DNA of 64,000 nt, taken from the NCBI GenBank assembly GCA_030062745.1, contig CP099839.1, positions 38,517,816-38,581,815 of the forward strand, written 5' to 3'. Below, piece after piece: positions 1 to 64,000 of this stretch (position 1 is the stretch's first letter; every line of letters begins with the position of its first letter). The translations under genes were made by a program, and so were the position numbers. The notes beneath the pieces were generated by a model, which saw only the letters and a program-made list of their open reading frames with translations, was not told the origin of the DNA and ran no database searches. The stretch comes from Capitulum mitella. Its lineage: Eukaryota > Arthropoda > Thecostraca > Pollicipedomorpha > Pollicipedidae.

Positions 1-2873
1 CGCGGCTCTGCCCGCTGCTCAGCTCGGTGACGCTGGTCCTGCAGCAGCCGGACGTGGCGCTGGTGGACGTGGCCGCGCTGCCGCAGCTGCAGCACCTGAC
101 GTTCCGCTGCAAGGAGCCGTACCAGTTCAGCCAGGAGGACTTGGGCGCCGCACTCTGGCAGCTGGGCCACCGGCTGCGCACGCTCGCCATCTCCGGCGAC
201 GTGCACCAGAACATCGACCTGGCGCAGATCGCCGTCTACTGCCCGAACCTGGAGGTGCTCAAGCTGCCCAGCCTGACGCTGTCGAGCGGCGAGGCAGCGC
301 GCACGCTGGCCGCCAGCCGGACGCCGCTGCTCGGCCGGCTGCACACATTCGAGTACGACTGTCTGTCGGGCGTGGCGGCCAGCTGGGGCCGGGACGTGGC
401 GGCTGAGGCGGCCGCGCTGCGCCAGCTGCTGCGCCGCGCCGGCCGGCTCCGCTCCGTCCGCTGCCGGCCGTTCCCGCTGGTCGACGCCGACCTGGAGGCG
501 ATCCTGGCGCAGAACCCCCTCTCCGAGCTGGAGGTGCGTCCCGTGCCGCGCCGGCGACAGCCACTCGCTAGTCATGCCGCTAGGCAAGCGCCACTTTTAA
601 ATACTCTTCCCCAGATTACATCCCTGGATTTTTCTTGCTGGTGCTTCAGCACCCCCAGTGCTGGCTGGGCACTCCCAAAAAATGTAAGAATTTAACACGG
701 AGCCCCATGGAGGGAGCACACACAACGATTTGGAGTCCCAAGACAAAACTTTAGCGGGCACCCAATCCATTTCAAAGGTTACATTGCTGGCTATAACGCT
801 ATACTTTCCAGCATCAGGAATTGCGAGAGACTGCAGCCGACTAAACTGCACCAGCAGGAACTGCACGTGTTACGTCCTGCAGGTGCTGCGTCCAGCCGTG
901 TCTGACTACAGGTGCTGCGTCTAGTCGTGTCTGACCGCGGGTTCAGTGCCTGGCCGCGTCTGACTACAGGTGTTGTGTGTGTCATTGGGCCTCTAGGGCG
1001 TTCAGACTACTTAGTCATGTGGCGCCCGCAAATATTTGCCCCTTACGAACTGCCCAATATGCTGAAGCCCTTTACAGCCGACGACAATATCAAGGTTCAG
1101 TTAGCCGTGCTGTGCATGTGGCTGAAAAACCAGCTACCTGAAGAAACTGGAAAATCTGACCCGCGGTAACAAAATGAGATTCGTCGCAAAACAAATTTCG
1201 AGTGTCAGAATCAGTAGCCCTCGATTCAAGGTGGGAAGACAGCTCACGCCTCAGACCTCGGCAGGAGACTGGCACAAGATGAACGGCCAATAGACAATCT
1301 CCACAATGTGGACAAAGCGGCCCCGCGTCCCCGCAGGAGCAGGCAGTGGAGTGTGGCGTACGTATGCCCTGTACGCAGGCGACATAACGTGACCTCTCGC
1401 CTATAGTCACGAGCACATGTCTGTTTTCCGAGCTGCGCCCTAATGGTCCGGAGCTTGTCACAGTCATGTGCGTCCCAGTTTTGCAGCAGGCGTTCTGTTT
1501 CGCTGTGTCTGGCCGTGTCTGACTGAATATTTCATTGACTGCGTCTGACTTCAGCGTCCATGTCTGGCCTTGTCTGACAGGGGATGCTGTGCATGACTGC
1601 AAGTGCTTAGTCTGACTACAGGCGCTGTGTCTGATTACAGGCGCCGTGTCTGGTTGCAGGTGGTGTGCCTAGCCACAGACGCTGTCTGTCTGCTGTGTCT
1701 GAATACAGGTGCTGTGTCTGACTGCAGATGCTGACAGATGCTGTGTCTGACTAAAAGCGCTGTATCTGATTACAGGTGCTATGTATGACTTCAGACGCCG
1801 TGTGTCTGCAGGTGCTGTGTCTTACTAAATGCGCTGTGTCTGCCAGCAGGTCTGTGTCTGCCTGCATGTGCAGTGTAGGACTACAGGTGCTACGACTGTC
1901 TGCAGGAGTTGTGTAGGACTACAGGCGCTATGCCTGCCTGCAGTCGCTGTGTCCGACTACAGGCGCTGTGTCCGACTACAGGCGTTGTGTCCGACTAAAG
2001 GCGATGTGTCTGTCTGCAGACACTGTGTCTGACTACATTCGCAGTGTCTGAATGCAGGCGCTGTGTCGGACTACAGGTGCTGTGTCTGAGTGCAGGTGCT
2101 CTGTCTGTTTGCAGGTGTTGTGTCTGCCTGCATGCGCTGCGTCTGACTGCAGCTGTTGTGTCTGACAACAGGCGCTGTGTCTGTCTGCAGGTGTTGTGTT
2201 TGACTACAGGCGCGGTGTCTGTCTGTATGTGCTGTGTCTGACTACAGGCGCTATTTCTAACTACAAGTGCAGTGTCTAACTGTTGGTACTGTGTCTGACT
2301 ACAGGTGCTGTATCTGGCCGTATTTGACTACAAGCGTTGTGTCTGACTCCAGACGTTGTCTGATTTCAGGCGCTGTGTCTGACTCCAGGTACTGTATCGG
2401 ATTACAGGCGCTGTATCTGACAACAGGCGCTGTGTCTGACTGCAGGCGCTGTGTTTGTCTGCAGGTGTTGTGTCGGACTCAAGGCACTGTGTCTGCAGGT
2501 GCTGTGTTCAATTGCAGGTGCTGGGTCTGACTACAGGCGCTGTGTCTGACTACAGGCGCTGTGCCTGAGAACAGGTGCTGTGTCCGACTGCAGGTGCTGA
2601 GTCCGGCTGCAGGCGCTGTGTCGGGCTACAGGCGCTGTGTCTGAGAGCAGGTGCTGTGTCTGAGTACAGGCGCGCTGTGTCTGTCTGCAGGTGCTGGAGA
2701 TCGGTCCGGCCCAGCTGGGGCCCGCCGCGGCCGCCGCCCTGCTGCGCCGCTGCCCCTCCCTCTGCCGGCTGGGCCGCATCAACACGTGGCGCGGCGTTGG
2801 ACTGCTCGACATTGTCGCGCTGCGCTCGCTGGCGCGCGGCCTGAACAGAGCCACACAGGTGCGCATCCTCTGA
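1..2873 (+). CDS. Leucine-rich-repeat (F-box/LRR-like) protein, 3' end of gene, two exons seen
   Basis: The gene enters from the left edge. Exon A runs from before base 1 to 533 (frame from base 3, 177 codons) and ends at a GAG|GTGCGT donor. Exon B is 2691-2873, after the acceptor GTCTGTCTGCAG, and ends in TGA. Both junctions are phase 0, giving at least 237 residues. The protein shows irregular leucine-rich repeats, for example LPQLQHLTF, LRTLAIS and CPNLEVLKLPSLTL, in the style of F-box-type LRR proteins. No F-box is visible because the N-terminus lies outside the window, so the exact family is unknown. Reading past the first donor gives an open frame to 695, but it loses the LRR pattern. 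A second possible donor, CAG|GTGCGC, lies just before the stop, so a further exon cannot be excluded. Confidence 0.6.
534..1489 (+). other. Unique part of the LRR-gene intron
   Basis: This is the intron sequence upstream of the main minisatellite. Apart from the small repeat block at about 866-980, I see no exon, element end or RNA gene in it. Confidence 0.5.
1490..2690 (+). repeat. 19-bp minisatellite filling the LRR-gene intron
   Basis: Degenerate tandem units close to GCTGTGTCTGACTACAGGC, alternating with a CTGTCTGCAGG variant, run continuously up to the acceptor at 2690. A smaller block of the same unit lies at about 866-980. Each unit carries CTGAC, which fits an animal branch-point consensus, followed a few bases later by an AG. 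The functional acceptor is the AG of the last unit. Confidence 0.85.
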
Positions 2874-5319
2874 CCGGCAGCGACAGGGCACCGGCCCACT
2901 GGGCACCATGGACGGCACGGTGATCGCTGTAGACCACCCGTCTCCCTCATAGAACGCGAACGGCGAGGCATCGCCGGTGCTCTTGGTCGTGCGGGTCAGC
3001 CGCTCGATGAAGTGAATGTCGAGGTACCGTTGTGAAGTTTATCGCAACAACCTGGTTTGTGCACGGTGACGTCTGCACTACCGATGTCTAGTTGGACATG
3101 CTGATAAACCAGGACTTCCTCGACGCAACGTTAAACAAGAATATTTTGAGATATAGTGCCTGCAGGCAGGCAGGAATGACGTCGGGTCACATGTCGTGCA
3201 AGTCTTAATTCGTGAAGGATCTTGTAAGTTTTCCCAGGGGAACGTTTTTACTGGCATCGTTGTGTGACCTACCTTCGCCGGGACGCGAAAGGCATTTTGT
3301 TGGTGAGCCGCAAGCCAGCATGAACGGCAAGCAATAATATTTACGGGTGTGCGTTCTAGGATTTGCGACCCACAATATTTTCCAGTAATTGGTAAGAACT
3401 GGTGGCCATTTGATAATCACGAATGTAAAATGCCCAATCGCGTTTCATGGGGCAAATGTGATATCGAGCGTAGAAGTCATGCAGCAGCTCCGTAGGGATG
3501 GCACGCATTGATCTTGTGATATGCATGCTCTCGTGGTAAGTGTCCCCTGGTTGCGCTGTTTACTCTGTTTTAGCAATTACATTACATATTACGCGTTTGT
3601 AAGCACATTCATGGATTCCGGTTGGCTCCATAGGGGCTCATGTGGCCGAAGGGGACTAAGGATAGGACATGACATGGCCCCCTTAGGATGGAAAATTTAA
3701 CTTTTTTTGACGCGCCAGAAATGACAATAAAAATACCCCGAACTCGAAAAGAAAGTGGTCACAATCCGATAACGTTTCAGTTTTCCAGCGGTTTGGGTTT
3801 ATCCTGGCACTTTGTTATGCGAAACCTTGGCTACGCCCTTGGCTCATATGTGGAGTAGTTAGTGCTTACCAAGCATACCCGTCACTGGCCTGAGCCAGCG
3901 CAGACTGGTAGATTATCCTTGCCACGAAGACCTGCTGACATTGAAAGACCTTTTCGTGGGGCTCCTATGTTGGCCCTAAATCCAGGACAGAAATCAGAAC
4001 TGTGTGCTCCGTGGAATGATAGCAATGAAGACCACAATAACTCATTTGTGGTCTGTCAATTTCCGTCAGCCGCCGAGAGGAAGCATTGGTGCTGACCTTA
4101 ACGGAAAGGTGTTTAGAGGCATGAATATGCCGAAGCGCACGTCGGAGCAGATACTACCCGACAGACGACGGGACAAAATAAGCCGAGTCTACGCAGGTCA
4201 ACATGGGCCGAAAATCAGCACGCAAGCAGATTCGAAAACAAATTTCCAAATCGCAAATAAGGAATTAAGTGGCGTGTTTGCAAACTCTAGTTATACTGGA
4301 TGTGTTGACGCACACCTGCTGAAATAAATGATATTTTCGTTTTAAGTAACTCCTCGTTAAAACGATCCCCCGCTGCAGTGCAATGTGCGCACACGACAAA
4401 CGAACCCAGCGAACTGCAACAACTGAGGATTGTTCCAATACCGTCGATATGAAACAACGCATGCATTTTGTTGCAGAGGATTCTCCTACACGGCACCCCA
4501 CTTGTCCACAATGGCTTCGCTACCTTACCTTCAAAACCGTTTCTCTCCCATTCGCAACTTTTCACATCTCATTAGCGATGCAGACCAATCCAGTCAGTTT
4601 CAACCAATATACACGTTCCCGACACTAGTGGAGAGTCTGAACGTGTTTTATTGTTCATCCACAGGACGTCAACATGCTGCGGCTGTCTAGTCTAGCCTGT
4701 CCTGCATTACTCGCTGAATAAGCAGCCTCCATTGGCACTAGCACGTCAGGAACGGCAAACCACGGATTACCGAATATTGTCGAACGTTAACCTTGCTCTA
4801 CTTCCAAGGCAAGAACCTGCGTAATCGGTTCTCCTGATCAGGCACAAAACGTAGTTCCTCCGTACAAAATAATGAAATAAAAAATCTGCCGCTCCGGCGG
4901 TGGGAACTCTGGACACACTGGGACTTAACGAACGTTACCCGCGCGTCCGAGGGCTCCCAGCACAAGGCGCATCTCCTCTCAACAGCAGACATCTCACGCA
5001 ACGCGTCTCAGCGCTCGCACCCAAATAAAGCGTATCGAAAAAGCGCGGACACTACCTCTCCGGTGGGACGTGCCGAGCTGAGCAGCGTCAGCGTCTGCCG
5101 ACCACTCCGGCCGCTCCTCAGTTACCCCCGGCCGCGGGCCGACGGCGCGCCCCAGCCGGGTCCCTTCACAGCGCCGCGAGCAGTTTGTACTAGCACGGGA
5201 CAGCGTCCCGTCACCCGGCGGCCGTGCGCCCAGCCACACTCCGCCGCGTCTGGCCAGGCCGGCCGCGCTCCGACCCGGCCCGACACTCGTACCCACGCCG
5301 ACGGGCGCGGCCGGCCGGC
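2874..5319. other. Intergenic region between the LRR gene and CHK2 (convergent 3' ends)
   Basis: No convincing exon is visible; the open frames are short and of mixed composition. Both neighbours point into this stretch, so it should contain their 3' UTRs. The GC-rich part at 5050-5319 directly follows the CHK2 stop and is probably its 3' UTR. Confidence 0.5.
4647..4652 (-). terminator. Candidate CHK2 polyadenylation signal AATAAA
   Basis: TTTATT on the plus strand reads AATAAA on the minus strand, about 670 bases past the CHK2 stop codon. It is supported by position only. Confidence 0.3.
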
Positions 5320-8300
5320 CTAGCGCGCCTCGGAGGCCAGCGTCCGGCGCCGCTGGCTCGGCGGTCCGGCCCGCTCCTCTGCCCGCCGCTTGGCGCGGCC
5401 CATCAGCTTCTCGGCCGCGGCCGTCACCTTCTTGTCCTGCCGGTCAAAGACGAGCCGTCAGACCTGTCTGACATGGTGACTATGGCGGACAGAGTGGGGC
5501 GCGACATTTAGCGGAAGATTGCCTTCGATGATGGACGCGTCTCGTCAGAGTACGAAGAAAGCGACATCAACAGTAAGGGAGAAGAACCTTCCAGATGGCA
5601 TCATCTGCGAATTTCTCATCCTAACTCATCACAGGATTTACCGCCTTGAACAAAAATACACGGTACCTGCGTAATGCACATTGGCGAAATTTGCCTCGGT
5701 GCGATTAGAATCTGAAATAATTATCTTACACTGTCCTCAGTGCACAAAATCCCGATCCACTGTAACATGCAAGTGCGTACAAAAATCTGAACGACCCAAG
5801 CCTAACCAGCCACAAAGCACCAGACATCCTCCGACCAATGGCTGTTTGGCTAATCACTGGACCTTTTGGGCACTCCGTCTGTGCTAAGGCATATCTTTCA
5901 TCCACTACCGACGGGGCGTACAGAGCGCCGCCGGGCCGGCCTGCACTCACCTGCATCCAGGGGTGCCGGAGCGCCTCCTCGACGGAGATGCGGCGCGCCG
6001 GGTCCACGGTGAGCAGGCGGCGCACCAGCTGGCGGGCCGGCTCGCTCACGCCCGTCCACTGGCGGCCCTGGAATGTGACGCGGCCGCGCAGGATCTGCTC
6101 CCGCAGCGGCATGTCCTTGTAGTCGGCCGAGAACGGAGGGTACCCGGCCAGGCTGCAACGCCGCCGCCAGCCGCGTCAGCCGCCAGCACGGGTCGACACG
6201 ACGGCGGCGACTCCGCGCACAGGAGGGGGAAGGGCAGGGATACACGACAGCGTTCACTGCGCGTGTAGGACAAAGAAGCTGAGACACGGGAAAGTCCCTG
6301 ACCGCATGTACACACACAAGGGAATGTCAAAATAGAACTCCACAGCATTAACAAGTGACGCAAGAAAACGGACACAGAAAAAGGTGACGACAGCCCACAC
6401 AAGCGGTCAGAAACGAAATACCCTTATACAGCCTTCAGATAATCTGATCAGAGCTGGCAGATCCAGTCACTCACACCTGACCGCGATAATATTCGGCGGC
6501 CGTGTCCGGCCATCGCACCTGGCATTACCCGCACATATGGCCGTCTTTACTGGGCCGCCCGTCTCCAATACGTCGCCGGCCCGGCCTCCGGGCGGCTCAC
6601 CAGATGAACAGGATGACGCCCAGGCTCCAGCAGTCGACGCTGTGCGTGTAGTGGGCCTCGCCGCGCCGTGTCAACACCTCGGGCGCCACGTAGGTGGGCG
6701 TGCCGCACAGCGTCTGCAGCAGGCCGTCATCCTCCACGATCTTGGCCAGACCGAAATCGGTGATTTTCACCAGCGTCTCCCGGTCCTCCGTCGCCAGTAG
6801 CACGTTCTCTGGCTGCACGAAAACACGATAGCTTAGCATCATTTCAGGCGTTAAACTACTGCTGGTGAGTCAACGCTGAATTCCAAGGGCCTCACACATT
6901 CCATGAAGCCTAATGTTCCCGAACGCAGATTTTATAATCGAACTGGTAGCATCGTTCCATTAACGAAACAATGAAAACTGATGTCTGATGCGCACTACAC
7001 GAAGACCAATTTGCCTGTTTCCTTTTTTCGTAAATGCATCGCATCTTGCACGACATGGAGTTCGAACACGCCAATTCTAACCAGGCTGACCTATCTCCGG
7101 TACTCTCCAGTCACCTTCAGATCTCGATGAGCGATGCCCTTTTGGTGCAGGTAACGAACGGCCTGCAGCATTTGATAAAAATACAGCTTAGCCGTCGGTT
7201 CATCCAGCTGCTGCAGAGTCATGACTCGATCAAATAGCTCGCCGCCCTCGACCAGTTCCAGGACGATGTAAACGGCCGATTCCGAGTCGATGACGTCGTG
7301 TATGCGAATGACGCACGGCTGGCGGCGAGCGTACGCAGGGGTCAATGGGCCGGGCCGGCCCGCCGGCAGACCGCAATCAGCAGTGTTGTACCACGCAGGC
7401 CGGGCCACGCCACACCTTCCGCTCTACGCTGTTATGGCGATTACACATCGGCAATCGTTTGAAAAGGACTATCATATCAAGCGGGGAAACAACTGGTCTC
7501 TTGCCGACCATTAGCCGATGCTTATCGCCGACCTCCTGGAGACGGACAACGGTGCCACCACAGTGAACGCTATGAGCTACGTGGAAGTGGCACGTCAGCA
7601 CTCGTTTGAAACTGCAATGAAGTGAATCGCAGACATTGCCGACTTGTGTTTTCTCCCTTTTTCTGGCTCCTTAAAATGTGCAACTGAGTACCCTAAGCCG
7701 AAACTGATAAGTAATGGCGTAGCTCCTCGGCTTTCTGTTTGAACTGCTGGCATCTTAAGAATTCTCATTCCATTACTCCAATGTTTCTTTTTGTGAACAG
7801 TGCAACCCTCTCACATCCCGCATCAGACGAGCAGACGCCAGAGTCATCCTTACATGGTCGAGCGCACGGAGCACGTTGATCTCATTGGCCACCGCCTGGC
7901 TCTGGTTGATCTGGTGCTGCCCTCTCACCGTGAACCGCTTTTTCGAGATGATTTTCACAGCGAACCTCTCAACAGTGCCCTGGAAAACCACACCCTTGCG
8001 TAAAATGGCCAGCGCCGAAGCCATTCCACGTCTGAATCGACGCACAGACGGCTAAAACGACTTGGTGCGAGGCCAATGGTTCAAACAGCCGTCGGTGAGC
8101 ACAACACAGCTGGTCCGGAAAGGCGGCTTTGACCACCTGGTCCCACGCTGTTCTTTGACCACCTGGCCCCGTTCACTGACCTTCCGGAAGGCGAGCCTGA
8201 CCTCGCCACAGGCGCCAGCGCCCAGCACGCGACTCATGGTGTACTGGCTGCGCAGCTGCTCCGGGTAGTTGGCGGAGTCGTTGTCCGTGTAGTCGTGAAA

Positions 8301-9702
8301 GACGAACACTGTCCACAGCCCCGCATCGACGTAAGGGGTGGCGTCCCGCCCATAACGGCACGTGACAACATATAGACGAGGTTCTCATTTCAGCAAATAC
8401 GGATCGGGGCATGCTAATACAGGCTCAATGCCAAATACCCACACTAAGATGTGCGATATTACTGTGATAACGGACACGCAGACGTAAAGTGATGCACATT
8501 TGCAACAGACGCATTTCTCATGTCTCTGCCGTTTGCTAAAATCTCTTTTCCGTCACCTACAGACGCGCGACTCGCCGTTACACTAGCTCGCCTACCGCCG
8601 TCTGCGAAAACCAGGACTGTCTGTCTTCAGTAACCATGGCCTGCTCGCCACCGGTTCCACCCACCTTTGAGCGTCTTAATCGAGAGCGAGATCTGATCGT
8701 TGTTCTTGATGGCCACCTGCCGGCCGCGGCCCACCAGCTCGCCGTTGACGAAGGTGCCGTTGGAGCTGCAGTCTTCGAGGTAGACGTGGTACCCGCTGGA
8801 AGTCCGATCGCGCACCAGTCTGCGGACAGACGCATCCGCACCCGTCGTTATGCTGGCCAACATGATGTTACTGAAAACTCAATGTCTTCAGTCTAGTAGA
8901 ATGACAAACATGCCCATGTTGAGCCCAATGACTACCAGTCAGGACTGATATCAATATTTTCGCCCATATTATCATTTTTCGTATGTGTAGAAGGAAAAGA
9001 TCAACAATTCAATGTACGTCACGTCAAAAAGTAAAAAACAAAACCATCTGATATCTAGTTCATTGATTTCCTCAGGTCAAATATAAGACAAATTTAGCTA
9101 TAGGTAATGAACTTGCTGTAGCAGTGCAGTTCCACATGTTCAGTACATAACAAGTTGCCCCGATGCTCAAGTCAGCTTCGGGACCAGCCTTAACTCCTTC
9201 TCAGTGTGAGGAGCAGCTGCTGAACACTCACTTGAAGTGCGTTTTGCTGATGGTCAGCAAGTACTTCTCAGTAAGGTTTTGGACGCCCACAACCACATCG
9301 CATCCATCACCTCGGCCTAACGTATACACGGTCTTGTATAAATCTGGAATAAAGGAGCAGCAGATACTAAGATTACAAAGTTACGACTGAGATCCGTTTA
9401 TGCAACTAAATTCCCTTTCCCACAAAAATAAAGATACTTCCTGGCTGCATTCCCAGGGTATCCAAATTATGATACCAATAGCCACATGAAACACTTGTGA
9501 AACATTGTCAAAACGTATGACAACATTTACCTAGGCCTTCAAATTTGGCTCTAATACCAACGGGGAAAAGTCGACCCCACTTGAGGCCTTCCCCTCCAAA
9601 TGCTGGCTCCTCCTGACTCTGGGAGCAGAGCGTGTCGATGTCGGTGATGTCCTGCGTGTTTGGAAGCCCATCCTGACTGTCCGCTGTTACAGTCTGGCTC
9701 AT
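5320..9702 (-). CDS. CHK2: Checkpoint kinase 2 (CHK2/loki), complete, nine coding exons
   Basis: Nuclear Ser/Thr kinase that relays ATM signals after DNA breaks. Exons on the minus strand: 9702-9531, 9343-9232, 8819-8665, 8308-8181, 7979-7854, 7318-7115, 6812-6601, 6152-5951, 5436-5320. All junctions are GT-AG with matching phases, 1428 nt and 475 aa in total (human about 543). An SQ/TQ cluster lies at residues 2-30 (S2, S9, T16, S27, S29, each followed by Q). The FHA domain spans about 40-145, with G67-R68, S90-K-T-H93 and N115-G-T. In the kinase domain the glycine loop is 176-183, the ATP lysine K198, the HRDLK motif 295-299, DFG 318-320, T-loop TLCGT with T333 and T337 (equivalent to human T383/T387), and APE 342-344. 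The C-terminus carries a bipartite basic motif at about 451-468, a likely nuclear signal. The start is the ATG nine bases into an exon after a CAG acceptor, so a 5' UTR exon lies upstream. Confidence 0.95.
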
Positions 9703-9711
9703 GTTTATCCC

Positions 9712-12448
9712 CTGCCAACACACAAACACATGGATTAAATGATGATGATGCAGCTGGGGCAGCTATATGGCCTAGGTACAGACCAAACTGGGTGCAGGGT
9801 AAATGGGATATGTTCCACAACTGCTCTTGAGTTCAACTTTAACCTTACAAGATTGGATGAGAAGAGGCAACATCACCCTACATGCCCTAGCCACTGTTTT
9901 CTGAATAAGGCCTTGGAGAAGAGCTTCACAAACACATGAAGGCTGATTCCACATGAACTTGGTTACTGCTATTACTGTTTTGGGTTTACATTACAGTTTC
10001 TTGATTTATGCACAACTTTGACAAAAATGTTGAGATCCATTAACACCTTCCTTGTACCTAAAAATACTGAAAACATATGTATGAAGGTTAAATAAAAGCC
10101 CATATCAACAGAATCTACAGTGAATCACAGCAAAGCTGATACTACCCAAATGAGCCTTTAAACAATGTGTGGTTTGACCACTAGGAATTAATATGCTGTT
10201 CTTCCAATCTTCATTTGAATGGGCAAGATATTGGAAACAACACAAGGGAAAACCTGGTGACCTATTTAGTGGTGATAATTATGCTGTCCACGAAATAAAA
10301 TTAACATGTCCAGCACAGAGAGCTGCACTTCTGGTTTCCTATAACTTTAGGACTGGGTACACATTTCCAGGCCATTGACTGCCCTTGCTTGATTTGAACA
10401 TGTCAAAATGAGGAGCTGTGTATGGGGAGTAAGATGCCTCACTATTGGCAGGGTTCAAGTGCACCACTGTGGCCACTCACCTCTAGCTTTGACAATGGTC
10501 TACATAACTGACTGTAACAGCCACCCAACACAGATAAGCATCAATGTTGCTTACTGCAGACATCAGTAATTCCAGACTGCTCAACCATTTTACAATGAAC
10601 ATCTCCCCACGAAGGTAACACATTTTCTGCTGACCACACTACTTATCTATACAGTTTACACATGGGCACAATGATGGGCATTTTTATCTACCCAGTAACA
10701 ATATTGTGACACTGATGGGTGGCACATAAACCCAACTGAAAGCTTCACAATCTGAACAGATTAGCAGAATACAAATGAACACAAAATGAGACAATGTACA
10801 TTTAGCTTCCAGGACAACTACAAAATTCACTTATAACCATCACACAAAGGGAGAAACACAAAGGATGCGATGCAATATTGCACAAAAGCCTTCAGTCATG
10901 CAATATATTTCAGCTTAAATGTGTTTGTTTATCCCTAAACCACCATGTTATCACAAAATATCATGCCCCAATTAACATTTCTGATTCAATGAATTTTGTC
11001 AAACGCATCAGCATATGCCTGCAAAAAACTATGCCAAATACTACTGCAACCCAACCAATGACAGCTGATGGTTATTGGGACACTGGACACATATGCAGAT
11101 TGTTACTGAATCTTATGATACCAATACCCATTTCCATAACAGGATTGGATTACATGTCAGATTTCCCTTGAGAAGGAAATCAGGATTTTCATACTCAGCA
11201 AGTCAAGATTATGTTCAAGATTTCCAAGCCCAGATTACTTCAAGAAATCTTGTATTTGCCACCAATTACAGCAAATGTGTGATACTTTCCTTCACTGCAT
11301 ATGGAAATCTATTCTATAGTAGATTATGAATTGACTCAGTTGCTGTGAGAGACTGCTGCTGTGTAAAATCTGAGACCTTCACAGCACCAATTTATTGTTT
11401 TTTGTCCATAAGCCACCAAGAGAGAAGAAACTGATTTCAGCACTAGCTCCCCTTTGCAAGACACCAAAACAAATGCCACACATAATCCTACCATATGCTT
11501 CCCATTCACTGGTAAACCAGATTCCCTTGGGAAATCTTCTTTTTCAGTATGGATTAGCAAATCCCATCCAGTTTGCTAAAAAGGTGTTTCTATAACCTCT
11601 GAAATTGGGATTTGCAGGGGAATCCAGATTTGCTAGTGCCACGGAAATGGCGCTAATGACAACACATCACCATTTACCAACTAAAAATACACATCAGAAT
11701 CAACTTGACCTTTCCTTACCAGGCCTACCAAGTATTAAGTCCTTAACCTTTTTAACCACTCCTATTTCCACCCCTATGGTTCATTGTCCAACCTACTTCC
11801 AATTTAACTGAGTCACTGAATTTGCAATGCCATGTGCAAATCTGAACAATGATAAATGACATAGCTTACATTAATTTTGCTCTCATTTTCTTTCCTGGAA
11901 GAAGGGGGGATATTGCTGGTTCTGCTTAATGCCACAGTGGCAAGATAAACAAGACATGCAATCATGTTTCATTTAGTCTATGCCATGTCATCCTCTATGG
12001 AAATAAAAAACATTGGCCCTCAAAGTTCCCTTTCACATAAATTTGTGTTCCCCAAACAGAACTCAAGCAAAAGTGCAGTTTAACCAATTTTTTCCTTTGT
12101 GTGTCACAAAAGAACAAGGTCAATTTGCAAAGGCAAGAACAGCAAGACATTTTAAGCATTGAGGTACAAGATGGATGACTCTCTGCTTTTGAGAGATTAC
12201 CGAGATCATCCAATGCTTATTTCTCAAAATCATGGTGCTAAATACCACTGCAGCAGCTTCTCCCTGGTCCCACATTCTTCTGCCCCTGTGCCTTAGGCTG
12301 AACATGTTTGCAGGATTTATCGCACCATGCAATGACATTTCCTCTCATTTCACAATGCAAGCAATCCCTGCATATTTTTTGGCAACTTGCTCACATCACG
12401 AAAGCAAAACAACCATACCAGATTTTTGGAAGCCCAGATAAGTGGCCT
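9712..12448 (-). other. Inferred first intron (5' UTR intron) of CHK2, strongly CpG-depleted
   Basis: The first coding exon of CHK2 begins with an acceptor (TGTTGGCAG) and only nine bases of 5' UTR, so transcription must start further upstream. Between here and the CpG island no gene is visible. The sequence is AT-rich and nearly free of CpG: I count about ten CG dinucleotides between 9900 and 12400. A possible matching donor on the minus strand is TCTG|GTATGG at about 12418; another is GTAAGC at about 12733. Confidence 0.5.
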
Positions 12449-12492
12449 CCGTCCATAATCCCTGCTTCGGGGCGGGCCGAGCCGAAAACAAT

Positions 12493-12500
12493 CCGGAAGT
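12493..12500 (+). promoter_or_regulatory. ETS-type site CCGGAAGT
   Basis: A full ETS core at the CHK2-proximal edge of the CpG island. ETS sites of this form are enriched in bidirectional promoters of animals. Confidence 0.35.
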
Positions 12501-12785
12501 GGAAAGCCAAAATTACGACCCAATTACTCCCAGAGAGCTTGAAAAGGCTCTTGAGCGATCCTCGGCATTATGAACAGTCGGATGAAAGAACTAATGTTGA
12601 AGCAATAACGGGTGTTATCCTTTCAAGCCCAACACGGGAAACTTCCAAGATTCACGTGTAATCGTCCGTGTCTTCCCACGCTCCATTACCCACGAGCCGA
12701 GACAAAATAAACCTTATGGCGCGCCATTTGCTTACGTTCTCTTTAGTTCTTCTTCAGAATCCTTGAATATTAGTGCCAGAAAATT

Positions 12786-12793
12786 TGACGTCA
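12786..12793. promoter_or_regulatory. Second CRE palindrome TGACGTCA
   Basis: A perfect 8-bp CREB/ATF consensus, 211 bp from the other copy and inside the same CpG-rich block. Confidence 0.4.
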
Positions 12794-12996
12794 TGGAAAA
12801 GCAAATTACCACATTATTTCTCCAGGGTACATTTCCCAGTAGTATTTATGAGTGAACCGAAACCTCTAGACGCAGCACTATCGCAAAAAGCCTTTGACAT
12901 GAAGAATTAGGAATTAGTTTTATACGAACTTTTCGGTTGTAAATAATTTCCTAATTTGGCCGTTTTCAACTGTGGCGCAGCAATGATGATGGTGGT

Positions 12997-13020
12997 TGAC
13001 GTCAAATTTGGCGCCATCTT
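12997..13020 (+). promoter_or_regulatory. CRE, E2F-like and YY1-like site cluster
   Basis: A perfect TGACGTCA (12997-13004) is followed two bases later by TTTGGCGCC (13007-13015), whose end overlaps GCGCCATCTT, the reverse complement of the YY1 core AAGATGGCGC. The initiator TCAGTG follows at 13031. YY1 sites of this type typically sit next to start sites of TATA-less genes. Confidence 0.45.
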
Positions 13021-13032
13021 CGTCCTCCTCTC

Positions 13033-13158
13033 AGTGTGCAGGGCATGACCGCTCTTCATGCCTTGATGCTTTAAAAGCATTTCTCGCACTCATCATCCAA
13101 AAGTTTGCCTCGCATCGACAGCTGAAGAATGGTTTTCGTATGGTATGTAGCTATCCGA
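13033..13158 (+). other. Inferred noncoding first exon of ATM
   Basis: It would begin at the initiator A (13033) and end at the strong donor GA|GTAAGT (13159). The matching acceptor would be TTCTTTGTTGCAG at about 15928. It contains only short upstream ATGs. This is inferred from motifs, without transcript evidence. Confidence 0.35.
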
Positions 13159-13955
13159 GTAAGTTTTTCTCCTTTTTTTAGCTGGGGCATTTTCGAATGC
13201 TAAGCTTGGAGATCTAGAGGTAACATGGTAGGCGAAATATATGAAATATTCCATTTTTGTTCAGGTGGAACTTCAAAGCCATAAAAGAGGAATTTGTCAA
13301 TTTGTCATTTGATATTATTGCAAAACTTGTGTCGTTGGTGATTTACAAGAGTGGCTGCTGTGGTGTAGGTTGCAGTATTTGTCAACAAAATTTTAATTAA
13401 TGTGCATGTAATATAAAATTTCAGATGCACAATTTATGGAAATCTTTTAAGAGGGTGCCCAAAAACAAAAACACAAAGGAAAAAAAAAAAAAGGCGCGGG
13501 GGAAAAAAGACTGTTCGAGAAACAACACCAATTGAATGATCAGTTCATGCTACCTAACCTGAGAGCGAATAGTAGGTGATGGCAGCATTGAGCTCCAGTG
13601 CATAATGTTGTTGTTTTCGACAGCGTCTCCTTTTGCCACCTATGTGTCATCCAGTGTGTTTGGTTTATGTCGTGCGCTTCTAAAGGATTGCCCAATTCTA
13701 TTACCCCAATTGAATGATCAGTTCATGTGTGGAGCATGGGATGGCAGCATTGTGCATGGTAAATAAAGTCCTGGAGCAGGGTGAATAAATGCAGGCAAGA
13801 TAATTGTAAATTATAATTGTTGTTAAAAAATTGGTGGCAGTCTCTTTCACAACTTGTTTCACTGATCTTAAAGATGAATTGATCATGCATATATTTATGC
13901 CACTATATACCTTGTGTTGATGTCTGCCATATATGTATAAATAGAGGTATATATA

Positions 13956-13957
13956 TG

Positions 13958-13991
<34 letters not shown>
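13956..13991. repeat. (CA)n-(TA)n microsatellite
   Basis: An ACACAC run leads directly into ATATAT. Confidence 0.9.
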
Positions 13992-14041
13992 GCACTATTT
14001 AGTATTAGCGAATTCAAGTTCTTGTGTCCTGTAGCCAAAAT

Positions 14042-14695
14042 GGTAATCCTTACCGATCGCACGCCATGCACAGAGTCGAGGGTAAGGTTAACGCACGAGT
14101 GTAGTTTCTGATTTCGCCACCAGGGTGATATTCGTTCTTTTTCTCGCCGCTAGGAAGAGTACGTAAAAATACTGACATTCGCTAGGATGGTCCGCTCAAG
14201 AACGCGCGAGTGTAGTTTCCGGTTTCGCCACCAGGGTAATATTCGTTAGGTTAGGTTAGGTTTGGTTAGGTTAGGTTAGGTTAGGTTAGGTTAGATTAGA
14301 TTAGATTAGGTTAGGTTAGGTTAGGTTAGGTTAGGTCTGAACGAATTCATCTGCTTTCCATCCTGGTTCGGCAATTCTGGAGAAAGTGGTCCTTTTTTCA
14401 TGATTGACCTCACCTGTGACGTCATCAGTGGGTCAAAAGTAAAAAAGTGTGTAAGTCACAGAAACGAAACGTTCGGTGCTATCAACTGGCGTTCGAATCA
14501 GCCGAATCAAACTATTGGTTATCATACCATTGGTTCTTGAGCGGAACCATCCTAGCGAATGTCAGTATTTTTACGTACTCTTCCTAGCGGTGCGAAAAAG
14601 AACGAATATCACCCTGGTGGCGAAATCGGAAACTACACTCGCGCATTAACCTTACCCTCGACTCTGCGCATGGTGTGCGATCGGTAAGGATTACC
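14042..14695. mobile_element. Palindromic MITE with 8-bp target duplication and telomere-repeat core
   Basis: The left arm 14042-14203 and right arm 14533-14695 are near-perfect inverted repeats of about 163 bp, beginning GGTAATCCTTACCGATCGCA. The element is flanked by a perfect 8-bp direct repeat, GCCAAAAT (14034-14041 and 14696-14703). An 8-bp duplication fits hAT, P or Merlin-type transposases. The interior has a second, direct copy of part of the arm (14204-14245) and a (TTAGG)n array. No coding frame exists, so it is non-autonomous. It is CpG-rich inside a CpG-poor intron, which suggests recent insertion. Confidence 0.9.
14246..14335 (+). repeat. Interstitial arthropod telomeric repeat (TTAGG)n
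   Basis: About 18 pentamers of TTAGG, with one TTTGG and three TTAGA variants, lie entirely inside the palindromic transposon. TTAGG is the ancestral arthropod telomere unit. Confidence 0.9.
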
Positions 14696-16088
14696 GCCAA
14701 AATTGCACCTGAAAATATTTTCAAGCTTTTGTTTATATAGAAATTTGATAGGGTTATATTTATACAGAACTCAGTAGTTACTATACTGGATGACTCATAC
14801 TGCATGATGTGTTATACCTGAGTGATCAAACAGCCATCCTCAGGAGCACATCTGTCTAAGCCATGTGCATTGCCTTAAGCACTGTTGTGTTGTGTAGCTT
14901 TGGAGAGGTGTACCCCTAGAGGCATAACCAGTACCATATGACATTATGTCAGTTTTTGCACATTCTGCAACAAGACTGGAAAAGATGTTGCTTTTTGGTG
15001 TTGAAGAACACCAGAGAATATGTGCTGTAAAAACAGTTCATGCTTCAAAAGTTTGGCCTTGTGCCTTCATCAGAAAGCTACATGATAACCATGTTGACAA
15101 ATTCCTAACTCTGCAATCAAATGGTCCTGTCTCCATTCATTAAGTAGCAGATGTGATGTCTTAGCTGACTTACACCAAAAATGCCAACATAAACTTGTGT
15201 TACACTTTGCCAGATTTTGTACACCACAAAAAATTCTACTGAGACACCAAGAACAAAAACCAAATTTCCAACCTTGTTCTGCAGTGTTTGTAAGACTAGT
15301 TGAATATGATGGCATCTGTTATGACATAGCATGTTCCAAGACATTTTGACTTGCACATTCTTCTTTCCAATGGTTTTGACAGGGTAGAAAGGTATAACAT
15401 GTAAGAACTTCTCATTTTGTAAATGCAGGTTTTTTAAATTAATTTATTAGATATCCCAGGCCTATTCATTGCTTCTGTTAATGAAAAAACTATGTATTGT
15501 ACCGGTGCCTTTTTTGTTTCTGTTAAAACAGTGAAAGGGATGTATAATTTCTGCTATGATTGGCCAGGTCCCTAGCATGCACTGCATCTCTCAATGTGAA
15601 ATTGCATTAATGTGCTGTATTTCAGTCAGAAACATTGTGTGTCATAGACAACACTTATTGAATCCTTGTATTAATGAAACCAGAAATCAAGGAGACCGAA
15701 TAAATGGTTGGTAACTTGTCATTTTTGTTGTCAGTGATAGTGTAACTGAGTTTTCCTATTCTGAAATAGCTTTAACAAGGAACCATTCCTGTCATGCTAG
15801 CCAACTAGCCATACTGCATAGCTTAGGAGTTAGGTATCTGTGTGATTACTGGCCTCATTGTCTTGCTTCTGGAAACATTGTCAGCAAGCAGTAAAGGACT
15901 TGATGACTGAGTCATTCTTTGTTGCAGGTCATTATTGTGGATACCCAGCTGGACACAATTTTGTCAGGAACAGCAGAGTATGGCCTTGCACAGCTGTAAA
16001 TCTGTGAGGTTTCGATAGCCCAGCAGGGCAGTTTTTGACAGCATTAAGCTGCCATTGGCCAGGTCATAAAGTGGCTATGCCAGGCACA

Positions 16089-19000
16089 ATGGATATGCTG
16101 ACAGACTGCTGCAGGGGCCTTGTCTCTTACAAGCTGAAGGATCGGCGCGAGCACGCCGAGCATCTGCGTAGTCTGCTCTCAAACGAGTCGCTCTGCGCTC
16201 AGCTGGACGAGGCCGGCCGAAGCCGCGACGGCGTCACGTGGATGTACGTGCTGGACAACACCATCCTGTTCTTCCAAAAGGAGATGACCAAGGCAGAGGA
16301 GGACGAGCGCCACGGGCGGAACCGGGGCTCGCGCGAGCTGGCGCTGCGCCAGAGCGTGTCGCTGCTGCGGGCCGTGGCGACGCGTGCCAACCAGCGCCAG
16401 GCGTGCGTGGACGTCGCCCGGCTGGCCGACGAGGTGGTGCGGGCGCTGCGCCATTCGTTTCGGCGGGAGGCGGCCGGACCCGATCTGTGCGCCCTGCTGC
16501 ACGGCGCGCTGCTGGAGCCGGTGCAGGTGCGCTCCGAGCTGCCGCTGCTCGCCTGGCGCCAGCTGCTGGACTGCGCGCGGGAGCTGTACGCTGACCCGCC
16601 GCGCAGCCTACCGCGCGCCACCCTGCTGACGCTGCTGGCCGCGACAGCCAAGCACGGCTGCCGGCAGACGGCGCTGCTGGCGCGCACGCACGCCCTGCTC
16701 CCGCTGGCGGCCGACATGCGGCTGCGGGACGAGCCAGCGCCGGCGCTGCGTTTCATCAACGGCCTGCTGGCGCTGACGGCCGCCGGTGGCCGGCGCGCCG
16801 TCTGTCACGTGGGCGACCGCCTCTTCCTGGCCGTGTACCAGGTGTCGGAGGCGCGCTGCCAAGACGCCGTGCTGGACTTCATGCAGCTGCAGCTGTGTGC
16901 GCGCGCGCCGCTCTGCCGGCGTTCAGGCGGTCCTCCCTGGAAGGAACTGAAAAAGCTGTACCAGCTGGTGGTGGACGAGGTGGACGTGCGCTGCCGGGGG
17001 AGCCGGATGGCACGTCGCGCCGGCCCGGCCGGCCACACACTGCCCGCAAGGTGGGTGCGGCTCTTCAGCTGGGTAGCCTACCTGCTGTTCGAGGAGGAGG
17101 ACGCCGAACTGGACATCACGCAGATCCCGTCCGGTCCGACCGGCAACTGCCGGCCGGCCAAGCGGCGCCGGCTGGATGTGGGCTTCGGCGCGCTCTGCCA
17201 GCGCATCCACGAGGAACGCGATGTGCCTGAGTGCGTGCCGTGGCTGCAGTTGCTGACCAGCTTGGTGACGGTGCACCCTGACGTGCTGGCGCCGGCGCAG
17301 TTGCCGCCCTGCCTCAGCCTGCTCATCAGCTGGCTGGCGGCCGACGGGCGCGCACCCGAGGTGGTGCAGCATCAGCTCCGGCTTGCGGCCGCACTGGTGG
17401 CCTGCCAGCCGGCTGCGGCCCATGTGCCGGTCCAACTGCGCGACGACGTGGCCGCCGCCTGGGCGCGGCTCTGGGAGCTAGCCGTCAAGGCGTCGTCCCT
17501 GGTTGGCTGCCAGGAGGCCAGCCACGCCCTGCTGCAGGCGATGATGCGCGGCCGTGTGGCGCGGCCAGGCGAGCACTTCCTGGCGCTGTATCTGCAGCGC
17601 GGCGCGGCCGCCGGGCCAGCGCTGGTCCGCTCGCTGCTGACGTTCCTGCGCTTGTTCGCCGTGCCGCAGCCGGCCGGGCCGGCCACCGACCGGCTGCTGA
17701 CGCGCGCCCAGCTGATTGACTGGCTGCTGGCCGCAGAGGCGGAGCCGGCCGCCGCGGCCGAGGTGCTGGCCCGGCTGGTACTACGCGACAACACGGCCGA
17801 GCTCGGCCTGCCCACGGAGGCGGAGGCGCCGCCCCCCGACCCACACGCCGAGCTCGGTCAGCTGTACCTGCGCACCGAGCTGGAGACGCCCCTGCAGCCG
17901 GACCGAGCCGACCCGGAGCCGGAACCGGCCGCCGATCTGGGGAACTCGTGCATAGCGCCGCTTAAGACCAAGGTGCTCACGGCTGTGTCCGAAATGCTGG
18001 TGGCCGCCGGCGAGGGTGGCGACGCGGCGGCCGGCGGCGACGGCGCCCTGCCGTGGTGCCGGGCGGCGTGCGGCGCAGCTGGCCGGGCGATCGCCCTGCT
18101 GCGGCTCTGGGCCGACTGCGGCATGCTAACGCCCACCGAGCTGGAGCGCGCGGCGCCGGCGTTGCGCGAGCTGACGGAGCGGGCGCTGCGCGGCGCCGCG
18201 GCCGAGCTGGCGGCGGACCCGGCCGGCCGGGCGGACGCCCTGGCCTCGTTGTTGGCCGACGTGCGCGCCCTGTTCACTCTAGTGGCGGCGCCGGCCGTGC
18301 CAGGGCGGCCGGCGCCCGGCCGCCGCGCCCTGGCCGCACTGCTGGTCGCTGCCGCGCCCCAGGCGTTCCTCGAGACGTGCCTGCGCCTGCTGCGGAACGA
18401 CGCGGGTCTGTTGATTCCGGCCGGGCGGCGCGGCGCCGGCGCCGGCGCCGCCTTCGAGCCGCTGGAGCCGCTCGACATCGCCGACCCGAGCCGCGGCGTG
18501 TTGGAGGCGCCGCTCGACGAGCTGGAGCAGCTCCGGCTCGGCGCCTGCACCGCCCTGACGGCCCTCCTCGCCACCGACGTTGGCGATGGCCCGGAGGGCG
18601 ATGCCGAAGTCGGTGATGACCCGGCAGCGGCCGCCGCGCCTGACGGGCTGGTCTCGGACTTGCTCCGCGCCGTGCTGGACCTGCAGGTGCGCTTCCCGGG
18701 CGACATGCGCATCGCAATGCACCTGCTGGACGCGCTGCCGGCGCTGGCCGTCATGCGCACGGAGCACGTCTGCTTCCTCAGCGACCTGCTGCTGCGGGTC
18801 TGCCGCGAGTGGCCGCGGGACGCGCAGGTGAATCAGGCCGTGCTAGAGGCCATGGCCGGGGGTTATGTGCAGCTGGTGGCGCGGCTCGGCTTGCAAAAGG
18901 ACCGCATCGACGCCATGAAGTTCGTGAGTGTAATGAACACGAAGGCGGAGACGGCGCGTTTCGGCGAACGCTCCCTGCTGGTGTACCTGCGGCTGCTGGC

Positions 19001-22000
19001 CGTGCTGGCTGAGGCCGACCCGGCCGGCCGCTGGGCGCTGGTCGGCGGCCGGTGGGTCGGAGAGCCGCTGCTGACGCACCTGAGCGCGCCGCCGGAGCCG
19101 GCCGACGCCGGCTCGGACGTCTGGAGCTCGCACGCCTCCCGCATGGCGGCCGCCGACCACCTCGGCGCGGTGTTCGCCGCGCGCGAACTGCACCCGGCGT
19201 CGGACGGCGCGGCGCCCACGCTGCCCGAGATGTTCGACAAGGTCTACACGGCCGCCGTCGAGTGCTTGGCGCCGCCGGCCGGCCGGCCGGACTCGTACGG
19301 CGACGACATGCCCAACAGGACGGCGGCGCTGTGCTGGGCGCTGGCCCGCGTGGCCGCGGCCAGCGCCAGCTGCCGGCCGCAGGCGCTGCTGGCCCTCTGC
19401 CAGGTGGTGCGCCGGCGGAGCGTGCAGCTACCGGCCGTGCTGAAGACGCTGCGCCATCTGGCGGTCGCGCTGGGCGCCGCCTCGCCGCGGCGCCTGCTTA
19501 CGGCGCACCTCGACTACGTGGTGTCGCAGTGGCTGTCGGAGCGGCTGCCCCTGCTCGAGTTCCCGCACCAGTTGCTAGAGTACGGCTCGGCGGCGGAGTT
19601 CTTCGACGAGCAGCTGGGTCGCGTGGTGCCGCACCTGCTTGGCCGGCACGCGCCGGAGCTGGCCGCTGTGGCGACGCTGCTGGGTCGAGCGCAAGACGCG
19701 CTGGTGCTAGCCGGCCTGCCGCAGATCGTGGCGCAGCTGGTGCCGGCGCTGGCCGTCAGCGGCGCCCAGCCGGCGACCGCCCAGAGGCTGTACAGTCGCA
19801 CACGCGAGCTGGTGGGCGGAGCCGAGACGCTCGACCGTGCGCTGGCCGCCCGCACCGTGGACGTGGTGACGGCCGTGTTCCGCGCGCACGGTTCGCGGCC
19901 CAGCCTGCTGTCGGCGTGCCTGCGCTACGTCGCCGACCGCATGTACGGCTGCAGCCTAGTGCTGGCGCTGCAGCGGCCGGCTGACGGCTTGCAGCGCCTT
20001 CTGCTCACGTTGGCCGAGGACGCCGCGGACGCTGGCGACGGTTCCGCGCGCCTGGACGCGGCGCGACCCTATTGCGCCCTGCTCGACCTGCTGGCGGACG
20101 ACTTTGATCACCTGGGCTTGCAGCGCCACTTCGTGATGCGCGACGTGGCCGGCTTCGTGGGTCACCGGCTGGCAGCGCTGCGGCTGCCGGCGGACGCCGG
20201 GCTGGCGCTGCTGTACGGTCGCGCGCTGTCGCGTCTCAGCGGCGCCTGTGCCCAGCTGGCCCCGGAAACACTGGCCGACAGCCTGGAGCCGATCTGCGCC
20301 GCGCTGGTGCGCCTGCACGCGGCCGGCACCGACGCCGACTGCGAGCCGGTGCGTGACGCGGCCGCTGCCGCACTGTCGGAGCTACTGACCGAGCCGCCGG
20401 CTGGATACCGGGCGGCAGCCGAGGCACTCGCCTGCCTACCGGCGGACGGGCCGCTGGCCTTTCTGGGCGCGGGCGCGGCACCCGACCCGCTGCGGCGACT
20501 GGCCGACGCCGGCGCGCTGGAAGAGAACGCGCTGCGGGCGGCGTTGCTCGGCCTGGAGCGTGACGGACCGCCGCCAGACTGCGACGGCGGCCTGCTGGCG
20601 CGCCTGCTGCGACTGGCCGGCGCCGCCGACGGCGAGCTGTGCCGCGCCGCCGCCCGGCTGCTGGGCGCGCTGGGCCCACTTCCGCTGCACGGCGCCACCG
20701 TGCGGCCACCGCCGCCTGTCTGGCAGCGTTTGGACGCGGCCGGCTCGGACGTGGCGCGTGAGGCGCACCTGCTGGCTAGGCTGCACGAGCTGCTGACGGA
20801 CGCCGAGCTGGCGGTGGTGCGCGCCGCCGGCGATGCCGTGCGCGCCCTGCTGGCGGAGCCGGCCGGCGTGAGCGGCCGCGACCTCCTCAACAACGAGCTT
20901 CCCCGCCTTACCGAGCAGCTGCACCCGTTCTTCGCCGCTCGGCAGCGGCTACCCAGGCCGAAGGCGCTGCCCGCCGGCGAGGCGCTCCGTAAGATCGACT
21001 GTTCGGCGTTGTGGAGGCCGGAGCACGGCCGGTTCGAGGCCTGGATCGGCGACCTGACGCTGGCGCTGCTCGAGGTCGGCACGCAGGTGAGCCCCGAGTT
21101 GACCGCGTACGCCGGGCCATGCCGCGCCAAGGGCGCCGCCTTCTGCCAGGACGCACTGCCTTACGCCACCAAGGCGGCGCTCCTGTTCGACGGCCAGTTG
21201 CGCGACTGCGTCGGCCGCTGGGTAAACCGGCTGTTCCAGGAACACCGCAGCCTGTGCAACCGTCAGAGCAGCGCGGCGGTGTCGACGCCGGCGCCGCTCT
21301 CGACGCCGGCGTCGGTGGCTACCGACAGCCGCTGCATGCAGGCGCTGCTGGACGTGGTGCTGTACCTGCGCCAGCAGCCGCTGCCGCCCGGCGGCCGTCC
21401 TGACTCGCCCTGGGAGCGCAACTTCTGGCTGGCGCTGGACTTGCCGGCGGCGGCGTTCGTGGCATTGCGCTGCGGTCGCCACTGCGAGGCGATCCTGCTG
21501 GCCGAGGTCTGCTGCTACGCGCGGCGCCGCGCCGGCGAGCCGCTGCTCGGCCGCTCGGCCGTCGACCAGGACCTGCGCGCGCTGCTGCGCGACGCGCACG
21601 CCCAGTTGGGCGACGCCGACGGCGTGGCGGCGGTGCGCGCGGCCGGCGGCGACGCGCCAGACCTGCCGATTCACCTGGAGCAGGAGGGCGACTGGCTGCG
21701 CGCGCTGACCGCCTACGACTCGTTGGCGCCGGAGCGCACGGCGGCCGTGCAGCGCGGCCTGCTGCGCTGCCTAGCGCAGCTGCAGCTGTTCGACACGGCG
21801 CAGACGCAGCTGCGCGGCCTGGCGGCCGAGCTGGGCCGGCCGGACGCCGTGCCCGACCACCTGCTGGAGGCGCACTGCGAGGCGGCCTGGCGGCTGGCCG
21901 ACTGGGCGGCGCCGCCGCCGGCCGCCGCCCGGCCCGGCGTGCACCAGGCGCTGTTCAGCTGCCTGACCGCGTACCGGGACGGCGACACGGCGGCGGCGGC

Positions 22001-24965
22001 GCGCGCCGTGGACCTGGGCCGCGCCGCCGTGCTGGCCGGCCTGGCCGGGCCGGCGGCGCCCACCGCGCACGCGGCCGGCCGCTGCCTGAGCCAGCTGCAG
22101 ATGCTCTGGGATGCGGACCGGCTGTGCGCGGCGGGCTCGGAGCCGGCGCTGAGCGCGCTCTGTCGGCGCTGGCGGGACGCGCCGCCAGCCGGCGCCCCCT
22201 TCAGCCTGGAGGAGCCGCTGCTGGCGTTCCGCGCGGCGCTGCTGGCCGCGCTGGCCGAGCGGCAGCCGACGCTGGCCGACGTCGGCCGGCTGCGACTCGA
22301 CACGCTGCTGCAGCTGAGCGAGCGGGCGCGCGCCGCCGGCCGACTGGCCGCCGCCGAGCGGGCCGCCGCCCAGCTGGACGCCGACCAGCTGCCGGCCGTG
22401 CGCTGCCGGGCAGAAAACAGCTGGGCGCGCGGCGACTCCGAGCAGGCGCTCTGGCTGTGTCGCGACCTGCTGGAGGCGGCGCCGACCGCCTCGACGGCGC
22501 AGCAGCGACTCCAGCTGGCCCGGCTCAAGGTGCTGTACGCCGGCTGGCTGTCGGAGGTGCACGCCGAGAGTCCACGTGCCATCCTGGAGCAGCACCTGGC
22601 GCCGGCTATCGAGCAGCTGAACCAGCTGATGGCGGAGGGTGAGTCGCCACCGACCGTTGGCCTTTTGTGGCGCCTTAGCACAATCTCACTCGGGATTTGG
22701 CTGGCAATTAACCATGCTGTTGACATCCTTATCGTCGTGAATACCCCATGCGTCTTGCTGTGTACTGACTACAATATGCATACAGTACGCGGAAATGTGT
22801 GGTAGTGTATGCACCCATTCGATGATACGACTCGTACACAACTCATGTTTGACGTCACGGTATACCTACTCAGAATGAAGCGTGCTTGTGTTTACTTTGC
22901 GTACGCGCCTCGGTGGGATGAGCTTCGTTGTAGCCGGAGCTGTTTTGAGCTGCCTGTGCTGCAGCGGCCACTGACTGGCGTGCCGCCTGCCTCAGGGGCC
23001 GGCTCGGAGCGGGCGCTGTTGGACGCGCACCACCTAGCCGGCCAGTACGCCGACGCCCAGTTCCAGCGTATAGACGAGCGCGTCTCGGCGGCCGCCTTCG
23101 CCGAGAAGGAGGCCGTGGTGGTGCGCATGTGCGAGGATGCCGAGAAGTTCAAACGGCGCGCGGAGGACAAGACGTTGGACGTGAGCACGCGCCGTGACAT
23201 GACGCGCCAGATGACGCAGCTGTCGCGCACCGCCGAGCTCGACGAAGCCGAGCTGCGCCAGTGTCGCGAGGACCGCGCCGCCTTCCAACGCCAGGCCGTG
23301 GCCGGCTACCTGCGCTGTCTGGAGCTGGGCCGGCACCGCGACCTGCTCATGTACCGCGTGGTCGCCCTCTGGCTGGCCGACGCCTCCGGCCAGGTGTGCG
23401 CGTTGCTGGCGGAGACCGCGCAGGGCCTGCCGTCGTACAAGTTCATGCCGCTGCTGTACCAGTTGGCGGCGCGGCTGGGCCGGCCGGGCTGGCTGGACGA
23501 ATCGGCGCGCCTGCTGGAGCAGCTGCTGGAGCGCTGCGCTGTCGAGCACCCGCACCACACGCTGCCCGTGCTGCTGGCGCTGCAGCACGCGCGCGAGGAT
23601 GTCGGCAGCGCGCCGGCCTCCGACGCCGCTTCCGAGCAGCGCACGGCGGCCGCCAAGCGCCTGCTGGCGCGGCTGCGCGGCGACGCGCGCCTGAAGGAGC
23701 CGGTCCGACAGCTGGAGGCGGCCAGCCTGGCGCTGATCCGGCTGGCGTACCACACGCACAGCGGCAGCAGCCAGCAGGGCCGGCTGCCGGCCACCTGCGG
23801 GCTGGCGGGGCTCGGCGAGCTGCCGGCCGTGGCCGTGCAGACGGTGCCGCTGGCCGTGCGGCCGGACGCCGACTACGCCGCCGCGCCCACCGTCGTCCGC
23901 TGGGACAAGAAGTACGACATGGTGGGCGGCGTGAACGCGCCCAAGAAGCTGCGCTGCCTGGGCAGCGACGGCCTGTCGCGGCCGCAGCTGCTCAAGGGCC
24001 GCGACGACCCGCGCCAGGATGCCGTCATGCAGCAGGTGTTCTCCGTGCTCAACGAGTTGCTGGCGGAGCGGGCCGCGCCCGGCCAGCGGCCGCTCGCCAT
24101 CCGCACCTACAAGGTGGTGCCGCTGTCGCAGCGCTCGGGCCTGATCGAGTGGTGCGTCGACACGCAGCCGCTGGCCGAGTACCTGACCGACGGCGGCCGC
24201 GGCGGCGCGCACGCGCGCTACCGGCCGGACGACATGAGCCCGGCGGACGCGCGCCGTGCCATGCGCGCCGTGGCGAACAAGCCGGCCGCGCTCAAGCGGA
24301 GGGCGTTCGCCGACGTGTGCGCGCGCCTGCAGCCCGTGTTCCGGCACTTCTTCTTCGAGCGCTTCCCGGAGCCCAGCGAGTGGTACGAGCGGCGCGCGGC
24401 CTACACCAGCAGCGTGGCCGCCTCGTCCATCTCGGGCTATGTGCTCGGCCTGGGCGACCGGCACGTGAGCAACATCCTGATCCACCAGACCACCGCCGAG
24501 GTGGTGCACATCGACCTGGGCGTGGCATTCGAGACGGGCCGGCTGCTGCCCACGCCCGAGACGGTGCCGTTCCGGCTCACGCGCGACCTGGTCGACGGCA
24601 TGGGCGTGGCCGGCGTGGAGGGCCGCTTCCGGCGCGCGTGCGAGCGCACGCTGGCGGTGCTGCGCGACAACTGGCAGGTGGTGCTGACCATCGTGCGCGT
24701 GCTGCTCGACGACCCGCTGTACGCGTGGACGCTGACCGCCGACAAGATCCACCGGCTGCAGGAGCTGAGCGTGGACCGGCTCTCGGTGGCCGTCGCTGAC
24801 AACGCGCAGGCCGAGCGGGCGCTGGCCCGGCTGGCCGAGAAACTACGCGGCCAGGAGCTAGGCCAGGTCATGACCTGCGCCGCCCAAGTGAGCCACCTGA
24901 TCCAGCAGGCGCGCGACCCGGACAACCTCAGCCGGCTCTTCCAGGGCTGGCAGGCCTACCTGTGA
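16089..24965 (+). CDS. ATM: ATM kinase (tefu orthologue), complete, one coding intron
   Basis: Phosphatidylinositol-3-kinase-like Ser/Thr kinase that senses DNA breaks and activates CHK2. Exon 1 is 16089-22638 and exon 2 is 22996-24965; GGTGAGT donor, CTGCCTCAG acceptor, phase 1 on both sides, 2839 aa (human 3056). The frame is closed by TGA at 16005-16007. ATGs at 16077, 16089 and 16095 are possible; 16089 has the best context (CACAATGG). The N-terminus has a TAN-like helix (LVSYKLKDRREHAEHL). A long helical-repeat region follows, then the FAT region with YADAQFQRID and YKFMPLLYQLAAR. Kinase motifs: LLKGRDDPRQDAVMQQVF, GLGDRHVSNIL (about 2667) and HIDLGVAFE (about 2688). The FATC end is LSRLFQGWQAYL. 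These match ATM rather than ATR, TOR or DNA-PK. GC content is extreme, so antisense frames are long by chance. Confidence 0.95.
22639..22995 (+). other. The only intron in the ATM coding sequence
   Basis: 357 bp, GTGAGT to CTCAG. Base composition drops from about 70% GC in the flanking exons to ordinary levels, and open frames on both sides run into it without meaning. Splicing joins residues ending LNQLMAE to GAGSERALLD in frame, within the FAT region. Confidence 0.9.
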
Positions 24966-25079
24966 GACTGGCCACCGGGCAGTCCCGGCCGGCTCTTCCA
25001 GGGCTGGCAGGACTGCCTGTGCGACCGACCACCGGCCAGTCTCAGCCTGCTCCTGCACGGCTGGGAGGCCTACTTGTGA
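24933..25079 (+). repeat. 57-bp in-frame tandem triplication of the ATM FATC end
   Basis: Units start at 24933, 24990 and 25047, exactly 57 bp (19 codons) apart. Unit 1 encodes RLFQGWQAYL and the stop TGA (24963-24965). Unit 2 encodes RLFQGWQDCL without a stop. Unit 3 encodes LLLHGWEAYL and ends in TGA (25077-25079). The frame stays open between the two stops. Confidence 0.85.
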
Positions 25080-28000
25080 GGTCGGATAGGCGGCCCCACC
25101 TTTCCGGTCATGTCGGCGCCGGACGTCCTTTGAAGCTCGGCCAGCGGGAAGACGGCAGTGACGGAGCGGCATCGTCCGTCTCCAGAGAACCTGACCAGAT
25201 CAGCGAAGTGGCGACGGAGGCCATCCTTTCAGAGTCTTTCCTGCCGCAGACGCCGTCTGCAGGTGTTCTGCGATGTACCAAGTGGTGCCAAGTCGGCTTG
25301 CGACGGTGGAAGCCTCGGTTCCGCTTGTGCGCAAACTCGTCACCGGTTGCCAACCGTTGCCTGTGATAATTGGAATCGAGTGAGCTTACGTGCCTTTGGC
25401 TTAGGATGACGTTCCTCTCACGAACGCGTGGCCGCTGATGTCGCTGACGTCAGCCGCCGGCAAGCTTTCGCGCATTATGTGGGAATGCACGTATATCGCT
25501 TGGGCGCTTGTTTGCAATACGCAGATATGATCGGACGTTTTTATTGTATGCCTTGTGCGTTCTGCTGTGACTGGCTGTGGACATGGGAGGGGAAGATGTG
25601 CCATTCAGAACCGAAGAGACCTTTCTACCAGAGTCGCGTTTTGTTGGCTCATTACCTGCGAAACGTTTCTGGGATCTGAAAACCAATTTCAAGCATTCAC
25701 TGGACCTCGTACGCAGGTGACGAACCTCGGTTTCGGTCGGGGAGGAGGTAACCCGGCTGTTCGTGTTTTATTCCGCCTAGGTGTCTTCAGTTCCACTGCA
25801 CAGAGAGTATATGTGGTGCGAATCTGCATTGGGCTCCACGGTTCAGTCTGTACCAAATGCTTCGGACTATTCCCAGTGCTCCGATGTCGGTGGAAGGTCG
25901 TTGACCCAAACGATTACAGCAGTTCACGCGCCCTCACGAAACAAATATGGCTGCACCACTTTGAACATCATATTTGTCCTGCTGGCTGTGGAAGTCCTCT
26001 GTGTCCGGGAGCTGTAAGTTGTTCGTTCGATCGCCCGGCGTTTCTGTACCCAGTCCAGCTCTCAGGAAAGACACTCCTGACCGGGTAGCTAGTCCGGCTC
26101 TCAGAACAGCCATTTGACAGGCAGCTATCAGATGGCGCGTCGGTCACTGCGGTGTCAGGACCAAGATTACTACACACAGGTCAGGACCAGCCAACCCTGT
26201 CGGGCCTCATCTGCAGACCTGGCGATGTTGGGATCTTAGGATCTGTCTTAGCAGGGATGACGATCTCGATTCCCCGAAACATACGTATTCCTTTGAAACG
26301 TTTTTTCAGGGAGTGTGTTGTTTGTTACTCCGTAATTCTGCACTGACCGTTTGCCCTTGAGAACAATGAGAACATGTGATACATAATTCGCCTTTGTGTC
26401 GTTAATACGCACCGCGGATATAAAGCTAGATGGTGCTAAGCATATGAGCCCAGCTTTTATTGTGCAGATGTCTCTCATGAGGCGTACTAACCAGACATAT
26501 CGACAGACGTACACATCGGTTGGATTACAGACTTGTGCGACTGGTATCTGACGAGAATATTCAGTTTTTATGAATTTTACCTCGACTTCCAAAAGTATGC
26601 AGTGTGAGATTTCTTTACTCTAGGTGCATTTTTGACGCTTGAATGCCATCAGCTGGGCAGAATTTAGGCTCAGAAATGCATCAGAACGATGTCCATAGAA
26701 AACTGAAGCATATCTTTTGTTGATATCTGTTTAAATTAGCTGCCCTCTACAATCTTTTTCTGATCGTGTTAATTTTAGATTCTGCGAGCAAGTTGTCCCA
26801 GCAGCTGATCGCTTGTGCCTAGCATTTGGCGTGCATTTTCCCCTAACGTGCGCATAATAACCAGGTGCGTGAATCGGGTAATATCGGACCCCTGTCTAAA
26901 ATCTGCTGTAATTAATTTTCAGATAGGCGCAAATCAACCAAAGGACATTGAAATGAGAGACCATTTTTGAATCTAAAATGTTACCGCTTTAATTGCTGCT
27001 GTGAACATTGGTTTAGCTGCGACCATTTTTAAAAAATATATTTTGAATCTGGTTCATTCCGGATACCGCTCGGTAACTTCACACCGCCGTCCAGAAGTAT
27101 CCGATGCATGTCTGAAGCACGCGGTGTTAGCTGAGGCTAGGTGAAGTTTCCTTGGTCAATCACGAGCTAGGTATGTACCCCCAGGTTAGCCTTCCACCGC
27201 CTTTGTTACTGCCGTTGACTTGCCGCGTCACCGCTGCTGTTGCTGCCGTTGGGCACCAAAAAGTGCCGATTCGTTGTAATACCTTGGCTAGCTGGCCAGT
27301 TCTTATGTGCTACCGCGCATTTCTAATAGAAAATGGTTTTAATAAAAAAGTTATTTCCTTCCATATCTGGAAGCGGAGGTTTTGGGTATTCTGGTATCAT
27401 CGGACATCGGTGTTCAATATTATGTGGATCAAAATCGCTCCCTCGACGCCGGCGGCGCACCAGGCGACCGGCTGGACGAGAGAGCCCAAAAATCGTCGGT
27501 TCATGGAATTTTCCTAGCCGCGAGCGGCCAGGCCGATGCCCACACAGCCCCGATCGCGCAGCCCCGGATGCGGCCGAGAACGCCATGGATTTTCGGAACC
27601 GTCGATCGCCGCAAATGAGGGCGTCCGCCGCAAATAAGAGCGTCAGCACATTCAGCCTGGCTGTTGACATGAGCCGACCGCCGTGCATAGCGGCTCATTA
27701 CAACAATACACAGTAGGTGCCCGGGACGAGCGCGCGAATCCGGAACCGCGAGAGCAGTATAAAAACTCCCGGCTGGCGGTAGGGGGGGGGATTCATTCGA
27801 GGCCATTCGAGGCCTTCGACACACCTGCGGGACGAGCGGAGCACACGTCTGAAACATGTAAGAGCACCGCCGAACTCCATTCTGGCCTGGCCAGAATGAA
27901 AAAACTCGGACTCGGTAGGAACTTAATCTGTGTACTTAACCCTGTAACATGTAATTAGTTGGAACGAGGTGCATCTGAGGTCTCATGTTAAGCTCTGTAC

Positions 28001-28278
28001 GCAACTCTGTCGTATGTAAGTAGTGGAGCGGTGTTCCGTATCGGTTAAATCTGGCATCAGTGCTTGTGCCTTAAAATTACCATTGTTACCATTACGCTAC
28101 CTTGTATTTCATTAATTACAACGGCTACGGTGCCCAAAAATATACTAATGTTGCAGCACTTCTTACTCTGACTAGTGACTGGGGCTGGAAACCCCCAAGT
28201 TGTTAAGCAGACGGTCGAGGCCGAGATAAAGCGCAGAGGAAAACAAAAATTCCAATAATTACCAGAAAGTCGGTGCCT
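25080..28278. other. Intergenic region downstream of ATM
   Basis: No convincing coding exon is visible. It includes the ATM 3' UTR, although I see no AATAAA close to the stop (the first on the plus strand is near 27340), and a promoter-like patch at 27758-27862. A GC-rich block at about 27430-27850 has open frames on both strands that resemble nothing I know. Confidence 0.45.
27758..27862 (+). promoter_or_regulatory. Candidate TATA promoter with short first exon
   Basis: TATAAAAA at 27758-27765 is followed by an initiator-like TCATTC (27793-27798) and a possible donor GTAAGA at 27858, which would leave AT as the last exon bases so that ATG is completed by the next exon. Arthropod cuticle and secreted-protein genes often look like this. 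No downstream exon was found, and an LTR or chance match is equally possible. Confidence 0.25.
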
Positions 28279-29485
28279 TTAACCCGGGCAGTGAAAGGGG
28301 ATTTCCCGCTAATGCGCACTGGAATGGGGCACAAAAGTGCCCCCCTTCGATCTCAAAAACAGAAAGAGATAGAGACATGAAATTTTATGGACAGGGGGGC
28401 TATAATGATTTACATTATGTGCAATCTTCATCACCCCAGTTCAATATCTTCAAGGGCAAATGGGGTGGAAAAGGTCAACTTTTGACACTTTCGGCCCGTA
28501 CAGGCCATTTCGTACGACTTTTCGAACGAAACGGGAAAAGGGTGTATGTTTGGCGTTAAAACATGGATTACGACATTTCCATTCATTTGACGTCCTCACG
28601 GAGATTTCAGGTCATGTCAGGTCATTGACCTATGGTGTCATTTTTTCACCTTTTGCAGATCAGATTTCGAGCAACACGGGATAGCTTGAGTGTAAATAAC
28701 GGCGCTATACGTATTTTTGGCGTATTCTCAGTGAAGGTAGCCAACATCGGTATATTTCGTCAATTGCAGCGTTTGCATTTATGTATGCATATATACGAAT
28801 ACAAGTATAAACATGTATCAATGTGGCGAACATGTTTTTAATAGGGTTTCTGAATGCATATTTCGTGCAATCGGCATACTGCAAAGTGAATTTGGACCAG
28901 GTCACAAAATAGTTACTCTTGGCCTTTGATGACCTTGATCTGAAATGATCCTGGTATATATAAGCATATCCATGAGTGCACACGTGTTTTTGTTAGGGTC
29001 TATGAATGCATATTTCATAGAAATCGACGTGTGTCAAAACAAATCTAGCGTTGGTCACAAGATATTTGACCTTAAACTTAAATGACCTTGACCTCCACTG
29101 ACCCTGATATATGTAATCGTATCAATGTGCGCACCCCTGTTTTTATTAGGGTCTTTGAATCCATATTTCACACAAACCAACATGTTGCAAAGCAAATCCG
29201 GATCAGGTCACAAGTTGTTTGAGCTTGACCTTTGATGACCTTGATCCTTACTGACCCTGGCTGTAGTCTTAGTAAATCGACCACTTATGCCCAAATGCCC
29301 CCGCATGATTGTGTTCCAACAGTAATCTTAGGTAGAACGCTGGTTCTTTCACAAATCCCATTTGTCAGCGACAATGGTCGTTTTCGTCATGTTTGCCTGA
29401 CTTGAGATGCTTGAAACTTCAAAAATTTCTGGTTGATTTCCGATTTTTCTGCGTCGATCGACGAGTTATTCAATTGCCATATGAA
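28279..29485 (+). mobile_element. TTAA-flanked non-autonomous element, family 1 copy A (3' end lost)
   Basis: The left end is TTAACCCGGGCAGTGAAAGG, with a perfect subterminal hairpin GGGGCAC-AAAA-GTGCCCC at 28326-28343. The body aligns with copies at 42480-43728 and 51738-52926. Similarity stops near 29485, before the right terminal repeat. No coding capacity is seen. Confidence 0.75.
28619..28631. promoter_or_regulatory. Perfect IR-1 nuclear-receptor palindrome (EcRE-like)
   Basis: AGGTCATTGACCT: two AGGTCA half-sites inverted with a 1-bp spacer, the optimal EcR/USP binding arrangement. It lies inside TTAA family 1 copy A. Function is not shown. Confidence 0.45.
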
Positions 29486-30215
29486 GTTAAAACTAATTCT
29501 AAACATTAAAACTAATTCAAACTACGAACCAGCCTGCGCTTTCCCCGACTCATTGGGAGACAACAGCACAACCAACTTTTGTTTGGCACAGACAGTTTGC
29601 GTGGGAAAATACAGCTTGTGACATAAGCTCGTGATAAAACTGATTTATGCTCACCCATTGTGATCTGTGGCAAACCAGACGTCTAAGTGCGACAAATTTG
29701 TGGGCAAAACCAACTAGAATGGTCGAGATCGATGAACTTGCTAGTTTTTAGAGCCAGATGCATGCCTTTCTGCTCTATGATAACGAATACGATTTTTGCA
29801 GCTACGATATGAGCTTTCATGAAAATATATTTCCCGTCAATAACCACGTAAAGCATAGCTGTACATCGCACATAACCCTGTGAAGTATAGCAGTAAATCG
29901 CTCAAAGATGACACAGTACGATGATAAGGAGACCATACACATTGAGCACCATGTTGACTCACTAATCAACCATACTCATTCACCAAACTTATTCACATAT
30001 TCGCCATACTTATTCACATAATTCGGTGCATTGTACGTCCCATGGTGTCTTGTAAAACAGCACATATGAAAGCAAAAATGTACTACCATCATTGCCATTC
30101 CCGTACCACCATAATCACCAATTCTTGTAAGGGCATGAGACGAAACTTCCTTCCGGCGGCAGTCAGGGACGGCTGCTGCCTGCTTCTCCACGCGCCGGCC
30201 GGTTGACGGGCCCGC
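29486..30215. other. Spacer between transposon copy A and the SVWC gene
   Basis: No gene is seen. A short tandem pattern around TTATTCACATA occurs at about 29978-30022. The 3' UTR of the SVWC gene should lie at its right end. Confidence 0.5.
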
Positions 30216-30494
30216 TCAACCACTGTAGCCGGAGTCACAGACCAGTTGCGGGCAGCACTGAGGGTGGTCGGCGCCGACAAGACCGTCCACCATCCGGCAG
30301 TTAGGGTCACCCCGCTGTAGTGGACACGGTACGTCACCCACTCCTCCGTTGCTGCACCTGGCTCGAATGCAAGGCGGCTCGGTCCATTCGGCGCCGTCCG
30401 AGAAGCACTTACCGAGTTCCTCGGAGTTGCGGCTCTGTCCAGAGGCGGCCGCCAGCGAAGCTAGGACGGCTAGACAGCTGATGACGGGCGACAT
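30216..30494 (-). CDS. Secreted single-domain von Willebrand factor C (SVWC/Vago-like) protein
   Basis: A 92-residue protein with an N-terminal signal peptide of about 19 residues (hydrophobic SCLAVLASLAAASG core). The mature part has eight cysteines in the order C, C, C, C, C, CC, C, ending QCCPQLVC, the spacing of arthropod SVWC peptides. Family members are secreted; some (Vago) are induced by infection or diet, but the role here is not known. The gene is a single exon as read. A perfect donor-like GTAAGT lies inside the coding sequence at the codons before the first cysteine, yet the cysteine pattern continues past it, so I take the frame as unspliced. A transcript is needed to exclude an upstream or downstream exon. 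It has no close neighbour gene. Confidence 0.7.
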   Translation of the reverse strand: MSPVISCLAVLASLAAASGQSRNSEELGKCFSDGAEWTEPPCIRARCSNGGVGDVPCPLQRGDPNCRMVDGLVGADHPQCCPQLVCDSGYSG

Positions 30495-30770
30495 GACGGC
30501 GTGTGCCGCTCGGCTGGCCCTGCCGCTCTTTTACGTGCTGCGATCGGCCGCGACAGTGAGCTCCTCTGGCGGCACGGTCACATGTCACCGTTAGCAAAAA
30601 CAAAGAAATGAGAAAGGAGTGTGCATGGGGTTGTCAGGGGAGAAAAAAGGAGTGCACCTCAGAGAGCAGCCCTGAGCCAGCGCGCACGGCAAAACTTGGA
30701 AGAACAAGAAATAGTCCTAAGAGAGTTGCTCTGAGCCAGCGAGCAGGGTAGCGAGTTTGGATGCAGATTG

Positions 30771-30847
30771 CCCATCGCTCACAGACCCGTTACTGAGGTC
30801 AGCTCAGGATCACGTGGCACAAGGTCAGCCGGCCAATGAGAGAGGGA
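30771..30847. repeat. Promoter-like direct repeat, copy 1
   Basis: About 77 bp containing AGGTCAGCT, TCACGTGGC (E-box) and GGCCAATGAG (CCAAT box). It is repeated at 31159-31235 with few differences. It lies about 300 bp upstream of the SVWC start codon. Confidence 0.7.
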
Positions 30848-31158
30848 CAGACGCGGGGATAGAAAAGCACATGCAAGCAAAGAAGTCTCACCGCGACAGG
30901 CAGTAATCGCACCATTCTTGCTCACATTCCAAGCCAATGCCATACCACCCTGTTGACATGCGACACACCACTCACCTTCAACACAGCGCGCACGACAGCG
31001 AATCGGGAAGCCCATTTTGTTTGTCTGTTTTCTGGCTTCTTTTTCGACGCATCAGTCAGGATTGGCCATAAGCGTCGTGGCCGGAAGCCGACTAGTCTTG
31101 CGTCAAGTCGTGCGTCTCGTCAGACGTCAGGCGGTCATCTGTCGGGAGGCCAACTGTC

Positions 31159-31235
31159 CATCGCTCGTCGACCCGTTCCTGAGGTCAGCTAAGGGTCACG
31201 TGGCAAAGCGTCAGCCGGCCAATGAGAGAGAGGGA
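31159..31235. repeat. Promoter-like direct repeat, copy 2
   Basis: Second copy of the block at 30771-30847 in the same orientation, 388 bp away, with the AGGTCA, CACGTG and CCAAT motifs all kept. Confidence 0.7.
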
Positions 31236-32121
31236 CGAACGTTGGGATGGGAAAACATTTGCGACAGCCGGGATGGGAGCCCGTCCCTCTCGCATATTAA
31301 CCGAATGCGATACCACACTATCACACACCACCAATGTGGCAGAAATAGAGCATAACAATGAACAAAATATGCTGGTGATGCGATCTATATTATATCATGT
31401 CATGTCATGTCAATACGATCTATATTTTATCATGTCATAAGGTGTCATGTGTGCGACCCACCGATTCTCAATTTCTCCATTCCCTCTTACATAGGGAATG
31501 GAGAAAAGTCGGCCTGTTTGTTATGTCTCCATTCTCTATGTGAGGGGTTTAGTGAGACCATCGCTTGGCTCCTGAAGTCTCATGACGGTAAGGGGTGTAT
31601 TCATAATGACCCGGACCACGTGGAATCTATGCCGTCGACGTTATCCATGACGACATACCCCAAAATTAAATAGGAACGCAATGCATAGCTTCACACCCGG
31701 AACATGTCCTCAGCCGTAGGCACCAGGATTTCTTATCGTCGATTTTGCGGGATTTATGCGATCAGTTCGCTCTATGGTCATGGCCTACTCATTCCAAGGG
31801 AAACAAGTTGCCTTACCTCGCACAAGAGTCTGTGCCGTAAATCCCGAACTTGATTGCATTTTGGATTACACATCAGGCTCGCCGAACAAAGACGATCATT
31901 TCTTCGAAGACTGCTTTGCAAGCTTGACGTCAGCGTTGACCTCTGCGTGATTCTGGGACTAGTTTTCATCGTATTTTACCTTGGCATTAGGATGCTGAGG
32001 AAATGACACATCCTGGAGCGACCGCCCGACACCCGGCTTTCGCTGCGCAGACCTGCCCGGTCGGTCCTCTTTTTCAAATCCAGCAACACCACATCAGTCA
32101 CCCGATGACGTAAATTAGGTA

Positions 32122-32164
<43 letters not shown>

Positions 32165-32418
32165 TGATCAAACACTACAGTAGAGCGGACAAATATTTAT
32201 TTCGCAGACTCTCGCTCTTTGTGATAATGCGTTTTCCTTGCTCAGAGTGTTCATGAATGAGAGTCATCAACAAAATAACATCAGTTACAAAAAAGTGCTT
32301 CAAATGCATGGAGCGCCGAAATAAGGGTAACGCTTTCAGCATCAGATATCTCTCGTCAGGAAGTTTAAAAACATTGCCGTATATTTTTTCTGATCATTTC
32401 CATTAGATCATGTGAACA
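31236..32418. other. Gene-poor stretch with small repeats
   Basis: Contains a doubled GATCTATATT...ATCATGTCAT motif at about 31382-31438, a doubled CTCCATTC motif at about 31477-31545 and a (TA)n tract at 32120-32163. No exon is supported. Confidence 0.5.
32120..32163. repeat. (TA)n microsatellite
   Basis: An almost pure TA run. Confidence 0.9.
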
Positions 32419-32643
32419 CTAGTTACTCGGTATAGTCGCCGTCAACTTCCACGACCTTTCCCACCCGGAGTCTGAAGGATTCGCAGACACTTGGACGCAC
32501 TTCACGTCCATGTTCGTCCAGCTGTTGGAGATGGCGGCCTTCAGTGACTCCAGATTCGGGCGGGAGGCAGAGCAGGCCTCGGCCTCTAAATGCGCTCACA
32601 CTGAATAGTCGTGGGGGTTGAGTTCGGGTGACGAGGGAGCTGG
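32419..32643 (-). pseudogene. Tc1/mariner-type transposase C-terminal remnant
   Basis: Read on the minus strand, the frame gives SPELNPHDYSV, an in-frame TGA, then AHLEAEACSA and LESLKAAISNSW, ending at a TAG. This is the C-terminal catalytic-aspartate block and tail typical of Tc1/mariner transposases. The TGA falls where a tryptophan is usual. The N-terminal part is missing and replaced by AT-rich sequence, so it is a dead fragment. Confidence 0.7.
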
Positions 32644-32904
32644 CCCTGGCTCTCGTCCCTTCTATATCTATGCCCGTTTCGCTGTATTGTTTAATCATTA
32701 GAAATAACAAATATATAATGATAATAATAATAATGTAATGTATAATATATATAATATATATTTTCAATATATACGATGTAATATATTCATTATATTATAT
32801 AATATATCATACGATAATATACGATAATATCATGATTAATAAAATAATTTAATAAGTGCGTCGAAAATAATTTCCTTCCCATCTTATATATGTATGAATT
32901 TAAC

Positions 32905-32946
<42 letters not shown>

Positions 32947-32960
32947 GCGGTCATCTTCAA
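32644..32960. repeat. AT-rich, (TA)n-containing low-complexity DNA
   Basis: Long A/T-only runs with a (TA)n tract at about 32907-32942. Nothing else is visible. Confidence 0.8.
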
Positions 32961-35100
32961 GAGCCTTCCCGGTCACATTACTGTCCATCGCTGTGGAACG
33001 TGTTCTTTCCGTGGTTTTGTTCTACGCTGGGGAGGTCGTCGTTGGTTGTGTGAGCACTTACTGTGACAAGTCGTTCTAAAATAGGCCGGGTTGGATTTGA
33101 AATTTTAATTTATTTGGCTAGGATTACTGAAATACGCTAACTGTTACCACAATCTAAAATGTCTGCTGGCATCTACATGCATGATTTAGGCCCATCTGCA
33201 ATTTTCGTTAATATCTCGATAACCACTAAATTTTTACGTTAATATTTAGATAACCACAAGGTGCTTCAAGTTCAGCGTTATATTTCCATAGATATTTCCC
33301 ACATTCTGAGGAATAATGTGCACGGTCGTTTGCTTCTCATTCTAGGTTCCTATGGAGAAAATTGCAGTTGTTACGTAACTGGAAGTGCATCAGTTCCTTA
33401 CGTACACCAAATGTTTCACATTTCTGTATAGCGCCCAAACAGCGAATATTGGTAAACAATGACGTACTACTTTTGAAGACGCGAGTATGAAGAGTTGATC
33501 AGAGCTTCAATGCATGCACTATTTTGACCCTGAGGACGTCACCATTTACTCATATGGATTACGTTTATATCAGTTACAATAGACTTAAAAATAGGGAGGG
33601 CTGGACCTGTGCTTTATTGTTTGTGTGCTTTCATGAATTTTATTTGTGCGTATGCTGAGTGTCGTTTTTAACATGTCCTTGCTTTTCATTTTGACGCGAC
33701 ATTCGGAAGAGCCATTTTAACAATGGAGTGTGTTTACTGTCAATACAGACATACACCAAAGGTAGTGTAATGTGTGTGTCACGAAATTGGGCCACTTCTG
33801 CCTTTTCGCTGGACGCGATGGACCACACTGTAGAACAGGGTAACAGCTATGTCATGGTGCATACTCTATGTCTTCAGGGGTAATAAAGCGAAATACGGAG
33901 TGCTCGGGAGTGTCAGAAACGAGGTGGAACGCGCTGTGGGGAAATGATTCACTGGTGGTCGGGACCAGGACGGCGGCCGGAAACGACGCCAGGTGGCCGC
34001 GCTACTGGCCAACCACTCGCCGACCATCAAAGATGGTCCGATGAACAGCTGCCGGCGCACCCAGTGAGTGGAACTACCGACTAGATGCAACCTGACGACC
34101 AATTAGACGAAGGCCTGATGGCGTCGCAGGCACTGGAGATGCTGCAATGGCGTGCTGTTAATGAGCAGGTGTTGCGATAGCTGCGTAAGACGTTAGACAG
34201 CGCGATGTGCGCGCGTGCAATGTGACTTCCGTCCAACGCAGCAACAGAAACGGCTTGCGGGGGCGGATGGATGGAACAGGGTGTCCACGACTTGACAGGT
34301 GCAGGAGTGGTTTGAGAGTCGTGCCGACAAGGCTGCCATTCAAAGAACGTAGAGGTGGTCGCGCAGACTGCGGGAGAAGTTGACTTGCACTGCCTGAGTG
34401 ATGTGGTGTATTCCGAGACTTGAGATTTGGCGTACATGGCGGCTGGGCAAGCGATGTGTGCCGTGTCTTGTGCTGGCAGATGGCGGTGCAGAAGTGCCAT
34501 TGGGGTGTTGTTAAGTGTTTTTAGCCTGGAAAGTCGTGTGTCTCGAGTGGACTGGGTCAAGTAGAGTAAAAATCTTTAGTTTTTGGCGGCGACTCCAGCG
34601 CTGCCAAAACCCATAACTGAGCAGTCCGGTGTGTTTTCCACATTTTGCAACGTTCAGTATCAGAAAATTTTAAGTTGATTTTAGCTCCATGCCTTTCGCA
34701 GGACGTGTTCTTCCTCCATAAGACAGCAAGGCAGTTCAGACAGGAGGGGGAAAGATGTTTGCCGTGACATTTGGTTCGCGCAGCGTAGCTATAGTGCTGC
34801 CATCTTGTTGGCGTATGTGGAACCTTTGCGATGGGGTTTTGTGGCTAGCCAGTCAGTCGCGGTACGTCTCGTTGCTGATACTGCTCGGAAATAAAGGTGG
34901 AGCTGTGAGGCCAGTATCTAACAAATGCGACTGATAACGCAGAGCATCAGTAGACAAAGCCGGTCCACGTGATTTTTCGAGATGTGTGGCTGCTTTGTTC
35001 GGTGTCCGTCATAACGAAATATGTATCGCATGCACGGCAGATTCAACCAGTGGCGTCCCTGATTGTCCACTCGCGTCACAGGTCAGGTCCAGATAAATTG
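32961..35100. other. Intergenic DNA, no supported gene
   Basis: Short open frames only. A minus-strand frame at 34081-34560 (159 codons) is uninterrupted but lacks recognisable motifs, and the region next to it has frame breaks, so it may be an old transposon fragment. Confidence 0.4.
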
Positions 35101-35109
35101 ATGGGCCCA

Positions 35110-35430
35110 GAAGCAGCTCATGCTCATCCGTTTGAGCCCACATGTAGCCCAGATGAAGCCTACATGCAGCCCAGATGAAGCCCACATGTAGCCCAGATGA
35201 AGTCCACATACACCCTAGATGAATCCCACACTGACCCCACATGCAGCCCACATGAAGCCCACACAAATCCCAGGTGAGTTCACATGGGTCCCACATACAG
35301 CCCAGATGAAGCCCACACACATCCCATTTGGGACCCATTTGGTTTCAAGGGACATACTCAGATGGGGCCCATATGAGTAGCCCAAATGGGTCCCGCATGG
35401 GTGCCCATATAGCAACCAAATGGGCCCCAT
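35110..35430 (+). repeat. About 22-bp minisatellite grading into CCCATTTGGG units
   Basis: The left part repeats units like CCCAGATGAAGCCCACATG. The right part changes to CCCATTTGGGACCCATTTGG and similar, partly palindromic units. Minus-strand frames through it read as repetitive Gly/Trp/Cys-rich peptides, an artefact of the repeat. Confidence 0.85.
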
Positions 35431-35650
35431 TTGGGATTGCTGGTCGGTTATATACTTTTCTCACCATTTGTAACTTTCTTCACCATACCTGCAAGTCCTC
35501 TTTTTACCATTTTCCGGTCGGGTTCATTATATCAAATGGAAAAATGAAATATGTATTTCAACGTTTGAGTCTTTTCAAAATAGGTTTCGTTTCACGACGT
35601 TCCAAACCGTTCGCACAATCGTCGTCCAGTTCCAAGTTTTATTCCTGACA

Positions 35651-36881
35651 TTAACCCGCGCACGACCGTCGGTCCGTCCCGAACACCGGCGACTGGGGGG
35701 GGGGGGCAGTTGACTGCCCCCCCTCTAACTCACGAACGGTTGGTCGCACGATAAAAATAAGCATACCGTTGGAAAGCCTGTCACAAGTAGAGCTCGAAAC
35801 TGGTCTCATTTTTAGTTTTAGATAATATGTAAGCCAATTTACGCCCTATATATGTTTTCTCATAGCCGACTGCATGACACCGAGAAATGGCCTGAATCTC
35901 AAGAGCTGTGACTAATAACGCATAGGTAAAGGCACCAGCGCACAAGTAAATGTCCGCGGATGCCGATACACGTCTAATTTCCTCAGATTTGTTCAATATA
36001 TACGCCGAAACGTTGAGTTAAAGACACCGTAATTCTCCCGTCAGCGGTCACTGTGCGCCGCTGCCGTATGCGGTACCAAATTGACGGGAACTAATTTTAG
36101 CGTTCCTTTACTTTCGCGAAAAAAGACGATTTATGTTAATTTTATTGATCTTTGTGGTTCTTGTGATGGTTTCTCATGCTTAAATGTTGGAAAAATTGAT
36201 TAGTTGCCAATCTACAAAGTTGGCGGAACTTTATTCGCGAGAGCCTATTTATTTCCAAAATATGCTACTTTTTCAAACTTTTTGAGGTTCCTGGTATTAA
36301 TTACGTCTGTGCAAGCTAGTTCTGCCATTTTCTACCCATTCTGAGTAATTCATCGTCGATTTTGACGGTGGTACATTTTGGCCCACTACAGTTATTCGTG
36401 ACCTGACCTGAGGTCAATGGCTGGAAGTCACTGATACTTTGCCCAATGACGGTAACTAGATGTCTGCTTCACTCCACACTAAAAATGTTATGGAATATTC
36501 CATCAATTTCCGAAAAAAACGGCGATATGTCTTAAAAATGGGCTTGACCTTAGGTCAATGACCTGGAAAATTCCGAAAAATCCGAGATAGCAGATTTGTT
36601 GCATCCATCACGATTACTAATCCCTGAAAGTATTATTGAGATATCTTGTTTTGCAAAAAAGTTAGAGGGCGCTAAACTTTTTTTGACATAGGTCTGTTTG
36701 ACCTGGCTTAGGTCAGGCACCTGACCTGACCTGAGGTCAAAATTTTGACACAAGACGTAAAATTGATGGAGCAAAAGGTACACAAAGTTTCGTGACTCTG
36801 TGTTCGTTGGTTCTCTCGCAATCCCAGAAAAACCTCAGGGGGGGCAGTGAACTGCCCCCCCCCCAGTCGGGGACGGGTTAA
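35651..36881 (+). mobile_element. TTAA-flanked non-autonomous element, family 2 copy 1
   Basis: 1231 bp with TTAA at both ends (35651-35654, 36878-36881) and CCCG next to each. Both ends carry a perfect subterminal hairpin of G7-CAGT, two loop bases and ACTG-C7 (35700-35723 and 36838-36861). The interior has many AGGTCA/TGACCT half-sites, and no transposase frame. An inverted copy lies at 62073-63289. Confidence 0.85.
36552..36564. promoter_or_regulatory. Perfect IR-1 nuclear-receptor palindrome (EcRE-like)
   Basis: AGGTCAATGACCT inside TTAA family 2 copy 1. The inverted copy has a degraded version near 62383-62396. Function is not shown. Confidence 0.45.
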
Positions 36882-37682
36882 TCAAAATTCACTAGACGCA
36901 AAAATACAAACATGCAATATGCTGAGACGTTCCGTTACCTTACGTTTCGCAGCCCTTTATAGTCTGTTCCCTATGCCATGCCCTATTCCAAAAACCTATC
37001 AGTGATATCAATGCGCGATTGGAAATAAATACGCGATCGCTACCAGGTTGTACTAGTAGTTTACCAAAAACTTCGGAGAGGAAGACGTGATAGTTGTTCT
37101 GTCTGAATGCTGATGGAAGGTGCTGTGCTGATGGGCAGTTTTTTAGGTGACGTGAGCCTGCGATGGTCACCACCTTGTGCAATGATCGGTTGCTGGACGT
37201 GAGCATACTCCTTATGACGCCCGTGTCATGGTTGTCCTTCAAAAGCTGTTTCGTGGCATCCTTCTGGTACGTTCATAATGAATCTTTTTTTTGAGGGAAG
37301 TCGAATTGATCGGGGTTTAATTGCGAAGTTCTATGTTCCTTCATAACTTTTTATTTCGTGCTTCATGATGTTAGTCTGCTTCTGTAAAATAATGTTTTTG
37401 CCCTCCCCTCTATTGATGGTTCCTTCCTTGATGCATATTCTGCTAACATTTTCCTATTCATTGCATCCTACTCCTACGGCTTCTTTGCCCATTGCGAGCC
37501 AAAATTTGTCCTTCCTCACTCAGTCCCCGATGCAATAAGAGCCACGTGGAACAGTTTCTCAGGCTCACCTTACATAAGCTCTAATTACGTCTCAAGAATA
37601 TTCATGTATGCCTGCACGAATAAAACACCGAAGGTCGTGCCCTTTGTCAATTTAGGAAAGAAGATCTGCTGCCAAAATGTTT

Positions 37683-37722
<40 letters not shown>

Positions 37723-39020
37723 TATATATACACGCTAAGAGAAATTGAGATGTAAACCAACAGAAACCAGCAATATAATGCAGACGTCTCGACAATAACG
37801 TGCTTTCATCTGCTCACCCAGAAAAATATGGAGCAGACAGATGAAACTGCCATATACAAAATTATTGTAATTGCGAAATCTTAGTATATTTTGTATATTA
37901 CATATAACATATTAGTGTATTATATTATATTATAGTATATTATAAACTCCTTAGTATATTATAAATCCGTCATATTTTGTATATGGCTTATGGTTTCATC
38001 TGTTTGCTCTGTATCTCTTCTGCGTGCACTGATGAAGGCGCGTTGTCGGAACGTCTGTGTTGTATTGACTGCTCATTTCCATTAGTTTACATCGTATACA
38101 AATATCGTTAAACGCGATAGCGCTTTCGGACTGTATATTTCGCGTTTTCTTACGTGTTTTCGCTATTCATTTGGGACACTAAGAAGCGGATTGCCAAAAG
38201 AATTAACCGTCAAGGCAAAAAAAAATACATTCGAGGTAATCGCAGGTGCCAGCCCTGCCTCCCTTCCCACAATGGAAAGTCAGAGGGAAGATCGTTAGAT
38301 GAGAGAGGCGCACCGATCTGCTCCTCCCCGAACTGGCCAGGTCCTGGCTAAAGACGTAAAGCTGGCAGAAGGTGCATGATTTGCCTTTGTCGCTGAACGT
38401 CCTGCCTCCGTAAAACCAACCGGATCCTTTTAGAATATTCGTGCATTATCTCACTGCAGGTGCATCCGACTAGCTCATGATCTGGAAACTTTTGAAATGT
38501 GTATCAAACAAAAAACGAAAAAAGTGAAATGACCGTGCAGGTGTCAGTCAACGTTCATGATGAGCGGCTTGGCCGAGTTGAACCAAATCCATGGTCCGCT
38601 GCAAATTACTTTTTTTCCCTAACAAAAACTGCTAGTAATGCAATTTCTTGATAATGCATTTGCCGCTGAACTAAGGGTTATATCCGTGGGGCAATGTCAA
38701 CATGGCGATATGCCAGGACAGACAGTCAAAACGACCATGGCCGCCATTGCGGAGCTGACCCACACGAACTTGTTGTCTTGCTTGCTTGCTACGAGTTCCT
38801 ATGGTCCACCGATCTTCCTGTGACTTTACAGGTCAGGAGGCAGTACACGAGCAAGAAAAGGATCACGGCTGTAATGCCCAAGTTTTAGGAATGCGATGCG
38901 TCCTATGGCTTTGGGCCTTAAATCTGGGTGCGGACTCCATTTGACCGCAGAACGTAAATCATCGGATGCGTACGCAGCTGAGCATTGGACCCAACCAGCG
39001 GCATAGCCCATCCGGCTCAC
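36882..39020. other. Intergenic DNA with one (TA)n tract
   Basis: A (TA)n run lies at 37687-37730, followed by AT-rich sequence to about 37990. No exon or element end is recognised. Confidence 0.5.
37687..37730. repeat. (TA)n microsatellite
   Basis: A TA run with one ATGCAT interruption. Confidence 0.9.
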
Positions 39021-39044
39021 CTCCGGGCCTCGAACGGGCGTTCC

Positions 39045-39266
39045 TCAACGCCTCGTAGCGGCCGCTGGGCGGCCTGGGTTCCACGTGCAGACACCCACCA
39101 ATCCTGCAGCTTCGGCCCTCTCCCAGGCATACGACAGCAGCGCCGCCTTGCGACCGTCGGGTGGCGCGTACACCACCCAGACAGTGTCCAGGTGTCTGGA
39201 ATGTCTGGTAGACACCCCGTCGTGGCACGCCTTCAGCACACGGTAGCAGCGGCCCGCGCCGCGCCG
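39045..39266 (-). CDS. Possible orphan exon in a GC-rich island
   Basis: A GC-rich patch in otherwise ordinary DNA. On the minus strand a CTGTCAG acceptor at 39267 opens a frame with coding-like composition containing HLDTVWVVYAPPDG and ALLSYAWERAEAAG, ending at TGA 39045. A strong donor GAG|GTGAGC lies at 39020, but only another frame reaches it; an internal donor TTG|GTGGGT near 39100 would keep this frame. I do not recognise the family and find no partner exon. Confidence 0.25.
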   Translation of the reverse strand, partial: RRGAGRCYRVLKACHDGVSTRHSRHLDTVWVVYAPPDGRKAALLSYAWERAEAAGLVGVCTWNPGRPAAATRR

Positions 39267-39689
39267 CTGACAGATGCAGAGTTGCCTCCGCCCTGTCGTC
39301 GTTGGATCCTACGCTGGATCCATGTTCCTAAAAACCTCGTCTTCCCGGAAGACAAAAGTGCCTCTCAGACCACTCTCATTGATCCCACGGCTCGAATCAC
39401 TGTCATTCATCTCACAATCCCGAACTGATCAGTGCTGTTCGGAGGAGGTCCAACCAACAGCACGCCACATCAAAGCGGAGTTACACCTTCACCCCATCGC
39501 CCTATAAGTACCCCGTCCCGTATCTCCAAGACCCGTCTTACTGGCATCAGTTAGGTGCCAATGAATCCGCTAGCTTTAACCTCACAGCTATGAGACCTTT
39601 TTGATACTAAAACATTTTGGTCCCATATTGGTTAATCCAGGGGCGGTGCCACGGATTTTGAGTTGAATGGACAGGATTTTCCAGGGGCT

Positions 39690-39965
39690 TCTTAGACAAA
39701 ATGGGACCTACTCGCAGGACCTACACGCAGGCCTCCTGATTCACACAGGGGGATTCCCGATCCAGAAAACGGGCCCCTTGTCCCAAAAAGGCATCCTGTT
39801 GCAGAGTAGCGGTCTCCTGATACACAGAGGGGCCCTCCTGATCCAGAACAGGCGGCTTCCTGATACAAAAAAGGAACATACTGTTCCAGAACAGGGGCTT
39901 CCTGATATGTAGAGGGCGCCTCCTAATTCAGAATAGGAGCTTCCTGATTTATAAAGGGGACTCCC
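39690..39965 (+). repeat. About 25-bp minisatellite
   Basis: Repeating units near CTCCTGATCCAGAACAGGGG with variable spacers, about nine copies. Confidence 0.8.
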
Positions 39966-41231
39966 GAGCCGGCAAACAGACCTTTTACACCGTAACAAAA
40001 CCCCTGTCACCATGCAACGTAACCGGAGGCCAGCGAAAATGACCTTGTTGTCTTCCAAAGTCAGATATGACGTTTTCATCTTGGATCAGGTCAACAACAT
40101 TTCTCGCGATAAGTAGGAGTAACTTAGGTTTCGTATGTGAGTAAGCACAAATTTGCTCCGTGAGTATTTAGGTAGATATCTAGGCAAAAATGTGAAATAG
40201 TTGGGCGACATGAGATCAGGTCAAAGTCAAAACTAAAAAAATGGGCTCTGGAATTAAAAAAATATTTATCCAAATACAAAAAATCTGTTAATCATGTGAC
40301 TCACCACAATGCCTCCTAAACGTTTGCGAAGTCTAAAGTCAATATCGGATCATGTCAGGTCAGGAGAGAAAATAATATGATCTCCAGTACACAGTTTGTT
40401 TCATATCATAGTGGAATTGTGCGTAATTCGGTGACATGAAAGGAACGACTCGAACCCATATCATCATAAAACATAATCGAAGGTCGCCGAAAATGGTCCT
40501 GATATGTCCCAAAATCGAATGTCCAATTTTTGCTTCGGAGCAGGTCATAACTTTCACTCAGCTTGTGATAAGCAGAAGGAGATTGGGTCTTGTACATGAG
40601 ATACAGTCTGTACCTCGCGAATGTTAGCCTGTTTCCAGATGCTACAATCCTTTCTTGTTTTTTTTTTTAATGTTTTTGATGCACTGTCGGGGCTTTCTTG
40701 TTAGTTGCATGTAATAACACAGTTAGCTACACGCACACTATGTATACGGCACAGGTTTCATTTTTTTCGACATCCTTGCGGGACAGTCTTGACCACACGT
40801 TTGCTGTTAGGCTCCCCAGGTGGCAGTTATGCACACACAGGGGCTATACCGATTTCTCGGGCCCAGTGAACCAGAGGACTGCTCCGGTGACATGAAGCGA
40901 GGTCGTGCCCTCGGGAAATGCCATGGGACCGAAGGATCTATTTTAAGGCGGATCACGCCCGTGTACCCATTGCCGCGGGCGCTGGACGGTACAGCGTTCA
41001 CCCCGCGACAAGGCGAACACTTCGCAGTTGCTACCATCTCCGGGATAACCTATTCAAAAGTCGGTCGAGGAAAAAGTCTGCTACGTGTCAGGCTTGATCC
41101 ATAACCCTCTCACTTACCGATTACGCTCATTTACCGTCTGCGCCACCGGGTGATTGCTATCCTCTCCTGTACTAGGTGGCTGAGTAAGGTATGGGAAATG
41201 ATCTCAAAGTCAAGTAAGGTCATTCAAGGCC
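39966..41231. other. Intergenic DNA with a diverged tandem duplication
   Basis: Segments around 40010-40140 and 40475-40610 are recognisably similar (for example GCGAAAATGACC and CCGAAAATGGTCC, then AGGTCA and AGCAGAAGGAG-like stretches), so an old duplication of about 465 bp is likely. No gene is supported. Confidence 0.4.
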
Positions 41232-41503
41232 AGGCACGTGGCCAGGATTTTCCTCAGGGGAGGACCAAATGTCAAATTTTGTCACAGGCCACAGGCATAT
41301 GACGAAATTTACAAGAAAAGACAGCAATTTTAGGCAATTTATCTCACATTAAATGCACAGGAAAACATGTAATGTTTGTTTTTGCACCATATATATGACC
41401 ACTATTACGTTTTCATGCGAAATCGCCATGTACCTAGTCTAGACCGCTTGGCTCAGGGAGGCCATGGCCCCCATGATCCTCCCCTTGGCTACGTCCCTGT
41501 TCA
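41232..41503. mobile_element. Short MITE-like element with GGCCATGGCC palindrome
   Basis: The ends read CCAGGCACGTGGCCAGGATT and, on the other strand, CAGGGACGTAGCCAAGG. The right end contains GGCCATGGCCCC. The same end type (CAGTGGCGTAGCTAAGG with GGGGCCATGGCCCC) occurs at 53892. No coding capacity. Confidence 0.4.
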
Positions 41504-42479
41504 AGGCACAGCCGGACAACAGTTTCTGGTTTTATGTTGAAACATGCATCAAAACCATCCGGTGATGTTTCAGCTCAATGCCCCAACGAATAAGAAGACG
41601 GCCAACTTCATGGTCAATTTACGGCATTACCTTGACCTTAGCCTTAAAATTACGGTACAAGCTTTTGTTTCTCTTTCTGTCTTTTTTCGTTTGGTAGCAC
41701 ATTTAGTCGCCTTGTTGTGATCAGTCTGTCTCCAGCGGACCAAAACAAAGACCTCTATTCAAAGCGCGCGATACTCTGATTTTGACCTCTTTTGGGTCAC
41801 CTGGAAGGTCAACATTACGAGAAAGACGTATACGTCCCAAGCGCTTTTGAAGGAGAAAGGTGGAGCTATATACTGATGAAAACGGTGTCTCTACGTGGTT
41901 TCGTTTACGAGTTAGTGGGGTGAGGGGACAAATTGACTCCTCCCACCCTGCATTAAACGGAGTTCAATAAGTCCCGCTACTTTACAGGTTAAAGGAACTT
42001 GAACCAGATATTAAAATAACCAAACCAGAAATAAAGCGTGCTGTTAACGGGCAAATGCTGCACTGTCAAGTCACAAGTTTTGAACCGTCAGAGAAGAGGG
42101 AACTGTCAGGCCATAGCAAAACCTGTAAACTCGTAATACTACGTCCAGTGCTATGGGCCGTGCTGGTATCGATTGTTTTTGTGGAGGGCACGTCGATAGA
42201 TACCCCGGTACTCTGTTCTTTAAAACACAAAACTTTAGTATGTTTTTGAAGATTCCATTCAACGGGCCCTGGAGGTAGATGACATTTCGGAAATCCATGA
42301 ACAAAATAGTGTTTGTCCTTCTCCGAAGGTATAGACGCTATTAGACAGAAAATCAGCTCAGTCGAAAAAAGGTGGTTGACATCCTTGTCCTTTACCCGTG
42401 TGTGCTAGTCGTGGTGTGTGAAATAGTGACTTCCGTACGCAGGTTTGTCGGCACTGTTTATAATCCAGTGTCCTGGTTT
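41504..42479. other. Intergenic DNA, nothing recognised
   Basis: Short frames only. The stretch ends at the TTAA of the next transposon. Confidence 0.5.
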
Positions 42480-42833
42480 TTAACACGCGCAGTGGAAGGG
42501 GGGTTTCGCGCTATCGCGCACTGGAAGAGGGAAGAACAAAAGTGCCCCCTCCGATCTCGCAAACGAAAAGGGCTAGAGACATGGAATTTTATAGATAGAG
42601 CGGAGTCATAACGATTTACATTGTGTGCAATTTGCATGACCCTAGACCAATATCTTCAAGGTCAAATGGGGTCGAAAATTAAACTTTGGACACTTTCTCC
42701 GCCCGTAAGGACCATTCCGCAAACTTCTCGAACGAAAGGGGAAAAGGGTGTTTGTTTGAGCGTTAAAACGTAGAATACGACAATATCCATTCATCTGAAG
42801 TCTTGACTAAGGATTTCAGGTCAAGGCCATGTC

Positions 42834-42846
42834 AGGTCATTGACCT
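42834..42846. promoter_or_regulatory. Perfect IR-1 nuclear-receptor palindrome (EcRE-like)
   Basis: AGGTCATTGACCT, at the position homologous to that in copy A. The copy C version (52100-52112) has one change, AGGTTATTGACCT. Confidence 0.45.
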
Positions 42847-43152
42847 ATGGCGCCATTTCTTCATTTTTTAGAGATCAGATTTCGAGCAATACGGAATACT
42901 GGTGTAGCTTGGGTGTAAATAAGGGCACTACACGCATCTTTTGGTGTATTTTCAGTGAAGGGAGCCAACATCGGTACATTTAATCACTTCTAGCGTTTCT
43001 TTACATCCGCAAGGTCAAAAGAAGTACAGCGAGGTCATTGATCTTGGATGAAGTTTTTACCCAAAGTAAGTTTTACGTCAACTGTTTGCGCTAAAGCTGT
43101 CTTGATATAATGAACCGAATTGCACGGTTTGAGCGCTGTAAAACGTAAAAAT

Positions 43153-43154
<2 letters not shown>

Positions 43155-43197
<43 letters not shown>

Positions 43198-43220
43198 GTA
43201 TATATATATATATATATGTG
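43155..43220. repeat. (TA)n microsatellite inside the family 1 element
   Basis: Long TA run with a short ACACG interruption. Confidence 0.9.
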
Positions 43221-43728
43221 GGTATTTATGTATGTATGCATATGTATATATGTATTAACATACGAGTATCAAAACGCGAAACGTGGTTTTAGTAGGGTCT
43301 TTGAATGCATATTTCATACAAATCGACATGTCGCAAAGAAAATCTGGACCAGGTCACGAGACATTTTACCTTAACCATTGATGACCTTGACCGTTATTGA
43401 CCCTGGCTTTGGTCTTGGTACATTCATCACTTATGCCTGAATGACGTCGCCTGATTGTGTTCAAACGATGGTCTTGGGTAGAATTGTAGTCCTTTCGCAA
43501 AGTTTCCATTTGTCAGCGTCAATCGTCATTTTCGCTGTTTGCTTGACTTCAAATGCTTGAAAGTTTACAAATTTCCGGCCGATTTTCGATTTTTTGCATT
43601 AATCGAGGAGTTATTCAATTGCCATGAATGTCACAAAGTAGCAGCAACCAGCCCCGATTCGTTCTCGAGATTTTCAAGAAAAACGGGTTGGGGGTCGCAA
43701 AAAGACCCCCTTCCAGTGCGCGTGCTAA

Positions 43729-44237
43729 CACATGGAATCTAAATTTACCAACACCCGAGCAATTGGATAAGCGAGAGAAGCTTTCTGTACATACACGGTA
43801 TCCCCAGCGCTGACATACAGACGTTTCTGAAGCAGCATTGGAATCGTCCGTCCAGGGAACGATCCCGGTCACAGCCAAGGCAGAGACGTAACAGAAAGAG
43901 CGGCGAGAGCGACGAAGCTCCGGCTGAGCCGGTGGCTGGTGAGACAGTGAACAACACCCCGTTACGCAACTCAAGCCTCCCCCACCACCAAGCCGCTGAG
44001 TTGATGACCAGCCGGAGACTGTCGACATTCTGCGTACGGATCTTGGGCGGAGGGAAATCGTCAAAAGATTTCCTCGCTTACATTATCGAACGAACATTAT
44101 CAAACTAAGAACTAAGCACTTTTCCTCTTTTACACCCATGACCAAGCAATTGCCAAGAAATGGCGCGTGCATCGCCTGTTGTCGCTTTTTTAATCTAGTG
44201 AGGACTGTTTGCCTTGGTAGCCGCTCAAACGAGCCGC
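43729..44237. other. Spacer between two TTAA elements
   Basis: No supported gene. A minus-strand frame of 149 codons at 43615-44064 runs across the transposon boundary and is therefore not credible. Confidence 0.5.
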
Positions 44238-46261
44238 TTAACCCGGCATTGACTGGGGCATTTTGCCACCTTCCATTGACTGGGGGGGAGAGCGTTTAAC
44301 GTCCCCTGTCTGTCTCGAAAACCAATGGTCCGATTTGGATGATTTAAAAGGTAATCGATAGCACCGGTCCGTACGATCTTGTAACATATACCTTTTTAAC
44401 TTCAGAGCCACTGATGGCGTCACAGGTCCGGTCAATCACCCAAAACTGGTCCTTTTGTTCAGAATTGCCTGATTACAATGGAAAATAGATCGATACTGAT
44501 GTTTCGATGGTAATTTATCTCAAGAGGCTTGGCGTGTTATGCTGAATGCTACCTGGCTCAAGGTCATCAAAAGTCAAGGTTACAGACAAGGTCAAATGTG
44601 CCGCCTGTACTAACGGGTCATGTCATATATGTTTCCGGCTTGATTTGGCACAAGATTTCTAAACAAAGGCACTTTCAAGGAGTTTTAAACACAAGTAAAG
44701 GGTTCAAAGGGCTCCCATTGCCGTGCACTTGCAATATTGTGACATTCTGTACTTTGAAATTCGGAAGCGAACACTCTAGTGGCCCCGATCTGGAGCCTCT
44801 GGATGACCCAGCAAGTCAGTTTGGTTCTTGTTGCGCACTTTCACGTTGCGTCACGGAGTGTTGCACAGAGTTACTGTTGCCGCCGCTTGCCGCCCGGGCG
44901 TCACGGCTCTGGCTCCGATGGCGCCCCTGCACGGCTTGGTCGCTTACGTGATCGAACCGACCTTCTGGCCGCGGGGCCGGCCGGCCACGCTTTGACGTGG
45001 TCGGGGGAAATGGGATGTCGTTGCGGTTTGTACCCGTGCGGGAGAACTGACTTGTCTTCGTGCGGCATAAAAATGTTCATCGGATATTTCGGATCACCTT
45101 TCGGTACGAAGTTTACTTTTCTGTTGCTTTCTTTAGTCTGGTATCTCTTTGTTCTGTTATCGTCGCATTCGTCATTTATCACCATCCTCGATTGCCTGTG
45201 TGCGCCATGTTAAATGATGATTCGCGTACATTTGAGCGAAAGTGTTTATCAAGATGCAGTTGTTAAGCAGAGCGATTACCGTGCTAATTAATGTTTGTCT
45301 GAGCCAGCTTCGTCCGCTGTCGTTGTTGGGCAGCCGCGCGGCGGCGCTGGTCTTGAGTGAGCTCTTGTTTGACGTCTGCCAGGCGGTATATTTAAGTTCC
45401 GTTCACCGCTGCTCACGTTGCTTTTGCCATTTGTTTGCACTGATTTTCTCATGTCACGTGTCGGTCCTTTTAGTCATTGTTGTCGTGTTGTACACGATAG
45501 CTTAGTTTCAAGAGACTGTTATTACGATCATTATTAATTCCTCAGAAACCGTTTCCAAAATACATGACTAGTACTGGAACGCGTATCGACGACCGAGGAA
45601 ACCCGAGAACGCTACAGTTACTAAGACCGATATTACTACACCGGTCACCAGGAACGTCAAACAGAAACCACAAACGTACTCACTAAGCTGACATTGGTAC
45701 AGAACTATCAAAAATCAGATCGTAAACAAATACTGCATTGTCACAAGAACCCGCCGCATGAGTTCTCCATGCAATATCCTTATAGCCTTTGAATTACACA
45801 TCTTACCACTCCGGGCTGAAAAAAATTCTTTTGTATCAAACATCATCGAAATGCCTTCCTGCTTCCACTTCTTCCCATGTACATATCATCTAAAATTTAA
45901 AATTTCTTCATAAATATTTGACCTAAAATGACCTAGTATGGGATCACGGGTGACGTACATCGACCTCTCGTGTCTCTATGACTCACAAAGCAAGCTACCA
46001 TCGCCGTGCCGAATAATTTTAACTGTCAATATGGAATGAGGTCAGACTGTGCGTCAAACCACAAAACATGGTTGTCTTTATGACGTTATATTGACATGAC
46101 CCAGGATGACCTTGACCACCAAACTTTGTCGCTATATGCCAAATTGATGTCAACAAAGATACTGAAAGTTCCAACGCGCTGCGGTCAATCATTTCGGGGA
46201 TATTTAGGAAATTCGCCAGGGGGAGTCAAACGCCCCCCCCCCACAGTCAATGGCGGGTTAA
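44238..46261 (+). mobile_element. TTAA-flanked non-autonomous element, family 3 (2.0 kb)
   Basis: TTAA at both ends (44238-44241, 46258-46261). The left end TTAACCCGGCATTGACTGGG matches the reverse complement of the right end, TTAACCCGCCATTGACTGTG. Subterminal G-tract and CGTTTAACG hairpin-like sequences lie just inside. The interior includes a GC-rich patch at 44860-45010 but no transposase frame; it may be a composite insertion. Confidence 0.75.
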
Positions 46262-47300
46262 GATCTTTCTCGCTGTTTTCAGGTCACTTCGCGAATTGAT
46301 TGCTGCGGTACGTGTTGCTATTGATGAACAGGTATTAGGCGCAATTTTTTCTGATAACGAATTTGATTCCAGTTAAGCAGTGGCAAAAGCGCCAGCCCGG
46401 GCACGTCACCAGAATATCTATATTTTTATCCATGAGTGTTCCTTACGTCAAACACCCAGGTGTGATTTCCTTTTACTAACATTGCTTCGTTCTACATAAA
46501 CAAAGCACAAATATTGACCTCACTCAAAAGCGCAGCAAGACATGTCTCATTGAAACATAGTTTATGCGATGTAGAATTGATTAACGCAAATTTGGCTCCA
46601 AAATTTAGCAAACAAGCAGGCATGCATTCAAAAACCCCAATCCCACTGACTGTACAAGCGTGCATTCGGTCCTTGGCATTCCGCTAGACCAGAGGGAAGC
46701 AAAACATTCCAATCAACCACCCGGCCCAGGTTCCGGCACGTAGTAAACAGGGTGAACGGCCGGCCATCCAAGTAAACAGCGCTGATGGCAACTCATTGGA
46801 CGTTCGCGGATACGGAAGATGGAAAAATCATTGGCCTCAGTTTGCAGGGGCCCTGGGAGACCGTAGGCATTTTGATTCCGTCTGCAGACAGAAAGGACTA
46901 ATTTCAGAGGCCGGCCTGACCCGCCCGTAACGTCTTGGTACGCTAATGAATTCTTAACCATATTATGTCCAGGCAGAATGACAGATCGAACGCAGTCAAG
47001 TCAGAGTCAAGTCAGAGTCGCAGTCAGAAGCAAGTGATCGAACACAGTCCTACCGACGCGCGTGGTGTGTAGCACTAGTGGGTACAAATTTAGTTCGATA
47101 GTCTAATAAAGTGACTAGGTTGACGCCGTGGCGACGGCGAAAAGAAAAACAATGATATCAGAAAAAGCTGTAATGGTACCCGCCCATCGATAACAATACG
47201 CATTAATGCAATAAATATGTGGACGTTGAGTGAAAATAATCAGAAAGATTTCAAGCGTCTCGTTTCAGTGCCAAACGAGTTTAAAAAAATCCCTACTCCA
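46262..47300. other. Intergenic DNA, nothing recognised
   Basis: No exon is supported. A short AGTCAAGTCAGAG repeat lies at about 46994-47025. Confidence 0.5.
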
Positions 47301-48477
47301 TTACCCTCCATTGACCAGGAGGTCGTTTAACGCCCCCCCCCCCCCGCCACATTTCTTAGATTCTCCCAGAAGATTCAACGTAACGTCTTGAAACCTTGAG
47401 TGTCTTTTCCTAAATCAATTGCGCACATACGAACAAAAAATTAGGAACAAGAACATCCTAGGTCACGCTTGAATGACGTCATGAAGACAGCCATGTTCTG
47501 CAGTTTAGCGGTCAGTTTTACTTCGCCGCCGTATCGTTCGTACTTTAACAATGCGTGGCTTCCCTTGCATATCAGCATGACCTGACAGCTCAATATGGAG
47601 CACACCTGACATAATAAAAGGTCATCCAAGATCAAATCTGCAGTTTCCACTTTGCTTGTCCAGTGAAAAGACTTTTCGCAGAAGAAAATGAATAAAGAGA
47701 TTTTTGGATGTACAGCCAGATAGGTCATCGATTTTTTGTAACATGCTGCACGTGCAACTTTCACGACATTTTGTTGAAATTTGTTTTGTGTAGGTTGACC
47801 TTTGACGGTTTCATGCAGATCTGAGTATAGGGAGCAAACTGACGGCGTCCATCTGACACTCTGGATGATGATGATACAGAATATCGGTCTTTGCATCGTT
47901 GTGCAACATTCCTTGAAAATGTTCGACAAGGCTAAATTGACTTGCAGGGATATTTTTGAAACTCCGGGTTCCAAACCGCAAAATATTGCAATATTTGATG
48001 TGCATTATATTTGGAGCTATGACAAAGCTTTGTTTGTGCCCAAAACTCTTTGAGAATGCTTTTTTTAATCCCGTGTAAAGTACTCCAGGAAACACATACT
48101 GACCCGTTATCACGGACGTCAGCTTTGATCTAGCCTATGGCCTTTACGTTTGATGACCTTGGAATAGGAGGTCAAGCTGCCAGAGACATAGTCCCATGCA
48201 AACTTCAGTCTCGCTATGCTTTTCATTGCGATTAGGCAACTGTGGAGAAAAAGGTCACTTTTGGTGTTTGACCTGATCTCTTACCTCAAGATTGAACCAA
48301 AAGTAAAAAAAAAAAATAATAATTCTTGCGTCGCAGGATCGCACGGTTCGGTGCTATCGATTGCCATTTGAACCAGCCAAGTCGGGCAATGGGTTCTCGA
48401 GACAGAAAAAGGGGGCATCATACGCCTACCCCCAGTCAACCGACGGCGGCGAAATATCCCAGTCAATGCTAGGTTAA
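47301..48477 (+). mobile_element. TTAA-type element related to family 3 (1.2 kb, worn ends)
   Basis: The left end is TTACCCTCCATTGACCAGG (TTAA mutated to TTAC) and the right end, reversed, is TTAACCTAGCATTGACTGGG. The terminal motif CATTGACYRGG and a subterminal CGTTTAACG with a C tract match family 3. No coding capacity. Confidence 0.65.
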
Positions 48478-49122
48478 AGACGCAAGTGGTCCATGCGTCC
48501 CTTCTCGGGAGCTGGTTGATCCAAGGTGCAAAGGAGGAAGCGTGTTTGCTGTTTGAGGCAACATTGGTATTACTCTCCGCCCCAGATCCGGACACAGAAT
48601 GCCCATTGCCTCCTGTCAGTCATCAGTTTAGCGGCGCGGGGATAGGGGACGGGGGCGAGAACATGGGAGCTGTGTAATAAGGGACTGTCCACTTCCTCAC
48701 TAGCTACGCTTCCATGACGTGTCATTTTTCACTGAATAGTCACATGCATCTCTCACACCTCTGTTTCTGTCAGCCGTCTGTCTTTCCTGCGACCCAGTGC
48801 CGTTTCAGAAATGTCTGCAGCGCTGAAGATTTTGCGTATGGACATTTGTGGGCATTGCAGTTGTCCGACTGTAAAACTGGTATTTCCTTGGGTCCTGTTT
48901 TTCATTTTTCATCAAGCCATTCAGTAATTTGGAGCTATTCAATGGCAGTAAAAGTTTTGAGAAAAGCGGTGCCAATCCTCGAGATGTTCTTGAAATTATA
49001 CGTTATCATACCCATACTTGCATCACCATTCGTGCAAAGGGAGCTGACGGAACGGTGCGACACACGACATTGATCATGTCCAGGAAGAGGTCGTTACTTA
49101 ATGATATCACCTTTATGCAGTC
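48478..49122. other. Intergenic DNA upstream of the retrotransposon tail
   Basis: No exon is recognised. A short (CGGA)n run lies just beyond its right edge, at about 49159. Confidence 0.4.
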
Positions 49123-50042
49123 GTGGGGGGTGCCGTGCGGAGGCCAGCTTCACCCACGGGACGGACGGACGGACGGAACGTTAAGTCCTTATCACTTCGA
49201 CTGGGCCGACAAATGTGGGCCACAGGGCCGGGTCCAAACACGATTCACCTGCTGGAAACTCGCCCCGCTCATGCTGGCACGGCGGGATCCGTCCAGACCC
49301 CACGCCTGCCGGACTCGGTCTTCGGGGGACCCGCCCAGACCCATACAGCCCTATTCCGCCTCCGTCACTACCTTCCTCGCGACATCCTGCCCGAGATAGT
49401 CACCGCCCTGGTGGTCTCGCACATCCGTTACTGTCTGGTGGTGTACGGCAACGGCGCTACCAAAAATCTTGACACCATTCAAAAGATTCTGAATTTCGCG
49501 GCCCGAGTCATCTCTTGCGCAAGCGCGAATCCGACCACGTCTCGGGTGTTTGGGGCACCCTGGGGTGGTTTGATTCATCTTAGCTCTTCCAATACCAGTT
49601 CCTCGGCCTTCTTGACAAAATCCTGACCGCTGGTCAACCCGAGTGCATCGCCCGTCAGATCTGCGCAAACCGAGGCCACCCTGACCACGTCCGTCTCACG
49701 AGACAGGGTGGTCTGTTACACGTGCCCGGTATCCGCACTGAGGCGGGGAAGGGTCGCTTTGTGCATGAGGTTTCACGTCAGATGAATGCACTACCATTAT
49801 ACATTCGTGACCTGAGTGGTGCGCCTTTCAGGCGGAAACTAAAGGCACATCTGTGCGCTGCCCGCGATCATCATTAAGCCCTTCCATCAGCGGTGGCATC
49901 ATGCTCGCTTTTATATTTGTATTTTCTGTATACTGTGTATGTCTTTTTATCCTGTATGTTCATATCCGCATTTTATTGACGGGAGGGTCATAATAGTCAC
50001 ATGTGGATGACTTTTCAATAAAGCACAACTACTACTACTACC
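49123..50042 (+). mobile_element. L2/CR1-like non-LTR retrotransposon, 3' fragment, frameshifted
   Basis: The frame ending at 49626 contains LVVSHIRYCLVVYGNG and IQKILNFAARVIS, the block after the reverse-transcriptase domain in L2/CR1-type elements. The C-terminal continuation (GGLLHVPGIRTEAGKGRF, then a stop near 49877) is in another frame, so a frameshift lies at about 49540-49600. An AATAAA at about 50019 and an (ACT)n tail follow, as is usual for these elements. It is 5'-truncated and inactive. Confidence 0.8.
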
Positions 50043-50280
50043 CGCCAGCTGCGGGGATCCGGTTGCGGGGACCCGCTCCGGATGGATCCGGCCAGACCCA
50101 TCAGTTCAGACCCACCGCCGGTCTCCGGCGGCCGTCCAGCCGTGCACACGCCTGCGGCGGCGCCAGAGTGCAGTGAAAGTCGGCCGGGCGGACGGCGCGG
50201 CGCCTGCAACATGTGGGTCGGCCCGCCGGCCGGGCGGCCGCCGCCGTCGGCCGCAGTTCTGCCTCGACGGCGGCGGCGCG
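50043..50280 (+). promoter_or_regulatory. GC-rich 5' flank and 5' UTR of the METTL24-like gene
   Basis: CpG-dense sequence between the retrotransposon tail and the start codon; the promoter presumably lies here. No TATA box is seen. Confidence 0.4.
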
Positions 50281-53200
50281 ATGCCGGCCGTGCGCGTGCA
50301 TCGGAGGCCGTTGCTGGCGCTGGTGCTGGCGCTGCTCGCGGCCGCGGTGCTGCTGACGACGACTGCCATTGGTTGGCGGTGAGTGGCTCCGTCCTGCAGT
50401 CGGGCCCAACTTCGGTCCGACAGGCAGCCTGGTGATATAGGAGTGTTCCATCGCTTGTGTTTATTTAAGTCCCCCGGCCATGATCTGTTGGGCTTAAGGG
50501 CGTCACGACTACGTGATTGTATGACATCCGTGCTCGCCCATGATCAGGTGGCCAAAAATGATCGCTACCCATGAACAAGAGCGAAAGAGAAATCCTTGCG
50601 CCACTGACTCGAAGTCACCTAAAACAAGAATGCTGAAGTGACGGCAGTCCCTGCTTAGATGATGGAAACATGAAATAAAATTTGTAAAGCTGTATTACCA
50701 AGTTAAATGTGTTGTAAAACGATTTTCCAAAAGCTGCCTTCACTATACGTAGGGAAAACATACATTAAGATAATATGTCCAAGATGGTTCTTTTTTCCTC
50801 AGTGCTGTGGCTTAGTTAGTCAGAAGGCAGATATAGGAAAATCTATTTTATGCGCATCGAAATCATCGTACCGGAAGTAAAGCTAAAAACGGTCTTCGAA
50901 CCGTAGCATGGTGTTGGCTGGATCTTGCACTGTTGTCAGGGTGTAGCACTATTGCTGTGGTGGCTCTCGCGAGTACATCAAACATTTCTGCGGCTGTTCT
51001 ACAGAAAGTCTCCTGTGCGTTTTGTGTTTGTTTGTGTGTTCTGGCGTTTGCACGAATGTGAATTGCGCGAGCGTCTTAAATGCGGTGCAGCTCAGGCCCG
51101 TTGGCCGTCTTGCGGCCGTAGAAGGGGCGTCTGAAACGGAATCACCAAACTGAAATGTCCGCGACGGCCATCTCGGGCGAGCGTTAAAAATACATTTGCA
51201 GTACAGATGGGACGATTTGTGGCAATCCGATTTGCGAAAACATTTCATTTGCTGACTGACATCTGCTTGGGCTAGACTTGCATTGAAAGCTTGAGCCTAA
51301 CTGGCAGTGTACCTTACATACAAAAAAGGAAACATGACGCTTTTGATAAGGAGTATGCCTAAGGACAAAGGTATTTGCTTCAGTTGTTTTGTGCCGGTAT
51401 GTTGGAGGATGATACAGCTGTGAGCTGTTGAACACTTGGGGCCTTTCGCATCTTATTTTACTCAGCGGAGCTGCTTAGCCAACGGTGCAAATATAAATTT
51501 TGTTTTATGATGTACCGTGTTTTAATGTAAAAAACGAACACACTCGAATGCTGCTTTTCGGAGATCTTGTGTGTGTTATTCCAAGGTGTGTGTGTGTGCG
51601 TATTTGTGTGTGTGATTCCTGAAAAGTGTAATTTTAATTGGTATGACACATTTTTACAAATATTTTAAAATGAGGGTTGTAACAGATGTGGCTGACAAAA
51701 CGTCATATAACTCTAAAAGAATGTCTGCAGTTCAGTATTAACCCGCGCAGTGGAAAGGAATTTCGCACTAACACGCACTGGAAGGGGGTCGAAAAGTGCC
51801 TTTCCCGATCTCGGCAACGGAAACAGCGAGAGACATGAAATTTTGTAGACAGTGTGGGGCTATAACGATTTACATCGTGCGCAATTTTCATGATCCTAAG
51901 TCAATATCTTCAAGGTCAAATGGGGTCGAAAATGTCAACTTTGGGCACTCTTGGCCCGTATAGGCCATTCCGTACGATTTTTCGAACAAAACGGGAAAAG
52001 GGTGTTTGTTGTGCCGTTAAAACTGGCGTTAAAACGTAGAACACGACAATTTCCATTCATTTGGCGTCTTGACTGAGGATTTCGGGCCGAAGTCATGTCA
52101 GGTTATTGACCTACGGCGTCATTATTTCATCTTGTGCAGATCAGATTTCGAGCAACACGGGACAACTTGTGTGTAAATAAGGGCGTAACATGTATCTTTT
52201 GCGTATTTTCAGTAGGGGTATCCAACATCGGCACATTAGGTCACTTCTAGCGTTTATATCTATGTACGTATGTATATGTACACATGCATACACATGTGAA
52301 TATCAATGTGCCAAACGTGTTTTTAGTAGGGTCTTTGAATGCATATTTCATACAAATTGACATGTCGCAAAATAAATCTGGGCCAGGTAACAAGATATTT
52401 GACCGTGATCTTTGATGACTTTGGCCTTGACCTTGACTGACCCTGGTATATGTAGGCGTATTAGTGTGCGCACACATGATTTTATTAGGGCCTTTGAATG
52501 TATATTTCATACAAGCCGACATGTTGCAAAGCAAATCTGGATCAGGTCACAAGCTGTTTGACCTTGACCTTTGATGACTTTGACCCTTATTGATCCTGGC
52601 TTTGGTCTTGGTACATCCATCACTTATGCCTGAATGACGTCGCGTGATTGTGCTCAAACGGTAATCTTGGGTAGGACGCTGGTTCTTTGACAAAGTTCCC
52701 ATTTGTCATCGACAATCGTCGTTTTCGTTATGTTTGCCTGACTTCAAATGCTTGAAACTTCAAAAATGTCCAGCCGATTTTCGATTTTTCTGCGTCAATC
52801 GACGAGTTATTTAATTGCCATAAATGTCACAAAGTAGCAGCAACCAGCTCCGATCCGTTCTCGAGATATTCATGAAAATTAGGTGGGGGACACAAAAAGA
52901 CCACCTCCCTTCATTGCGCGTGTTAAATCACCTGGTGAATTTCATCTCCTGGATGTCGAGAGGCCCTCGGTGTAATTAAAGTCCTTATTGGATATCCCCT
53001 GTGTGATTCGATGACATTGTGTACCTTGTGCGCAAACGGCTCGATCGCCAAATTATCAACCGCCAAATTTTCAACTGCCGGATGTGCATCGAACCTACGA
53101 AGCGTCCGGCCGTCACAGTTAAGTATGTTTAGAACTTCAGTAATATATTTTGGTAGCAAAACATTCCGCCTTCTGAAGTCTCACATAACGATTCACAATC

Positions 53201-56200
53201 TAATAAATAATACCCCATTGTTTGTGTAACATCCGTGAGGACCGTGAAAATCGACCCGAAGCCGACTCTTAGTAGTACGACTTGGGTACGTGCCACGGAC
53301 GTGTAATGGGCGGCGGTTGCGATGGCAATCGGCATTAAACGCCATTAACGTGCCAGAAAACGAAGGCCCTGATACTTTGCTGCTCGGCTACCATGACAGC
53401 CGTACCACAGCAGAGTCTGGCAGCCTGGGCCCGTGGGTAATTGCCTAACGCCCTTATTGACACCAGCATCTAGAGTGTTTATCGCGTACTCAGATTGTTT
53501 TAGCTGTGCATAAAACTTCCGGAAGGCAAAAGCTATACCCGAAAAGACCCGCTGACTACACATGCATGCGAAACAAGCAATGGCATGCAAATGGCGCGTT
53601 TGAGATCACGATGATTATGAAGGTGAAAGCGGTCCTGACGTCTTGTTAACGACCAAACAGACTCATTATTCTGCACCACACAGCCACTGCGTGATGAAAA
53701 AGTATTGCATCGAGGATACCTAGTAAAAAGTAAACAAAAATGTAAAAGACAGGCTACACGAACTCAGCATGGACAGAAAAGACTGAAATGGACCATGGTG
53801 AATTTTAAATTGGTATGCACCAAATGCAACGCACCATTTCTGCCTTCCATGGCGATTCGTTGGTTTGCTCGCTATAAGTGTCAGCGAAAGCCAGTGGCGT
53901 AGCTAAGGGGGGAGCAATGGGGCCATGGCCCCCTTGGAGGCCAAGCGGGGCCCCCTGGCGGCCGGGCGGACCCCAGTTCTTTGGATAGCGTGAGGCGCCC
54001 GCAGGCCGTCGTTCACTTCCGAAACAGACAATTAAAGCAAAGTAAAAATATTTTAAGAATTAAAGAAGGCTTACGAGCCTAAAGAAAACGGACTCCGAAT
54101 ATACAAGAAGGCTTCGTGTGCTATGAAGAGAGGCCCGTGGTCTGAATGGGCGTCCAGAGGTCCCTGCTAGCTTGTAGAGGAGTTCACTGCTTGTCTGGGG
54201 AGGGCCCCCTGCCTCCCCATAAAGGGCCCCTGTCAGCCTCTGAAGGGATCTCCTTTCGGTCTGGAAGAAGGCCCCTGCTCCTGCCTCCAGAGGTCGACAG
54301 GGGCCCTTTATAGGCGGATAGGGGGCCTCCCATAGACAGGCAGTGAGCCTCCTGGCCAACAGGGGCCCCTAAACGATCATTCAGGGGCCTCTGGTTTTCT
54401 GTAAAGAAGTCTTTGCCGACCTGGAAGAGGCACCCACCAGGTCGGCAGGAACGTCTTCATAGGCGAGTACGGCCCCCTTTATACTTCAGCGGGCCCCTTT
54501 ACAAACCAACAGACATTTTAACCACATGGGGCCCCACTGATTACGAGGGCCAGGCACGGATCCAAAGGGGAGCAAATGGAGCGATCGTCTCCCCCGCCCC
54601 TGAGGCATGAGAAGAGGTCCCTGTCAGACTTAAAAGGAGCCCCGAAGGGGCCCCGTATGAGCTCCAGGGGGTCTCCATAAGAACCTGACGGGTTCTTGAT
54701 GCAGTCAGGGAGGTCTCCTGGAGGGTGAGATGACCTCTGAGACGCATAGAGGGCCCCTGAAGCTCCCAAAGGACCCCTGAGACCACAACAGGGCCCAGCA
54801 CTTCAAAGTGTCCCTGAGACCGCCAGATGGCTCATAGGGCCCCTGAGACGGCCAAGATGAGGACTGAGTCCCTAGCGGGCCCTGCGAGTGAAAAGCCAAA
54901 GGTTCTTGATGTAGTCAGAGGGCCTCCGGAAGGGTCAATGAGACCATGACACGGTAAGATGGGCCCTAAGATGGAAAGCAGGGCCTTTGAAACTCTTCAG
55001 GGGCTCCTGGAATCGCAGGGGGCCCCAATACGGCAAAGGGGCCATGAGACCGCTAAAATTACCAGAGAAGCACCTGAAACGGAAAGGACTTAAGAGCGTA
55101 CGTAGCACGGCATAGGGAGACCTTGGCCAGCAAGAGGGGCCCCTGAACGGGGATTCGTCGGTGACCTTCTCAACCTCGAGAGGAGCCACAAATGGGCTAC
55201 ACTGGTCTTTTTGAAGCCTTGAAGGGTCCTTGATGCTCTCAGGGACCCCCGGGAAGGTCAGGTGGTTTCTGAGACGGCAAGATGGGTCCGTACACCGCAG
55301 ATGACACCGGAGACCGCCAAAAAGGTCGCAGGGCCACGGCGAGGCAAAGATGATAAAAGAGCCTCTGAGACGGTATTTGAGTTTAATGGGGGCGCTCGGG
55401 GCCAGAGGGTCCCCGAGTGTAATAAGCGGGCTCCTGACACGGGCAAAGTCCCCCTGAGACTGCCAGTAAGGCCCCTGGAGCGCCAAAAAAAAGCCCCTCT
55501 GATACAGCCATAGGGACTACCGGAGATATTCAGAGGGCAGGGGGCCAGAGGCACGGAGGCCCTAAAATGGCGAAAAGGTCTTTTGTAACTGCCAGAAGGC
55601 CCCTGAGATGGCAAAAATGTTTCCCAGGTACGATAATAGGGGTACCCAGGAGCACAGGGGGTCCACTGTGGCTTCTATAGTAGGACCTTTGAGATTGCTA
55701 ACTAGAGGTCTCTAGCAATAAGGGCCCCTGAGACGACCTGAAGGGTCCCTGAAACTACTAGACCTTGAGACGTTAAGATTACTCTTGAAACGGCCAAAGG
55801 ACGTAGAGGATTGCCAGAGGCGCCTCTGTCACGGCAAAGAGAGACTTATAGAGGGCCTTTTTTACTGCCTCAGGGGTCCCTTAGATGGCAAAAACGTCCC
55901 GGGGACAACAGGGGAGAACCCGAGATGGCTTAAGCGTCCCTAAAACTGCCAGATAAGTCCCTGGGACTGCCCGAGGTACCCCTGAAACCGCCAAAGGAGA
56001 GCCTAAAACGTCCCGCGGGACACGTGAAACTGTAAAAGGAACCTGAGAGCACTAGAGGGTCCTAGCACGGCAGACGGCCCGAGACCACCACAAATGCCCC
56101 TGTAACTGCAAGAGGGAACCTAAATTAAGCTGACAAAGGAAAATCCCCAGGAGCTACGGGATGGGGGCCGGGGCGGGGGAAAGACGGGCTCCTGGACCAG

Positions 56201-59200
56201 ATACAGACACGACATTTGGAATGGAGGGAGGGGCGGAACTGCTTAAACTCTCGCCTTTTTTGTCATATTTCGGCCACTCTGTTCGGGAACAAAACACAGA
56301 ATTCTCGCAAATAAGGTGACGTGTTTGGATTTTTTCGGTTAATTTATATGATAGAAAAACAAAATTACACCATTTTTCATATCTGAAGGGCAAAAAATGG
56401 GTGCCCGCGCTGGCCATTCGCCTCCACCCCCCGCTCCGCGCCCCCCGCCTTGGCGAAATCCTGGATCCGTCCTGGAGAGGGCCCCCATAAGTTACGAGGG
56501 CCCCTTGATCCGATTTGCTCCCCCGGGCAGAATCCGGCCACACCCCTGACTCCAGCCGAACCCAGTTTAAGCCAATGCAGTCCCTTAAACGACCTCGTGT
56601 CTTGTAACGTAACTACAGTTTCCTCGCAGCCACATTTGGTTAATAATGATAAATTACAAGACCAGGGGCATAACTTTGTATACCTTCCTTATGGAGCTTT
56701 CCATACCAAAGGAAATCACTGACATGGAATTCCATACCAGTATTTTGAGCCGTCCATATGTTTTCCTACATGTTTATTACAACTGAAGTATAGGAAGTTT
56801 CCGTGCAGGAAACTGAGCACAAGGATTTCATACATGTCTTTTCCTCAATGGCTTGCGTTTACTTTGGATCCTATACGAAAAATAAATTGCGAAACAAAAG
56901 ACGTGATGTTGCCTAAAGATTTCGAGCTCCCTGCATCTACTATTAACGCGATGCTTCATCATTTACTGGTAGACATGAAGATGCATCTGTATTCGTAATA
57001 CAAAATTACACGACAGAAACTGAAGGACAGCTCCGTGACATGCATACCTACTCATCTTCAATGTAAATGAAATCTGAGGACAAGATAAGCTTAGGACGAG
57101 AATACGTGACATGTTTACACAGCTACTTCATTCAAACACATAGGAAACAACTTCATGCACTATTGACACAATATCGGTTATTGGCACAATTTCTGGCAGC
57201 TCGCTACACTTGTGCCAGAAATTGTCAGTGGCCTCGATCTAGAACATTCCATTTTCCTGGCAACGTGCAAAAATTTATATTCTTGCTTTGTAAGATAGAT
57301 ACTACAATTTCGTTCTGAACAGGGTGTAGATCTGCAGTCTATTGAGAGGGCCCTGACCCACCCAGTGTTGATTTGGGCCCACCCAATGCTGGTTTGACCC
57401 TCCCCCCAATTTTTTCTGGCGCTTTGAAAGGGAAATAAGTAATAAGAAAGAAAAGAGTGGCCGCAACAGATAAAAGATAAGCAGCAAGAAAAGGATAAAG
57501 TCTAAGGCGCTGTGTCTGTCTATCTCTGCATTTTCTATGTCTATATACATATGTATATATATACCTGTTTATATGGGGATAGATGCAGTTTTTCATTTGA
57601 TAAATAGTGACAAAAAGCTTACAAATTTCCGTTGGTCAAAATAAAGTGGGCTTAATCCGTTGCGAAACACACATTTGGGGGAGATTATGCCGTCAGCCCT
57701 TCGGTTCGGCCCCTTCCCCCAGTCATTTACGGAAATCGACATCCCCTTGTTACAAATGTCACATTTTAGGGTTCGATGGATTTATTTTCCCACGACAAAA
57801 TTTGAACCAATTCTAGACCCATAGACCCTGTGTTGCTCAAGTACCTTTTTTGCTACAACACATGCCTCAGGTAATGCTCAGAGTAAGCAAATGTTGGTGT
57901 TTGGTCACGCTGCAACCTGCGTTCGCGATATCTGGGCCCAACAGAAAGTGCATGTTCTATGAACGTGTTACCAAAGACAAAATGCTACTCACATAGATAT
58001 GCTTGAATGAAAGCTTCATGTTTTTGACTGACGCATGCTGGCATGTCCGGCCGATGGCAAGTTTCTGCACGACTTAATTTCAAACAATCCTTTAAACGAC
58101 TGTCATACTGTAAAAAAAAACATCCCATCCTCTTTCTTATCATACTTCACAACACCAATTCCTCAAAAAATAAAAATAAATTGTAACGAAAATGTATCAT
58201 ACACTGCTACAGTCCTGGCCGGCTGACGAAGAACAACAATATTCTGCGATGCAAATGTAGTTCCAGCAAGGTTCAGGTTATTCACACTTGAGATCTGTGA
58301 AAGCTCTGAATTGAATTCGATATGACTCATGATGTCATTTATACAAATATTGCATGCTGTTCCCGCGGAGGGACTTGAAAGCAATTGCTGAATCCTTACA
58401 TCGTTATATTATTGTATTATATCATTATGCTGTTTTATGCTCTACGCATAGCGCGCCCTGGGCGAGGAGTTTGCGTCGAAGGCGCGATGTGGGATATAGA
58501 GGCAGAAGGCCGATAAACGGTGCGATCGGACTTAGATCACGTAAACAAGCCATTTATCGCAGAAACTTCAAAAATCCCTAGGTGAGCGGATGGCGGCTGG
58601 CGCGGCAGTGAAGAAACAATTTCTTTTCGGGGAGAAATTCAGAGAGAAATAGCACACTGTGCAATTTTTTTCCGCTGAAATCGTAGGTAATGGATATCAG
58701 CATTGCATTTCAGACATCATACAACCATTGCTACGATTATTTCTCTCAATATAAGCGCTATCTTATTGTTTTCTTAATTTAAAAAAATCCAAATCTTATT
58801 GTTGACCGCATGTCCTTTTCGACTTATTTGACGTCTGGGCAGCTGGGTGTCCTGAGACACCTACCAACTCGGTCAGCAGCCGCAAACAAACGGATGCAGT
58901 ATGCTAGCAGTCTATCCGGAGCAATGTCTCGAGCAGCGTTTTTCAGCCGTTTTTCAAAGAAGCGTAATGTTCTCGGTTTCGTCGCGTCCTTAAGTCTGGT
59001 TGGCAGCCACCTGACGAGCAACATTGGCTTGTCATGGTCACACATGGTCTCATCTGGATCACGCTGGAAAGCGAGCATAATTTTCTGGTCACAGCCACAT
59101 GGATAACTGCGAGAGTGCGTCACAGTTGCTGCGACATGGGTTCACTACATCACCAATGAATGCTGATGAACGTGTGTTGGTTGATCTTGATAGCATCCTG

Positions 59201-60514
59201 GTGACACTGTGATTGCAATTCTTCCCATGTTTGGTTAGCTGATTAACGAGATTTTAGGGGACATCGACTGCGGTTATTTTATACTTAAAGTTTGGAGTTT
59301 ACATTACTTAAAGCCTAAGGGTTTACGTGGTAAATATAAAGTGATAAGGTCGTGGTCTCTAAAGGATGTTCTGAATGGTCATCACTGAGTTATTGTTTCT
59401 GCTGCTATCTCAATGAGTTCCGTGCCGACCGAAACTGCCATTTCACTGAGCTCCGTGCCGACCGTGACTGCTGTCTCACCGTGCTCCGTGCCGGCCGTGG
59501 CTGCTCCGCAGGGACGTTCGGACCGACATTCCCGAGATCTCCGCGGAGGAGTTGGCCAGCATCGACCGCAAACTAGCGCTGCCGCCCGAACGGCCGGCGG
59601 TCGTCCGCAACCAGGTCGACTCCGCGCCGTCCGCGGGCGTGAAGCTCACGGACGTGATGGTGCTGGACACGAGCGAGTTTGAAGAGAGCGAGCGTGGTTC
59701 GGGCGTGTGGCGCGCCTCCCAATGGTCCGACAACCAGTTCGGGGCTCGCGACCTGCTGCTGCTGCGCCGCCTGCTGCGCTGGCTGAGCACGCCCACCGCC
59801 CATTGCCAGAACCTGACCATGCTGGGCGCGCCCGTGCGCGAGGGCAACGGCGTGTCGGCCGAGCAGGCGTTCTGCCTGGACAAGCCGCTGGCCGCCGCCG
59901 GCCAGCCGCACTGCGTCGTCTACTTGCTGGGCGTGGGCAGCGACTGGACGCTGGCCGAGCAGCTGGCCGAACGCGGCTGCGAGGTGCACGTGCTCGACCA
60001 CCGCACGGACGCCGAGCCCGAGGGCGAGCACTCGTACCACGTGCTCTTCCACCGGCTCGGCGTCGGCCGGAACAAGCACGTGACGTCGGAGGGCGGCCGG
60101 GTGTTGACGCTGGACGGCGCGATAGCGGCGCTCGGCCACCGCGGCCGCCGGCTGCGCCTGCTGCGCGCCGACCTCGGCGGCCTCGAAACCGACATGCTGC
60201 TCGACCAGCTGGTCGACCGCAAGTCGAGCCAAACCCGTGAGTTCGTGCTGGACCGCGTCGACGAGCTGGCTGTGCGCATACACCTACGCAGCCGCGTCGA
60301 GCTCGAGCTGGCCTTCTACCGCGACCTGGCGGTTGCGCTGGTGCAGCTCGGCCGGCTGGGCTTCGACCTGGTTCACAGCCGACAAGCCAACGTCGGCGGT
60401 CGCTGGCAGTTTCCGGGCGCAGAAGAGCCCGTGTCGCTCATGCACGACGTGCTGCTGGTCCGGCGCCGGCCCGCCGTCAAGGACTTCAGCGCGAACATCG
60501 GCAAGCGCAGGTAG
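50281..60514 (+). CDS. METTL24: METTL24-like methyltransferase, two exons, complete
   Basis: Exon 1 is 50281-50378 and ends at GGCG|GTGAGT. Exon 2 is 59512-60514, after GCTCCGCAG. Both sides are phase 2 and the product is 366 aa, the same as my recollection of human METTL24. The N-terminus (MPAVRVHRRP, then about 19 hydrophobic residues ending LLTTTAIG) is a signal anchor, so a secretory-pathway type II protein is likely. Residues about 85-340 form a Methyltransf_21-type domain with QWSDNQFGARDLLLLRRLL, the SAM-binding-like CVVYLLGVGSDWTLAEQLA, GCEVHVLDH, the conserved FHRLGVG, and a C-terminal LVHSRQANVGGRW. Substrate is unknown for this family. The 9.1-kb intron is full of repeats. Linking the exons rests on matching phase, strand, composition and final length. 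Confidence 0.8.
50379..51737 (+). other. METTL24 intron, first part
   Basis: No internal exon is seen. A (GT)n-rich stretch occurs at about 51570-51612. Confidence 0.5.
51738..52926 (+). mobile_element. TTAA-flanked non-autonomous element, family 1 copy C
   Basis: 1189 bp with intact TTAA at both ends (51738-51741, 52923-52926). The left end TTAACCCGCGCAGTGGAAAG and right end ATTGCGCGTG form a worn inverted repeat. It lies in the same orientation as copies A and B and within the METTL24 intron. Confidence 0.85.
52927..53891 (+). other. METTL24 intron, middle part
   Basis: No exon or element end is recognised. Confidence 0.5.
53892..56150 (+). repeat. 2.2-kb degenerate G/C-rich minisatellite
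   Basis: It begins with a transposon-like end, CAGTGGCGTAGCTAAGG, and the perfect palindrome GGGGCCATGGCCCC (53919-53932). It continues as dozens of irregular units of about 25-35 bp around GGCCCCTGAGACGGCAAAA. Long open frames through it are repeat artefacts. It appears to be an expanded interior of a MITE of the type seen at 41232. Confidence 0.75.
56151..59511 (+). other. METTL24 intron, last part
   Basis: Ordinary DNA with a transposon-like end GGATCCGTCCTGG near 56463. A minus-strand frame at 58824-59123 (99 codons, including LLVRWLPTRLKDATKPRTL) has coding-like composition but no partner exons or known family. Short TA-rich tracts occur near 57540-57570. Just before exon 2, a GAGCTCCGTGCCGACCG-like unit repeats about four times (59410-59500). 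Confidence 0.4.
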
Positions 60515-62072
60515 CTCGTCCCATTGCCAACAACGTCCCAATGCCAACAACATCGGACGTTAGTTATGAGCGGGTGTTGCTGGCTGTTGTGCATCGTTGT
60601 TGACATTGTTAGCTTGGCTTGAAGCAGTGCCTTGACAACTGGCAACCAAAATGTTTCAGTATTAGGCTTTTCGTGCTGTACGCCTTGTATTCGTGGGAGT
60701 GCGTCATGATCGCGAGGAGGCGAACGTTATAAAGGCATCCCAGCACTAAATGCCTGGGTAATTACCGTAACAATCGTTAACCATCGGCTAAATCTCGTTG
60801 ACTCGTGTCCAGTGTATGAACATATGTAGGCGTGAGTTGAAATTTGTTCTGCCGACGGGAAAAGCGGGAAGTGATAAATATGCAGAGATCTGTACTGATG
60901 TATTCTCGTCTTGTTACCAGGAATGTTGATCGGCTTTCTCGAACAGGTGTGCCAAAGGAACGTTACCGATTGTGGGTGACGGATGAATCTCACCGAGGAT
61001 GGTGGCGAACGTATTACAAATAGATACCGCTAAATCAAAACTAAGCTTTGCACGAATACGGATGAACATTCACATATGGAAATGCGCCACTGTCCAAACG
61101 TATGAACGTCTCTACCGTTTAAATACGTACTTATGTGGAGGAAAGCATTAACCTACGTAACAGGCAATGAAAATGATGGTTTTTATGAACCAAGATGATT
61201 TCCTGTTTCACCAAAATTTACCCCTAGCATTACATTTCGTTGTGTGTTTATTACTTTTCCCGGAAGTACTCCCAACATCTTAGAATTTCACAGGCGCTGG
61301 GACTTTATGCAGATTTTATGCGACCAACGAACGTAACTGCTTCCTTCAAATGCGTTTCGCATGCTAGTAGTCAGTGAACTTTCGCACACGGCAGTTTGCG
61401 AACTTTGTGAGCTGGCAGCAAGAAGCCATGAGATCGCGGCGGACTGCGCAGCTGGCGCAGCAGCGAAATGCTTGAACTGTGTAGCGCCCTGAACGATGAT
61501 CTCGCCCCGGCTTCTCGCCGTTCGCCGTTCGGGCTGTGCTCCGCCGTCTCAGTGTGACGAGATCGGCTCGCCCCTCGCTGCCGGCCTTCACATACCAAGG
61601 CGAAGACTGGCAGCCCTGCGGAGCGCTTCCTCATAGCGAGGGCGCCAGCGCGGAGTCTCCTGCCTCCGACAATCGGCACTTCGAAATTCCGCTGATCCTC
61701 AAACTGCTCCTTTGGCTGCCACGTTGTATTGCGGACATGCGTTCAGATTAGATGCCGTTTACTCTCTCTTACGATGCGTCCTTAAATGATAGGTATGAAT
61801 CTGCATTTTTTATTTTTAACGTATGGCGCTGTTTCACGTTGCTTTTAATCGTTTGATCTGGAAAAGTTTGTAAAATTGAGAATTAGCCCGAAACACCACA
61901 TTGTGAATGACATTTGAGAATGTCAGACATACAATAAATGATTCCTTGGTCGTGATACAGATTCCCATACTATTAGTCTAAATCGTATCAAAACATCCGT
62001 AACTTTGCAGAACAAATGTTTGCTTATCAGTGAAGTCAATGCAGTTTTGAGACAATGTGGGGGGGTCCATGC
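60515..62072. other. Intergenic DNA downstream of METTL24
   Basis: No supported gene. Overlapping GC-rich frames at 61364-61751 on both strands have no recognisable motif. An AATAAA at about 61931 could be a polyadenylation signal, but it is far from the stop. Confidence 0.45.
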
Positions 62073-63289
62073 TTAACCCGCCCCGACAGGGGGGGCAGTT
62101 GACCGTCCCCCCTGAAGTTTTTCTGGGATTGCGAGAGAACGAACAAACACAGCCACGAAACTTGGTGCACCTTTCGCTTCGTCATTTTCATACCTTGTGT
62201 CAAAGTTTTGATCTCAGATCAGGTCAGGTTCCTCACCTAGGTCAGCTCAAACGGACCTGTGTCCAAAAAAGTTCAGCGCTCTGTAAGTTTTTCGCAAAAC
62301 AAGATACCACAGTAATACTTTCAGGGATCAGTGACCTTGATAGATGCAACATATCTGCTATCTCAGATTTTCGAAATTTTCCGGGCCATTGACCTAAGGT
62401 CAAGCCCATTTTTAACACATGTCTTCGTTTTATTCGGAAACTGACTGAATATTTCATAACATTTTTAGTGTGGAGTGAAGCAGCCATCTAGCCACTGCCA
62501 TTGGGCAAAGTATCAATGACTTCCAGCCATTGACCTGAGGTCAGGTCACGAATAACTGTTGTGAGCCAAAATGTACCACCGTCAAAATCAGCGATGAATT
62601 ACTCAGAATGGGTAGGAAATAGCAGAACTGGCTTGCACAGACGTAATCAATACCAGGAACCTCAAAAAGTAAAAAAATGCATAGTTTGGAAATAAACAGG
62701 CTCTCGCGAATAAAGCTCCGCTAATTGTGTAGATTGGTAACTAACGAATTTTTCCAGGATTTAAGCATGAAAGATCATCACAAGAATCATTGAGATCAAT
62801 AAAATTCACATGGATAGGTTTTTTTCGCGAAAACAAAGGAACGCTAAAATTAGTCTCCGTCAATTTTTTACTGCATACGGCTGCGGCGCACGCCGGCAGC
62901 CGGCGCGAAAATTGTCGTGTCTTTAACTCAACATTTCGACGTATATATGAACAAATCCGAGAAATTAGATGTGTATCGGCATCTGCGGACCTTTATTTGT
63001 GCGCTGGTGCCTTTACCTATGCGTTATTAGTCACAGCCCTTGAGATTCAGGCCGTTTCTCGGTCTCATGCAGTCGGCTATGAGAAAACATATATAGGAAG
63101 TAAGTTGCTTACATATTATGTAAAACTAAAAAATGAGACCGGTTTCAAGCACTACTCGTCACAAGGTTTCCAATGGTGTGTTTATTTTTATCGTGCGACG
63201 AACTGGTCGTCAGTTAGAGGGGGGCGGCCAACTGCCCCCCCCCCCCGTCGAGTGTGATCGTGGCCTACCGACGGTCGTGCGCAGGTTAA
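62073..63289 (-). mobile_element. TTAA-flanked non-autonomous element, family 2 copy 2 (inverted)
   Basis: 1217 bp, TTAA at 62073-62076 and 63286-63289. Its sequence is the reverse complement of the element at 35651-36881 along its whole length. G-tract hairpins lie inside both ends, with a few mismatches. Confidence 0.85.
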
Positions 63290-64000
63290 ACAATGTATAC
63301 AACTTATACCGGAATACAGCGTTTTACTATCACGAGTGTTTTGGCAGCATTTTCTAGGAAAAGTCAGGTCGTTGTCTATTCGTACAGACCTGCAGGGGCC
63401 CAGTGTTCCAATTTTAAAACAAATCGTGGAATAACACTGTAGGCATGGGCTTCGGAGCGAACTGGCGTCATAAGACCACAACACCGAGTGGAAGAGTCTC
63501 CAAGTCTCATTCTCAGTCTCATCTCATCCGAGTCTCACCGAGTCTCATCAAACCGATGCTAAAATGGCGACGGTAACATTTCGTGCTTAACAAATGGTTT
63601 TCGGTAGAACGGATCAGTTCCAGAATAAACACAAGAGAATTGAGAACTGAGCGCGGAACAGTGCTTCGAGAAACAAATATTAAATAAAAATATCCGCGTC
63701 TTTGCAGGATGGGAAGTATTCTCCGGTGCAGCTCTTGCATGTCGATCGAGCCTGAGAAAGTTCCGCATCTCACTGACCTCGTTTGCGGTTATGTTTCGCG
63801 TCCACCAGTCCACGCCTGAGCATTAAACAGTGCTTTTCGCGGACGACTTACCATGCCGTTGCAGAGGCACCGCAGGCGGCTGGCACATTCGTTGTGCCAC
63901 ATTCAAACAAGGTCATCAGTTGGGCAGTCGGTGGGATTTCTCTGGTGCACATCGTCATGCGCTGAGCATGCCGCCCTCTGCCCGTGCGACGGGTGAGGCC
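63290..64000. other. Intergenic DNA to the window edge
   Basis: A short GAGTCTCAT repeat lies at 63493-63550. No exon is supported; a possible acceptor GCCGTTGCAG near 63861 starts a GC-richer patch that could belong to a gene beyond the edge. Confidence 0.35.

Follow-up and report, generated by a model that had tools for sequence, protein, structure and literature searches.

ATM and CHK2 are direct neighbours in the genome of Capitulum mitella, where they lie on opposite strands and point away from each other. The make-up of the 6.4 kb between their coding starts suggests that they probably form a divergent couple fired from a single bidirectional promoter, an island of retained CpGs at ~12.3–13.7 kb. 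Positions are those of the window, i.e., the whole 64-kb stretch of DNA analysed (C1:38517816-38581815). It lies within one contig, 45.5 Mb long, of an assembly that comprises 16 contigs and 477,042,490 bases. The head-to-head order, the completeness of both genes by domain content, and the absence of a gene between them had been put forward in a preliminary description. All three points hold, and the marks within the interval go further than that description in pointing to a shared promoter.

Two complete genes and the interval between them

The nine CHK2 exons yield one 475-aa frame once spliced, with eight introns in 1.43 kb of coding sequence, and the product carries FHA and Pkinase domains (Pfam). 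Among solved structures, its top match is human Chk2 (E 4e-129). Chk2 kinases are built from an SQ/TQ cluster followed by the FHA domain and a Ser/Thr kinase, and the same order is found here. The protein also resembles Chk2 more than it does CaM kinases. Of its eight [ST]Q sites, five are within residues 1–33, an accumulation reached in none of 20,000 shuffles. A search of all 477,042,490 bases of the home assembly placed all nine exons at this locus, and the FHA stretch had no counterpart at other places among the 91 matches listed (scoring covered 90 of the 282 first-look candidates).

ATM consists of two coding exons, which splice into a protein of 2843 aa. FAT, PI3/PI4-kinase, and FATC domains score above the Pfam cut-off, while the TAN motif at the N-terminus reaches E 3.7e-5 but, at 24.4 bits, stays under the 27.1-bit cut-off. 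For the frame holding the second coding exon (22806-24962), human ATM is the best solved match (E 1e-156), followed by Tel1, with ATR at E 3e-59. This comparison rules out that the gene is ATR, mTOR, or SMG1; it is nearer to ATM/Tel1. A pseudogene is likewise ruled out, as the lone in-frame stop falls in the well-bounded coding intron. Translation may start at 16077 or at 16089. The latter, given in the preliminary description, has the better context by eye. At its other end, the gene runs into a repeat of a 57-bp unit (24929-25080, 2.7 copies, 81% matches) that duplicates the FATC-coding end. The repeat stays in frame beyond the TGA, reading RLFQGWQAYL stop, RLFQGWQDCL, and LLLHGWEAYL stop, the third copy being translated by eye.

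In the home assembly, a single locus matches the ATM kinase region in full. Eight further matches are weak; comparison with the PDB identifies three of these loci as mTOR, SMG1, and ATR, while the others resemble DNA-PKcs, PI4KA, and PIK3C3 as judged by eye. Each gene was thus found once in the assembly, with the ATM copy count judged by the kinase region.

Between the two genes, no third gene was found by Pfam, Rfam, or ARAGORN. The list of open reading frames comprises 55 of at least 50 aa, including the ATM frame and the CHK2 exon frames. None of the 19 interval frames compared with Pfam reached the cut-off, and three sub-threshold matches scored 13.6–15.2 bits against cut-offs of 25–27. 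Neither an Rfam match at gathering score nor a tRNA (ARAGORN) was detected anywhere in the 64-kb window. ATM and CHK2 are thus adjacent and on opposite strands, with no gene found between them, as in a divergent pair. One scan of viral contigs for relatives returned five pattern matches, none of them confirmed.

The interval does contain a MITE-like element within the proposed ATM leader intron. It carries an internal array of GTTAG (telomere-type TTAGG) and is perhaps recent, because it is still CpG-rich. Further repeats lie elsewhere in the window: a minisatellite at 1610-2696 (19-bp unit, ~59 copies, 68% matches) and a 33-bp tandem repeat at 59402-59505. The latter covers the start of a 348-aa open frame (59468-60514) that weakly matches Methyltransf_22 (21.5 bits versus a cut-off of 22.4).

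Table 1. Features of the ATM–CHK2 locus in window coordinates; splice and promoter signals are predictions
Feature	Position	Strand	Description
CHK2 coding region	5320..9702	-	475 aa; [ST]Q-rich N-terminus, FHA, Ser/Thr kinase
CHK2 coding exons 1–5	9702-9531, 9343-9232, 8819-8665, 8308-8181, 7979-7854	-	
CHK2 coding exons 6–9	7318-7115, 6812-6601, 6152-5951, 5436-5320	-	
CHK2 first coding exon, stretch 5′ of ATG	9703..9711	-	Predicted acceptor abuts it; exon start 9711
Left CpG desert	9714..12300		7 CpGs in 2587 bp, o/e 0.07, TpG 1.64, CpA 1.42; proposed CHK2 leader intron(s)
CpG-retaining island	12301..13700		1.4 kb, 51 CpGs, o/e 0.84; proposed bidirectional promoter
Inverted repeat, left arm	12781..12793	+	AAATTTGACGTCA, 13 bp, with CRE-type TGACGTCA
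Inverted repeat, right arm	12997..13009	-	Same 13-bp AAATTTGACGTCA repeat, second TGACGTCA
E2F-type TTTGGCGC	13007..13014	+	Only plus-strand copy in the window
Candidate ATM leader exon	13031..13158	+	Predicted; initiator-like TCAGT at 13031 to donor at 13158 (7.4) or 13142 (8.1)
Right CpG desert, first part	13701..14041		1 CpG in 341 bp
MITE-like insertion	14042..14695		654 bp; 150-nt terminal inverted repeats, 95% complementary; CpG o/e 1.25
Right CpG desert, main part	14696..15926		2 CpGs in 1231 bp, o/e 0.05, TpG 1.62; proposed ATM leader intron
ATM first coding exon, 5′ untranslated part	15928..16076	+	Predicted acceptor upstream
ATM first coding exon	16077..22638	+	6562 bp
ATM coding intron (sole one)	22639..22995	+	357 bp, phase 1; in-frame stop at 22803-22805
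ATM second coding exon	22996..24965	+	PI3/PI4-kinase domain with GLGDRHV and HIDLG, FATC, stop

CpG deserts, island, and strand skew

The interval is divided into two CpG deserts and an island that retains its CpGs. In the deserts, TpG and CpA exceed expectation; of the other CpGs in the interval, 42 belong to the MITE-like element and one to 15927-16076. On either side, the desert gives way at the first coding exon (at 9682 and 16143), 3.1–3.3 kb away from the island's midpoint, and the ATM coding exon is GC-rich and shows no CpG depletion. Among 1230-bp stretches elsewhere in the window, the lowest o/e is 0.56 within 1-9500 and 0.44 within 16100-64000. By 1-kb tiles, the region poorest in CpG outside the ATM–CHK2 interval is 54001-56000, with o/e values of 0.43 and 0.56.

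Such depletion is rare among the tiles sampled elsewhere in the genome. Tiles of 1 kb with a CpG o/e below 0.25 account for 3 of 64 in the window, all in the ATM–CHK2 interval, and for 1 of 131 outside, where two tiles fall below 0.4. The outside tiles stem from 20 2-kb samples placed at round coordinates and from longer stretches, of which eight (~10 kb each) lie at or next to other kinase genes and two on the flanks of the window. The lowest of them falls on an adenylate kinase gene, at its 5′ end (C4:14994001-15006000); three frames of this gene match ADK, one of them slightly under the cut-off. Its desert of ~2.7 kb extends from a dense cluster of CpGs to the first coding exon, which it covers; most of it lies upstream of the start codon, and later exons are outside. 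No strong donor, by the score used, and no clear strand skew were found at this gene. With this one gene as positive control, deserts may signal where methylated genes of this genome have their 5′ ends. The mark is not universal, as no CpG desert surrounds the weak methyltransferase-like frame at 59468.

Strand composition gives a second mark. The skew of G+T versus C+A changes sign at 12892, inside the island (p 0.001; MITE-like element excluded, significance by permuting 100-bp blocks), and its direction agrees with leftward transcription on the left and rightward transcription on the right. The single skews are weaker, GC skew being modest (p 0.02) and TA skew not significant (p 0.27).

Since both first coding exons begin at predicted splice acceptors, each gene probably has leader exons further upstream. 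The acceptor before ATM scores 5.7 (background 99th percentile 4.9) and that before CHK2 2.5 (background 95th percentile 1.9), on a crude scale that rests on approximate splice tables and on which known CHK2 acceptors span −6.7 to 6.8. On the CHK2 side, the island contains no strong donor (best 7.2 at 13559 and 6.8 at 12419). Stronger donors lie in the desert, at 11720 (9.5) and 10481 (11.1), so the CHK2 leader is uncertain. In simulations, a 13-bp inverted repeat occurred in 27 of 1000 cases and two copies of TGACGTCA in none of 1000. The island motifs are nevertheless weak evidence, because TGACGTCA and TCAGT recur in the window (7 and 72 times, respectively).

A proposed shared promoter and its alternatives

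One CpG-retaining island between two deserts, with the skew flip inside it, points to a shared promoter. From this island, CHK2 would be transcribed to the left via leader intron(s) of ~2.5–3 kb and ATM to the right via a leader intron of ~2.8 kb. Germline methylation acting over a long time would have removed CpGs from the first ~3 kb of each transcribed unit, while the promoter island, being unmethylated, would have kept them. The inverted CRE pair and the E2F-type site are candidate common inputs that could scale sensor and effector kinase together. We infer the methylation origin of the deserts, the leader introns, the single promoter, and the co-regulation from these sequence marks. In favour of this proposal count the complete genes, their single copies, the deserts with their island, the scarcity of comparable tiles, the skew flip, and the predicted acceptors. 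Against it count the weak single skews, the single control free of skew, the lack of a strong CHK2-side donor in the island, the poorly discriminating acceptor scores, the weak motifs, and the ATM coding exon, which is not depleted in CpG.

Related observations in arthropods point both ways. Excerpts of a locust study describe a restoration of CpG at core promoters, and promoters that often lie far from the start codon, with leader introns (PMC8011201), and passages of a crayfish study describe housekeeping gene bodies as methylated (PMC6172769). According to parts of a further paper, however, methylation in arthropods is biased mostly toward exons, and the crustaceans studied are reported to have lost gene methylation, which counts against the methylation reading (PMC7343188). 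No report of a methylation bias toward 5′ introns was found in the literature looked at.

The same interval could in principle be ordinary intergenic DNA, with separate promoters near 9.7 and 15.9 kb and the island acting, e.g., as an enhancer. Methylation upstream of the genes could also produce deserts, and the desert of the adenylate kinase gene, mostly upstream of its start codon, would allow this. Yet predicted acceptors abut both first coding exons, the DNA is CpG-poor right up to these exons, unlike a CpG-retaining promoter, and the skew flips in the island rather than at the coding exons; we consider two promoters unlikely. It is appreciably more plausible, though still on the improbable side, that the adjacency arose by a chance rearrangement in this lineage and has no regulatory meaning. 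Some functionally related neighbours are expected in any genome, and this pair was singled out after the fact. However, the symmetry of the interval about one island exceeds mere adjacency, and a promoter common to both genes, if real, would tie them together regardless of their history. Finally, a join of two loci by misassembly is highly improbable: the window has no N letters and sits inside one large contig, and both deserts point to one island, as a random join would hardly produce.

A further possibility adds to the shared promoter rather than opposing it. An ATM mRNA may have been copied back beside CHK2, replacing an intron-rich parent and recruiting the CHK2 promoter via a new leader intron. 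For these steps jointly, we see a real chance that falls somewhat short of even. ATM has one intron in 8.5 kb of coding sequence, compared with eight in 1.43 kb for CHK2. In the same genome, the kinase regions of ATR, mTOR, and SMG1 are broken up, each into three or more short open frames, and no second ATM kinase region was found in the assembly. Precedent exists in amphioxus SYCP1, as far as sections of the source describe it (PMC5803294). On the other side, ATM still holds one coding intron, and long frames are not rare here: several kinase matches lie in frames of 550–1148 aa, a PI4KA-like frame (by eye) has 359 aa, and high GC alone lengthens frames. Moreover, no A-run of at least 9 occurs in 24966-30500 and no direct repeat of at least 11 bp is shared between 15701-16080 and 25001-30500, although poly(A) and target-site relics decay and their absence weighs little. 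If true, this would be a very long case of a retrogene (8.5 kb coding) and would concern a core genome-stability gene. More speculative, and in our estimate rather unlikely as a whole, is a one-locus checkpoint cassette, in which a retrotransposed ATM inserted upstream of CHK2, gained access to its promoter by a newly formed leader intron, and displaced the original ATM. The doses of both kinases would then depend on a single switch that is controlled by CRE and E2F elements and subject to 5′ gene-body methylation.

If a kinase and its main substrate kinase do share one promoter, the locus would offer a natural test of whether linking successive pathway steps in one divergent unit matters, and of how such links arise. 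Paired CpG deserts around one island could further serve, within this genome, as a sequence-only flag for the bidirectional promoters of methylated genes.

Comparison with known divergent pairs

In Drosophila and human, ATM and CHK2 are located on different chromosomes or far apart. Human ATM and NPAT diverge from one bidirectional promoter. The present locus is similar in that ATM diverges from a promoter it is proposed to share with another gene, but the human partner is NPAT and not the substrate kinase of ATM. No earlier description of an ATM–CHK2 gene pair was found among top-ranked open-licence literature without preprints, a scope that does not establish absence. A study of meiosis genes in Daphnia names both a member of the ATM family and Chk2, and its excerpted text does not state that the two are adjacent (PMC2680839).

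A further parallel is the SYCP1–CHIC locus of amphioxus. Sections of the source describe SYCP1 as a retrogene with a single coding exon that replaced its parent, gained a new 5′ UTR, and took over the bidirectional promoter of AmphiCHIC (PMC5803294). In both cases, a gene poor in coding introns stands head to head with a multi-exon gene and has a leader reaching to a shared promoter, here a proposed one. They differ in that SYCP1 has a single coding exon and its parent is shown to be lost, whereas ATM keeps one coding intron and its origin as a retrogene is a possibility. Unlike ATM and CHK2, the SYCP1–CHIC partners are also not successive steps in one pathway, as far as this source goes.

Divergent gene pairs are already known, and ATM/CHK2 is a notable example. 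Like divergently paired genes of fly and vertebrates, the two are neighbours on opposite strands, and passages of the sources report that such pairs in human often include DNA-repair genes (PMC2670823, PMC12672016), many of which lie in divergent pairs (PMC2670823). In the same passages, fly and vertebrate pairs are defined by start sites less than 1000 bp apart (PMC2670823, PMC12672016), whereas the ATM and CHK2 start sites, predicted rather than mapped, would lie in the island, as CpG content, skew, and splice signals suggest.
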